The notes beneath the pieces were generated by a model. The model made no database searches. It saw nothing but the letters and a program-made list of their open reading frames with translations, and was not told the origin of the DNA. A DNA stretch of 64,000 nt, taken from contig NZ_JACGXL010000001.1 in the NCBI RefSeq assembly GCF_014138265.1, positions 1 through 64,000 on the forward strand, written 5' to 3'. Within the stretch, counting starts at the first letter, position 1. Each line of letters starts with the position of its first letter. Shown piece after piece: positions 1 through 64,000 of the stretch. Source of the DNA: Dokdonella fugitiva. Its GTDB lineage: Bacteria; Pseudomonadota; Gammaproteobacteria; Xanthomonadales; Rhodanobacteraceae. A program made the position numbers and the translations under genes.

Positions 1-63
1 TCGGATCCGACCGACGGCAGCTGGTCCACGATGGACAACTTCCTCGTCGGCACCGCCAACTGA
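1..63 (+). CDS. C-terminal end of an unknown protein
   Basis: Reading frame 1 is open from the window edge to a TGA at 61-63 and encodes 20 residues ending in DNFLVGTAN. A strong terminator follows 22 bases later, which supports this being the true end of a plus-strand gene. The fragment is too short to assign to a family. Confidence 0.6.
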   Translation, partial: SDPTDGSWSTMDNFLVGTAN

Positions 64-85
64 TCCCGATCCTGGGATGAAACGC

Positions 86-117
86 AGAGGCCTCCCTTCG
101 GGGAGGCCTCTTTTTTT
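86..117 (+). terminator. Rho-independent terminator with UUCG tetraloop
   Basis: Perfect 10-11 bp stem: arm 87-96, loop TTCG at 97-100, arm 101-110, followed by seven T at 111-117. The C(UUCG)G loop is the exceptionally stable tetraloop. It ends the gene that stops at 63. It lies before the end of the minus-strand gene at 142; a T run on only one side favours plus-strand termination. Confidence 0.92.
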
Positions 118-141
118 ACCCGAAACGGCGGCCCCCGCGTT

Positions 142-1047
142 TCAGCGCGCGGCCTCGATGCGTTCGAGCAGGCGCAGGTTCAGCGCGTGCTGCTGCGCCT
201 GCCACGCGGCGAGCTGCGCAGGGTCGATCTCCGGTTGCTCGTCGAGCGCGCTGAGCTTGCGTTTCCACCACGTCGCATAGCGGTAGGCGGAGACGTCGCC
301 GGTGACGTCGCTGCCGACCAGGCGGCCGCGCAAGGCGTCGATCGCGGCGAACAGGTCGGTGTCGAGCAGGCGACCCTGGTCCCAGTTCGTGCGCGCGATC
401 GCGGGATCGAGCACGTCCTTGTCGATCGAGAGGTAGACCGCGTGTTTCGCCCCGCATTGCTCCTCGACGAAACGGTCGAGCAGGGCCGCGCGCGTGTCGA
501 ACGCGCGGAACGCGTGGGCGAGGCCGATGCGCGCAGCCCAGCGCGTGTCGACGCCGATCGTCCAGTAGCTGAGCTTGCGCCGGTGCAGCGGCGCGAGGTA
601 GTTCTCCCATGCGTGCGTGCGCGATACGTCCGCCGAGCCGATGCCGAGCACGTGCACGTGGCCGACGTGCGGCAGCAGCGCGACCTTGCGCACCCACGAG
701 CCGCAGTGCACGCCGAACGGGAAGCGCATGTTGTCCGGGTGGTTGTCGAACACGACGACGTCGAACGGGCCGCGCGTCGCGCGCCGTTCGATCAATGGCC
801 AGCTCAGGTGGTGGTAGTCGCCGCTGCCGAGGAAGACCGTGCCGTGATCGCGCGGCAGGCGCGCGTCGAGCTCCGTGGCGAGCGCGCGCAGCGCGCGCAG
901 CGAGCAGCCGAAGCGGATCGCCTCCTGCCGGTCGGCGAGGTCGAGCACGGTCGCGCCGGGCAGGGCGCCGACCGAGCGGTCGAAATCAAGGACGACCGGC
1001 GCGGCCAAGCGCGGCTCCTTCGTCGGCTTTGGCGTCGGCCCAGGCAC
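142..1047 (-). CDS. arginase/ureohydrolase-like metallohydrolase
   Basis: 301 residues. The ureohydrolase (arginase/agmatinase) motifs appear in order: GSGDYHH at 74-80 (counterpart of GGDHS), DNHPDN at 101-106 (counterpart of DAHxD) and SIDKDVLDP at 207-215 (counterpart of SxDxDxxDP). All six usual metal-ligand positions can therefore be filled, so a two-metal hydrolase is expected. The sequence around the motifs is unlike arginases or agmatinases I know, so the substrate is unknown. The ATG lies 62 bases inside the upstream acyltransferase gene and no other in-frame start precedes the conserved core, so the long overlap seems real. It is the last gene of a three-gene minus-strand operon. 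Confidence 0.75.
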   Translation of the reverse strand: MPGPTPKPTKEPRLAAPVVLDFDRSVGALPGATVLDLADRQEAIRFGCSLRALRALATELDARLPRDHGTVFLGSGDYHHLSWPLIERRATRGPFDVVVFDNHPDNMRFPFGVHCGSWVRKVALLPHVGHVHVLGIGSADVSRTHAWENYLAPLHRRKLSYWTIGVDTRWAARIGLAHAFRAFDTRAALLDRFVEEQCGAKHAVYLSIDKDVLDPAIARTNWDQGRLLDTDLFAAIDALRGRLVGSDVTGDVSAYRYATWWKRKLSALDEQPEIDPAQLAAWQAQQHALNLRLLERIEAAR

Positions 1048-2107
1048 GGTCGCTCTCGAAACGCGACGCGACCCGGCGCAGCACCGCGCGCAATACGCGG
1101 CTGCGCGGGCGTACCGCGTGCCGCGTGAACGTGAAGCGCGCGCCGAGGTAGGCCTTGATCTCCGGATCGGTCCAGCCGGCGACGTAGCAGCACAGGTCGC
1201 GGCGGCGTGCGTAGTCGAGGTTGTGCATCCAGCTCACGAAGTAGAGGTTGTGCTCGCGCGCGGCGGGATAGGAGAAGCCGACGTACTTGTCGACGAGCGC
1301 CTCGCCGACCTGGAAGCAGAGGTTCCAGCCGATCATGCGCCCGGCGTGGCGATAGGCGAACAGGATGCCGCCGCTGCCGGCATCCTGCAGCAATGCATCG
1401 AAGAACGCGCGGCTGAGCCGGTCGAAATGGATCTCGCTCTGCGCGTACACCTCGAGGTAGAGCGCGTAGCAGGCTTCGCGCAGCGGCGCGTCGGCGAACG
1501 CGGGGCCGGTCGGGATCTCCTCGATCTCGAGCGCGGCGCGCGCGCGCAGCTTGCGCCGGATGTCCTTGCGCCGCGATGGCGACAGGCGCCCGAGATAGTC
1601 GTCGGCGGATTCGAAGTCGATCGGCACCCAGGCCAGTGCCTGACCTTCGAGCAGCACGAAACCGGCATGCTCGCACGCCTCGGCGATCGCGCGTGCCTGC
1701 GCGTTGCTCGCCTGGTCGAGCAGCGGCGATTCCTGCGGAATGTCCTTGACGATGAGGAACGGCTGTCGTGCCGCGGGCTCGGCGAGCCATTCGTCGACGA
1801 GTGCCGTCGCATCCGCCCCGCACGGGAACAGCGCGTATTCCGACACGGTGGTGCCGACGAAGCACGTTCGCGGTCGCAGCAGGCGGCCCCACCAGCGGTA
1901 CAGCGGCAATGCGGACACGCGCCTGCGCAACTCGTCGTCGGCCGTGGTCAGGAGGTCGAACGGCGCGACGAACGCGGGCGTGCCCGAGCGCGTCGCAAGC
2001 GCGGTGAATCCGTCGGGCGGGTGCGCGAGGAAGTGGCCGACCAGCGCGGGTGGTTCGAGCAGGTTGCGGAATTCCGCGGCCGGCGTGCCCGTTGCCGTCG
2101 CCATCAC
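986..2107 (-). CDS. FemAB/BioF2-like (GNAT-fold) acyltransferase
   Basis: 373 residues, soluble. A central segment around residue 190 (DYLGRLSPSRRKDIRRKLR) followed by a conserved Tyr-rich acceptor region (AYRHAGRMIGWNLCF, then a DKYVGF-like strand) resembles the FemAB-like/BioF2-like N-acyltransferases (Acetyltransf_6 type). Such proteins move acyl or aminoacyl groups to amines; the substrate here is unknown. Start choice: GTG at 2107 overlaps the upstream stop by four bases (GTGA), and an adjacent in-frame ATG sits at 2104. Either gives translational coupling to the hydrolase upstream. Its 3' end overlaps the arginase-like gene by 62 bases. Confidence 0.72.
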   Translation of the reverse strand: MMATATGTPAAEFRNLLEPPALVGHFLAHPPDGFTALATRSGTPAFVAPFDLLTTADDELRRRVSALPLYRWWGRLLRPRTCFVGTTVSEYALFPCGADATALVDEWLAEPAARQPFLIVKDIPQESPLLDQASNAQARAIAEACEHAGFVLLEGQALAWVPIDFESADDYLGRLSPSRRKDIRRKLRARAALEIEEIPTGPAFADAPLREACYALYLEVYAQSEIHFDRLSRAFFDALLQDAGSGGILFAYRHAGRMIGWNLCFQVGEALVDKYVGFSYPAAREHNLYFVSWMHNLDYARRRDLCCYVAGWTDPEIKAYLGARFTFTRHAVRPRSRVLRAVLRRVASRFESDRAWADAKADEGAALGRAGRP

Positions 2108-2964
2108 TCGGTCGCGGTCGCGAGGCGCGCGCCCTGCGGCGGCTCAAGCGCGCGCTGTTCGGCGATGCGCCGGAAGAATGCCGCCGAGCGTTCGATCAGC
2201 TTGCCGCGTTCCTGGTCGACCGTGACCATGTGGTAGCTGTCACCGAGCAGCAGCGTTTCCACCGGTGCGCCGACGCCGCGCTCGATCGCGCGCACGTTGC
2301 GCAACGACGCGACGTCGTCGTCGGAGGAGTGGGCGACGAAGCACGGCGCGCGCACGCGCCCGAGCCGGTGGCGCACGTGGCGCGAGAGGCGCTGGAATTC
2401 GGCGAGCGACGGCCACGGGAAGCCCGCGAGGCCGGCCGCCTGGCTGTCCCCGGCGAGCATCGCGCCGACGACGCGGTTGCGGATGCGTTCGTCCTTGATG
2501 CCGTACGGTTCGACTTCGGCCGAAACCTTGTCGCGCCCGAAACCGAGCGACGTCAGCAACGGCAGCAGGAACGCGAGCCGCCCGATCGGCGGGGTCGCCC
2601 AGCCGTCGTGGAAGAACGTCGTGCCGTACAGGCCGAGGCCATCGACGTCGTGCGGACGATCGATCGCGAGCTTGAGCGCGAGGATCGCGCCCATCGACAG
2701 CCCTGCGACGAACAGGTGGTCGACATCCTCGCGCAGTCGCGCGGCCGCGGCGGTGACGCTCGCATACCAGTCGCGCCAGCTGGTTGCGAGGAGGTCGGCG
2801 GCGTCGCCGCAGTGGCCGGCGAGCTGCATGCCGAGCACGCTGAAACCGGCCCGGTGCAGGCCGTTGCCGACGAAACGCATTTCGGTCGGGGTGCCGGTGA
2901 GCCCGTGGATCAGCAGCACGCCGGAGCGGCCGCCGCGAAGGTGGAATTCGGAAGGCTTGATCAT
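2104..2964 (-). CDS. alpha/beta hydrolase, carboxylesterase-like
   Basis: 286 residues from the ATG at 2964. The longer ORF to 3015 adds a poor Ala/Ser-rich leader, and the family start (MIKPSEF, then the first beta strand) fits 2964. Features are the oxyanion loop LLIHGLTGTP, the nucleophile elbow GLSMG (Ser), an Asp in HSSDDDV and the catalytic His in DSYHMV near the C terminus: a complete Ser-Asp-His triad. Overall it resembles Est30-type carboxylesterases and monoacylglycerol lipases. It is cytosolic, with no signal peptide. First gene of the operon with the acyltransferase and arginase-like genes, which suggests one pathway on an acylated amine or amide substrate; that is inference. Confidence 0.8.
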   Translation of the reverse strand: MIKPSEFHLRGGRSGVLLIHGLTGTPTEMRFVGNGLHRAGFSVLGMQLAGHCGDAADLLATSWRDWYASVTAAAARLREDVDHLFVAGLSMGAILALKLAIDRPHDVDGLGLYGTTFFHDGWATPPIGRLAFLLPLLTSLGFGRDKVSAEVEPYGIKDERIRNRVVGAMLAGDSQAAGLAGFPWPSLAEFQRLSRHVRHRLGRVRAPCFVAHSSDDDVASLRNVRAIERGVGAPVETLLLGDSYHMVTVDQERGKLIERSAAFFRRIAEQRALEPPQGARLATATE

Positions 2965-3103
2965 CTGGCTCGACGAAGGCGCGAGCGCCCGCGGGGCGCC
3001 GATGCGACGAAGCATCGCGCGGGCGTCTTTCGCACGGGTTTCGCCGCCGGCAGTTGGCCTGACCTTTGCTTTGGATCATCCAACGCCGGATTCCGAGCCC
3101 GTC

Positions 3104-3283
3104 ATGAGCCGCATCGCCCACTTCTGCCACACATCGTTCGCGAGCCTGCATGCGCTGTTTCCCTTGCTCGGCGCACTCGTCGCGGCACGTGCGGAAGGTG
3201 ATTGCATCGCCAAGGCGATTCCCGGCCTCGGTGCCTGCACGAGCACGTACTGCAAGCCCGAGCGCCGCGTCGCGTTGCGCTGA
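3104..3283 (+). CDS. small putative secreted protein
   Basis: 59 codons starting MSRIAHFCH. A short hydrophobic stretch (HALFPLLGALVAARA) followed by an A-x-A like cleavage site looks like a Sec signal peptide, leaving a mature part of about 29 residues with three Cys. No convincing Shine-Dalgarno sequence. It lies alone between the minus-strand hydrolase operon and the next small gene. I do not recognise the family; it could be a chance ORF. Confidence 0.35.
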   Translation: MSRIAHFCHTSFASLHALFPLLGALVAARAEGDCIAKAIPGLGACTSTYCKPERRVALR

Positions 3284-3436
3284 GGCGCAGCCGCCCCGAC
3301 GAATGTCAGATTCGCGCGAAGCACGTCAGGTACGGCGTACGCCGCCTTCCGCCATCCCCCATTTGTCGTGCGCGAGTCGCGGCACGAAACTTGCTGAACC
3401 CATTTCGGAACATCCGGCGAGTCTCAGGGGGACTCC

Positions 3437-3598
3437 ATGAGCTACGACATCCTCAAGAGCCTCGGGCTCGACCATCTCGATGCCAGTTCGCCCGATTTCG
3501 TGAAGACGCTCGAGCGCATGCAGCGCGAAGCGTTCCAGAGCCTGCAGAAGGAAGAGCCGCGCCGCGACGGCGATCGGCCGGAGACGATCGTCGGCTGA
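3437..3598 (+). CDS. small soluble hypothetical protein (53 aa)
   Basis: 53 residues starting MSYDILKSLGLDHL, with a good ribosome-binding site (AGGGGG at 3426-3431) six bases before the ATG. The composition is ordinary for a folded or helical protein: a helical middle (DFVKTLERMQREAFQSLQKE) and a charged tail. No membrane segment or signal. It lies 98 bases upstream of maf on the same strand and may be read together with it. Family not recognised. Confidence 0.55.
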   Translation: MSYDILKSLGLDHLDASSPDFVKTLERMQREAFQSLQKEEPRRDGDRPETIVG

Positions 3599-3648
3599 AA
3601 CGCCGTTGCTACGGCCACGCGCGCGGACGCAATCGCCGCCGCACCCGG

Positions 3649-3654
3649 TATAGT
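3649..3654 (+). promoter_or_regulatory. possible -10 element upstream of maf
   Basis: TATAGT at 3649-3654, 42 bases before the maf ATG and within the 98-base gap after the small gene. No good -35 hexamer lies 16-18 bases upstream, so this is only a candidate. Confidence 0.3.
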
Positions 3655-3696
3655 CCGCCCGCGCCGTCGACGACGGCATCGAGCGAACGGACCCGC

Positions 3697-4272
3697 ATGC
3701 CGATCCACCTTTTCCTCGCCTCCCAATCGCCGCGCCGACGCGAGCTGCTGCGGCAGATCGGCCGCGAATTCGACGTGCTCGACGTCGATGTGCCCGAACG
3801 CCGCGAACCGGACGAAACACCCGAGGACTACGTCAGCCGCGTCGCGCGCGAGAAGGCCGGCGCCGGCCTCATGCAGGTCGCCGCCGTGCACGACGCGGTC
3901 GTGATCGGCGCGGATACCGAAGTCGTGCTCGACGACGATGTGTTCGGCAAGCCGGTCGACGCCGCCGATGCAACGGCGATGCTGCGCCGCCTGTCTGGAC
4001 GCAGCCATCGCGTGCTGTCCGTGGTCTGGTGCATCAGCGCGGGCCGCGAGGAGCATGCGCTCAGCGTCTCGACGGTCGAGTTCGCGCCGCTCACGGAGGC
4101 CGACATCGCCGACTACGTCGCGACCGGCGAAGCCTTCGGCAAGGCCGGCGCCTACGGCATCCAGGGCCATGCCGCCGCCTACATCCGCCGCCTCGACGGC
4201 AGCCATTCGGCGGTCATGGGATTGCCGCTGCACGAGACCTCGCTGTTGCTGCGCCGGTTCGAGCGCGCCTGA
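3697..4272 (+). CDS. maf: Maf-family nucleotide pyrophosphatase
   Basis: 191 residues, the usual Maf length. Motifs: the N-terminal loop ASQSPRRRELL at residues 7-17, the catalytic region ADTEVVLDDDVFGKP, the SGRSH motif and the C-terminal block FGKAGAYGIQGHAA. Maf proteins hydrolyse the alpha-beta phosphate bond of non-canonical or canonical dNTP/UTP/CTP and are linked to septation and housecleaning. Maf upstream of rng is a familiar gammaproteobacterial arrangement; here a regulator and a gene fossil on the other strand have come between them. The gene ends nine bases before the convergent fossil. Confidence 0.95.
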   Translation: MPIHLFLASQSPRRRELLRQIGREFDVLDVDVPERREPDETPEDYVSRVAREKAGAGLMQVAAVHDAVVIGADTEVVLDDDVFGKPVDAADATAMLRRLSGRSHRVLSVVWCISAGREEHALSVSTVEFAPLTEADIADYVATGEAFGKAGAYGIQGHAAAYIRRLDGSHSAVMGLPLHETSLLLRRFERA

Positions 4273-4280
4273 GGCGACGC

Positions 4281-4630
4281 TCAGCGACGGCCCGCGACGG
4301 CGCTTTCGGCGATCATCGCCTCGGCCGGGTCGCCATATGCCGTGGCCCAGGCCTGCTCGAGTTCGGGCGTGAACGCATCGCCGAAGTGCTCGTGCAGCGC
4401 CATCAGCAGCGCGGCGCCGACGTCGTCGTCCTCGCGCATGCCGTAGCCGACGTGGCGCCGGCCGACAGCACGCGGCCGGGGGTTTCGCACAAGGTCAGCA
4501 GCAGGTCGAACGCGCGCCGCGACGCCGCGCGTTCGCGCGCGCCGACGAACACGCGACGGCCTTCCGGCTCGATCACGACATCGGCGAAGCAGTATCGGTA
4601 GGAGGCCGCCTGCGGAATCCCTGCGCCCAT
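4281..4630 (-). pseudogene. chimeric fossil: winged-helix regulator start joined to a globin end
   Basis: Two unrelated gene ends meet here. From the ATG at 4630 down to about 4465, the frame encodes the start of an OmpR/CadC-type winged-helix domain (YRYCFADVVIEPEGRR, then RRAFDLLLTLCETPGRVLS), which breaks off before the recognition helix. From about 4467 to 4281, in a different frame, is the C-terminal half of a bacterial globin: GRRHVGYGM with the proximal His, then LHEHFGDAFTPELEQAW, stopping at 4281. Neither product can be complete. The winged-helix part resembles the N terminus of the neighbouring regulator at 4756-7239. It looks like a deletion or recombination scar. Confidence 0.75.
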
Positions 4631-4755
4631 CGGTCGTCGTCGTGGATCGAGTGTGGCCGGTCGCGGCCGGTGTCGTCGGCCGTCCTGCCGACGCGTTCGC
4701 TCATAGCGTAGCGGTCGTGCGCATCGCAGTGCCAGCCTTGGTCGTCGCACGGTGG

Positions 4756-7239
4756 CTACGGCGTCGCGACAGCGAGGTCCGGCACGTCGAACTGCGGCGC
4801 GTGCTGGAGCCGGTCGAGGCGTGCCTGTTCGGTGTCGGCCTCGGTTTCGCGGTGCGTGGCGCGCAACGCGGCGATGCGCAGGGCGATCGCTTGCGGGTGT
4901 TGCTCGAGCCATGGCTTCCACGCTTCTCGCGAAAGCACGTCGTCCGACTGGCCTGCGGCGACCTGCCAGCGGCCGAGCTGGAACAGGCTCGCCAGCGCGG
5001 CGGGGCCGGCCGCGGCGGGCGCCCGGTCGAGCCGTTCCGCGAGGTTCTTGATCGCGCCGGCGGCGTCGCCGTCGACGAAACGCAACTGCGCGTCGACGAG
5101 CGGCAACCACGCGGCCCATGCGCGCGCGTCGTCCCGGGCGATCGCGCGGAACGCGTCGGCGGCGTCGTGTGCGCGCTTCGCGTCGCCACTCGCGGCGGCG
5201 GCATCGACGATGTCGGCGAGCACGGGCGCTAGGCTGCGCGTGATGCCGGCCTCGGCGTAGACCGCGCGTGCCGCGTCGTAGTATCGCAGTGCACCCGCGT
5301 GGTCGCCGCGTCGTGCGGAGCGCTGGCCCAACGCCCAGTCGAGTTCGGCGCGCCAGTACGGGTTGTGCTGGCGTTCTGCCGCGGCGCCGATGCGCCGCGC
5401 AACGCGGTCGATGTCGCCGTCGCGGCCGAACGGCACGAGCACGCCGAGCAATTGCAGGCTCGCGAGCATCTCGAGCTGCACGTCGCCGCGCTGCCGCGCG
5501 AGTGCGAGCGCCTGCTGCAACAGCGTCGCGGCATCGAGCAGGCGGCCCTGGTTAGCCTCCGCCGCGCCGAGGTTCGCGAGCGTGTTGCCTTCGAGCGTCG
5601 CGTCGCCCGCGGCCCGCGCGGCGTCGAGGCCTTCGCGCAGTCGCGCCGCCGCCGCGGCCGCATCGCCGGCACCGTTGTCGACCGCCGCGAGGTTGACGAG
5701 CACGAGCGCTTCGCCGCGCCGGTTGCCGGTCTTGCGCGCGAGCACGAGCGCGCGTTCGAACAGCGCGCGCGCGTGGTCGAAGCGGCCGCGTTCGTCCTCG
5801 ACCGACGCTTGTGCGACGAGCAGGTCGGTGAGCACGTACGGCCGGCTTTCCGACACGTCGGCGAGTGCCGCGTCGAGATGGCGGGCGGCCGCCTCGAGGT
5901 CGCCGCGACGGAACGCGAGCGAGCCGAGCTGGCGCTCGGCCGCGACGAGCAATTCCTCGTCGCCGTGTTCGCGCGCGGCAGCGGCGACTTTCGCGGCGTT
6001 GTCGGCGCTCGCCTGCGCGTCGCCAGCCGCGCCTTGCGCGACCGCGAGGCCGAGGCGCGGCCAGGCGAGCCCGGGATCCTGGTCGAGGCAGATCTCGAAG
6101 TACTTGCGAGCACCCGCGGTGTCGCCGTGCAGTTGCGCGTCGAGGCCGCGCGCATAGGCCTCGGCGAGGAACGCACTGCCGATCCCCGTGTGGCGCACGT
6201 CGGGCAGCGGCGAGAGATCGAGCCAGCGGCGCACCTGCGCGACCGCGTCGACCGCGAGCGGCGCCGGCGCGCTGCCGTGCAGCGTCTCGCTGCGGTCGGC
6301 CGCGCCCGCGGCGACGAGGCGCACGTCGAGTTCGTAAAGCGGGCCGACCCGGCGCAGGCGCGTCGCGACGAGATGGGTCGCGCCGAACGCGGCGCGCAAT
6401 GCGGCGGCGCCGTCGGCATCGAGCGCGCGCGTGGCCCCGTCGTTCGCGAGCACGTCCTTCGCCGCGACCACGTCGACGCGCCCGTCCTCACCGAAAAGGC
6501 CAGCCATGAGGCCCATGAGGCCGTTGCGCGTCCAGGCGAGGCCGTCGTCGCCGCTGCGGTCCTCGATCGGCAGGATCGCAATGCGCGTGCCCGATGCCGC
6601 GACTCCGACGGAGCGTGGCGTCCCGGCACCGCGGTAGGTGAGCACACCGGCGAGCAGGCCGGCGAGCACGAGCACGGCGATCCAGGCGACGAGGTGGCCG
6701 TGCGATCTGCGCGCGGGTGGGGCAGGCGGCGTCGCCTGCGCAGCGGGCGCGGCATCCGTCGGCGCGCCCTCGGGGGACGCGTCGTCGGCGAGTTCGACCA
6801 CCTCGCCGACCCAGCGCAGCCCGCGCCCGTGCACGGTGCGGATCACGCGTTGCGCGTCGCCGTCGTCGCCGAGCGCGCGTCGCGCCTTGCGCAACTGCTG
6901 CGACAGCGCGGCATCGGTGACCGGTCGGTCGCCCCAGAGCACGGTGTTGAGTTCGCGCTTGTCGAGCGCGCGGCCGCGTTCGCGCAGCAGCAGGGCGATG
7001 AGGTCGAACACTTTCGCCTCGACTTCGATCGGCACGCCGTCGCGCCGGATCTCGCGCGCGTCGAGGTCGATCAGGGTGTCGCCGGTTCGGTAACGCAAAC
7101 GTGCAACCAGGAAGCGGGGAGGGCGAGGCCGCGCAAGTCTACATGGACGCGCCGCGCCGCCGGCGGCCGGGCTCGTGCCGCAATCCCGGCCACCGTTGAC
7201 GGCGCGCCGAAAGGTAGCTTTGCAAACATTGCTCGACAT
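4756..7239 (-). CDS. membrane-anchored winged-helix regulator with TolB-like and TPR domains
   Basis: 827 residues from the ATG at 7239. Residues 50-147 are an OmpR/CadC-type winged helix (YRTGDTLIDLDARE to VHGRGLRWVGEV); about 150-180 is a Pro/Ala linker; 183-202 is one membrane span; then a TolB-N/FlgO-like segment (ILPIEDRSGDDGLAW); then tetratricopeptide repeats to the end. This is the CadC-like layout of a DNA-binding domain in the cytoplasm and a sensory TPR domain in the periplasm. The first 45 residues are Arg/Pro-rich and not conserved in character; a TTG at 7098 just before the winged helix is a possible true start. Divergent from rng (73 bases between the starts). Confidence 0.8.
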   Translation of the reverse strand: MSSNVCKATFRRAVNGGRDCGTSPAAGGAARPCRLARPRPPRFLVARLRYRTGDTLIDLDAREIRRDGVPIEVEAKVFDLIALLLRERGRALDKRELNTVLWGDRPVTDAALSQQLRKARRALGDDGDAQRVIRTVHGRGLRWVGEVVELADDASPEGAPTDAAPAAQATPPAPPARRSHGHLVAWIAVLVLAGLLAGVLTYRGAGTPRSVGVAASGTRIAILPIEDRSGDDGLAWTRNGLMGLMAGLFGEDGRVDVVAAKDVLANDGATRALDADGAAALRAAFGATHLVATRLRRVGPLYELDVRLVAAGAADRSETLHGSAPAPLAVDAVAQVRRWLDLSPLPDVRHTGIGSAFLAEAYARGLDAQLHGDTAGARKYFEICLDQDPGLAWPRLGLAVAQGAAGDAQASADNAAKVAAAAREHGDEELLVAAERQLGSLAFRRGDLEAAARHLDAALADVSESRPYVLTDLLVAQASVEDERGRFDHARALFERALVLARKTGNRRGEALVLVNLAAVDNGAGDAAAAAARLREGLDAARAAGDATLEGNTLANLGAAEANQGRLLDAATLLQQALALARQRGDVQLEMLASLQLLGVLVPFGRDGDIDRVARRIGAAAERQHNPYWRAELDWALGQRSARRGDHAGALRYYDAARAVYAEAGITRSLAPVLADIVDAAAASGDAKRAHDAADAFRAIARDDARAWAAWLPLVDAQLRFVDGDAAGAIKNLAERLDRAPAAAGPAALASLFQLGRWQVAAGQSDDVLSREAWKPWLEQHPQAIALRIAALRATHRETEADTEQARLDRLQHAPQFDVPDLAVATP

Positions 7240-7251
7240 GCGACCGGCGCA

Positions 7252-7281
7252 TTCGACAAGAAGGTCGCCGTAAAGCTATAA
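7252..7281 (+). promoter_or_regulatory. candidate sigma70 promoter of rng
   Basis: TTCGAC at 7252-7257 and CTATAA at 7276-7281 with an 18-base spacer, 31 bases before the rng ATG. The local AT-rich patch in otherwise GC-rich DNA supports it. It also overlaps the start region of the divergent regulator gene. Confidence 0.4.
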
Positions 7282-7312
7282 GTCGCTTCAATTTCCCCCT
7301 CCAAGTCCTTAC

Positions 7313-8860
7313 ATGTCCGAAGAAATCCTGATCAACGTGACCCCGCGGGAAACGCGCGTCGCCCTGGTCGAGAACGGCATGCTGCAGGAGGTTCACGTCG
7401 AGCGGGCGAGCCGCCGCGGCTACGTCGGCAATATCTACAAGGGCAAGGTCAGCCGGGTCATGCCTGGCATGCAGGCCGCCTTCGTCGAGATCGGCCTCGA
7501 CCGCGCGGCGTTCCTGCACGCCTCGGACATCGTGCGCCCGCATGCGACCCTCACCGGCGAAAACGGCGAGGGCGCCGCGGCTCCCTCGCCGCCGATCACC
7601 GAACTCGTGCGCGACGGCCAGGACATCGTCGTGCAAGTGGTCAAGGACCCGATCGGCACGAAGGGCGCACGCCTGACCACCCACCTGTCGATCCCGTCGC
7701 GCTACCTCGTGCTGCTGCCGTACAGCAAGGTGCTCGGCGTGTCGGTGCGCATCGAGGACGAAGTCGAACGCCAGCGCCTCAAGGACATGCTGGCCGCGTT
7801 GACGATCGGGATCGAACCTGCGGCGGCGGCTTCGCCGGCCGCGGCGGCCGCGCCAGCCGCGGCGGCCGCGCCAGTCGCGTCGCGTCTCGGCTACATCGTG
7901 CGCACGAATGCGGAGGGCCAGTCGCGCGAGGCGCTCGCCGAGGACATCGACTACCTCGGCAAGCTGTGGACGAACATCCAGGAGCAGATGGCGCGCGTGC
8001 GCGTCGGCGAGCGCATCTACGAGGACCTCAGCCTGCCGCTGCGCGCGTTGCGCGACCTCATGCGGCCGTCGATCGAGAAGGTGCGCATCGATTCGCGCGA
8101 GACGCTCGAGCGCGCGCAGCGCTTCGTCTCGCAGTTCATGCCCGAGTTGGCCGAGCGGGTGGAGCATTACCCGGGCGAGCGACCGATCTTCGACCTGTAC
8201 GGCGTCGAGGACGAGATCCAGAACGCGCTCAAGAAGGACGTGCCGCTGAAGTCGGGCGGTTACCTGATCGTCGACCAGACCGAAGCGATGACGACCATCG
8301 ACGTCAACACCGGCGGCTTCCTCGGCACGCGCAACCTCGAGGAGACGGTGTTCCGCAACAACCTCGAGGCGGCGCAGGCGGCCGCGCGGCAGCTGCGCCT
8401 GCGCAACCTCGGCGGCATCATCATCATCGACTTCATCGACATGACCGACGAGGAGCACCAGCGCCAGGTGCTGCGCCAGCTGCAGAAGTCGATGGCGCGC
8501 GACCACGCCAAGGCGACCGTGTACGACATGTCCCCGCTCGGCCTCGTCGAGATGACGCGCAAGCGCACCACCGAGAGCCTGGAGCGACAGCTGTGCGAGC
8601 CGTGCCCGGCGTGTTCGGGGCGCGGCAGCGTGAAGACCACCGAGACGATCACCTACGAGATCTTCCGCGAGATCACCCGTGCCGTGCGCCAGTTCGATGC
8701 GCAGCAACTGCTCGTGCTCGCCGCGCCGAAGGTGGTCAACCGCATCCTCGAGGAGGAATCGGTCGCCGTCGCCGAGCTCGAGGAATTCATCGGCAAGACG
8801 ATCCGCTTCCAGCCCGAAGAGCATTATTCGCAGGAGCAGTACGATGTCGTGCTGCTGTAG
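7313..8860 (+). CDS. rng: ribonuclease G
   Basis: 515 residues. An S1 RNA-binding domain lies at about 35-130 (GYVGNIYKGKVSRVMPGMQA). The DNase I-like catalytic core has metal-binding Asp in TTIDVNTGGF (about 329) and IIIIDFIDM (about 373). The Zn-link is CEPCPACSGRG at about 427-437. RNase G is the short RNase E homologue that trims 16S rRNA 5' ends and degrades mRNAs. It is some 20-25 residues longer than usual because of an Ala/Pro insertion at about 168-188, just before the family segment LGYIVRTNAEG. The ATG follows a weak Shine-Dalgarno. Followed 18 bases later by yhdP, probably one transcript. Confidence 0.97.
   Translation: MSEEILINVTPRETRVALVENGMLQEVHVERASRRGYVGNIYKGKVSRVMPGMQAAFVEIGLDRAAFLHASDIVRPHATLTGENGEGAAAPSPPITELVRDGQDIVVQVVKDPIGTKGARLTTHLSIPSRYLVLLPYSKVLGVSVRIEDEVERQRLKDMLAALTIGIEPAAAASPAAAAAPAAAAAPVASRLGYIVRTNAEGQSREALAEDIDYLGKLWTNIQEQMARVRVGERIYEDLSLPLRALRDLMRPSIEKVRIDSRETLERAQRFVSQFMPELAERVEHYPGERPIFDLYGVEDEIQNALKKDVPLKSGGYLIVDQTEAMTTIDVNTGGFLGTRNLEETVFRNNLEAAQAAARQLRLRNLGGIIIIDFIDMTDEEHQRQVLRQLQKSMARDHAKATVYDMSPLGLVEMTRKRTTESLERQLCEPCPACSGRGSVKTTETITYEIFREITRAVRQFDAQQLLVLAAPKVVNRILEEESVAVAELEEFIGKTIRFQPEEHYSQEQYDVVLL
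7838..7873 (+). repeat. 18-base tandem duplication inside rng
   Basis: Two perfect head-to-tail copies (7838-7855 and 7856-7873) of an 18-base GC-only-but-one unit encoding Ala/Pro, inside a longer Ala-rich tract from about 7820. It is in frame and lengthens a loop of RNase G between the S1 domain and the catalytic core. Confidence 0.85.
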
Positions 8861-8878
8861 CACCTTCGCGGAGGTCGT

Positions 8879-11800
8879 GTGACGACGGTCCTGCGGATGT
8901 GCCTGCGCCGGTTGCGCTTCGCGCTGCTGGCGGTGGCGGCGACGTGCGTGATCGTGCTCGGCGTGCTCGCCGGCATCACGCAGCTCGCGATGCCATGGCT
9001 CACGCAGCATCCGCAGCAGGTCGAACGCTGGTTGTCGGATCGCCTCGGCCGTACGGTCACGATCGGCCACCTCGACGGGCGCTGGGTCGGCGGCGGTCCG
9101 CTGCTCGCGCTCGATGACGTGCGCATCGCCGGCAGCACGGGTAGCGCGCCGCTGCTGATTCCGCATGCCGAACTCGCGTTCGACCTGCTCGCCGCCGTGC
9201 AGCGAAACAAGGCGTTCACCGAATTCCGCCTCGCCGACGTCGAGCTCCGGCTCGTGCACGAAGGCGGCGAGTGGAAGCTGCGCGACTTCGACCTCGGCGC
9301 ATCGTCGCCGCGCGACGAGCCGGTGTCGATGGGTGCGCTCGGCGCACTCGAGATCACGCGCCTGAAACTCGGCATCGACGATCCCGCGCAGGACCTGCAC
9401 CTGCAGTTCGCCGCACCGGTGCTGCGCGTGCTGAACCGCGGCTCGGTCATGCGCGTGCTCGGCCGCGTGCGCAGCGCCGGCAGCGAGGCACCGCCGCTCG
9501 AACTCGTCGCCGACATCGATCCGGCCGAACGTTCGGGCGACGTCTACGTCGGCGGTCGCGACCTCGACCTCCCCGCGTTCGCGGCCGGGATGTCGCCCGG
9601 TGGCGTGCGGCCACTCGCCGGCCGCGGCGCCGTGCAGGTCTGGTTGCGCCTCGCCGCCGGTCGCATCGACGACGTTCGCGCGCGCATCGACCTCAAGGAC
9701 GCGCAGTTCGCCGCGAGCGATCCGGTGGCGATCGGCGACGGCTCGCTGATCGAGCCGCGCGCCGCGTTCGACCGGCTCGCACTGGTCGCGCGCTGGATGC
9801 GCGAGGCGGACGGCTGGACGCTCGACGTCGCCGATTTCGTGACCGCGCTCGACGGCAAGCCCGCGCGCCTCACGCTCGAACGCCGCGGCGACGACGTGGC
9901 GCCGCACTGGCGCGCCGGCGTAGCCGCGGTCGCGCTCGAACCGCTCGGCAACCTCGCGATGCTGTCCGCGCGCGTGCCGGGCGAACTGCGTCGCTGGCTC
10001 TATCTCGCGCACCCGCGCGGCTCGCTCGAGCAGGCGGAGTTCGCGCTGCACGACGACGCTTATGCGGTGAGCGCGAACCTGCGCGGCGGCGAAGCGACGA
10101 GCGTCGATGCGATTCCCGGCATCGAGGACCTCGACGTCGACGTCGTCGGCGACGAGGCTGCGCTGCTCGCGCAACTGCCGGACAAGGCGTTGCGCGTGAA
10201 TTTCCCGCGCGTGTTCCGCAAGCCGTTCGCGTTCAGCCGGTTCGGCGGCGACGTCGTCGCGCGCCGCACCGAGGACGGCTGGCGCATCGAAACCGATCGC
10301 GTCGGCTTCGAAGGCGAAGGCTACGGCGGCGAGCTGCGCGGCAGCATCGACGTCGCCGAAGGACGGCGGCCGAGCCTCGACTTGTACGCGCTCGCCTCGC
10401 ACGGCGACGTCGTCGCGGCAAAGCTGTTCTGGCCGACCAACACGATGCCGCCGCAGGCAGTGGCCTGGCTCGATCGCGCGCTCGTCGGCGGCCGCATCGA
10501 GCAGGGACGCGTCGCGATCCACGGCGATCTCGCCGACTGGCCGTTCCACAACCGCGCCGGGCGCTTCATCGCGGTCGGCGCGCTCGACGACGCGACGCTC
10601 GCCTACCACGAGAACTGGCCGCCGGCCGAACACATCCACGGCACGGCGACCTTCGTCAACGACGGCATGCGCGTCGACGCCGATTCCGTCACGTCGATGG
10701 GCAACAAGGTGACCGAGGCGAGCGCGACGATCGAGGACTTCGGTCCGCTCGTGCTCGACCTCGCGGCCAAGGGCGAGGGCGGAGGACCGGGCCTGCTCGC
10801 GTTCCTGCGCGCGACGCCGATCGGCAAGCGCTACCAGGAGCAGCTCAAGGACGTCGCGGTCGGTGGGCGCGGCGTGGTCGATTTCACGCTGAAGCTGCCG
10901 ATCAAGGAAGTCGAGGCGCTCGCGCTCGACGGCAAGGTCGAACTCGCCGGCGCGCGCATCGACCACAACGCCTACGGCCTGCATTTCAACGACGCCAGCG
11001 GCGTGCTGCGCTTCAATCAGAAGGGCTTCCTCGCCGACGCGTTGGACACGACGTTCCGTGAACGCAAGGCCAAGCTCACGGTCGCGATCGGCGGCTACGT
11101 CGCCGATCCGCGCCACGTATTCGAGGCGAGCGTCGGCGGCACGTGGCCGGTCGCGAGCGTGTTCGCCGACGTACCGGTGCTGTTGCCGATGCTCGGCAGC
11201 GTGCAGGGCGAATCGGCATGGACCGCGCGCGTCGGCGTCGACCACGCGGAGAACGGCAACGCGCGCGCGACGCTCGGCCTCGACAGCGACCTCGTCGGCA
11301 CCGCGATCGCGTTGCCACCGCCGCTCGCGAAGGCGGCCGACGCGAGCGTGCCGTTCCACCTCGACCTCGGCCTGCCGTACGCAGGGCAGGAATTCAGCGC
11401 CCGCCTCGGTGCGATCGCCGGGTTGCGCGGCCGTGCACCGGGCGGCGGCCGCGCGTTCGGCGCGCGCATCGATTTCGGCGAAGGCGCGGTCGCCGCACCG
11501 CCCGCGCAGGGCATCATGATCGGCGGGCGCGTCGCGCGCCTCGATGCGGGTTCGTGGCTCGACCTCGTCGAGAGCGGCAGCGGCGGCGGCGACATCGTCA
11601 ACGCGCTCGACGTGCGCGCCGACGATTTCGTGTTCGGCGGGCGCGAGTTCGACGATACCGGACTCGCGATCGAGAACACGCCGGCGAAGACCACGATCCG
11701 CATCGACGGCGCCGCGCTCGCGGGCACGCTCGAGGTGCCGCGCGGCGACCTCGCCGCGCACGGCATCACCGCGACGTTCGCGCGCGTGCACTGGCCCGAA

Positions 11801-12769
11801 GCGCCCGCCGACGCGCCCGACGCCGGTGCGCTCGCCGACGTCGCGCCGGGCTCGTTGCCGCCGCTGCACCTGCGCGTCGAGGATTTCCGGCTCGGCAAGG
11901 CGAGTTTCGGCAGTGCGCAGTTCGACAGCCATCCGATCGCCGGGGGCATGCAGATCGACACGCTCGAATCGCATTCGCCGAACGTGACGATGATCGCGAG
12001 CGGCGACTGGACCGGCGGCGCGATCGAGAACCGCTCGCGCATGTCGATCCAGCTGAGCGCGCAGAACCTCGGCCGCATGATGGATGCGCTCGGTTTCTCC
12101 GGCCTCATCGACGGCGGCAGCACCAAGGCGACGATCGACGCGAGCTGGTTCGGCCCACCGTCCGCGTTCGCGCTGCCCAAGCTCGACGGCACGCTCGCGA
12201 TCGACGTCGCCGAAGGGCGCATCCTCGACGTCGAGCCCGGAGCCGGCCGCATCTTCGGCTTGTTCTCGCTGACCGAGATCCCGCGGCGCTTGAGCCTCGA
12301 TTTCAGCGACTTCTTCCAGTCCGGCCTCGGCTTCAATTCGATCAAGGGCACGTTCCGGCTCGCCGGCGGCAATGCGTACACGGACGGGTTGCGGATCGAC
12401 AGCCCGGCCGCGGAGATCATCGTCAGCGGCCGCACCGGCCTGCGCACGAAGGACTACGACCAGCTCATGGACGTGCGCGCGCGCGCGGGCGCGACCTTGC
12501 CGATCGTCGGTGCGCTCGCCGCGGGGCCGGTCGGCGCGGCCGCCGGCCTCGTCGTACAGGGGATCTTCAACAAGCCGATCGGCAAGGCGGTCGCCCGCCG
12601 CTACAAGGTGTCGGGATCGTGGGACAAGCCGCAGATCACGCAGCTTTCGCGCATCAAGGCAGGCAAGGGCGCCGACACGCCGCCGATGCCGGAGCCGCTG
12701 CCGCCGGACGAGCCTGCGCCGCCGTGGCAGGTGACGCCGTCCGGCGAGGACGGCGGCGGCCGGTTCTAG
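8879..12769 (+). CDS. yhdP: YhdP-family AsmA-like envelope lipid transport protein
   Basis: 1296 residues. One N-terminal membrane anchor lies at about 13-38 ([19 protein letters not shown]), then a long periplasmic part with the DUF3971 and AsmA-like C-terminal features (repeated beta strands, ending [17 protein letters not shown] and a Gly/Ala-rich hydrophobic segment, then a Pro-rich tail). YhdP, TamB and YdbH bridge the periplasm and carry phospholipids to the outer membrane. GTG start at 8879 with GAGG at 8871-8874 only four bases ahead; an in-frame ATG at 8897 is the alternative. Position between rng and tldD is as in other Xanthomonadales. Confidence 0.93.
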
Positions 12770-12884
12770 CCCGCCGCGTTGCATCGGGCCCGGTTGTGGT
12801 CCAGCATGCGCGGCCCCATCTACCCGGCTGGTTCCGCGCCCCACGTGCCGCGGCGCCGCCTTCCTCCCGCGCCTGGTCCCCCTC

Positions 12885-14327
12885 ATGTCCAATCTCATCG
12901 CCGTCGCCGAACGCCAACTGCTGAGCCCGGGCGGGCTCGCCACCCGCGATCTGGACGGCGTGTTCGCGCGCCTCATGGGGCCGTCGATCGATGCGGCCGA
13001 CCTGTATTTCCAGCATTCGCGCTCCGAGTCATGGGTGCTCGAGGACGGCATCGTCAAGGACGGTTCGCACTCGATCGAGCAAGGCGTCGGCGTGCGTGCG
13101 CTGTCGGGCGAGAAGGCCGGCTTCGCCTATTCCGACGAGATCGTGCTGCCGGCGCTCGTCGAAGCCGCGGGTTCGGCGCGCGCGATCGCGCAGGCCGGAG
13201 CGAACGGCGTCGGCAAGCCGCTCGCGATCGCCGCCTCGCGCGCCCTGTACGCACCCGTCGATCCGATCGACAGCCTGTCCAACGAAGCGAAGATCGCCGT
13301 GCTGCGCGAAGTCGATGCGACCTGTCGCGCAGCCGACCCGCGCGTGAAGCAGGTCATCGTGAGCATCGCCGCCGCGCTCGACACCGTGCTCATCGCGCAT
13401 TCGGACGGCACGCTCGCCGCCGACGTGCGCCCGCTCGTGCGCATGAACGTGCAGGTGATCGCCGAAGCGAACGGCCGGCGCGAGTCGGGCAGCAGCGGCG
13501 GCGGCGGCCGCTATACCTTCCCCGAGCTGCTCGAGAACGGTCGCGCCCATGCATTCGCGCGCGAGGCCGTGCGCGCGGCGCTGGTCAACCTCGACGCGGT
13601 GCCTGCGCCGGCGGGCAACATGCCGGTCGTGCTCGGCCCCGGCTGGCCCGGCGTGCTGTTGCACGAAGCGATCGGCCACGGTTTCGAAGGCGACTTCAAC
13701 CGCAAGGAAACGTCCGCGTTCGCGGGCATGCTCGGCGAAAGAGTCGCGGCCGACGGCGTCACCGTCGTCGACGACGGTACGCTCGCCGGGCGCCGCGGCT
13801 CGCTCAGCATCGACGACGAAGGCACGCCGACGAACTGCACGGTGCTGGTCGAGAACGGCGTGATGAAGGGCTACATGCAGGACAAGCTCAACGCGCGCCT
13901 GATGGGCATGCGTTCGACCGGCAACGGCCGCCGCGAGTCGTTCGCGCACCTGCCGATGCCGCGCATGACGAACACCTACATGCTGCCGGGCGAGCGCGAT
14001 CCGCAGGAGATCATCGCGTCGGTCAAGCGTGGCCTCTACGCGGTCAATTTCGGCGGTGGCCAGGTCGACATCACGAACGGCAAGTTCACCTTCTCGGCGA
14101 GCGAGGCCTACCTCATCGAAGACGGCAAGGTCACGCGCCCGGTCAAGGGAGCGACCCTGATCGGTTCCGGCGCGGACGTGCTCAAGCGCGTGTCGATGAT
14201 CGGCAACGACCTCCGCCTCGATGAAGGCGTCGGCGTCTGCGGCAAGGATGGGCAGAGCGTGCCCGTCGGCGTCGGCCAGCCGACCCTGAGGATCGACGGC
14301 ATGACCGTCGGAGGCACCGCGGCGTGA
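12885..14327 (+). CDS. tldD: metalloprotease TldD
   Basis: 480 residues, the normal length. The zinc motif HEAIGHGFE (HExxxH) lies at about 259-267, with later conserved blocks [19 protein letters not shown] and GFG-type [12 protein letters not shown]. TldD forms the heterodimer TldD-TldE (PmbA), which degrades unfolded peptides and processes some ribosomally made peptides. The partner pmbA is in this window at 16115. The ATG is preceded by CCCCCTC, a poor ribosome-binding site. Its stop overlaps the next gene by four bases (GTGA). Confidence 0.97.
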
Positions 14328-15535
14328 CGTTCGCGCGTTCGCTGCGCGGCGCGCGTTGGCTCGCCGTCCTCGCGTCGGCGTCGATCGCGGCGTTCGCGCA
14401 CGCGGGCGGGGGGGGCGATTCCGCGCTCGCGACGAAGAGCTGTGCGGCGCTGAAGGACCGCGTCGACGCGGTGCCGGGCAGCGCGCCCCTGTTCTTGCGC
14501 AGCTACGATGGCCCGAGCGGCGCCGGCGAACCGCTGGAACCTGCGTTGAAGGCGGCCGCGTTCGTCTACGACGAGGCGCTCGCGACGATCGCACTCGCCG
14601 GCTGCGGTGCGCTGCCCGAGGCCGCACGCATCGGTGAAGCGTTGCGGCTGGCCGCGACGACCGACACGCGCCTGCGCAACGTCTACCGCGCCGGTGTCGT
14701 CGACGCGAAGGTCTTGCGCAACGGCTGGTGGGACGCGGCGCAACAGCGCTGGGTCGAGGACGGCTACCAGTCGGGCACCGCGACCGGCAACGTCGCCTGG
14801 GCGGCATTGGCGTTGCTCGCATTGCACGACGCGACGCACGAGGCGAAATGGCTGGACGCGGCGCGCACGCTCGGCCGCTGGATCGTCGCGAACGAATCCG
14901 ATGCGCGCGGCGGCGGTTTCCGTGGCGGCGTGAACGGCTTCGACGCTTCGCCGGAACCGCTCGACTGGAAATCCACCGAGCACGCGCTCGACCTCGTCGC
15001 GCTGTTCACGCGACTCGCCGTGCTCGACGCCGGCGGCCACTGGGACGCGCAGGCGGACATCGCGCGCCGCTTCCTCGATGCGCAGTGGGACGCGCCCGGC
15101 GGATATTTCCGCATCGGCACGTTGCCCGACGGCAGCGCGAACCGCATGTCGTCCGCACTCGACGTGCAGCTGTGGTCGCAGCTGGTGCCGCGTGCCGACG
15201 ACGATTGGCGCCGTGGGCTCGCCTATGCGCAGCGCGCGCACGGCGTCGACTGCGGGTTCGATTTCAATGCGGACCGCGACGGCATCTGGATCGAAGGCAC
15301 GGCGCAGGCTGCGCTCGCCTATCGCGTGCGCGGTGACCCGCAGGCCGCGCGGAAGCACCTGTCGTGCGTCGCGCGCGAGTTCGCGCCGGGCGGCTACGCG
15401 TACGCGACGCGCGAGCCGCGCATCACGACCGGACTCGCGGCCGACGCGTACTACTTCCGCTTGCCGCATCTCGGTGCGACGGCGTGGGTCGCGCTCGCGG
15501 CGACGGGCACGAATCCGTATGCAGCTGCACGCTAG
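14324..15535 (+). CDS. secreted alpha/alpha-toroid-like protein of unknown function
   Basis: 403 residues with a clear Sec signal peptide (hydrophobic [16 protein letters not shown], cut near residue 27). The mature part shows repeated helix pairs with conserved aromatic/Gly turns ([45 protein letters not shown]), typical of (alpha/alpha)6 barrels found in glycan-active enzymes. I cannot name the substrate. It starts with GTG overlapping the tldD stop, so it is translated together with tldD, an unusual partner. It ends 12 bases from the convergent darP. Confidence 0.65.
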
Positions 15536-15547
15536 GCCGCGCGGGCG

Positions 15548-16090
15548 TCATTCCGCGGCATCGACGTCGCGCTCGCTCGCCTCGCGCAGCACGCGGAACA
15601 GTTCGCGATACGCGTGCGGCGGCTTGTCCGCCTTGCGTTCGGCGAGCGCGTTGCGCACGAGCTGGCGCAGGCGCTGGCGATCGGCGGACGGGTGCTGCGC
15701 GATGAATTCGGCGAGGGCGTCGTCACCGTCGGCGAGCAGGCGTTCGCGCCACGTTTCCAGGCGGTGCATCGCCGCGGTTTCACGGTGCGCCTTCTCGCGG
15801 TCGACGCCGAGCGAGTAGCGGATCGCCTCCACCGATTCCTCGTCGAGCTTGCGCATCTGCTTGGCGAGGAACTGGTTCTGGCGCTTGCGGGCGATGTGCG
15901 AGGTGACCGCGCGCGTGCGTCGCACTTCCTCGCGCAGGTCGTCGTCGAGCGGCACGCGGGCGAGTTCGGCCTCGCTGAGGTTCGCCAGCGTCTCGGCGAG
16001 CTTGAGGATGTCGAGTGCCTCGCGGCGCAACTGGCTGCGGCTCGGCTCCAGTGTCTCGTCCGGCGATTCGTCGTCGTGCGGGTCGTGCAT
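15548..16090 (-). CDS. darP: ribosome-associated protein DarP (YjgA, DUF615)
   Basis: 180 residues. Shows the DUF615 signature: SRSQLRREALDILKLAETL, PLDDDLREEVRRTRAV and the stretch HIARKRQNQFLAKQMR, followed by a helical C terminus. DarP/YjgA binds pre-50S particles and helps late large-subunit assembly. The ATG at 16090 gives the family-length acidic N terminus (MHDPHDDESPDETLEPS). It is divergent from pmbA with only 24 bases between the two starts, so each promoter must lie within the other's 5' region. Confidence 0.93.
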   Translation of the reverse strand: MHDPHDDESPDETLEPSRSQLRREALDILKLAETLANLSEAELARVPLDDDLREEVRRTRAVTSHIARKRQNQFLAKQMRKLDEESVEAIRYSLGVDREKAHRETAAMHRLETWRERLLADGDDALAEFIAQHPSADRQRLRQLVRNALAERKADKPPHAYRELFRVLREASERDVDAAE

Positions 16091-16114
16091 CAGGAATTCC
16101 AGGATAATGCTGCA

Positions 16115-17470
16115 ATGAATGCCATCGTGACCGACAAAGATACCAGCTCCGCCGACCTCGACCGCCTCGCGACGATCGCCGAGGACGTGGTCCGCCTCGC
16201 CCGGGCGAAGGGCGCCAGCGAGGCCGATGCCGCGGCGAGCATCGACCTCGGCCTCGCCGTCGGCGTGCGCCTCGGCGAAGTCGAGACGGTCGAGCGCACG
16301 CGCGATCGCGGCGTCTCGGTGACCGTCTATTTCGGCAGGCGCAAGGGTTCGGCCAACACCGCCGACCTCGATCCGAAGTCGATCGAGCAGACGGTCGAGC
16401 ACGCGTGCGCGATCGCGCGCCACACCGAAGAGGATCCGGCCAACGGCCTCGCCGACCCGGCCCTGCTGGCGACGACGTTCCCCGAACTCGACCTCTGGCA
16501 TCCGTGGGACATCACCCCAGAAGAGGCGATCCGCCTGGGCGTCGAGATCGAGGACGCCGGTCGCGCGTACGACCCGCGCATCGACAATTCGGACGGCGCT
16601 TCGGTGCAGGTCGGCGCGTCGCTGACCGCGTACGCGAACACGCTCGGCTTCGTCGGCACCGAGCGCGGCACGAGCCATACCCTGTCGGTCGCGCTGATCG
16701 CCGAGAACGAGTCGGGGATGCAGCGCGACTACTGGTACGACAGCGTGCGCCGCGCGAGCGACTTCGCGAGCGCCGCATCGATCGGCCGCAAGGCGGCCGA
16801 ACGCACGGTCGCACGCCTCGGCGCGCGGCGCCTGTCGACGCGTGCGTGCCCGGTGCTGTTCGTGCCCGAGGTCGCGCGCAGCTTCGTCGGCCATTTCCTC
16901 TCCGCGGTGAGCGGCGGCTCGCTGTACCGCCGCGCCAGCTTCCTCGTCGACCACGTCGGCAAGCCGGTCTTCCCGGCCTGGATGCAGATCGTCGAGCGGC
17001 CGCACATCCCGCGCGGCCACGGCTCCACCGCGTTCGACTCCGAGGGCGTCGCCACGCGCGACTCGGATCTCGTCAGGGACGGCGTGCTCGCGCGCTACAT
17101 CCTCGGCAGCTATTCGGCGCGCAAGCTCGGCCTGAAGTCGACCGGCAATGCCGGCGGCGTGCAGAACATCGTGGTGCAGCCGGGCACCGACGACCTCGCG
17201 GCGATGCTGCGGCGCATGGGCACCGGGCTGCTCGTGACCGAGCTCATGGGGCAGGGCGTGTCGCTCATCACCGGCGACTACTCGCGCGGTGCGAGCGGGT
17301 TCTGGGTCGAGAACGGCGAGATCGCTTACCCGGTCGAGGAGATCACGATCGCGGGCAACCTGCGCGACATGTACGCGAACGTCGTCGCGGTCGGCCACGA
17401 CGTCGATCCGCGCTCGCACGTGCTGACCGGCTCGATCCTGCTCGAGCGCATGACGATCGCGGGCGAGTAG
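16115..17470 (+). CDS. pmbA: metalloprotease PmbA/TldE
   Basis: 451 residues. Family blocks: an N-terminal region with VGVRLGEVETVE, the middle segment TACPVLF-like (TRACPVLFVPEVA), and the C-terminal GNAGGVQNIVVQPG and YPVEEITIAGNLRDMYANV. It lacks the HExxxH motif, as TldE subunits do; it partners TldD (12885-14327). The ATG at 16115 matches the usual short N terminus. Its last 60 or so bases have a degraded copy 1.3 kb downstream in the fossil at 18693-18755. Confidence 0.96.
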   Translation: MNAIVTDKDTSSADLDRLATIAEDVVRLARAKGASEADAAASIDLGLAVGVRLGEVETVERTRDRGVSVTVYFGRRKGSANTADLDPKSIEQTVEHACAIARHTEEDPANGLADPALLATTFPELDLWHPWDITPEEAIRLGVEIEDAGRAYDPRIDNSDGASVQVGASLTAYANTLGFVGTERGTSHTLSVALIAENESGMQRDYWYDSVRRASDFASAASIGRKAAERTVARLGARRLSTRACPVLFVPEVARSFVGHFLSAVSGGSLYRRASFLVDHVGKPVFPAWMQIVERPHIPRGHGSTAFDSEGVATRDSDLVRDGVLARYILGSYSARKLGLKSTGNAGGVQNIVVQPGTDDLAAMLRRMGTGLLVTELMGQGVSLITGDYSRGASGFWVENGEIAYPVEEITIAGNLRDMYANVVAVGHDVDPRSHVLTGSILLERMTIAGE

Positions 17471-17529
17471 TGCGATGCGACGCCGGCGTGCGTCCGTGCG
17501 TCGTTGCATCGAAACGCAAGGAGGTGCGG

Positions 17530-18492
17530 ATGCGGAATCGGCTGGACATGGCGTTCCTCGCCGCGGCCTTCGCGTCGATCGCCACCTGCGTGGGCGCGGC
17601 GGAGCCGCCCGCCGATGAACTCGAGACGATCACGGTGCCGGCCCGGCCGCGTTGCGTGACGGGCGAGCCGCGCGCGTTCGAGCAGTCATGTGCGTACCTC
17701 GACCGGCGCGACGCGGTCGCCGCAGCGGAAGCGGGGGCGAAGGCCGCCGCGCTGGCCGGCATCTACGATTTCAGCACCGGCACGATCGGCGCCGAGCTCG
17801 CGCTCGCCGCCGACGGCTGGGCTGGATACCGCGAGTTCGCCGATGCCGGCGTGTCCCAGGGCATCACGGGGCGCTACCGCGAGCGTGGCGGTCGGCTCGT
17901 GGTGGACCTCGATCGGAGTACCGGCGGCCCGGACGGCGTCTCGCGCCTCGAATACGTCGTCGTCCGCTGGGGCAGCCACGTGTTCCTGATTCCGCGGGGC
18001 TCGCTCGTCGGGTTCATCGCCACGCTCGATGGCGAGGGGCTCGGCGGCACGACCCGGCTCGAACTGCGCGACTACCTGCAGCGTCGCCGCCAGCGCGACG
18101 ACGCGTTGTGCGGCCTGCCCGAACTGCCGCCCGACTGGCGTGGCTATCTCCATCCCGACCCGTTGCGGATGGTGCTCGCCGACGCGCGCATCGACGCCGC
18201 GCCGACGAGCAACCCCTATCTCACGAACGTGCGCCGGTATCGCGTCACCATCGATGCGGGGAGCGCCGACGGCGTGTTCGCCGGCATGTGGCTGGAAGGC
18301 GACCCCGCGCAGTTTCCCGGCGCCGACATCTTCGGCCAGGTCGACGATGTCGAACCGCACCGCGCGCGCGGCCATCTCTCGATCCTCGGCGATCGTGCGA
18401 ACGCACCGGTCGCCGGCGTGTCGATCGGCAAGGGGACGCGCCTCGCGTCCGGGCGGGGCTGGAAGCCGGATGCATGCATGGCGTCGGATTGA
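17530..18492 (+). CDS. exported protein of unknown function
   Basis: 320 residues with a Sec signal peptide (MAFLAAAFASIATCVGAAE, cut near residue 24). A strong Shine-Dalgarno AGGAGGTG at 17519-17526 supports the ATG. The mature protein has no motif I recognise; mixed beta character, with a possible repeat-free C-terminal half around RYRVTIDAGSADGVFAGMW, a turn-rich strand pattern like small beta-barrel domains. Several Cys (CVTGEPRAFEQSC) could make a disulphide. It follows pmbA by 59 bases. Confidence 0.6.
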   Translation: MRNRLDMAFLAAAFASIATCVGAAEPPADELETITVPARPRCVTGEPRAFEQSCAYLDRRDAVAAAEAGAKAAALAGIYDFSTGTIGAELALAADGWAGYREFADAGVSQGITGRYRERGGRLVVDLDRSTGGPDGVSRLEYVVVRWGSHVFLIPRGSLVGFIATLDGEGLGGTTRLELRDYLQRRRQRDDALCGLPELPPDWRGYLHPDPLRMVLADARIDAAPTSNPYLTNVRRYRVTIDAGSADGVFAGMWLEGDPAQFPGADIFGQVDDVEPHRARGHLSILGDRANAPVAGVSIGKGTRLASGRGWKPDACMASD

Positions 18493-18755
18493 GCGCTGTC
18501 CCGCCAGGCATGACTTCCGCGCCAGTGCGAGGACGCGTGGCGGTACCCAGAACGAGTTGCCACACCCGTCGGAGAGAGTGCACGAGCGAGAACGAAACAC
18601 CGCGGGCAGCGAGCGGTTCCACGACCATGCCCGAAGCGGCGGCGCCGACCGCGCGGTCGAACGACGACCGTACCTGCGCGTTGATCAGCCACTACCCGGT
18701 CGAGGAGATCACGATCGCGGGCAACCTGCGCGACGCGTACGCGAACATCGCCGAG
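18493..18755 (+). pseudogene. chimeric fossil: DUF4870 gene start joined to pmbA end
   Basis: Bases 18493-18692 are a decayed copy of the upstream region and first codons of the DUF4870 gene at 30092. They share the leader motif GGCATGACTTCCGCG, the GGAGAGAG ribosome-binding region, the codons for SNDDRT and the following ALI. The start codon is destroyed (GATGAGCGAG became CACGAGCGAG). Bases 18693-18755 then match pmbA 17327-17387 with four differences in 61 bases, encoding YPVEEITIAGNLRDAYAN. The two parts are in the same frame. No complete product is possible. Decay is uneven: the pmbA piece is far better kept. Confidence 0.85.
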
Positions 18756-18774
18756 GCTCCTCGCGCGACAGCGG

Positions 18775-20244
18775 TCAGCGCGATGCCGGCTCGGGGACGC
18801 GCAGCATGCACGCGCCGGCCAGCAGCAGGCCGACGCCACCGAGCAGCAGCGCGTCGATGGCCGCGTTCGCGAACAGGCTGCGCAGCAGGAACGCGAGGAT
18901 GCTCGCGGCGAACAACTGCGGCACGACGATGGACAAATTGAAGATGCCCATGTAGACGCCCATCTTGCGCGTAGGCACGCTGTTGGCGAGCAGCGCGTAG
19001 GGCAGCGACAGGATCGACGCCCAGGCGAATCCCACGCCAGCCATCGAAAGCAACAGCCAACGCGGATCGCGAATGGCCAGGAACGAGGCGAGCCCGCATC
19101 CGCCGAGGAAGAGGTTGAACACGTGACTGGCGCGCAATCCGAATCGGCGCGTCATCGGCGGTATCAGCGCGGCCGCGACGATCGCGAAGGCGTTGTACGC
19201 CGCGAACAGGACGCCGACCCAATTGGCGCCTTCGTTGTAGCGGGAGGACAGGGGATCGGTCGTGCCGAACTGGACTTGCGTGACCGCCGCGGTGGTGTAG
19301 ATCCACATCGCGAACAGGGCGAACCAGGAAAAGAACTGGACCGGGACGAGGCGTCGCATCGTTTCTGGCATCGCGCGCAGGTCGGCGACGATATGGGTGA
19401 ATGCGTTGTCGCGACGCCCGGTCGATGCGATCCACAGCACGAATCCATAGGCGATCATTCCGCCGCCGAGCAGATAGAGCTGCCGGTCCGAGCGTAGCCA
19501 TGACGTCGCCGCGAGTGCGATGCCGCCGGCGGCGAGCCATAGCAGCGCACGACGATGCACGTCCGCTCCCATCGGCGGGTCGTCTCCGGGGGGCGTGGCG
19601 TCGTCGAACGCATCGAGTGTGGCGGGCGCGTACTCGCGCGTCGTCAGCACGCTCCAGCCCATCGCCAACAGCAGCACGCATGCGCCGATCTGGAACGAGT
19701 AGCGGACCGTGTCCGGAAGGGCGCCCGCGGTCGCGGTGTTGGCGACGCCGAAGCGAGCGAACAGCCAGGGTGCGAGGCTCGCCACGACCGAGCCCGCGGC
19801 GATGAAGAAGGTCTGCATCGCGTAGCCGAGTGCACGCTGATCCGCAGGCAGCTGGTCGCCGACGAACGAGCGGAACGGGCCCATCGAGACGTTGATCGAA
19901 CCGTCGAGCAGCCAGAGCAGCAGCGCCGCTATCCATAGCGCGGGCGAGTCGGGCATCGCGAACAGGGCGATCGCGGCGAGGATCGCGCCGCCGAGGAAGT
20001 ACGGGCGCCGACGCCCGAACCGGCTCCAGGTGCGATCAGAACAGTGCCCGACGATCGGTTGAACGATCAGGCCGGTCAGCGGCGCCGCGATCCATAGCAC
20101 GGGAATGTCGTCCACGCCCGCTCCGAGCGTCTGGAAGATGCGGCTCATGTTCGAGTTCTGAAGCGCGAACGCGAACTGGATGCCGACGAAGCCGAAGCAC
20201 ATGTTCCAGATCTGCCAGAACCCCGAGCGCGGCCGCGTCGTCAT
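18775..20244 (-). CDS. SLC45/GPH-like sugar:proton symporter (MFS)
   Basis: 489 residues with about 12 membrane spans. N-terminal WQIWNMCFGFVGIQFAFALQ followed by NMSRIFQ, then the loop GHCSDRTWSRFGRRRPYF, are hallmarks of the SLC45-like/MalA-type disaccharide transporters seen in Caulobacter and Xanthomonas maltose or sucrose loci. It probably imports a di- or oligosaccharide from the periplasm. The start is nine bases after the lacI stop, so the two are co-translated. Its role fits the TonB receptor and glucosidase across the divergent promoter. Confidence 0.88.
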   Translation of the reverse strand: MTTRPRSGFWQIWNMCFGFVGIQFAFALQNSNMSRIFQTLGAGVDDIPVLWIAAPLTGLIVQPIVGHCSDRTWSRFGRRRPYFLGGAILAAIALFAMPDSPALWIAALLLWLLDGSINVSMGPFRSFVGDQLPADQRALGYAMQTFFIAAGSVVASLAPWLFARFGVANTATAGALPDTVRYSFQIGACVLLLAMGWSVLTTREYAPATLDAFDDATPPGDDPPMGADVHRRALLWLAAGGIALAATSWLRSDRQLYLLGGGMIAYGFVLWIASTGRRDNAFTHIVADLRAMPETMRRLVPVQFFSWFALFAMWIYTTAAVTQVQFGTTDPLSSRYNEGANWVGVLFAAYNAFAIVAAALIPPMTRRFGLRASHVFNLFLGGCGLASFLAIRDPRWLLLSMAGVGFAWASILSLPYALLANSVPTRKMGVYMGIFNLSIVVPQLFAASILAFLLRSLFANAAIDALLLGGVGLLLAGACMLRVPEPASR

Positions 20245-20253
20245 GGAGTACGT

Positions 20254-21306
20254 TCAGCGCGTACGCGAGCGCGGCCGTGGCCGTGGCCGCGAAGGAGCGG
20301 GACCGCTGGACTGGCGGATCTGCAACTCGTACGGCACGTGCACGAGCTCGCCCGCGGTCGGATCGCGGATGAGGGCAAGCAACTGCTCCGCCGCGATGCG
20401 ACCCATGTCGCGGCACGGCTGGCGCACGGTCGTCAGGCCTGGCCAGACGTGGCGCGACGTCGGTGTGTCGTCGAAGCCGAAGACGGACAAATCGCGCGGA
20501 ATGGCCAGGCCGCGTTCGAACGCCTCGTGCATGACGCCGCATGCACTGTCGTCGTTGGCGGCGAAGATCGCGGTGGGCGGCTCGTCGAGGTCGAGCAGGT
20601 GTCTGGCGCCGGCGATGCCGGCCTCGAACGAGAAGCCGCCGTCGACGACGAGCGCTTCGTCGTAGGGCAGGCCCGCGCGGCGCAATCCGTCGCGGTAGCC
20701 TGCGAGGCGCCAGGCGCGGCCGCCGTGCGGCAGCGGGCCGGCGACGTGACCGATGCGGCGGTGACCGAGTGCGACCGCGTGCGCGATCATCTCGGCCGAT
20801 GCTTTGCGTTCGTCGAGGATCGTGCCGACGCGCTCGTGGCCGATCTTCGCCTTCGCCGAAATCGTCGCGTAGCGCACGCCGAGTTCGTCGAGCCTGCGCA
20901 GCAGCTTCACGTCGTCGGCGAAGGGCGGCACCAGCACGAGGCCATCGGGGCGATAGCGTGCGATCGAATCCTCGACCGCGCCGATATGGTCGGCGCTGGC
21001 GTATTCGAGCGGTCGCAACATGGCGCTGTAGCGCGACTGCTCGCACGCGACGAGCATGCCGACGATGATTTCCATGATGTAGCTCGAACCTGCCGCTGGA
21101 TCGTCGAACACCAGCGAAACGAGATAGGATCGATTGCCGGCGAGGCCGCGTGCCGACGGATTGGGGCGGTAGTTGAGCGCCTTGGCTGCGGCCTCGACGC
21201 GGGCGCGCGTCTTCTCGCGCACGTTCGGTTCATTGTTGAAGACGCGCGACACGGTTTTCATGGAAACGCCCGCGGTGGCGGCGACGTCCTCGATTCTTGC
21301 TGGCAT
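20254..21306 (-). CDS. LacI-family transcriptional repressor
   Basis: 350 residues. The N-terminal helix-turn-helix and hinge (IEDVAATAGVSMKTVSRVFN, then NYRPNPSARGLAG) are followed by a periplasmic-binding-protein-like ligand domain (FGFDDTPTSRHVWPGLTTV) and an Arg/Pro-rich tail of about 18 residues. GGAGGAAC lies just before the ATG. It is the only regulator in the sugar locus. The operators it most likely binds are the duplicated palindromes at 23183-23225, between the halogenase and the TonB receptor. The inducer is expected to be the transported sugar. Confidence 0.93.
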   Translation of the reverse strand: MPARIEDVAATAGVSMKTVSRVFNNEPNVREKTRARVEAAAKALNYRPNPSARGLAGNRSYLVSLVFDDPAAGSSYIMEIIVGMLVACEQSRYSAMLRPLEYASADHIGAVEDSIARYRPDGLVLVPPFADDVKLLRRLDELGVRYATISAKAKIGHERVGTILDERKASAEMIAHAVALGHRRIGHVAGPLPHGGRAWRLAGYRDGLRRAGLPYDEALVVDGGFSFEAGIAGARHLLDLDEPPTAIFAANDDSACGVMHEAFERGLAIPRDLSVFGFDDTPTSRHVWPGLTTVRQPCRDMGRIAAEQLLALIRDPTAGELVHVPYELQIRQSSGPAPSRPRPRPRSRTR

Positions 21307-21382
21307 CCAGTTCCTCCGCAGGGGCGGTTCGCTGCCTGGCGGCGACCGGTGGCGCGCCGCATCGCCATGCTAGCGCAGAGTT

Positions 21383-22945
21383 TCAGGCCACGGCAGCGCC
21401 CGTCATGTCGCGCGCGCACAGGTGTTCGACCAGCGCGCGATGATCCGGCAGGTCCGCAGCGGCGCGCGGCGCCAGCGACCGGATCATCGCGAACTCGGCG
21501 CGCGCGCGCTCGTAGTGCGGGTAGAGCGCGTATGCCGGCTGCAGGTCGGTGGGGTACTCCATTCCGTACAGGATGAACTGCCAGCTCGCCGGCAGGAACA
21601 TTTCGACATCCGTCACGAAGTCCAGGCGGTGAGGCGGCCGTGAGCGCCACATCGCCAGTTGATCACGCAATGCGTCCGGTATGCTGCGTGGGTCGGCATT
21701 GTCGGCCCAGAACGCGGAATCCGTGCGCCGGCTGAGACAGTAGTGCATCTTGATGAAGTCGAAGATGCGCTCGTAGCGTCGCGTCATCAGCGTGTTGAAA
21801 TGGCGAGCGACGCGCGTCATGTCGCCATCGAGCGGGAGCAGGTGTGCGATCAGGTACGCCGCCATCTCGATCAGGCCGATACCGGTCGATTCCAGCGGCT
21901 CGACGAAGCCGGCCGACAGGCCGACGGCGACGCAATTGCGCAACCATTGCTCCGGACGATGACCGGCTTCGAAACGAAGCTGCCGCGCCGCAAGGCCATC
22001 GGCCGTTGCACCGATGTGGCTGCGCAGCACTTGCTCCGCGCGTGCGTCGTCCGTATGCGCCGACGAATAGACGTAACCGACGCCGCGCCGAGCCTGCAGC
22101 CCGATGTCCCAGGTCCATCCGGCCTCGTGCGCGGTGGAAATCGTGTACGACGGAATCGGCGCATCAGCGCTCGCATAGGGAACCTGTATCGCGAGCGCGC
22201 GATCGACGAACAGCACGTCCTTGGCGCTGCGAAACTTGGAGCCAAGTGCGCCGCCGATCAACGCCGCGCGAAAGCCGGTGCAGTCGACGTACAGGTCCGC
22301 CGTCAGGGCACCCGCTTCGCGCGTGCGCACGCAGGCGATTGCGCCGTGTTCGTCGAGTTCGACCTCGTCGACCGTGGCGATGCGGTGCTGGACGCCGAGG
22401 TCGCGCCCGTGCCGCGCGAGCAGGGCGGCGAAACGCGCTGCGTCGAAATGGTAGGCGTAGTTGAGGCGCCCCTGGTAATCGGCATCCGTGGCGCGCTTCG
22501 GTGCCCGTGAACGATCCGCGACATGCTTCTGCATGGTCGCAGCCTCGGCGAATGCGACGCCGTCGCCGGCCGCGCCGAGCAGCCAGTAGGGCAGCAGCTC
22601 GAGGTCGCGCTCGCGCTGGCTGGGCAGGCTGAAAGGGTGGAAGTAGTGATGGCTGCCGGTGCCGTCCGGGGCTTTCAGCCAGTGATCGAAGCGAATGCCT
22701 TGCTTGAACGTCGCGTTCGCCTCGCGCACGAAGCGGGCCTCGTCGAGTCCGATCGCCGAGAGGGTGCCGCGGATGGAGGGAAACGTGCCTTCGCCCACGC
22801 CCAGTATGCCGATGTCGCTGGATTCGACGAGTTCGACCGACAGTGACCGCCCCGACGCGATCTGCAGCGTACGGGCGAGATAGTTGGCCGTCAGCCAGCC
22901 CGCAGTGCCGCCGCCGACAATAAGAATCTTGTGCAATGCGGGCAT
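21383..22945 (-). CDS. FAD-dependent tryptophan-halogenase-like protein
   Basis: 520 residues. FAD-binding GGGTAGWLTA lies at 11-20, GVGEGTFPS at 50-57, and the Lys that activates HOCl in PrnA-type enzymes at Lys81 (NATFKQGIRF). The second signature usually WxWxIP reads GWTWDIGLQ, with Gly in place of Pro. ATG at 22945 with GGAGG six bases ahead; the longer ORF to 23821 is not supported. PrnA-family proteins chlorinate indoles using a flavin reductase. In sugar loci with TonB receptors such genes are common in this group and their role is not established. It shares the operator region with the receptor. Confidence 0.88.
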   Translation of the reverse strand: MPALHKILIVGGGTAGWLTANYLARTLQIASGRSLSVELVESSDIGILGVGEGTFPSIRGTLSAIGLDEARFVREANATFKQGIRFDHWLKAPDGTGSHHYFHPFSLPSQRERDLELLPYWLLGAAGDGVAFAEAATMQKHVADRSRAPKRATDADYQGRLNYAYHFDAARFAALLARHGRDLGVQHRIATVDEVELDEHGAIACVRTREAGALTADLYVDCTGFRAALIGGALGSKFRSAKDVLFVDRALAIQVPYASADAPIPSYTISTAHEAGWTWDIGLQARRGVGYVYSSAHTDDARAEQVLRSHIGATADGLAARQLRFEAGHRPEQWLRNCVAVGLSAGFVEPLESTGIGLIEMAAYLIAHLLPLDGDMTRVARHFNTLMTRRYERIFDFIKMHYCLSRRTDSAFWADNADPRSIPDALRDQLAMWRSRPPHRLDFVTDVEMFLPASWQFILYGMEYPTDLQPAYALYPHYERARAEFAMIRSLAPRAAADLPDHRALVEHLCARDMTGAAVA

Positions 22946-23182
22946 CGCCGCCTCCAGGTATCCAAGTCGAATTCCCATCATTTTTGCTGCGCTGCAAGGC
23001 AATGCTGCGCGCGCTTTCGGAACGCGGAACGTCGATGCGAAACGCTCGCCCCCGGTCATGGCGCTCGTTCGCATGCATGTTGCTACGCAGCGTAAATAGT
23101 CGCGCCGCGAGCGAGCCGATGCGCGTAGGTGGCGTGCGGTTGCAACACGTCCTCGTGCGAAGCATAGCGCGTTCGATGGGCC

Positions 23183-23225
23183 AATTGGCAGCGCTGTCAA
23201 TTCAAAATTGACAGCGCTGCCAATT
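23183..23225. promoter_or_regulatory. paired LacI-type operators, perfect 20-base inverted repeat
   Basis: Left arm AATTGGCAGCGCTGTCAATT (23183-23202) and right arm AATTGACAGCGCTGCCAATT (23206-23225) are exact reverse complements with a 3-base spacer. Each arm is itself a near-palindrome around AGCGCT (TGGCAGCGCTGTCA), the shape of a LacI-family operator, so this is two operators 23 bases apart centre to centre. Two dimers would sit on nearly the same helix face, two turns apart. The right arm contains the -35 hexamer of the receptor promoter and the left arm a minus-strand TTGACA, so bound repressor would block both directions. Confidence 0.85.
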
Positions 23226-23236
23226 TGGACTATCAA
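23208..23236 (+). promoter_or_regulatory. sigma70 promoter of the TonB receptor gene
   Basis: Perfect -35 TTGACA at 23208-23213, 17-base spacer, -10 TATCAA at 23231-23236. It gives a leader of about 50 bases to the receptor ATG. The -35 lies inside the right operator arm, so this is a strong promoter kept off by the LacI repressor. Confidence 0.8.
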
Positions 23237-23294
23237 TCGCCTCCGCTCCGTCGCGCGGTGGCATGCGGCGGATCTTTTCCGACGAGGAGGGGAC

Positions 23295-25709
23295 ATGAAA
23301 TTGCGCACACGAGCGCTGTCGAGCGCGATCATCGCGGTGCTTGCCTCGCATGCGTACGCTGCCGAGGACGCGCCTGCCGACGATCCGGCGGCGTCGAAAG
23401 ACAAGACCCAGTTGCTGGGCGAGATCCAGGTCACCGCGACCAAGCGCGAAACGCCGCTGCAGAAGACGGCCGTGGCGATCAGCGCGATCGACGGCGGCAC
23501 GCTCGACAAGGAACGCGTCGTCAACGTGGTCGACATCACCAAGCTCGTGCCGGGTCTCGCCGCGACGACCCAGGGTGACCATGGTGTCGTCACCCTGACG
23601 ATGCGCGGCATCGGCAACGACAGTGCGAAAACGGAGTACGCCGATCCCGAAGTGGCGCTGTTCGTCGACGGCGTGTACGCGCCGCGCGCGGAAGCTGCGG
23701 CGTCGCTGCTGCTCGATCTCGACTCGATCGAAGTACTGCGCGGGCCGCAGGGAACGCTGTGGGGACGCAACTCCACCGTCGGCGCCGTCAACTTCCAGAC
23801 CGCCAAACCCGACCTCGGCAAGACGTACGGCTACGGCCAGATGGAGGTCGGCGACTACGGCCACGTCGGCCTGCGTGCGGCGATCAACGTGCCGCTGAGC
23901 GACACCTTCGCGTTCCGCGTCGCTCTCGGCCAGGAGCAGCACGACGGCTACGTCGACTACCAGTCGCCGAACGGCCAGTTGCCTTCGGTCGACAGCCAGC
24001 GCGCAGCTTATCTCGCGTCGGGCGGACTGCCGGAGAACTTCCGCGCGATCGACCCGAACATCTACGTGACGAGCGGCGACAAGTACAGTTCGCAGGACCA
24101 GTCCGGCGTGCGCGTGAGCACGCTGTGGACGCCGACGGCGACGCTGAGCTGGAACCTCTCGCTCGAGTACTTCCGTGATCGCGGCACGCCGCTGGCGAAC
24201 CTGATGCAGCACCCGCGCGACGGCCAGGACTTCTGGTCGATCCTCGCCGACACGCCGGCGAAGCTCGAACGCGACGCGTATGCCCTGCGCAGTCGCGTCG
24301 ACTGGGATATCAGCGAGGCGATGAGCCTGAGCTACATCGCGGGCTTCTCCAAATTCGATGGTTCGAGCGACTTCGACCAGGATGGCGGCGTGCAGGTGCC
24401 GACCAGCTTCGCCACCGGCTCGACCTTCCAGGACGACCGCACCAACTACGAGCGCTTCCGCAGCAACAGCCACGAACTGGACCTGAAATCGTCGGGCGAC
24501 AACACCGTCGACTGGATTCTCGGCCTCTACTACGCGTCCGAAGACAATTCGATCCGTTTCGACATCCCGATCTTCAACGGCACGCCGCAGGGCACCGTCG
24601 CGTGGCAGGGTTCGTTCATCCAGCCGAAGGAGACGGTCGAGTCGACCGCGGGTTTCGCCCAGGCGACATGGCACATCAACGACCGTCTACGCCTGACCGG
24701 CGGCGCGCGCTACACGCACGACGAGAAGGAAAACCGCGGTGGCCGCGGCTGGGGTTGGGCCTACGACGCGAACGTGCCGCAGATTCCGATCGCGCCCGGC
24801 ACGATTCCGGGCCCTGGCACGGGCTTCGGCCTCGGTGTCGGCGGCATCAATGACGGCAAGTACGATGCGAACAAGACGACGTGGCTGCTGCGCCTGGAGG
24901 GCGACCTCTCGGACACGACGTTCGTCTACGGCAGCGTGTCGACCGGCTACAAGTCCGGCGGCTTGCAGGACGGCGGCGTGCCGTACAAGGGCGAGACGCT
25001 GACCAACTACGAGGTCGGCGTGAAGATGACCTTCCTCGACCACCGGCTGACCTGGAACAACGCGCTGTACTACGAGGACTTCAAGGACTTCCAGCTGTCC
25101 GCGCCGATCACCTTCATCGACGGCAGCCGTGGCCTGGGTTTCTCGAACGTCGCGGGTAGCACCAAGGTGGTCGGCTTCGAGTCCGAGATTGCTGCGCAAC
25201 TCGGCGAAGCGGATCGCCTCAATCTCGTGCTCTCGTTGCTGCCGAAGAAGGAACTCGGCACCTTGCGCTATGCCGGCAGCAACGACTACGGCGGCCTGCC
25301 GCCGTGCGCACCGGAATCAGGAATCGGCAATTGCCTTGACGTGTCGGGAAACGAACTCGCGCATGCGCCGGATGCGTCGTTGACGCTGATCTACGAACAC
25401 GTCTTCACGTTCGCCAACGGCAGTACGCTCGCGCCGCGTTTCAGCGGTCACGCCGAAACGTCGAGCTGGCTGAGCCCGTTCAACCTCGGTGAGGGCGACA
25501 AGCAGAAGGCGTACTTCCGTGGCGATTTCAGCATGCGCTACACGCCCGCCGATGCGCGGTGGTGGGCAGGCCTTTACGTGAGCAATTTCACCGACGAAAA
25601 GGTGCGTACGAACGCCGGCCGCACCGCGCTCGGCAACGGTCAGTTCATCTACACCTCGCAGTATCTGCCGCCGCGCACGATCGGAGTCAATTTCGGCTTC
25701 GACTTCTAG
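23295..25709 (+). CDS. TonB-dependent outer-membrane receptor (carbohydrate type)
   Basis: 804 residues. Signal peptide 1-22 (ending SHAYA), then a TonB-box-like GEIQVTATKRETPLQ, the plug domain (VPGLAATTQGDHGVVTLTMRG; LRGPQGTLWGRNSTVGAVN) and a 22-strand barrel ending FGFDF with the C-terminal Phe needed for outer-membrane insertion. It imports a ligand using the TonB proton-motive coupling. The neighbours (glucosidase, sugar permeases, LacI) make a glucoside or oligosaccharide the likely ligand. ATG at 23295 with GAGGAGGGG ahead. Confidence 0.95.
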   Translation: MKLRTRALSSAIIAVLASHAYAAEDAPADDPAASKDKTQLLGEIQVTATKRETPLQKTAVAISAIDGGTLDKERVVNVVDITKLVPGLAATTQGDHGVVTLTMRGIGNDSAKTEYADPEVALFVDGVYAPRAEAAASLLLDLDSIEVLRGPQGTLWGRNSTVGAVNFQTAKPDLGKTYGYGQMEVGDYGHVGLRAAINVPLSDTFAFRVALGQEQHDGYVDYQSPNGQLPSVDSQRAAYLASGGLPENFRAIDPNIYVTSGDKYSSQDQSGVRVSTLWTPTATLSWNLSLEYFRDRGTPLANLMQHPRDGQDFWSILADTPAKLERDAYALRSRVDWDISEAMSLSYIAGFSKFDGSSDFDQDGGVQVPTSFATGSTFQDDRTNYERFRSNSHELDLKSSGDNTVDWILGLYYASEDNSIRFDIPIFNGTPQGTVAWQGSFIQPKETVESTAGFAQATWHINDRLRLTGGARYTHDEKENRGGRGWGWAYDANVPQIPIAPGTIPGPGTGFGLGVGGINDGKYDANKTTWLLRLEGDLSDTTFVYGSVSTGYKSGGLQDGGVPYKGETLTNYEVGVKMTFLDHRLTWNNALYYEDFKDFQLSAPITFIDGSRGLGFSNVAGSTKVVGFESEIAAQLGEADRLNLVLSLLPKKELGTLRYAGSNDYGGLPPCAPESGIGNCLDVSGNELAHAPDASLTLIYEHVFTFANGSTLAPRFSGHAETSSWLSPFNLGEGDKQKAYFRGDFSMRYTPADARWWAGLYVSNFTDEKVRTNAGRTALGNGQFIYTSQYLPPRTIGVNFGFDF

Positions 25710-25719
25710 GCGGATGCCT

Positions 25720-25786
25720 TCGATGCGTCACGTTCCGCGCCGGTTCCTTGCTCGGGAAGGATCCGATCGGGCGTGACGCATCGAAC
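25720..25786 (+). repeat. 14-base inverted repeat between the receptor and glucosidase genes
   Basis: Arms 25720-25733 and 25773-25786 are perfect reverse complements (TTCGATGCGTCACG). The 39-base loop holds a smaller stem (TCCTT/AAGGA). There is no T run, so it is not an ordinary terminator. Placed between a receptor gene and an enzyme gene of one operon, it could protect the upstream mRNA or lower downstream expression. Confidence 0.7.
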
Positions 25787-25848
25787 GGCAGCCGCCACCA
25801 CGATGGCACGTGCCACACGCCGTTTGAACTTGAACAGGAATGCGATCC

Positions 25849-27327
25849 ATGCGACGACGCGAAGCTTTGCGCCACGTCATCGGTCTGGCGGGAATACCCC
25901 TGCTGGCAACCCGCTGGGGGCGTGCGACGATGGCGACCGATGAGGCCGCAGTCGGAGGTGCGAAGCTGCTCGACGTCGATGCGTTTCCCGCCGGCTTCCT
26001 GTGGGGATCGGCGACGGCGGCGTATCAGATCGAAGGCGCCTGGAACGTCGACGGGCGCGGCGAGTCGATATGGGATCGTTTCGCCCACACGCCGGGCAAG
26101 GTGAAGAACGACGCCAACGGCGACGTCGCGTGCGACAGCTATCACCGCTATCGCGACGACATCGCTCTGATGCGCGAGCTCGGGCTGAAGACCTACCGCT
26201 TCTCGATCTCGTGGCCGCGCGTCCAGCCAGGAGGGCGCGGTGCATCGAACCCGAAGGGGCTGGACTACTACAAGCGCCTGGTCGACGCCTTGCTGGAAGC
26301 GCGCATCCGCCCGTTCCCGACGCTCTACCACTGGGATCTCCCGCAGCCGCTCGAAGACGCGGGTGGCTGGCCGAACCGCGACACCGCGGAACGTCTCGCC
26401 GACTACGCGCGGATCGTCGCGGACGCGCTCGGCGACCGCATCGGCCAGTGGGCGATCTTCAACGAACCCAAGACGTTCACGCACGTCGGCTACTGGCAAG
26501 GCACGCACGCGCCGGGGCGCACGGACCCGCTCGCGTTGTTGCGCGCCACCCATACGGTGAATCTCGCCCAAGGCCTGGCGTTCCGCGTACTCAAGGCGGC
26601 CAAGGCGAAACCGCAGGTGGGTGGCGTAATCGATGTCGCGCCGATGAATGCCGCGACCGATTCGGATGCCGACCGCGCCGCCGCGCAGCGCTGGTTCCGC
26701 TTCCTCAACCTGTGGTTCCTCGATCCGCCCTTGAAGGGAAGCTACCCGCAGGGGGTGCTGCCGCCTGCCCAGCAGGATGCGCTGCTCGGCTGTCGCGCCG
26801 GCGACGACGCGATCATGCGTGCGCCGCTCGACTTCATCGGCCTCAACTATTACTCACCGTGGGTCGTGCGTCACGCTCCGCGAGGCAACGGCATCCCCGG
26901 GCTCGACACGCAGGCCGACTGGGCGGCCGGGCCGGACGAGAAGACCGACAACGGCTGGGACATCGATCCTCCGGGCTTCTATCGCATCCTGCGCGAGATC
27001 ACGCAGCACACCGGCGGGCTGCCGATCGAGATCACCGAGAACGGCGCTGCCTACAACAACTTGCCGGACAGCCAGGGTCATGTGCACGACCGCAAGCGCA
27101 TCGTCTGGCTGCAGCGTCACCTGCGCGAACTGTCGCGGGCGATACGCGACGGCGTGCCGGTGCGCGCGTACCACTGCTGGAGCCTGCTCGACAACTTCGA
27201 ATGGGCGGAAGGCTATACGCAGCGCTTCGGGCTCGTCTACGTCGATTTCAAGAACCGCCAGCAGCGCACGATCAAGGATTCGGGCCACTGGTACGCGAAA
27301 GTCATCGCCGCCAACCGCGTCGTGTGA
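25849..27327 (+). CDS. GH1 beta-glucosidase, Tat-exported
   Basis: 492 residues from the ATG at 25849, which suits the upstream AGGA better than the ATG at 25840. The first 24 residues (MRRREALRHVIGLAGIPLLA) form a twin-arginine-type signal. The GH1 core starts at FPAGFLWGSATAAYQIEGA; the acid/base Glu is E206 in FNEPK and the nucleophile E397 in ITENG, both present. GH1 enzymes cleave terminal beta-glucosides or galactosides with retention. Export through Tat would place it in the periplasm, acting on what the TonB receptor brings in; the product would then enter by the MFS transporters. Confidence 0.94.
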   Translation: MRRREALRHVIGLAGIPLLATRWGRATMATDEAAVGGAKLLDVDAFPAGFLWGSATAAYQIEGAWNVDGRGESIWDRFAHTPGKVKNDANGDVACDSYHRYRDDIALMRELGLKTYRFSISWPRVQPGGRGASNPKGLDYYKRLVDALLEARIRPFPTLYHWDLPQPLEDAGGWPNRDTAERLADYARIVADALGDRIGQWAIFNEPKTFTHVGYWQGTHAPGRTDPLALLRATHTVNLAQGLAFRVLKAAKAKPQVGGVIDVAPMNAATDSDADRAAAQRWFRFLNLWFLDPPLKGSYPQGVLPPAQQDALLGCRAGDDAIMRAPLDFIGLNYYSPWVVRHAPRGNGIPGLDTQADWAAGPDEKTDNGWDIDPPGFYRILREITQHTGGLPIEITENGAAYNNLPDSQGHVHDRKRIVWLQRHLRELSRAIRDGVPVRAYHCWSLLDNFEWAEGYTQRFGLVYVDFKNRQQRTIKDSGHWYAKVIAANRVV

Positions 27328-27345
27328 GGGTGGCCGGGTGATCGC

Positions 27346-28605
27346 ATGAAAATCGAAGCGTTCCTGCTCGCGATGGTGCTGATCCTCGCCGCGCCGTTCC
27401 TGCTGTGGCGCCTGCTCGGGCTGGAGCGCTTCTTTCCGATCGTCGTCGTGCAGATCGTCAGCGGCATCCTGCTCGGGCCTGGCGTGCTCGGCCGCGCGTT
27501 CCCCGGCTATTACGCCGCGGTGTTCACGCCCGAAGCCGTCGGAGCGCTCGGCGGCATCGCATCCTGGGCGGTGATGATATTCGTCGCACTGGCCGGCATC
27601 GAACTCGACATGCATGCCGCCTGGAACGACAGACGCGAGAGCTTCATCACGGCCGGTCTGGCGCTCGGCACGCCCTTGTTGTGCGGATCCGTCGCGGGCG
27701 CGTGCCTGCTCGCGTTCGACGGGTGGATCGGTGCGGACGCGTCCGCACCGCAGTTCGTGCTGGGCGTCGGCATGGCGTGCGCGGTGACGGCCTTGCCGAT
27801 CCTGGTCCTCCTGATGGAGCGTCTCGGTATCCTGCACGCGCCGCTCGGGCAGCGCATCCTGCGTTACGCGAGCGTCGACGACGTCGTGATCTGGGCGGTA
27901 CTCGCACTGATCCTCGTCGATTGGTCGCGCCTCGCCGCGCAGGCTTGTTTTCTGCTCGCGTTCCCCCTCGCTGCCTTCGCCTTCCGCGGCCTGATGCGCC
28001 GCTTCGGCGAAGACGATCGCTGGTTCGCGGTACTCGTCTGGATACCGGTATGCGCCGTGGCGGCGGACGTGGCCGGTCTGCATTTCATGGTCGGGGCCTT
28101 CCTTGCCGGTGCCGTCGTCGATGCGGGGTGGTTAGGGCGCACGCGGCTCGACGCGATGCGGCACGACGTGCTGCTCGCGTTCATGCCCGTGTTCTTCCTG
28201 TCGACCGGCCTGCGCACGCACTGGAGCATGAGCGGGCGTGCAGTGCTGCTGGCTACGGCCGCCCTGTTGCTCGCATCGGTCGGCGGAAAGTTGATCGGCG
28301 CCCGCCTCGCCGCGAAGGTGCTGCGATGGCCGGTCCTCGAGGGCAGGATCGTCGGCTGGCTGCTGCAGACCAAGGCGCTGATCATGATCATCTTCGCGTC
28401 GGTCCTGCTCGATCGCGCGATCATCAGTGCGGCGACGTTCACGGCCCTGCTCCTGATGGCTGTTGCAAGCACGATGCTGACCGTGCCCGTGGTCGCGCCT
28501 TTGCTCGCGCGGCTACGGCACGCCGAGCGCTCCCATGCCTGTCGCGCGACCGTTGCGAGCGTGCCGGCCGAATTGCCCGATCGACGCGCCAGGAGATATG
28601 CATGA
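27346..28605 (+). CDS. CPA2-type cation:proton antiporter
   Basis: 419 residues, about 12-13 hydrophobic helices, no C-terminal RCK/TrkA domain. The ion-site region SVDDVVIW at about residues 175-182 carries the paired acidic residues of the Na+/H+ exchanger (Kef/Nap-like) family, with LAGIELD upstream. It exchanges Na+ or K+ for H+ across the inner membrane. It follows the glucosidase by 18 bases and overlaps the next gene by four, so it belongs to the sugar operon; why is unclear. It could balance protons or sodium used by the symporters. Confidence 0.85.
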   Translation: MKIEAFLLAMVLILAAPFLLWRLLGLERFFPIVVVQIVSGILLGPGVLGRAFPGYYAAVFTPEAVGALGGIASWAVMIFVALAGIELDMHAAWNDRRESFITAGLALGTPLLCGSVAGACLLAFDGWIGADASAPQFVLGVGMACAVTALPILVLLMERLGILHAPLGQRILRYASVDDVVIWAVLALILVDWSRLAAQACFLLAFPLAAFAFRGLMRRFGEDDRWFAVLVWIPVCAVAADVAGLHFMVGAFLAGAVVDAGWLGRTRLDAMRHDVLLAFMPVFFLSTGLRTHWSMSGRAVLLATAALLLASVGGKLIGARLAAKVLRWPVLEGRIVGWLLQTKALIMIIFASVLLDRAIISAATFTALLLMAVASTMLTVPVVAPLLARLRHAERSHACRATVASVPAELPDRRARRYA

Positions 28606-29990
28606 ATGCCGCAACACCCAGCGTCACCGCTCGCCCTGGTGCGACCGCATTGGTCACTTGCGTGCTCGCCGCGCTGGCAGGGCTGATGTTCGGCCTCGAT
28701 ATCGGCGTCATTTCCGGTGCGACCCAGTTCATCCAGGCCGAATTCGGAATCCCCGACGACACGATCGAATGGATCGTCAGCGCGATGATGTTCGGCGCTG
28801 CGGTCGGTGCCGCGGCGGCCGGCTGGATGTCCAATGCGCTCGGGCGAAAGCGTTCACTGCAGCTGGGCGCGGCCCTGTTCGTGGTCGGCTCTCTCTTGTG
28901 CGGCATGGCGCCTTCGCCGTCGAGCCTGATTGTTGCGCGTTTCGTGCTCGGTCTGGCGATCGGTCTGGCCGCGTTCGCCGCACCCCTCTACCTCGCCGAG
29001 GTCGCGCCCGAGGACACGCGCGGCGCGATGATCTCGTTGTACCAGCTGATGATAACGATCGGCATCCTTGTCGCGTTCCTGTCGGACACGGCATTCAGCT
29101 ATTCGGGTAGCTGGCGCTGGATGCTCGGCATCATTGCATTGCCCGGCATCCTGTTCCTGCTTGGCCTTGTGCTGCTGCCCGACAGCCCTCGCTGGTTGCT
29201 CATGCGCAATCGTCGCGAGGAAGCACTGCAAGTACTCGCGCGCTTGCGACGCGATCCGCAACTGGTCGCCCGCGAGGCGGCGGATATCGAGGAGCAGCTG
29301 CGCACGCCGCAGACCGGCTGGCGGCTGTTCCTCGAGAACGCCAACTTCCGTCGGTCGGTCTTCCTGGGAATCATGCTGCAGCTCGTGCAGCAATTCACCG
29401 GCATGAACGTCGTCATGTACTACGCGCCACGCATCTTCCACGACATGGGCTACGATACGGCGTCGCAGATGTGGTTCACCGCGATCGTCGGTGCGACCAA
29501 CGTGCTTGCGACCTTCATCGCGATCGCCTGGGTCGACCGTTGGGGTCGCAAGCCGATCCTGTACGTCGGCTTCGCCGTGATGGCCCTCGGCCTCGGCGTA
29601 GTCGGCACGTTGATGGACGGCGGCATCGCCGGTCGTGCACAGCAACTTGTCGCGGTCGGCATGCTGCTGCTGTTCATCGTCGGGTTCGCCATGTCGGCAG
29701 GGCCGTTGATCTGGGTACTGTGTTCGGAGATCCAGCCGCTGAAGGGCAGGGACTTCGGCATCGCCTGCTCGACCGTCACCAACTGGATCGCGAACATGGC
29801 CGTCGGGGCGACGTTCCTGTCGCTACTCAACGGCATCGGCCATGCCGCGACGTTCTGGCTCTATGCCGCGCTCAACCTCGCTTTCATCGGGCTCACCTGG
29901 GCGCTCGTTCCGGAGACCAGCGGCGTTACGCTGGAGCAGGTGGAGCGCAAACTGATGCGCGGCGTACGCCTGCGCGACATCGGCCGCTGA
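28602..29990 (+). CDS. MFS sugar porter, GalP/XylE-like
   Basis: 462 residues, 12 membrane spans. Sugar-porter signatures: GLMFGLDIGVISGA in helix 1, the loop GWMSNALGRKRSL, PLYLAEVAPEDTRG, the PDSPRWLL motif, the QQFTGMNVVMYYAP sequence in helix 7 and VPETSGVTLE in the tail. These mediate H+-coupled import of hexoses or pentoses. The ATG overlaps the antiporter stop (ATGA), with AGGAGA ahead. It probably imports the glucose freed by the GH1 enzyme. Confidence 0.94.
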   Translation: MNAATPSVTARPGATALVTCVLAALAGLMFGLDIGVISGATQFIQAEFGIPDDTIEWIVSAMMFGAAVGAAAAGWMSNALGRKRSLQLGAALFVVGSLLCGMAPSPSSLIVARFVLGLAIGLAAFAAPLYLAEVAPEDTRGAMISLYQLMITIGILVAFLSDTAFSYSGSWRWMLGIIALPGILFLLGLVLLPDSPRWLLMRNRREEALQVLARLRRDPQLVAREAADIEEQLRTPQTGWRLFLENANFRRSVFLGIMLQLVQQFTGMNVVMYYAPRIFHDMGYDTASQMWFTAIVGATNVLATFIAIAWVDRWGRKPILYVGFAVMALGLGVVGTLMDGGIAGRAQQLVAVGMLLLFIVGFAMSAGPLIWVLCSEIQPLKGRDFGIACSTVTNWIANMAVGATFLSLLNGIGHAATFWLYAALNLAFIGLTWALVPETSGVTLEQVERKLMRGVRLRDIGR

Positions 29991-30091
29991 CTGCGCCGAT
30001 CCCGCCGTGCCTCCGGGCATGACTTCCGCGCTATTGTGCCGGTGCCTGGCGGCGCCCATGAAGGGGGCGTCACTTCAACCGGAGAGAGCAG

Positions 30092-30517
30092 ATGAGCGAG
30101 AAGGATGCTGGCGTCGGCGATGGCGCCGCGGTGCCCGAAACGACCACCTTGCCGGCCGCGCAGTCGAACGACGACCGTACCTGGGCGTTGATCGGCCACC
30201 TGTCCGCGTTCAGCGCGTTCATCACGGGCATCGGCTGCGTGATCGGGCCGCTCATCGTCTGGCTCGTCAAGCGCGACACCTTGCCGTTCGCGGCGGACCA
30301 GGCGAAGGAAGCGCTGAACTTCAACATCACCGCGATCATCGTCGCGGCGGCGTTGTGGATCGTCACGATCGGCACGTTCTTCATCGGCGCACTGCTCACC
30401 GTGCCGATCGGCCTGCTGTTGTTCGTCGCATGGTTCGTGCTGACGATCATCGCCGCGATCAAGGCGAACGAAGGCGTCGCCTACCGCTACCCGTTCGCGC
30501 TGCGCCTGGTGAAGTGA
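30092..30517 (+). CDS. DUF4870 (Tic20-like) membrane protein
   Basis: 141 residues. A hydrophilic N-terminal arm (to about 28) is followed by SNDDRTWALIGHLSAFSAF and three to four membrane spans with the family motif FAADQAKEALNFNIT and a final LTIIAAIKANEG. Function of the family is not known. CGGAGAGAG lies before the ATG. The gene's 5' end and leader have a decayed copy at 18493-18692, 11 kb away. It converges on ispA with 19 bases between the stops. Confidence 0.85.
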   Translation: MSEKDAGVGDGAAVPETTTLPAAQSNDDRTWALIGHLSAFSAFITGIGCVIGPLIVWLVKRDTLPFAADQAKEALNFNITAIIVAAALWIVTIGTFFIGALLTVPIGLLLFVAWFVLTIIAAIKANEGVAYRYPFALRLVK

Positions 30518-30524
30518 ACGTCGC

Positions 30525-30551
30525 GGGCGCGCCGCCTCAGCTGGCGCGCCC
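30525..30551. repeat. GC-only hairpin between convergent DUF4870 and ispA genes
   Basis: Perfect 9-base arms GGGCGCGCC at 30525-30533 and its complement at 30543-30551 with a 9-base loop that contains the ispA stop. Lying exactly between convergent stops it may act as a two-way transcription barrier, but there is no T run on either side. Confidence 0.5.
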
Positions 30552-31430
30552 GGAGACGAAGCGGGCGAGGTCGCTGAGCGCGTCGACGCGCGCATCGAGC
30601 GGTTCGATCGCGGCGAGCGCTCGTGCAGTGAGCGTCGCGAGTTCGGCGCGCGAGGCGTCGATACCGAGGATCGCCGGATAGGTCGGCTTGTTCGCCGCGA
30701 CGTCCTTGCCGGCGGTCTTGCCGAGTTGCGCGGTGTCGGCCTCGATGTCGAGCAGGTCGTCGCGGATCTGGAACGCGAGCCCGATCGCGTGACCGTAGGT
30801 TTCGAGCGCGTCGAGCGCGCGCGCGTCGCGCACGCCCGCGGCGAGCGCGCCGAGGCGCACGGATGCGCGAATCAGCGCGCCGGTCTTGTGCACGTGCATG
30901 CGCTCGAGTTCCGCCGCGTCGAGCACGTGGCCGACCGCAGCCAGGTCGAACGCCTGGCCGCCGGCCATGCCGTGCGAGCCGCAGGCGCCAGCGAGCGTGC
31001 GCAGCATTGCGAGGTGGTTGGCAGGATCGGCGGCGAGCGCGGGATCATTCGCGAGCACCTCGAATGCGAGCGCCTGCAGCGCGTCGCCGGCGAGGATCGC
31101 CATCGCTTCGCCGAACACGACGTGGCAGGTCGGCCGACCGCGCCGCAGGTCGTCGTCGTCCATCGCCGGCAGGTCGTCGTGCACGAGCGAATAGGCATGG
31201 ATGAGCTCGACCGCGGCCGCCGACGCATCGAGGCGATCCGGCGCGGCGCCGAACGCGCGGCCGGTCGCATAGACGAGCAACGGCCGCAACCGCTTGCCGC
31301 CGCCGAGCACGGCATAACGCATCGCGCGATGCAGCTCGACGGGTGGCTGCGCCTCGTCCGGCACCGCACGCGCGAGCGCCTCGTCCGCGCGTGCAGACAG
31401 CGCCACAAGTTCAGGTGTCAGCTCGTTCAC
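30537..31430 (-). CDS. ispA: (2E,6E)-farnesyl diphosphate synthase
   Basis: 297 residues from GTG at 31430. The prenyltransferase core is complete: GGGKRLRPLLVYATG, the first Asp-rich motif DDLPAMDDDD, HKTGALI, and the second motif FQIRDDLLD. It condenses IPP with DMAPP/GPP to give C15-PP for ubiquinone, undecaprenyl and hopanoid synthesis. Start: the protein from VNELTPELVAL matches the family N terminus; the ATG at 31517 would add 29 odd residues. It is last in tdh-tilS-xseB-ispA, but a 176-base gap separates it from xseB, where tight coupling is usual. No dxs follows. Confidence 0.93.
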   Translation of the reverse strand: MNELTPELVALSARADEALARAVPDEAQPPVELHRAMRYAVLGGGKRLRPLLVYATGRAFGAAPDRLDASAAAVELIHAYSLVHDDLPAMDDDDLRRGRPTCHVVFGEAMAILAGDALQALAFEVLANDPALAADPANHLAMLRTLAGACGSHGMAGGQAFDLAAVGHVLDAAELERMHVHKTGALIRASVRLGALAAGVRDARALDALETYGHAIGLAFQIRDDLLDIEADTAQLGKTAGKDVAANKPTYPAILGIDASRAELATLTARALAAIEPLDARVDALSDLARFVSGRAS

Positions 31431-31507
31431 GCGGGAAGTATGCTCTCGATGAAGCGCGGCGAAGCCGGATACATGGCCCGTCCGCGCAGTAATGCTCTTG
31501 ATGAAAA
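31428..31507 (-). repeat. imperfect direct repeat upstream of ispA
   Basis: The segment 31428-31454 and the segment 31482-31507 resemble each other on the minus strand (TTCATCGAGAGCATACT versus TTCATCAAGAGCATTACT, each followed by a CGCG run), 54 bases apart. The second copy contains the ispA start. It may be a small local duplication that lengthened the xseB-ispA gap. Confidence 0.45.
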
Positions 31508-31606
31508 GTGCGGCCATGGATGGCCGCTGTGGATTTCCGGACCTGCAGACGTACCAAACGAATCTCGACGTTCCGTCGAAGCCGCGATCAGGGACGATCG
31601 CAAAAG

Positions 31607-31858
31607 CTAAGGCACGTCGGGATCGAAGGGCTGCGCGTTCTCCGGCGCCGCCGGATCCAGCAACTGGTTCACGCGCAGCTTGGCCTGGTCGAGCGCGCCC
31701 TGGCAGTTCCGGTACAGCGCGATGCCGCGCTCGAACGACTGCAGCGATTCGTCGAGGCTGAGATCGCCCTGTTCCATGCGGCCGACGAGCTGTTCGAGTT
31801 CGTCGAGGGACTTCTCGAAATCGGCGACCTGCGAGGTTTCGGCGGCGGGCTTTGGCAT
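31607..31858 (-). CDS. xseB: exodeoxyribonuclease VII small subunit
   Basis: 83 residues with the short helical-hairpin signature of Xse[21 protein letters not shown], then [19 protein letters not shown]. It pairs with XseA (not in this window) to degrade single-stranded DNA. It starts 11 bases after the tilS stop. Confidence 0.94.
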
Positions 31859-31869
31859 GGGCGCGAAAA

Positions 31870-33249
31870 CTAGCTCAGCGCGTCCGCAAGATCAATCGCG
31901 AGCTGGCCACCGCCGCGGCGCGTACCGCCCTCGGCGGGCGTCCATTCGAAGCGCGCGCCGATCGGTTCGAGCAGGGCGGCGCCGGCCTCGCTGAGCCAGA
32001 TGTCGGCGACCGCGACGAGCGCGCCGTCGGCGTCGAATGCGAGCGGTAGTCGCCCGCGCTTCCACGGCGGCACGCCGGCCTCCTGGAACAGGTCGCGCAG
32101 TTCGCGCGTGCGCCCGCCGCTGGACAGGCGCAGGCTTTCGCCGCCGCGCCGGAAACGCACCTGCAGCGGCGTCGCCAGCCGCGCCTCGCCCGCGGCCGCG
32201 CGCAGGCGCAGCACGCCGAGGTCGAGCGGCAGCGCGAGCGGGCCGCCGTCGAACGCGCCGACCCATTCGAGCGGAGGGAACTGCAGCGGCGCGAGCGCGT
32301 GCAGCAGGTCGCGGTAGCGGCGCACCTCGGTACCCGGCCAGCGCACGCACGGCTGGCGGTCCTCGCCGGCTTCGCCGAGCTGGCGCACCAGTTCGGCGGC
32401 CTGGTAGTGGGTCGGCTCCGGCAGGTCGAGCGCGCGCAGCCAGCGACGCAGCACCGGATCGCGCAGCGCGGTCGGCAGCGCGAGCCACTCGCGGAACTGC
32501 AGGGTCGACGGATCCAGGCCCTGGATGCGCGCGAGCGCGCGCTCGGCTTCCACTTCGATGAACTCCGCCGCCGCGCGCGCCCACGCGGCGCTCTGCGCGA
32601 TGCTGCTCTCGGCCTCGGGCCAGCGTGCGCTGATGCGCGGCATCACCTGCATGCGCAGGTAGTTGCGGTCGATCGTCTGGTCCGCGTTGCTCGGGTCGGC
32701 GATCCAGCCCAGGCGATGCTGCTCGGCGTACTCGCGCAGCGCCGCGCGCGGCAGCAGCAGCAGAGGGCGCCAGGCGAAGCCGCGGCCGAGGCGGCGCAGC
32801 GGGCGCATCGCGCCGATGCCCTCGGGGCCGGCGCCGCGCAGCAGCTTGAGCAGCACGGTTTCGGCCTGGTCGTCGCGATGATGGGCGAGCGCGACGATCT
32901 CGCCGGGCGACAACAGGGTTTCGATCGCTTCGTAGCGCGCCCGCCGTGCGCTCGCTTCGAGGCCGAGGCCGGGGCTGCGCACGACGTCGACCGCGCGCAC
33001 GACGAGTTCGACGCCGAGCGCGTCGGCGAATTCGCGGCAGCGGCGCGCCCACGCCTCGCTGTCCTCGTGCAGGCCATGGTCGACGTGCACCGCGCGTAGG
33101 CCGCGGGCGCGCACCGCTTCCGACTGCGCAAGCGCGTGCAGCAGCACCATCGAATCGAGGCCGCCGCTGAACGCGGCGAGGATCGGCGTCTGCGGCAGCT
33201 CGGCGAGCGCCGATTCGAGGATGTCGCGGATACGGCGGCTCGGCGTCAT
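31870..33249 (-). CDS. tilS: tRNA(Ile)-lysidine synthetase
   Basis: 459 residues. PP-loop [14 protein letters not shown] at about 26-39, conserved [27 protein letters not shown] and [14 protein letters not shown], then the TilS substrate-binding and C-terminal domains. It places lysidine at C34 of the CAU anticodon so that tRNA-Ile reads AUA. Essential in most bacteria. Here it is coupled to xseB (11 bases) and follows tdh (19 bases); in many relatives it follows accA. Confidence 0.95.
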
Positions 33250-33268
33250 GACGATCGTCCTCGGCGCG

Positions 33269-34303
33269 TCAGGCCCAGGAACAGACCACCTTGCCGCAGT
33301 TGCCCGAATCCATGAGGTCGAAACCCTTCTGGAAGTCGTCGATGTGGATCTGGTGCGTGAGCACCTTCTGCAACGGGAAGCCGGTCAACACCATCTGCGT
33401 CATCTTGTACCAGGTCTCGTACATGCGCCGGCCGTAGATGCCGTGCAGGGTGAGGCCCTTGAAGATGACCTTGTCCCAGTCGATGCCCGCGCCGTTCGGC
33501 AGGATGCCGAGCAGGGCGACCTTGCCGCCGTGGTACATGCAGTCGAGCATGTCGCTGAACGCGCGCGGATTGCCGCTCATCTCGAGGGCGACGTCGAAGC
33601 CCTCCATGTGCAGGTCCTTGACGACGTCCTTGAGCGACTGCTTGGACACGTTGACGACGCGCGTCGCGCCCATGTCGGCGGCGAGCTTGAGGCGGTAGTC
33701 GTTGACGTCGGTGACGACGACGTTGCGCGCGCCGACGTGCTTGCAGATGCCGGCGGCGATGATGCCGATCGGGCCGGCGCCGGTGATCAGCACGTCCTCG
33801 CCGATGACGTCGAACTCGAGCGCGCAGTGCGCGGCGTTGCCGTACGGGTCGAAGAACGCGGCGAGCTCGCTCGGGATCTGGTCCGGGATCGGCCACAGGT
33901 TCGAGGCCGGCACGGACACGAACTCGGCGAACGCGCCGTTGCGATTGACGCCGATGCCGACCGTGTTCGGGCACAGGTGCTGCTTGCCGGCACGGCAGTT
34001 GCGGCAGACGCCGCAGACGATGTGCCCTTCCGCCGACACGCGCTGGCCGAGGCTGTAGCCGCGCACGCCCGCGCCCATGTCGACGACGCGGCCGACGAAT
34101 TCGTGGCCGATCACCAGGCCCGGCTTGATCACGCGCTGCGACCAATCGTCCCACTTGTAGATGTGCAGGTCGGTGCCGCAGATCGCGGTCTTCTCGAGCT
34201 TGATCAGCACGTCGTTCGGGCCGATCTCCGGAACCGGGACCTCCTCCATCCAGATTCCGCGCGCGGCTTCGCGCTTGACCAGGGCCTTCATCATCTGCGA
34301 CAT
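33269..34303 (-). CDS. tdh: L-threonine 3-dehydrogenase
   Basis: 344 residues. Zinc alcohol dehydrogenase family: catalytic site [21 protein letters not shown], the structural zinc cysteines C-x2-C-x2-C-x7-C ([15 protein letters not shown]) and NAD-binding GAGPIGI. Close to E. coli Tdh in length and in the motif [14 protein letters not shown]. It oxidises threonine to 2-amino-3-ketobutyrate. The usual partner kbl is not adjacent. The ATG at 34303 begins [10 protein letters not shown]. Transcribed from a promoter in the 144-base gap after the copper ATPase gene. Confidence 0.96.
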
Positions 34304-34340
34304 GGACGTACTCGCTCGGTGCGGTAGGGCGAACCGCGGG

Positions 34341-34346
34341 ATTATA
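34341..34346 (-). promoter_or_regulatory. -10 element upstream of tdh
   Basis: Perfect TATAAT on the minus strand at 34346-34341, 37 bases before the tdh start, in otherwise GC-rich DNA. The -35 region 17-18 bases upstream (GCACGG/TGCACG) is poor, so activator help or a weak basal promoter is possible. Confidence 0.5.
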
Positions 34347-34447
34347 CGTCCTGCACCGGCATGCCGTGCAGCCGGCACGGGTGCCCGCGCGTGGATCCGC
34401 CGGCGAGCCACGGCGCCTGCACCGACGCACGGTCGCGGCCGGCCTTG

Positions 34448-36828
<2,381 letters not shown>

Positions 36829-36832
<4 letters not shown>

Positions 36833-37254
36833 GGGCTCTCCTTGTCGCCGAGCGCGGCGAGGATCGGGCAGGTGTCCGGCGGGCCGTGGCCGGGGCAGGC
36901 GTCGACGAGCTTCTTCAGGCCGCGCTGCACGCGACGCAACTCGGCGATGCGCCGTTCGACGTCGGCGAGTCGGGCCTCGGCGCGCTGGCGAGCGCCCTGC
37001 GTGCCGTGGCGGCCGTCGGCCGAAAGGGCGAGCAGGTCGCGCACGTCGTCGAGGCTGAAGCCGAGATCACGCGCGCGCCGGATGAAGCGCAGGCGCGTCG
37101 CGCTCGCGTCGTCGTAACGCCTGTAACCGCTTTCATTGCGCGCCGGGGCGGGCAACAGGCCTTCGCGCTCGTAGTAGCGCACGGTGTCGATGCCGACGCC
37201 GGCGGCCGCCGCGAGCCGCCCGATCGTCACGAAATTGCGATGGTTGGTGTTCAT
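36829..37254 (-). CDS. MerR-family heavy-metal-responsive regulator (CueR/HmrR-like)
   Basis: 141 residues from the ATG at 37254; the longer ORF to 37356 runs through the promoter. The winged HTH begins [23 protein letters not shown], followed by the long dimerisation helix and a C-terminal metal loop [10 protein letters not shown] followed by PIL. The two loop Cys are separated by eight residues, one more than I recall for CueR, with a His inside, so the metal could be copper or another soft ion. It activates its own operon with the downstream ATPase by twisting a promoter with an over-long spacer. Confidence 0.92.
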
Positions 37255-37262
37255 GCGCCGCA

Positions 37263-37293
37263 GCGTAAACCTTGGACCCGGGTCCAGGGTCAA
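37263..37293 (-). promoter_or_regulatory. MerR-type operator and promoter of the copper operon
   Basis: On the minus strand, -35 TTGACC (37293-37288) and a -10-like TTACGC (37268-37263) are 19 bases apart. The spacer is filled by a perfect 14-base palindrome TGGACCCGGGTCCA (37273-37286). Long spacer plus dyad is the signature of MerR-activated promoters. It lies nine bases before the regulator start, so the regulator and ATPase share it. Confidence 0.85.
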
Positions 37294-37406
37294 GTCGGCC
37301 GGGCCGCGACAAATGAGAACGGGTCGGCTTGTGCGCCTGCGGCATTGCGCGGACACTAAAGGCCTATGTCATGCAAGTGGCATAGGGGGGAATCGACGGG
37401 GGGTCG

Positions 37407-37949
37407 ATGGATATTCTTGGTTTTCTGAAGCGTCTTTTCGGCGCGGGCGGGGGCGAACGCCCGCCGCCGCAGCGTCGCGCGGGGCCGCGCCTCAATGCGC
37501 GCGGTGGCATGCGCGTGCTCGTCGTCGACGATTCGACCACGGTGGTGACCTTGCTCGGCCGCATGCTGCGGCAGAACGGATACGTCGTGCTCGAAGCGTT
37601 CGACGCGGAGAAGGGCATCGAGCTCGCGCTCGCCGAGCGCCCGGATCTCGTCTTCCTCGACATCGTGCTGCCGGGCATGAGCGGCTTCGCCGCCCTGCGC
37701 CAGTTGCGCCGCCAGCCGGCGACGCGCGACATCCCGATCATCATGATGAGCGGCAACGAGCAGGCGACCGAGCAGTTCTACGCGCAGCGCATCGGCGCGG
37801 ACGACTTCATGAAGAAGCCGTTCTCGCGCTCGGAGGTGTTCATGCGCATCGAGAACCTGCTCGATGTTTCGCTGTTGCCGCGCCGCCACTACATGCACGC
37901 ATCCGCGCAGAGCGTGGCACCGGAATCGGAGTCGTCGACGCTCCCGTGA
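37407..37949 (+). CDS. PilG/PilH-like single-domain response regulator
   Basis: 180 residues. An N-terminal extension ([12 protein letters not shown], then Gly/Arg/Pro-rich to about 33) precedes a receiver domain: [10 protein letters not shown] at 36-45, phosphoacceptor Asp in [13 protein letters not shown] (about 88), MMSGNEQ and the conserved Lys in FMKKPF. A C-terminal tail of about 25 residues follows and no output domain. Such proteins work in twitching or chemotaxis-like pathways; no chemotaxis genes are adjacent. GGGGGG stands before the ATG. An imperfect inverted repeat (CTATGTCA/TGGCATAG, 37363-37385) lies just upstream. Confidence 0.8.
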
Positions 37950-37992
37950 GCCGCGCGCACGTCGTCCGCGACGGTGGCACCCTACGCGAAGC

Positions 37993-38952
37993 ATGAATCG
38001 AACCGACCAGCGCCCGCGCGCGATCTTCCTCATGGGACCGACCGCGAGCGGCAAGACTGCGCTCGCGTGCGCGCTCGCCGACCGCTTCGACGTCGAGCTC
38101 GTCAGCGTCGACTCCGCGCTCGTCTATCGCGGCCTCGACATCGGCGCAGCGAAGCCGGATGCGGCGACGCTCGCGCGCCATCCGCACCGGCTCATCGACA
38201 TCCGTGATCCGGCGCAGGCGTATTCGGCGGCCGATTTCCGCGCCGACGCGCTCGCCGCGATGGACGCGATCACGCGGGCAGGGCGCGTGCCGTTGCTCGT
38301 CGGCGGCACCGGCCTGTACTTCCGCGCGCTCGAACACGGCCTGTCGGCGCTGCCGGACGCGGACCCGGGGATTCGCCGCCGACTCGCCGACGAAGCGGGC
38401 GACCTCGGCTGGGCGGCGCTGCACGAGCGCCTGCGCGGGCTCGATCCGCTCGCGGCCGAGCGGATCCGGCCCGGCGACGCGCAACGCATCCAGCGTGCGC
38501 TCGAAGTCATCGAACTCAGCGGTCGGCCGTTGTCGGCGCAACAGACCGGACCGCGCGAGCGGTTGCGCTGGCGCGTGCTCAAGCTCGCGCTCGTGCCCAC
38601 CGACCGCGCGCCGTTGCACGCGCGCATCGCGCGCCGTTTCGACGCGATGCTCGCCGAAGGCTTCCTCGACGAGGCGCGGCGCCTGCGCGCCGATCCCGCC
38701 TGGCAGGCCGATCTGCCAGCGATGCGCGCGGTCGGCTATCGCCAGGCGTGGCCGCATCTCGCCGGGGACATCGACGCGGCCACGTTCCGCGATCATGCGG
38801 TGTTCGCCACCCGCCAACTCGCGAAACGTCAAATTACATGGCTGCGCAGCGAACTGGACGCGCGCCCGTTCGATCCCGATCGCTGCGCATTGGCCGACGA
38901 TGTGTCCCAAGTCGTGCGCATGTTCGGTCCGAGTGCCGGTCTTTCGACGTAA
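37993..38952 (+). CDS. miaA: tRNA dimethylallyltransferase
   Basis: 319 residues. P-loop [11 protein letters not shown] near residue 15, [46 protein letters not shown] and the [12 protein letters not shown] block at about 280. It adds the prenyl group to A37 of tRNAs reading UNN codons. Followed by hfq 148 bases later, the classical order. The ATG at 37993 follows a weak ribosome-binding site. Confidence 0.96.
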
Positions 38953-39100
38953 ATGTGGACGGCGTCGTTTTCTTTTGTGGGAACAAATCGTTAAGATGAT
39001 CGAAACTGAATGCGGGTTGAATCGGACGTGACGCGCGGCTGGGGTAGCGGTCACACGGCCTTTTACCGGTTCGGGGTTCTCGGTGCAGGAGAAGAAGACC

Positions 39101-39382
39101 ATGTCCAAGGGGCAGTCCTTGCAGGATCCGTTTCTGAACGCGTTGCGCCGCGAGCGCATCCCCGTATCCATCTATCTGGTCAATGGCATCAAGCTGCAGG
39201 GCACGGTCGAATCGTTCGACCAGTTCGTCGTGCTGCTGCGCAATACGGTCAGCCAGATGGTCTACAAGCACGCGATCTCGACCGTCGTGCCGTCGCGCAA
39301 CGTGCGCGTGGGCACCGCCGACGGCCACGCTCCGCATGCGGCGCCGACGCCGGAAGCGCACGAGGAAAACGAAGGCGCGTGA
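39101..39382 (+). CDS. hfq: RNA chaperone Hfq
   Basis: 93 residues. The Sm1 motif with [20 protein letters not shown] and the Sm2 motif with [16 protein letters not shown] are complete, followed by an Ala/Pro/Glu-rich acidic tail. The hexameric ring pairs small RNAs with mRNAs. The leader has a GC-poor segment at 38965-39000 (TCTTTTGTGGGAAC, TTAAGATGAT), a likely promoter zone, though I cannot place hexamers with good spacing. AGGAGAAG lies before the ATG. Confidence 0.97.
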
Positions 39383-39580
39383 CCTGCAACCCTTGAAGCG
39401 GTGCGGCTGCGGCCGCATCCAAGGGCCTCTCCGGCGGACGTCGCGGGGCGAGTGGCATGCCCGCTCCTGCATGTCGCGGGTCGGTCACGGCCATCGTGCC
39501 GGCGACCCGGCGTCGTCGCGCGCGGATCCATGAAGGATCGCGCCGCTGGATGTCCCTAGCCCTGTCGCGAGGTCACTCCG

Positions 39581-41002
39581 CTGTTCGAACGATCCAGAAA
39601 AGGCGAGCGCGCGCTGCTGCTGCAGCCGCAGGCGCCCGGGCGCGCCGATCCGCTCGCGCTCGACGAGTTCTCCGAACTCGCCCGCTCCGCCGGCGCGACC
39701 GTCGTCGGCAGCCTGACCGCGCGCGTCGAGCGGCCGAACCCGCGTTATTTCGTCGGCACCGGCAAGGCCGAGGAACTGCGCGACCACAAGCGCTCGCTCG
39801 ATGCCGACATCATCCTCGTCAACCACGCGTTGAGCCCGGTGCAGGAGCGCAACCTCGAGAAGCTCACCGAGTGCCGCGTGGTCGACCGCACCGGCCTCAT
39901 CCTCGACATCTTCGCGCAGCGCGCTCGCTCGCACGAAGGCAAGCTGCAGGTCGAACTCGCGCAGCTCAAGCACATGGCGACGCGCCTCGTGCGCGGCTGG
40001 ACCCACCTCGAACGCCAGCGCGGTGGTGCGATCGGCCTGCGCGGTCCGGGTGAAACGCAGCTCGAGCTCGATCGCCGCCTGCTCGGCGAGCGCGTCAAGC
40101 AATTGCAGAAGCGCATGGAGAAAGTCGAGACGCAACGCGCGACCGCGCGGCGTTCGCGCCAGCGCAACGAGTTGCCGGTGGTCGCGCTGGTCGGCTACAC
40201 CAACGCCGGCAAGTCGACGCTGTTCAATGCGCTGACCGGTTCGGCGGTGTACGCGGCGAACCAGCTGTTCGCGACGCTCGATCCGACCCTGCGCCGGCTC
40301 GACGGGCTCGATTGCGGCCCGGTCGTGCTCGCCGACACCGTCGGTTTCATCCGCGACCTGCCGCACGATCTCGTCGCGGCGTTCCGTTCGACGCTCGCCG
40401 AAGCACGCGACGCCGACCTGCTGCTGCACGTCGTCGACGCGTCCGACCCGGAGCGCGACGAACGCATCCTCGACGTCGAACGCGTGCTGAAGGAAATCGG
40501 CGCGGACGAGCTGCCGCAGATCCTCGTCTACAACAAGATCGATCTGCTGGATGCCGAGGCCGCCGGCGAAGAGGCCGCAGCGACCGTCGATGGCCACATG
40601 TCCGAGCCGGCCGCTTCGTCCGCGATGATCGGGCGGGTGGATTACCTCGAAGGCGGCGAATTGCCGCGTGCGTGGGTGTCGGCGGTCAGCGGCGCCGGCA
40701 TCGACGGCCTGCTGCACGCGATCGGCTTGCGCCTCGGTGACGAGCGCGTGCGCGCGGAACTGCTGCTGCCGAGCGATGCCGGTCGCCTGCGCGCACGATT
40801 GCACGCGCAGGGCCTGGTCGCGGCGGAGCACGTCGACGAGCGCGGCTGGCACATCCGCATCGATGCGCCGCGCGCACTGGTCGAGCCGCTGTTCGGCCTG
40901 CCCGGCGGCGACGGCGACTGGTTGCGCGCACGCTTGCTTGCCGCGACGGATGCCCCTACCTACAATCGTGCGACACCGTCCGACCTGCGCGATCGGTCGT
41001 AG
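39581..41002 (+). CDS. hflX: GTPase HflX
   Basis: 473 residues if translation starts at CTG 39581. HflX proteins start with MFxR-like sequences; here the frame reads CTG TTC GAA CGA, i.e. xFERSRKGERALLLQ. A TAG at 39557 closes the frame upstream and there is no ATG, GTG or TTG before the conserved N-terminal domain. GAGGT at 39569-39573 sits seven bases ahead, a good Shine-Dalgarno. Domains: HflX N-terminal domain (NPRYFVGTGKAEELR, LVNHALSPVQERNLE), RGPGETQLELDRR, GTPase P-loop GYTNAGKSTLF, DTVGFIRDLP, NKID. It splits stalled ribosomes. The first ordinary start would be TTG at 39830 and remove over 80 conserved residues. Confidence 0.93.
   Translation: MFERSRKGERALLLQPQAPGRADPLALDEFSELARSAGATVVGSLTARVERPNPRYFVGTGKAEELRDHKRSLDADIILVNHALSPVQERNLEKLTECRVVDRTGLILDIFAQRARSHEGKLQVELAQLKHMATRLVRGWTHLERQRGGAIGLRGPGETQLELDRRLLGERVKQLQKRMEKVETQRATARRSRQRNELPVVALVGYTNAGKSTLFNALTGSAVYAANQLFATLDPTLRRLDGLDCGPVVLADTVGFIRDLPHDLVAAFRSTLAEARDADLLLHVVDASDPERDERILDVERVLKEIGADELPQILVYNKIDLLDAEAAGEEAAATVDGHMSEPAASSAMIGRVDYLEGGELPRAWVSAVSGAGIDGLLHAIGLRLGDERVRAELLLPSDAGRLRARLHAQGLVAAEHVDERGWHIRIDAPRALVEPLFGLPGGDGDWLRARLLAATDAPTYNRATPSDLRDRS
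40938..40966 (+). promoter_or_regulatory. candidate sigma70 promoter for hflK-hflC inside the end of hflX
   Basis: TTGCCG at 40938-40943, 17-base spacer, TACAAT at 40961-40966, in the last codons of hflX and 166 bases before the hflK start. Good match on both hexamers in GC-rich coding DNA, so hflKC may have their own transcript besides read-through from hfq-hflX. Confidence 0.5.
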
Positions 41003-41132
41003 GCGTTCTCCACGGCGATCACCGCTGCGGCCGCGATTTCCGGTCGCACGGGCCGAACGCATCACGGCGGCTGCACGCGGTCGCGCTTCCACGAAGTCCT
41101 GGCGTCTGCGTTCCGCAGCGAGGTAACGAGCG

Positions 41133-42170
41133 ATGGCATGGAATGAACCTGGCAGCGGCAAGCAGCGCGATCCGTGGAAGGACGGCGGCGGCAACGGTCC
41201 GTCTCCCGATTTCGACGCCGTGGCGCGCCGCGTGCGGGACTTCTTCAATCGCCTGTTCGGCGGCGGTGGCGGCGGCATCGCGGTCGCGCTGTTCGGCGCG
41301 TTCATCGCCTGGTGCGCATGGGACAGCATGGTGCGCGTCAATGCGAGCGACACGGGCGTGGTGCTGCGCTTCGGCCAGTACTCGCGCTCGATGATGCCCG
41401 GCATCAATTTCAAGTTCCCGCGGCCGATCGAGAGCGTGATCACGGTGCCGATCGGTTCCGCGCCGCAGATGAGCGACCAGGTGCGCATGCTGACGCGCGA
41501 CGAGAACATCGTGATGGTCGACTTCAACGTGCAGTACCGCATCACCGACGCACGCCAGTATCTGTTCGGCGTGCGCGATCCCGACGCGACGCTCGGGCAA
41601 GCGGCCGAAAGTGCCGTGCGCACGGTCATCGGCGGCAGCGACATGGACTCGATCCTGCTCGGCTCCCGCAACGAGTTGATGGGAGAGGCGAAGAAGCTGT
41701 TGCAGGCGACGCTCGACCAGTACCGTACGGGCCTCGCGGTCAGCGATCTCAACGTCAAGAACATCCGTCCGCCTTCCGAGGTCAAGGGTGCGTTCGACGA
41801 AGCCAACAGCGCGATCCAGGACAAGACCAAACTGGTCGAGGAAGCGCGCGCGTACGCGAGCCAAGTGGTGCCGGAGGCGCGCGGCGACGCGGCGCGCGTG
41901 CGCGCCCGCGCCGAAGGCGACAAGAGCACGCGGATCGCGCGCGCCGAAGGCGACGCGCAACGCTTCGCGCTCGTCGAGGCGCAATACCGGGCGGCGCCCG
42001 AGGTGACACGCAAGCGTCTCTATCTCGAGACGATCGAACAGGTCGTCGCGAACACGTCGAAGGTGGTCGATCTGACCACCGGCAAGAACATCATCAATCT
42101 GCCCGCCGCGGACGTGCGCATTCCCGCCGCAACGGTCGTCACGCCCGAGACGGGCAAGGGAGACCGCTGA
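41133..42170 (+). CDS. hflK: FtsH-modulating membrane protein HflK
   Basis: 345 residues. Gly-rich cytoplasmic N terminus (DGGGNGPSPDFD), one membrane span at about 48-65 (GGGIAVALFGAFIAWCAWDS), then a SPFH/prohibitin domain in the periplasm (TGVVLRFGQYS, MVDFNVQYRI) and a coiled-coil stretch with EARGDAARVRARAEGDKS. HflK and HflC form a large cage around FtsH and restrain it. The ATG is preceded by GAGGTAACGAGCG. Its stop overlaps the hflC start by one base. Confidence 0.96.
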   Translation: MAWNEPGSGKQRDPWKDGGGNGPSPDFDAVARRVRDFFNRLFGGGGGGIAVALFGAFIAWCAWDSMVRVNASDTGVVLRFGQYSRSMMPGINFKFPRPIESVITVPIGSAPQMSDQVRMLTRDENIVMVDFNVQYRITDARQYLFGVRDPDATLGQAAESAVRTVIGGSDMDSILLGSRNELMGEAKKLLQATLDQYRTGLAVSDLNVKNIRPPSEVKGAFDEANSAIQDKTKLVEEARAYASQVVPEARGDAARVRARAEGDKSTRIARAEGDAQRFALVEAQYRAAPEVTRKRLYLETIEQVVANTSKVVDLTTGKNIINLPAADVRIPAATVVTPETGKGDR

Positions 42171-43030
42171 TGCGCCCCGGTATCATCGTCGCGGTCCTGC
42201 TCGCGCTGCTCGTCGCGCTGAAATCGGTGTTCGTCGTCAGCGAGGGGCAGACTGCGCTGCTGCTCCAGTTCGGGCGCATCGTGCGCACCGACTACAAGCC
42301 CGGCTTGCATTTCCGGATCCCGCTCGTGCAGCAGGTGCAGCGCTTCGACGCGCGCGTGCTCACCCTCGATTCCGCTCCCGAGCGTTCGATGACGTCGGAA
42401 AAGAAGGACGTCGACATCGATTTCTTCGTGAAGTGGCGCATCTCGGATGCATCGAAGTTCTTCGTTTCGGTCGCCGGCGACGAAAGCAAGGCGCGCAACC
42501 TCGTCGTGCCGATCGTGATGGACGGACTGCGCAGCGCGGTCAGCACCCGCACCCTGCGCGAACTGGTCTCGGGCGGACGCGCGGACGTGACCCAGCATCT
42601 GCTGGCGGACGCGAATGCGAAAACCGCAGGCTTCGGCATCGAGATCATCGACCTGCGCATCAAGCGCATCGACCTGCCGGAGGACGGCAGCGTGATCGGA
42701 TCGGTCTATGACCGCATGAAGGCCGAGCGCAAGAAGGTCGCGAGCCAGCTGCGCGCGGAAGGCGAGGAACAGGCGCGCACGATCCGCGCCGACGCGGACC
42801 GCCAGGCGCAGGTCATCAAGGCCGAAGCCTACCGCGACGCCGAGAAGGTGCGCGGCGAGGGCGATGCCGCGGCGTCGCAGGTCTATGCCGCGGCTTACGG
42901 CAAGGACGCGGATTTCTATTCGTTCTACCGCAGCCTGGAGGCGTATCGGGAAGCTTTCTCGACGTCCAACGGCACGCTCGTGCTCGACTCGAAGTCCGAG
43001 TTCCTGCATTACCTGCAGGACAGCAAGTAG
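42170..43030 (+). CDS. hflC: FtsH-modulating membrane protein HflC
   Basis: 286 residues. N-terminal membrane span (IIVAVLLALLVALKSVFVV), SPFH domain (GQTALLLQFGRIVRTDYKPG; DIDFFVKWRISDASKFF), then the charged coiled coil (VYDRMKAERKKVASQLRAEG) and a conserved C terminus with FYSFYRSLEAYREAF. TGATG overlap with hflK keeps the two at equal amounts. Confidence 0.96.
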   Translation: MRPGIIVAVLLALLVALKSVFVVSEGQTALLLQFGRIVRTDYKPGLHFRIPLVQQVQRFDARVLTLDSAPERSMTSEKKDVDIDFFVKWRISDASKFFVSVAGDESKARNLVVPIVMDGLRSAVSTRTLRELVSGGRADVTQHLLADANAKTAGFGIEIIDLRIKRIDLPEDGSVIGSVYDRMKAERKKVASQLRAEGEEQARTIRADADRQAQVIKAEAYRDAEKVRGEGDAAASQVYAAAYGKDADFYSFYRSLEAYREAFSTSNGTLVLDSKSEFLHYLQDSK

Positions 43031-44719
<1,689 letters not shown>

Positions 44720-44734
44720 TCCGGACGCGGGCGC

Positions 44735-45147
44735 TTGGCTGAGCTCGCACGCGCCGTCGCTACGCTGCGCATCTTCGGCGATGCGCTGGATCCGGCCGAG
44801 GTCACGCGGGTGCTCGGCGTCGAGCCGAGCACCGCGGAGAGGAAGGTGAGGCGATCACGGGGCGATCCGGGCACGTGCGCGTCGCGAAGACCGGTCGGTG
44901 GGACTTGAGGCTCGATGAATGCGTGCCCGGCGACCCCGACGCCCAGGTGCAACGGCTGCTGGCGCGCATCCGTGCGGATATCGTCGTCTGGCGCGCACTC
45001 GCGTCACGCTTCGACATCGACCTGTTCTGCGGCTGGTTCATGGCCGGAGGAAACGAAGGCGTCGAGCTTTCGCCGGCGACGCTGCTCGCGCTCGGTGAGC
45101 GCGGCATCCGGCTCGGCATCGATCTCTACGCGCCGGACGACGACTGA
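44735..45147 (+). pseudogene. frameshifted DUF4279-family gene
   Basis: The frame from TTG 44735 reads ATLRIFGDALDPAEVTRVLG, then EPSTAERK, a DUF4279 N terminus. Near 44848 the frame fails: continuing in the same frame gives VRRSRGDPG and a stop by about 44908, while the rest of the domain (GEAITGRSGHVRVAKTGRWDL, DLFCGWFMAGGNEGVELSPA, LGIDLYAPDDD) lies one base back. One missing G in GAAGGTGAG would explain it. A GTG at 44875 could still give a C-terminal piece. Function of the family unknown. Could be a sequencing error. Confidence 0.8.
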
Positions 45148-45279
45148 CGCGAGACGCCGTCGAGTCGTCTCCGTGCGGTGTTCTCGCCTGAATGCGGACA
45201 TGCACATTCATTCGGGCTTCAAGCGCGCGACGCTAGACCGACGAGCGTGTCGTTCCGGCACGACGACGGAGTAAGGACC

Positions 45280-45765
45280 ATGCCCGAGAAGAAGACGATC
45301 GAGCGCGCGCGCCGCGACCGGCGCCAGGGCAAGTCCGCCAGCAGGCAGGCGGGCGAGTTCGTGCGCGAGGAAATGGAGCACATCCGCAAGGGCAAGCACG
45401 GCGCGCGCTCGACGCGCCAGGCGATCGCGATCGGGTTGTCGAAGGCGCGTCGCGCGGGCGTGAAGCTTCCCGCGTCGAAGACCGCTCCGGCGGCGACGAA
45501 GCGCAAGGCGAAGCAGGACACGCGCAAGGCGGCCTCCCACGCGACGCCGTCGCGGCGCCGTTCGCGCGCGACGACTACCGCGCTCAAGCGCGAGGGCCGC
45601 TCGGCGGCGAGCCGTTCGTCGCTCGCGCGCCAGGCGCGCAGCGCGGCTTCGAAGCGCAGTGCGGCGAGCCGCTCGGCGGCGGCGAAGAAGGGTGCGCGCA
45701 CCAAAGGCAGCGTCGTTCGCCGCCGTGCCGCGAAGAAGGCGGCGCGTACGCGCGCGCGGCGCTGA
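45280..45765 (+). CDS. histone-like basic protein (DUF6496-type N terminus)
   Basis: 161 residues. The N-terminal 60 residues (SRQAGEFVREEMEHIRKGKH, then STRQAIAIGLSKARRAG) are the conserved domain seen in small proteobacterial DNA-associated proteins; the remaining 100 are Ala/Arg/Lys/Ser repeats like eukaryotic H1 tails. Predicted to bind DNA non-specifically. AAGGA before the ATG. It converges on gltD with 13 bases between stops. Confidence 0.78.
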   Translation: MPEKKTIERARRDRRQGKSASRQAGEFVREEMEHIRKGKHGARSTRQAIAIGLSKARRAGVKLPASKTAPAATKRKAKQDTRKAASHATPSRRRSRATTTALKREGRSAASRSSLARQARSAASKRSAASRSAAAKKGARTKGSVVRRRAAKKAARTRARR

Positions 45766-45778
45766 CGTGCTCGTCGCG

Positions 45779-51660
<5,882 letters not shown>

Positions 51661-51731
51661 CGGGCCTCCTCGGGAAGCGCCGACCGCCGTGCCCCGGTGG
51701 ATGCCGGAGCATCGAGCGATGGGACGCCCCG

Positions 51732-51761
51732 ACTACAACACAAGATGCTGCGTCGCGTCAA
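51732..51761 (-). promoter_or_regulatory. candidate gltBD promoter
   Basis: On the minus strand TTGACG (51761-51756) and TGTAGT (51737-51732) with an 18-base spacer, about 70 bases before the gltB ATG. No sigma54 GG-N10-GC element was noticed. The rest of the 261-base gap (51661-51921) is featureless to me. Confidence 0.45.
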
Positions 51762-51921
51762 AGACGTATGGACGGCTGGATGCGGGCGTCGGCGCTTCGG
51801 CGCCCGTCGGATGCAGCGCCGCAACGTGTCATCGCCGGACCCGCAACGCGTTGGCGCTGGGCCGCGGGACGGGAATTTCGAAGCAGGGTGGCCGGCGCGA
51901 TCGCGCCGGCACAGGCGTGGA

Positions 51922-52143
51922 TCAGGCGCTCTTCGCGTCGCGCTGCGAACGGAAGCGCTCGAGGGCGGCCTTGAGGGCGTCGGTGCGGTCGCGCATGAGC
52001 TTGAGCTTGACGCGCGCTTCGATGACCTTGACCTTGAACTCGTCGCGTTCGACCACGTTCGGCGCCGCCGCGGTGGCCGGCCCGTTCACCTTGAGCTGGG
52101 TCAGCGCCGCATTCCAGTCGCGCGAATCGAACTTGGCGGTCAT
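51922..52143 (-). CDS. small coiled-coil protein of unknown function
   Basis: 73 residues from the ATG at 52143, which follows GAGGAAGG by five bases. N-terminal KFDSRDWNAALTQLKVNGP, then a long charged helix (VKVIEARVKLKLMRDRTDAL) likely to form a coiled coil. No membrane segment. Divergent from the GGDEF gene (248 bases). Family not recognised. Confidence 0.6.
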   Translation of the reverse strand: MTAKFDSRDWNAALTQLKVNGPATAAAPNVVERDEFKVKVIEARVKLKLMRDRTDALKAALERFRSQRDAKSA

Positions 52144-52391
52144 CGAAACCTTCCTCACTTGCAGTTGCCGTGTTTCGCCGCGATCCTCGTCGGCGTGGGC
52201 CCAATCTGGCGGACATCGGGGGCGCGGACTGTGACGGCCGGCACGCAGCGCCGTTCAGGCGGGCGGACGGTAGCGGGCAGGCGCTGGACGGCGGCCGCCG
52301 GCGGGCTTGCCGTCACGTTTTTCGGCGGCGCCGGGGGCGGCGCATCGCCGCAGGAGAAGGCGGGAGTACCCGCGATGCAGGAGCAGCGACG

Positions 52392-53339
52392 ATGACGGAA
52401 GACCGCAGTCCCTCCACGATCGGCGTCGATCCGGCGGTCTACAAGACCCTGCTGGAATCGACGCGCGCGATCCCGTGGAAGATCGACTGGAACACGATGA
52501 AGTTCGCCTACATCGGGCCGCAGATCGAAGGCCTGCTCGGCTGGACCCCCGACAGCTGGGTCACCGTGCAGGACTGGGCCGAGCGCATCCACCCGGAGGA
52601 TCGCGAGCGCGTCGTGCAGTTCTGCGTCGCGCAGTCGCAGGCCGGCGTCGACCACGAGGCGGACTACCGCGCGTTGACGCCGGGCGGCGACTACGTCTGG
52701 ATCCGCGACGTCGTGCACGTGGTGCGCGACGGGCAGGGCAGCGTGGAAGCGCTGGTCGGCTTCATGTTCGACATCTCCGAGCGCAAGCGCACCGAGGAGC
52801 AGCTGCTCGGCCTGCAGGCCGAATTGCAGGACCTGTCGTTCAAGGACGCGCTTACCGGCCTCGCCAACCGACGCCGCTTCGACCAGGTCGTCGAGCGCGA
52901 ATGGGCCGAGGCGAAGGCCCACGTGCAATCGCTGTCGCTGGTGATGGTCGACATCGACTACTTCAAGCAATACAACGACCACTACGGCCATCTGCGCGGC
53001 GACGCCTGCCTCAAGCAGGTCGCCGACCTGCTGTTCGGCGCGGCGCAAGGCGGTCGCAACTTCCTCGCGCGCTTCGGCGGCGAGGAGTTCGCACTGGTAC
53101 TGCCGGAGACGAAGGCCGAGGCCGCGCGCAAGATCGCCACGCGCTGCCGGGACGCGATCACGCGCGCACGCATCGCCCATGCGGCGTCGGCGATCGGCGA
53201 TTGCCTGACGATCAGCCTCGGCGTCGGCACGGCCGTGCCGCGCGACGAGCACGGGCTCATGCCGTTCATCGAGGCGGTCGACCGGCGCCTGTACCTCGCG
53301 AAGCAGCAGGGGCGCGACCGCATCGTCGCCGAAGGCTGA
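52392..53339 (+). CDS. PAS-GGDEF diguanylate cyclase
   Basis: 315 residues. A PAS fold at about 20-130 (IPWKIDWNTMKFAYIGPQ, then GGDYVWIRDVVHVVR and FMFDISERKRTEE) is linked by a short helix to a GGDEF domain (SFKDALTGLANRRRFD; VDIDYFKQYNDHYGH; active loop GGEEF at 229-233). The residues five before the loop read RNFL, so the RxxD product-inhibition site is missing. Soluble; makes c-di-GMP in response to a PAS signal. The start at 52392 has GGAGCAGCG ahead. Confidence 0.93.
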   Translation: MTEDRSPSTIGVDPAVYKTLLESTRAIPWKIDWNTMKFAYIGPQIEGLLGWTPDSWVTVQDWAERIHPEDRERVVQFCVAQSQAGVDHEADYRALTPGGDYVWIRDVVHVVRDGQGSVEALVGFMFDISERKRTEEQLLGLQAELQDLSFKDALTGLANRRRFDQVVEREWAEAKAHVQSLSLVMVDIDYFKQYNDHYGHLRGDACLKQVADLLFGAAQGGRNFLARFGGEEFALVLPETKAEAARKIATRCRDAITRARIAHAASAIGDCLTISLGVGTAVPRDEHGLMPFIEAVDRRLYLAKQQGRDRIVAEG

Positions 53340-53381
53340 CCGTGGCGACGCGCCGCATCGAGCGGTGCACGCCGCGGGTAG

Positions 53382-54239
53382 TCACGCGTTCCAGTCGATC
53401 CATTCACCTGGCCTGAGGATGCGCACTGCGACGTCGCGGCGCGCGGCGTGCTCGAGCAGTTCCTGCTGTGCGTGCGGATCCTCGGCGTAGCCTTCGGCTC
53501 CACGCACGCCGTAGTGGATCGGCACGATCCTGCGCGCGCCGATCACGACCGCCGCGGCGACCGCTTGCTCGGCGGTCATCACCGCAGGCACGTCGCTGAC
53601 CGGCTTGCGCCAGCTGAAGCGCGCGCCGTTGATCGGCAAAAAGGCCGCATCGAACGGGCCGAACTGCCGGCCGATGCGCCACCAGCCTCCGTGCCAGAGC
53701 GTGTCGCCGCAATGGATGATGCGGCGCCCGCCGGCGGAGGCGATCCACGACACCTGCGGATCGCCGTAGCCGTCCACCGCGGGCACTGCGGTCGCGGTGA
53801 AGTTACCGAGCAGCTGCGGCTCGTAGAGTGATGCAGCGCGCATCTTCACGCCGTTCACGGCGGGTGCGCCCCCTTGCGCCGGATAGAGCAGCGTGCCTTC
53901 GTCGCCGAGCGCCTGGCGGATCGCGGCCGGATCGCAGTGGTCCGGATGGCGATGGCTCACCAGCACCCAGCGTTCACCGCGCGCGTCGCCGACCGGTACG
54001 AGCGGGTCCTTCAGCGCGTCTTCCCACACGTTCGCGCTGACGAGCGGATCGAGGAACACGCAGGCATCGTCGAGCTGCAGGCGAATGCCGGCCCAGGCGA
54101 GGCGCTGCACTCGCAGCGTCGGCGCGTCGGCGGCCGCCGCGAGCCGATGGCGCGGCGGCAACAACGCGGCAGCACCGAGGGCGACCGCGCCGCGCAGGAA
54201 CGCGCGACGCGTCGGTCGACCATGCTCAGGCATGGACAT
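53382..54239 (-). CDS. Tat-exported metallo-beta-lactamase-fold hydrolase
   Basis: Starts at ATG 54239 (or the next ATG at 54233). Twin-arginine signal PTRRAFLRGAVALGAAALLP. Then an MBL fold of the UlaG/NAPE-PLD-like class: LVSHRHPDHCD with the HxHxDH-like ligands (HRHPDHCD), IHCGDTLW, and a late His in IVPIHYGVR. It hydrolyses an unknown ester, phosphodiester or lactone in the periplasm. The start overlaps the cupin stop by 8-14 bases, so the two are translated together. Confidence 0.85.
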   Translation of the reverse strand: MSMPEHGRPTRRAFLRGAVALGAAALLPPRHRLAAAADAPTLRVQRLAWAGIRLQLDDACVFLDPLVSANVWEDALKDPLVPVGDARGERWVLVSHRHPDHCDPAAIRQALGDEGTLLYPAQGGAPAVNGVKMRAASLYEPQLLGNFTATAVPAVDGYGDPQVSWIASAGGRRIIHCGDTLWHGGWWRIGRQFGPFDAAFLPINGARFSWRKPVSDVPAVMTAEQAVAAAVVIGARRIVPIHYGVRGAEGYAEDPHAQQELLEHAARRDVAVRILRPGEWIDWNA

Positions 54240-54573
54240 CGGCGACCTCCTTCGCGACGGGGTTGATGCCGTACAGGCGCACGCCGGTGTCCGAGCGCGG
54301 CTGATGCAGGCTGTGCGGCGCATACGCGAGGTGGCGGCCGGGGCCGTAACGCCGCCCGCCGTCGACGAGTTCGCCGCGCACGACGTAGACGAACTCGCCG
54401 CCGGCGTCGTGGCAATCGACCCAGGGCCATTGCGCACCGGCAGCGATGTCGACGACCCAGATGCGCAGGCCTTCGCGCGCGGGCAGGTCGCGTCGCGTGC
54501 AGCCGGGTCCGATCGTGACCGGCTCGACCGCGTCGACGTCGACGTCGGCGACGTCGGGATGGATGATCGGCAT
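54226..54573 (-). CDS. cupin-domain protein
   Basis: 115 residues. One small beta-barrel domain: PWVDCHDAGGEFVYVVRGEL and RRYGPGRHLAYAPHSLHQP, cupin motifs 1 and 2 with His and Glu metal ligands (H, E, H). GAGGAG is seven bases before the ATG at 54573. Possibly senses or modifies a small metabolite. Divergent from a LysR gene, which probably controls it together with the MBL gene. Confidence 0.85.
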   Translation of the reverse strand: MPIIHPDVADVDVDAVEPVTIGPGCTRRDLPAREGLRIWVVDIAAGAQWPWVDCHDAGGEFVYVVRGELVDGGRRYGPGRHLAYAPHSLHQPRSDTGVRLYGINPVAKEVADVHA

Positions 54574-54606
54574 GTGTTGCTCCTCGATGGCGTTTCGACG
54601 ATCCGA

Positions 54607-54637
54607 CTCTAGGGCGCGCCAGCGCCTTGACATAGAG
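54607..54637. promoter_or_regulatory. possible LysR operator between cupin and LysR genes
   Basis: Within the 92-base divergent gap: CTCTA at 54607-54611 and TAGAG at 54633-54637 form a 5-base dyad around a GC-rich centre with its own small dyad (GGCGC/GCGCC). Also TTGACA at 54627, but no -10 fits 17 bases on. Weak. Confidence 0.3.
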
Positions 54638-54665
54638 CGCCGATCGATGAGGAGATGTGCGTGCC

Positions 54666-55586
54666 ATGCACAGCTCGTCCGACCTGCCGCCGTTCGAAGC
54701 GCTCGCTGCGATGCTCGCGGCCGCGCGGACGGGCTCGTTCAGCGCGGCCGCGGAAGAACTCGGCCTCACGCACGGCGCGGTGAGCCGGCGCGTGCAGGCG
54801 GTCGAGTCCTGGCTCGGCGTCGCCGTGTTCGAGCGGCACGGCCGCGGCGTGCGCCTGAGCGCGACCGGCGAGCACTTCGCGCGCGAAGTCGAGCAGGCAT
54901 TCACGCGCATCGCCGACGCGGCGGCCGACCTCCGCTCGGACCGGCGCGCGGCGAAGCTGCGCATCGGCGTGCTGCCGTCGTTCGCGCGCCTGTGGCTGAT
55001 GCCGCGCCTCGGGGCGTTGCAGGCGATCTGCCGCGGCTGTGCGATCCGCCTGCTGGTCGAGCATCGCGTCGCGAGCCTCGAGGGCGGCGAGGCCGACCTC
55101 GCGATCCGCTACGGGCGCGGCCGCTGGGCCGGTGTCGAATCGACCCTGCTGCTCGCCGAACGCGCGTTCGCGGTCGCCGCGCCGGCGATGGCTCGCGCGC
55201 TGCGCGGTCGCGGCCCGGAGGCTGTACTCGGCGAATTGCTGCTGCACGACAGCGACACGCGCCTGTGGCGCGCCTGGTGCGACGGCGCCGGCCTGCGTTA
55301 CCGGCCGCGCGGTGGCGAGCGGCGCTTCGACGACTACGACCTCCTGCTCGCCGCAGCCGAGGGCGGCCTCGGAGTCGCGATCGCGCGCTGGCCGCTCGCC
55401 GCGGCGGCGCTCGAAGCGGGGCGGCTCGTGCGCCTGCAAGGGCCGGAGTTCGACGCACCCAAGGCGCACTACATCGTGTCGCGCAGTGGCGAGATGCGCC
55501 GCGACGTGCACGCACTCGTCGATGCGCTGCTCGCGCAAGCGCGGGCGGACGCGCCGGCGGCAACGGTTTCGCGCACGGCGAAATAA
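54666..55586 (+). CDS. LysR-family transcriptional regulator (GcvA-like)
   Basis: 306 residues from the ATG at 54666. HTH: PPFEALAAMLAAARTGSFSA, LTHGAVSRRVQAVE, then the substrate-binding domain (KLRIGVLPSFARLWLMPRL, ADLAIRYGRGRW, GLGVAIARWPLAA). The pattern of the DNA-binding part and the 'RYGRG' block resembles GcvA/AmpR-type regulators. A GTG at 54657 and an ATG at 54666 are both possible; GAGGAG at 54649-54654 fits the ATG better. Confidence 0.9.
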   Translation: MHSSSDLPPFEALAAMLAAARTGSFSAAAEELGLTHGAVSRRVQAVESWLGVAVFERHGRGVRLSATGEHFAREVEQAFTRIADAAADLRSDRRAAKLRIGVLPSFARLWLMPRLGALQAICRGCAIRLLVEHRVASLEGGEADLAIRYGRGRWAGVESTLLLAERAFAVAAPAMARALRGRGPEAVLGELLLHDSDTRLWRAWCDGAGLRYRPRGGERRFDDYDLLLAAAEGGLGVAIARWPLAAAALEAGRLVRLQGPEFDAPKAHYIVSRSGEMRRDVHALVDALLAQARADAPAATVSRTAK

Positions 55587-55688
55587 TTTCCCGGTGCGCC
55601 GTACGCGAGGGCGCTGCCGTGCGCTCGCCATGCTTGGCACGGCACCTGCTTCAGTGCTCGCAGCTCCCACTCCAGAAGGGTCGCGTCG

Positions 55689-56798
55689 ATGAGCGTCGAA
55701 GAGTTGCAGTTCCGCGGAGCGGGTCGGGTCGAAGCCGTCACGCGCGACGAACCGGCGAGCGGTGCCGGGCGCGAGTGCCTCAACCATACCGCCGAGCGCA
55801 TCGCGCGGCTGCTCCAGTACGAGTACGGCAGCGCGTCGCGCGACGAGCGCCAGCGCATCTACTTCGTTCCCGACCACACGCTCACGCTCGGCGAGGCGGC
55901 GCACCTGGGCATCCGCTCGGAACTCGATCTCTACGGCGGTGTCGTGCCGTACGCGTTCGTCGGCACGCGCGCGGCGACGCACGCGCCGATCTCGGCGGAC
56001 GCGATCGTGCCGCAAAGCTGGTCCTACGCGCTCGCCCGCATGCTCGCGGCGAGCGTGCTGCGTGGTTACTCGGCCTTCTCGCTCATGGACGCCTGCATCG
56101 CCGCCAAGCGCCTGTTGCGCAGCGGTCCGGTGCGCATCCATCGTGGCGACGCCGAACCGGCGGAGGCGAGCGAGGTGCTGGACGACATCGACGCCTGCAT
56201 CGAGGCGCTCGAGGCGATCCCCGTGGTCGACCTTGCCGTGCGCGGCGTGGTCGTCGAGCACGCGCTCGCCGAGGAGACCGTGCACGTCGTAGGCAGCGCA
56301 CGCATCGGCGCGCAATCGATCAGCTACGTCGGCACGCGTCGCGCCGCGCGCATCGTGCAAGGCCATGCAGTGCACGCCGGCTGCGACCTCGTCGTCGTGC
56401 AGGGCGACTTTACCGCGCTCGATCGCGTCGGCCTCGATGCCGACGAGCGCGCCGCCGTGCTGAAGGCCGCGCATTACGACGCGGCGCTCGCGCACGCCTA
56501 CCGGCCGTCGTTCGCGTCGCGGCGCAGCTACGACGTCGTGCGCGGGCGCAACGCGCACGACGAAGTGCGCATGGGCGTGCGTGGCCAGCTCTGGCGCTGC
56601 TCGGCCGAGAGCCCGGCCGAAATCGCCGCGATGCTCGCGTTCCGCGACCTGCCCGGGCTTGCCTGCCTGCGCGCATCGACCTACGAGGCGATCGGCGACG
56701 TCGAACTCCCGGCCGACGCGATGGTCTATCATCGGGCCGGTGACGACGCTGGCGGCGTGGTGACGCGCTACTGCACAATCGACATGCATGCGTCCTGA
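55689..56798 (+). CDS. DUF3182-family protein (ATP-grasp-like)
   Basis: 369 residues. Recognisable family blocks: IYFVPDHTLTLGEAAHLGI, DLYGGVVPYAFVGTRAATHA, GYSAFSLMDACIAAKRLL and a C-terminal part with VRMGVRGQLWRCSAESPAE. Members are compared with ATP-grasp enzymes; substrate not known. No signal or membrane segment. AGAAGGG before the ATG. Stands alone, followed by the kinase-like gene 97 bases on. Confidence 0.75.
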   Translation: MSVEELQFRGAGRVEAVTRDEPASGAGRECLNHTAERIARLLQYEYGSASRDERQRIYFVPDHTLTLGEAAHLGIRSELDLYGGVVPYAFVGTRAATHAPISADAIVPQSWSYALARMLAASVLRGYSAFSLMDACIAAKRLLRSGPVRIHRGDAEPAEASEVLDDIDACIEALEAIPVVDLAVRGVVVEHALAEETVHVVGSARIGAQSISYVGTRRAARIVQGHAVHAGCDLVVVQGDFTALDRVGLDADERAAVLKAAHYDAALAHAYRPSFASRRSYDVVRGRNAHDEVRMGVRGQLWRCSAESPAEIAAMLAFRDLPGLACLRASTYEAIGDVELPADAMVYHRAGDDAGGVVTRYCTIDMHAS

Positions 56799-56895
56799 AG
56801 CCGCGGCGTCGCCGCACGCGCCCGTCGTGGGGAAGGCCCCTGCGGTGGATGGTCCCCGACGGCGGCGACGCCATCAGCCCACAGCGAGGCACGCC

Positions 56896-57573
56896 ATGGA
56901 ATCCGCTGCGTCGATGACGGGCGCACCACGCGTCGAAACGCTGGGCCAGCTGGTCGGCCAGTTCGCCCATGACCTCAACAACCAGCTCGCGATCGCGCTC
57001 GCGAGCGTCGAACTCGCGTCCCGCCTCGACGACCGCGACAAGGTGCGGCAACTGCTCGTGCGCGCGGTCGAGGCGATCGAACGCCAGCGTGTCCTGCTCG
57101 AGGCGATGGCGAATGCGTCGGCTGCGAGCGCGCGGCCGGAAGCCTGCGACGTGCACGCGCTGCTCGAAGACGCGCGCCTGCGCCTGCCTGCGCGCATCGT
57201 CCTCAAGCCTGCCGCCGCCGACGCGATCGTGCTGTGCGACCGCGCGTTCCTCTGCGACGCACTTTCGCACGTGCTCGCGCAAGGCGGAGTACACGACGTG
57301 CTGACGATCGAGACGAGCAACGGTCCCGCCTCGCGGCTCGACGGGTCCACCGCGCTGGTGCTCGTCGTCACGCCGCTCGCGCCGCCGGAGCGTGGCGCAG
57401 AGCGTGCGTTTGCTCCATTCGGCGGCACGGACGCCGTCGGCGGCCTCGGTCTGGCGCAGGTCCACGACACCGTGCGGCGCATCGGCGGCCGCGCCGACTT
57501 CGAGTCGCGCACCGGCGAGGTGTCCGGCTTGCGCCTCGTGCTGCCGCTCGCGGCGTCCGCGCAGGTCGCCTGA
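56896..57573 (+). CDS. ChpT-like histidine phosphotransferase or degenerate histidine kinase
   Basis: 225 residues, soluble. H-box with His25 in GQFAHDLNNQLAIALASVEL, then a second helix of the four-helix-bundle domain. The ATPase half is eroded: at 121-131, where an N-box (NLLxNAxK) belongs, the sequence is DALSHVLAQGG; no D-box DxGxG is visible (VVTPLAPPERG). The G2-like GGLGLAQVHDTV at 182-193 survives. Small size plus eroded CA domain resembles ChpT, which relays phosphate and does not use ATP. It converges on an NtrC-type response regulator gene with four bases between the stops. Confidence 0.7.
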   Translation: MESAASMTGAPRVETLGQLVGQFAHDLNNQLAIALASVELASRLDDRDKVRQLLVRAVEAIERQRVLLEAMANASAASARPEACDVHALLEDARLRLPARIVLKPAAADAIVLCDRAFLCDALSHVLAQGGVHDVLTIETSNGPASRLDGSTALVLVVTPLAPPERGAERAFAPFGGTDAVGGLGLAQVHDTVRRIGGRADFESRTGEVSGLRLVLPLAASAQVA

Positions 57574-57577
57574 GCCG

Positions 57578-58957
57578 TCAGTCGGCCTTGTCGTCCTCGG
57601 GGCCGCTGCCGACGACGTCGTCGCCGATCAGGCCTTGTTCGCGATAGCGCAGCAGGCGGTTGTAGATCGTCTTGGTCGTGATGCCGAGCGCGCGCGCGGC
57701 GCGGCGCTTGTTGTTGCTGCTCGCGGCGAGCGTCTTCAGCAGCATCTCGCGCTCGACGTCGTCGAAGCTCATGCCGACCGCGAAACGGATCGAACCGTCG
57801 CTTTCCGCGACCGCGCGCGGCGTCGCGTCTTCCGCGATCGCGACCGTGTCCTGGTCGGCGAGGATGTACGCACGCTGCACGGCGTGGCGCAGTTCGCGCA
57901 CGTTGCCGGGCCAGTTGCGGTCGCCGAGCCGGCGCAGGCTGTCCGCGTCGAACACGCGCGCGGTGCCGTAGCGGCGGTTGAGGCGATCGAGGAAATGCCG
58001 CGCGAGCAATGGGATGTCCTCGCGCCGCGCGCGCAGCGGCGGGATCGTCAGCGGGAACTCGCCGAGCCGGTAGTACAGGTCGGGGCGCAGGTGGCCGTTC
58101 GCGACCGCGAGTTGCGGATCGCGGTTCGACGCTGCGACGATGCGCACGTCGACCGGGATCTCGCGCGCGCCGCCGACGCGCGTGAGCGTGCGCGTCTCGA
58201 TCACGCGCAGCAGGTACACCTGCAGCACGAGCGGCATCTCGGTCACTTCGTCGAGGAACAGCGTGCCGCCCTGGGCCTGTTCGAAGAATCCATTGTGCGC
58301 CTGCGCCGCGCCGGTGAACGCGCCGCGCTCGTGGCCGAACAACTGGCTGCTGAGCAGGTCCGGCGCGATCGCGCCGCAGTTGACCGCGATGAAGCGTCCG
58401 CCGCGTCCGCCGAGCTCGTGCAGGGCCTGCGCGACGAGTTCCTTGCCGGTGCCGCTTTCGCCGTGCACGAACACGGCGACGTCGAGCGGCGCGACGCGGC
58501 GGATCTGTTCGAACAGCGCGCGCATCGGCGCGCTCTGGCCGACCATGCCACCGACCGGGGTGGCCGCGCGCGGCAGGCGGGTCGCGGCGCGCTCGCGCGC
58601 GTCGCGCATGAGCCGCGAGAGCGCATCGATCGGCACCGGCTTGACGAGGTATTCGACGACCGGCTTGCGCACCGCGCGCACCGCGCTCTCGATCGACGGG
58701 AAGCCGGTGGCGATCGCGATGCGGCCCTGTTCAGCGAGGTCGATCTCGTCGACGAGGTCGAGGCCGTTGCCGTCGGGCAGCGACAGGTCGACCAGCAGCA
58801 GGTCGAAGCGCTGCTCGTCGACGCAGCGGCGCGCGTCCGCGAGCGTCGCCGCCTGCGTCAGCGTGCAGCCCTCGAGCTGCGAGACCTCGGCGACGATGCC
58901 GCGGAAGGCGTCGTTGTCGTCGACGACGAGGACGCGCGCGGCGTTCGGCTGATCCAT
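57578..58957 (-). CDS. NtrC-family sigma54-dependent response regulator
   Basis: 459 residues. Receiver 8-120 (RVLVVDDND, phospho-Asp in LLLVDLSLPDGNG, Lys in YLVKPV), AAA+ domain with Walker A GESGTGKE, the sigma54-contact loop GAFTGA (HERGAFTGAAQAHN), Walker B GGTLFLDEVTEM, then a Fis-type HTH NNKRRAARALGITTKTIYNR. Activates sigma54 promoters on phosphorylation. The partner may be the kinase-like protein next door. Its own 5' flank is the 240-base gap before the 104-aa gene. Confidence 0.95.
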   Translation of the reverse strand: MDQPNAARVLVVDDNDAFRGIVAEVSQLEGCTLTQAATLADARRCVDEQRFDLLLVDLSLPDGNGLDLVDEIDLAEQGRIAIATGFPSIESAVRAVRKPVVEYLVKPVPIDALSRLMRDARERAATRLPRAATPVGGMVGQSAPMRALFEQIRRVAPLDVAVFVHGESGTGKELVAQALHELGGRGGRFIAVNCGAIAPDLLSSQLFGHERGAFTGAAQAHNGFFEQAQGGTLFLDEVTEMPLVLQVYLLRVIETRTLTRVGGAREIPVDVRIVAASNRDPQLAVANGHLRPDLYYRLGEFPLTIPPLRARREDIPLLARHFLDRLNRRYGTARVFDADSLRRLGDRNWPGNVRELRHAVQRAYILADQDTVAIAEDATPRAVAESDGSIRFAVGMSFDDVEREMLLKTLAASSNNKRRAARALGITTKTIYNRLLRYREQGLIGDDVVGSGPEDDKAD

Positions 58958-59069
58958 CGGTGATCCTCTGCGAGACGATACGTCGCGTCGTGGCGCGCCC
59001 CCCGTCGAACATACCGCATTCCGCCGCGGCGACGCGCATGGGTGTCCGCGCGATTCATGTTTCGTTGGC

Positions 59070-59096
59070 AAAAAAAAGACTGCCCGGAGGCAGTCT
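59070..59096 (-). terminator. Rho-independent terminator of the minus-strand gene at 59199
   Basis: Perfect 8-bp stem AGACTGCC (59077-59084) / GGCAGTCT (59089-59096) with loop CGGA, followed on the minus strand by eight T (59077-59070). It ends the gene whose stop is at 59199. Confidence 0.88.
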
Positions 59097-59198
59097 CGAA
59101 AGGACCGAGGTTCGGATGCGGGGCGCGCGCGGGAAGGGCGGGTCCAGGCATCAGGGGGGAGGGGAACCTCGGGTGCTCCAAAAGCGTGGATGGATGGT

Positions 59199-59513
59199 TC
59201 AGGCGGCGGCCGCGTGCGCGTCGAATGCGTCGACGGACGCGACGTCGGGTTCGTGCTCGAGCGCGCTCCAGCGGTTCACGTTGCAGGCGGGGTAATGCCA
59301 CCAGCGCGTCGCGAACTCGCCGTGCCGGTACTGGCCGCGCAGCGGCACGCGACGCTCGCGAATCGTGAACTGGACGGCTTCATCCTCGCCCGGCAGGCCT
59401 TGCGCGGTCGTGGTCCAGATCCCCATGTCCCTCTCCGTTGGACGGATGAAGCCGCCCTCGTGCGAGGTGAAGCACGCGCCGTGCCAGTCGCGCGTACGCA
59501 GCGCGTGATGCAT
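59199..59513 (-). CDS. uncharacterised small protein (104 aa)
   Basis: From the ATG at 59513 (a TTG stands directly before it). Soluble, Trp/His/Arg-rich with blocks GIWTTTAQGLPGEDEAVQFT and RGEFATRW-like, HYPACNVNRWSALEHEP. It has its own terminator at 59070-59096, so it is a real transcription unit. No good Shine-Dalgarno near the start. Family not recognised. The 209-base gap upstream to the poly-HAMP kinase holds an AT-rich patch (59578-59611) but no clear promoter. Confidence 0.6.
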   Translation of the reverse strand: MHHALRTRDWHGACFTSHEGGFIRPTERDMGIWTTTAQGLPGEDEAVQFTIRERRVPLRGQYRHGEFATRWWHYPACNVNRWSALEHEPDVASVDAFDAHAAAA

Positions 59514-59722
59514 CAATTGCGCGTGCGCCGCGCCTCCGCGGAACGCGGGGTGGTGCGTTCATGCACGATCGGAAGTGGGAAATTTCTACACACTGCGCGA
59601 ACCTTTTTTCGCGATGTGCGCGACGCCGCGAATGAGTAAGCTAGGGGAGCCCTCATGCCGCGCGCGCGCCTGCGCGCGTCGCGCGAGGGCCATTCATCGG
59701 CGCGCGCATTCAGGGGGTTCGC

Positions 59723-64000
<4,278 letters not shown>

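Follow-up and report, generated by a model that had tools for sequence, protein, structure and literature searches.

A decayed in-frame chimera of DUF4870 and pmbA sequence in Dokdonella fugitiva, probably an old tandem-duplication seam

The window, i.e. the whole stretch of 64,000 nt that was analysed, contains a short chimeric remnant (the "fossil", 18494-18756) in which a copy of the leader and start of a DUF4870 gene is followed in frame by a copy of the 3′ region of pmbA. Both source genes are present in intact form in the same window, on either side of the fossil, and are separated from it by gene X and by a sugar-use cluster, respectively (Table 1). The fossil is probably the seam that remained when the pmbA-DUF4870 neighbourhood was duplicated in tandem long ago.

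Table 1. Features of the fossil, its sources and the adjacent inserts (positions in the window).
Feature	Position	Strand	Remarks
pmbA source segment	17327..17390	+	within intact pmbA, open frame ending 17470; PmbA/TldD domains (Pfam)
Gene X	17530..18492	+	insert between pmbA and fossil; absent from the G015 interval
DUF4870 part of fossil	18494..18692	+	copies the DUF4870 gene from its leader, with the ribosome-binding stretch, through codon 36; putative end of unit 1
ACG replacing the DUF4870 start codon	18582..18584	+	aligned with ATG 30092-30094
Join point	18692..18693	+	source alignments read by eye
pmbA part of fossil	18693..18756	+	copies pmbA 3′ region, codons for YPVEEITIAGNLRDMYANVVA; putative start of unit 2
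Sugar-use cluster	18775..29990	.	insert between fossil and DUF4870 (Pfam); absent from the G015 interval
DUF4870 source segment	30003..30199	+	leader and first 36 codons of intact gene 30092-30517; PF09685, E 5.8e-33

A search of the organism's own genome (4.77 Mb) gave an identity of 71% (E 2.3e-19) between the DUF4870 part of the fossil and its source segment. The score was 109, compared with a mean of 19.7 (SD 2.7, maximum 33) for 500 dinucleotide-preserving shuffles. The pmbA part is identical to its source at 59 of 64 bases (92%), with a significance taken from the E-value in the same genome (6.5e-20) and not from shuffles. Its first 42 bases are the same as in the intact pmbA, and all five changes fall into the last 22 bases (p 0.005). 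Past position 18756 the match to pmbA is at shuffle level only, i.e. 40% of 1000 shuffles reach its score. Chance similarity is thus ruled out by the E-values of both parts and, in the case of the DUF4870 part, also by the shuffles. Contig 4 has a third match, of 31 bases, which was taken as a chance match, its translation not being pmbA-like. An earlier note on this DNA had described the first 200 bases as a decayed DUF4870 leader and start, and the next 61 bases as the end of pmbA with four differences. Both assignments were correct, and both alignments lie well beyond chance; a fifth difference is found just beyond the 61 bases.

The pmbA genes of 23 relatives share at most 40 of the 42 bases that are identical between the fossil and the genome's own pmbA, which argues that the copy is of local origin. 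A foreign donor of the pmbA part was considered and rejected: pmbA genes of other genera match it with up to 92-93% identity over 43-59 bases, and only the own pmbA matches all of the first 42 bases. For the intact DUF4870 leader, the three best candidates per genome were scored in 233 genomes of the family. Matches were obtained in 27 of them, including the own genome, the best other match being 41 bases in G015, and no donor was recognised among these candidates.

The fossil has retained the ribosome-binding stretch GGAGAGAG and 16 leader bases, GGCATGACTTCCGCGC, in intact form, while the start codon has been lost by the change of ATG to ACG. An open frame crosses the junction, with SNDDRTCALISH before and YPVEEITIAGNLRD after the seam. 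The visible ribosome-binding region, the missing start codon and the in-frame junction had all been pointed out in the earlier note. Among the residues that have changed are two conserved ones at the DUF4870 start, W and G, and the M of pmbA; the frame is still open. Judged by the lost start codon and the amino-acid-changing drift, the fossil appears to be a pseudogene fragment without an evident function. The alignments with the two sources, read by eye, show no exact overlap at 18692/18693 today; a microhomology may have decayed. At the seams of tandem duplications a microhomology or repeat is frequent, and it is not obligatory.

We mapped the genes of the window onto 18 stretches from related genomes, which were represented by one genome per species. 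The two genes are near each other in 13 of the 18 stretches (11 from this genus, the remaining two from two different genera), and in all 13 pmbA precedes DUF4870 on the same strand. In 11 of the 13 the gap between them is 45-246 bp, as estimated from the aligned ends. The gap is wide in the other two, 1.7 kb for G005 and 3.9 kb for G008, and in the window about 12.6 kb separate the pmbA stop from the DUF4870 start. As for the remaining stretches, the two genes of G010 lie on separate contigs (L027 and L028), pmbA occurs without DUF4870 in L037 (G009) and L038 (G029), and no query gene matched L041, the second stretch of G006. The DUF4870 gene of G009 is on a different contig from its pmbA. 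The nearest relative is G015, with tldD and pmbA proteins that are 97% and 92% identical. It contains the counterparts of both fossil parts on one strand and in reversed order, i.e. the DUF4870 part at L025 6144-6324 (72% identity) and the pmbA part at 5826-5890. Exactly one DUF4870 match was found in 15 of the 16 genus genomes (own genome included) and none in the remaining one, which is 80% complete. A match across the seam was found in none of 60 other genomes (61 were searched, and in most of them the best 12 candidates were scored).

Since pmbA is followed by DUF4870 in the relatives, the fossil order of DUF4870 start and then pmbA end is that of a tandem join. Both pieces come from one neighbourhood and lie on the same strand, and the downstream piece comes first. 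On the two sides of the seam, the pmbA 3′ end before it and the DUF4870 gene after it are intact, but gene X and the cluster have taken the place of the two spacer copies.

We infer a single, small duplication and the following order of events. In the ancestral state, DUF4870 would have been located within about 250 bp after pmbA. A segment of about 0.5 kb on the measure of G015, reaching from the pmbA 3′ end through codon 36 of DUF4870, would have been duplicated head to tail, yielding the arrangement pmbA, DUF4870 start joined to pmbA end, DUF4870. The useless seam would then have lost the start codon and drifted. Gene X would have come to lie in interval copy 1 and the 11 kb sugar-use cluster in copy 2. 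What else there was of the duplicate would thereby have been replaced, and the seam would now lie about 11 kb from the intact DUF4870 gene.

For a rough dating of the duplication, fourfold-site differences between the own genome and G015 can be used, which are 23% for tldD, 22% for pmbA and 24% for DUF4870. Changes confined to the fossil were found in 24 of 241 columns (10%) of a three-way alignment of fossil, intact copy and G015. This is near half of the fourfold-site difference, suggesting as a rough estimate that the duplication occurred near the split of the own lineage and that of G015. Several points speak against a tandem duplication. The two interval copies carry different inserts, so that at least two further events are required, and a duplication free of inserts was seen in none of the genomes examined. 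The lack of a microhomology at the seam, the clustering of the five pmbA changes, and the affinities of the leader and the uneven decay with ambiguous columns that are given below also count against it.

Gene X, whose end lies one base ahead of the DUF4870-like stretch, encodes a protein of 320 residues without a Pfam match, and the start of this protein resembles a secretion signal. Matches were found in seven of the 233 family genomes including the own; the other six have identities of 27-29%. Among named genomes, a match of 29 residues was found in a Pseudomonas metagenome genome. The sugar-use cluster contains, according to Pfam, genes for an MFS transporter, a LacI-type regulator, a Trp-halogenase-like protein, a GH1 protein, an exchanger, a sugar transporter and others. 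Its first gene has a match in only one of the 16 genus genomes, the own, and in 182 of the 233 family genomes including the own, with 60-69% identity among the matches listed besides the own. The GC content is 66.2% in 18758-29990, compared with 70.7% to the left (1-17470) and 70.1% to the right (30092-64000). No mobile-element repeats were found at the borders of the inserts; the exact matches there span no more than 8-14 bases, and the longest of them is the leader itself. We also considered gene X as a mobile gene and rejected this; it lacks a Pfam match and has six weak relatives in the family, and the loci of these relatives, like 24 loci of MFS relatives, contain neither pmbA nor DUF4870 within their flanks of about 1.5 kb. 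At window 23183-23225 the cluster has a perfect inverted repeat with arms of 20 bases (AATTGGCAGCGCTGTCAATT / AATTGACAGCGCTGCCAATT) and 3 bases between them, which resembles an operator for the LacI-type regulator encoded at 20254-21306.

The different inserts can be due either to two later insertions or to one unequal exchange that stacked two alleles of the interval. In the latter case, pmbA-X-DUF4870 and pmbA-sugar cluster-DUF4870 would have come from different strains, incoming DNA would have fused the former allele, at its DUF4870 start, to the pmbA end of the latter, the fossil marking the seam, and a subsequent deletion would have trimmed the second pmbA end. Such an exchange explains in one step why each interval copy has its own insert, and the intervals of G005 and G008 indeed contain other inserts. 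It would mean that an interval between core genes can accumulate accessory cargo stepwise, without integrase or mobile-element enzymes. We nevertheless regard it as unlikely: no genome was found with X alone or the cluster alone in the interval (X being present in seven of 233 family genomes), the flanks of the X and MFS loci described above lack both genes, and the fossil shares 42 identical bases with the own pmbA. The inserts of G008 (L033 2189-6128) and G005 (L036 8470-10160) are unrelated to those of the window. The long frames of the former presumably encode signal-transduction proteins, and the gene of the latter is, we assume, a catalase. The interval between pmbA and DUF4870 may therefore be an insertion-prone place, as seen in three genomes only (own, G005 and G008).

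The leader of the fossil resembles that of the own genome (63.6% identity) no more than that of G015 (64.1%), a further point in favour of an exchange between strains. The sites that decide between the two are distributed 21:21 (own:G015) in the leader and 7:0 after 18644 (p 0.015). When G010 was included in a four-sequence count, one leader site grouped the fossil with the own genome, and five and six sites supported the other groupings. These tests, like those on the clustering of the five pmbA changes and on the decay with ambiguous columns, were chosen after the data had been seen, and their results are hints only. They could indicate that another strain contributed one of the two leaders, together with X or with the cluster.

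Very unlikely, in our view, is a patch repair, in which a break at the border of X and the cluster was filled with short copies from two nearby genes. In its favour are the shortness of both fragments and their position exactly between the two inserts. The order and orientation of the pieces would be a coincidence, however, whereas a tandem join forces both.

The earlier note had proposed that complete second copies of pmbA and DUF4870 once stood here and were fused by a deletion. The same order of pieces would result, and the duplicated unit could have been larger. The extra deletion would have to happen to fit a tandem join, and the look-up for a relative with a complete second pmbA-DUF4870 pair was negative in all 16 genus genomes. 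In addition, the nine differences between the fossil and the intact genes after 18644 (alignment read by eye) are all amino-acid-changing and none is silent, so that there is no sign that a second copy was ever kept by selection. A short head-to-tail duplication suffices, and a full second pair with a fusing deletion is not needed; we consider the latter highly improbable. What stands of the proposal is that a duplicate of two local genes, stitched together and apparently without function, is present, and that it arose by duplication.

The earlier note also regarded the pmbA part as much less decayed and suggested a recent gene conversion from pmbA. The pmbA part is indeed better preserved than the fossil leader. 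However, the DUF4870 part ends with 49 bases (18644-18692) that match their source at 92% (45/49) and are thus equally well kept. The well-preserved block begins at about 18644, which places the step in preservation inside the DUF4870 part, away from the junction. We counted columns of the three-way alignment separately for the leader (128 gap-free columns to 18643) and the remainder (113 columns after it). In the leader, 16 columns are changed in the fossil only, 21 in the intact copy only and 21 in G015 only, and in nine all three differ. The respective values after 18643 are 8, 0, 7 and 1. Fossil-only changes do not differ significantly between the two (16/128 versus 8/113, p 0.20), in contrast to changes of the intact copy only (21/128 versus 0/113, p 8e-7). 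If the ambiguous columns are counted as changes of the fossil, the values are 25/128 and 9/113 (p 0.015). The fresher look after 18643 is therefore largely explained by an intact copy that remained constant at the conserved protein and drifted in the leader and linker. On these counts, constraint on the intact partner would account for most of the contrast in preservation. More generally, when one part of a fossil looks more "decayed" than another, this can be due in large part to differing constraint on the intact genes used for comparison.

The run of 42 identical bases followed by five changes in 22, as well as the uneven decay obtained with the ambiguous columns, would fit a recent conversion of the pmbA part. 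Yet two donors would be needed, because the block 18644-18756 spans DUF4870 and pmbA sequence and cannot be a tract from one donor, and the unambiguous fossil-only changes show no clear difference. With the block crossing the junction and constraint explaining most of the contrast, a conversion is not needed and is, in our estimation, barely credible. A functioning small gene or regulatory element has next to no probability, since the open frame and the 16 intact leader bases are opposed by the lost start codon, by the lack of a seam-spanning match in the 60 other genomes and by the abundance of open frames at about 70% GC (144 of at least 60 aa in 24 kb).

Tandem duplications by illegitimate recombination and their join points are known from bacteria, and a promoter capture for a transferred gene has been described among them (PMC11111574). 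The fossil resembles the join points described there in being a head-to-tail seam at which the end of one unit meets the start of the next, yielding a chimera of two genes. It differs in being old and decayed, with only the seam left and the rest of the duplicate replaced by inserts. In contrast to the promoter capture described there (PMC11111574), none is evident here, and the gene beyond the seam is on the opposite strand. The interval also resembles integration hotspots, as three genomes of the genus differ in the inserts that it contains; unlike what is typical of hotspots, no mobile-element repeats were found at the insert borders in the window, and the hotspot character is deduced from three cases. 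Read as the seam of a tandem duplication, the fossil is what remains of an event of a known kind and an ordinary, well-preserved trace of bacterial chromosome change. It also exemplifies how a short tandem duplication leaves a chimeric open scrap that can be mistaken for a gene in annotation. Our literature searches yielded no report that joins DUF4870 with pmbA and, by title among the matches listed, nothing specific on chimeras from partial duplications; an absence from print is not claimed for either.

A simple scan found no promoter-like site in the fossil leader or in the intact leader. It says little, because the intact leader, which must have a promoter, was also negative. One weak terminator-like site was found in the fossil, compared with 0.2 expected. 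A core of the DUF4870 leader, CATGACTTCCGCGCTATTG, is present at window 30017-30039, at L025 6144-6166 and in L027 upstream of 10256, and is conserved more strongly than its surroundings in the own genome, G015 and G010. It is possibly a promoter, though a sigma-70 scan found none there. In the fossil version of the core, TATTGTG has been changed to CAGTGCG. The N-terminal linker of the DUF4870 protein (window 30100-30165) can hardly be aligned between the own genome and G015, while the rest of the gene has a DNA identity of 93%.
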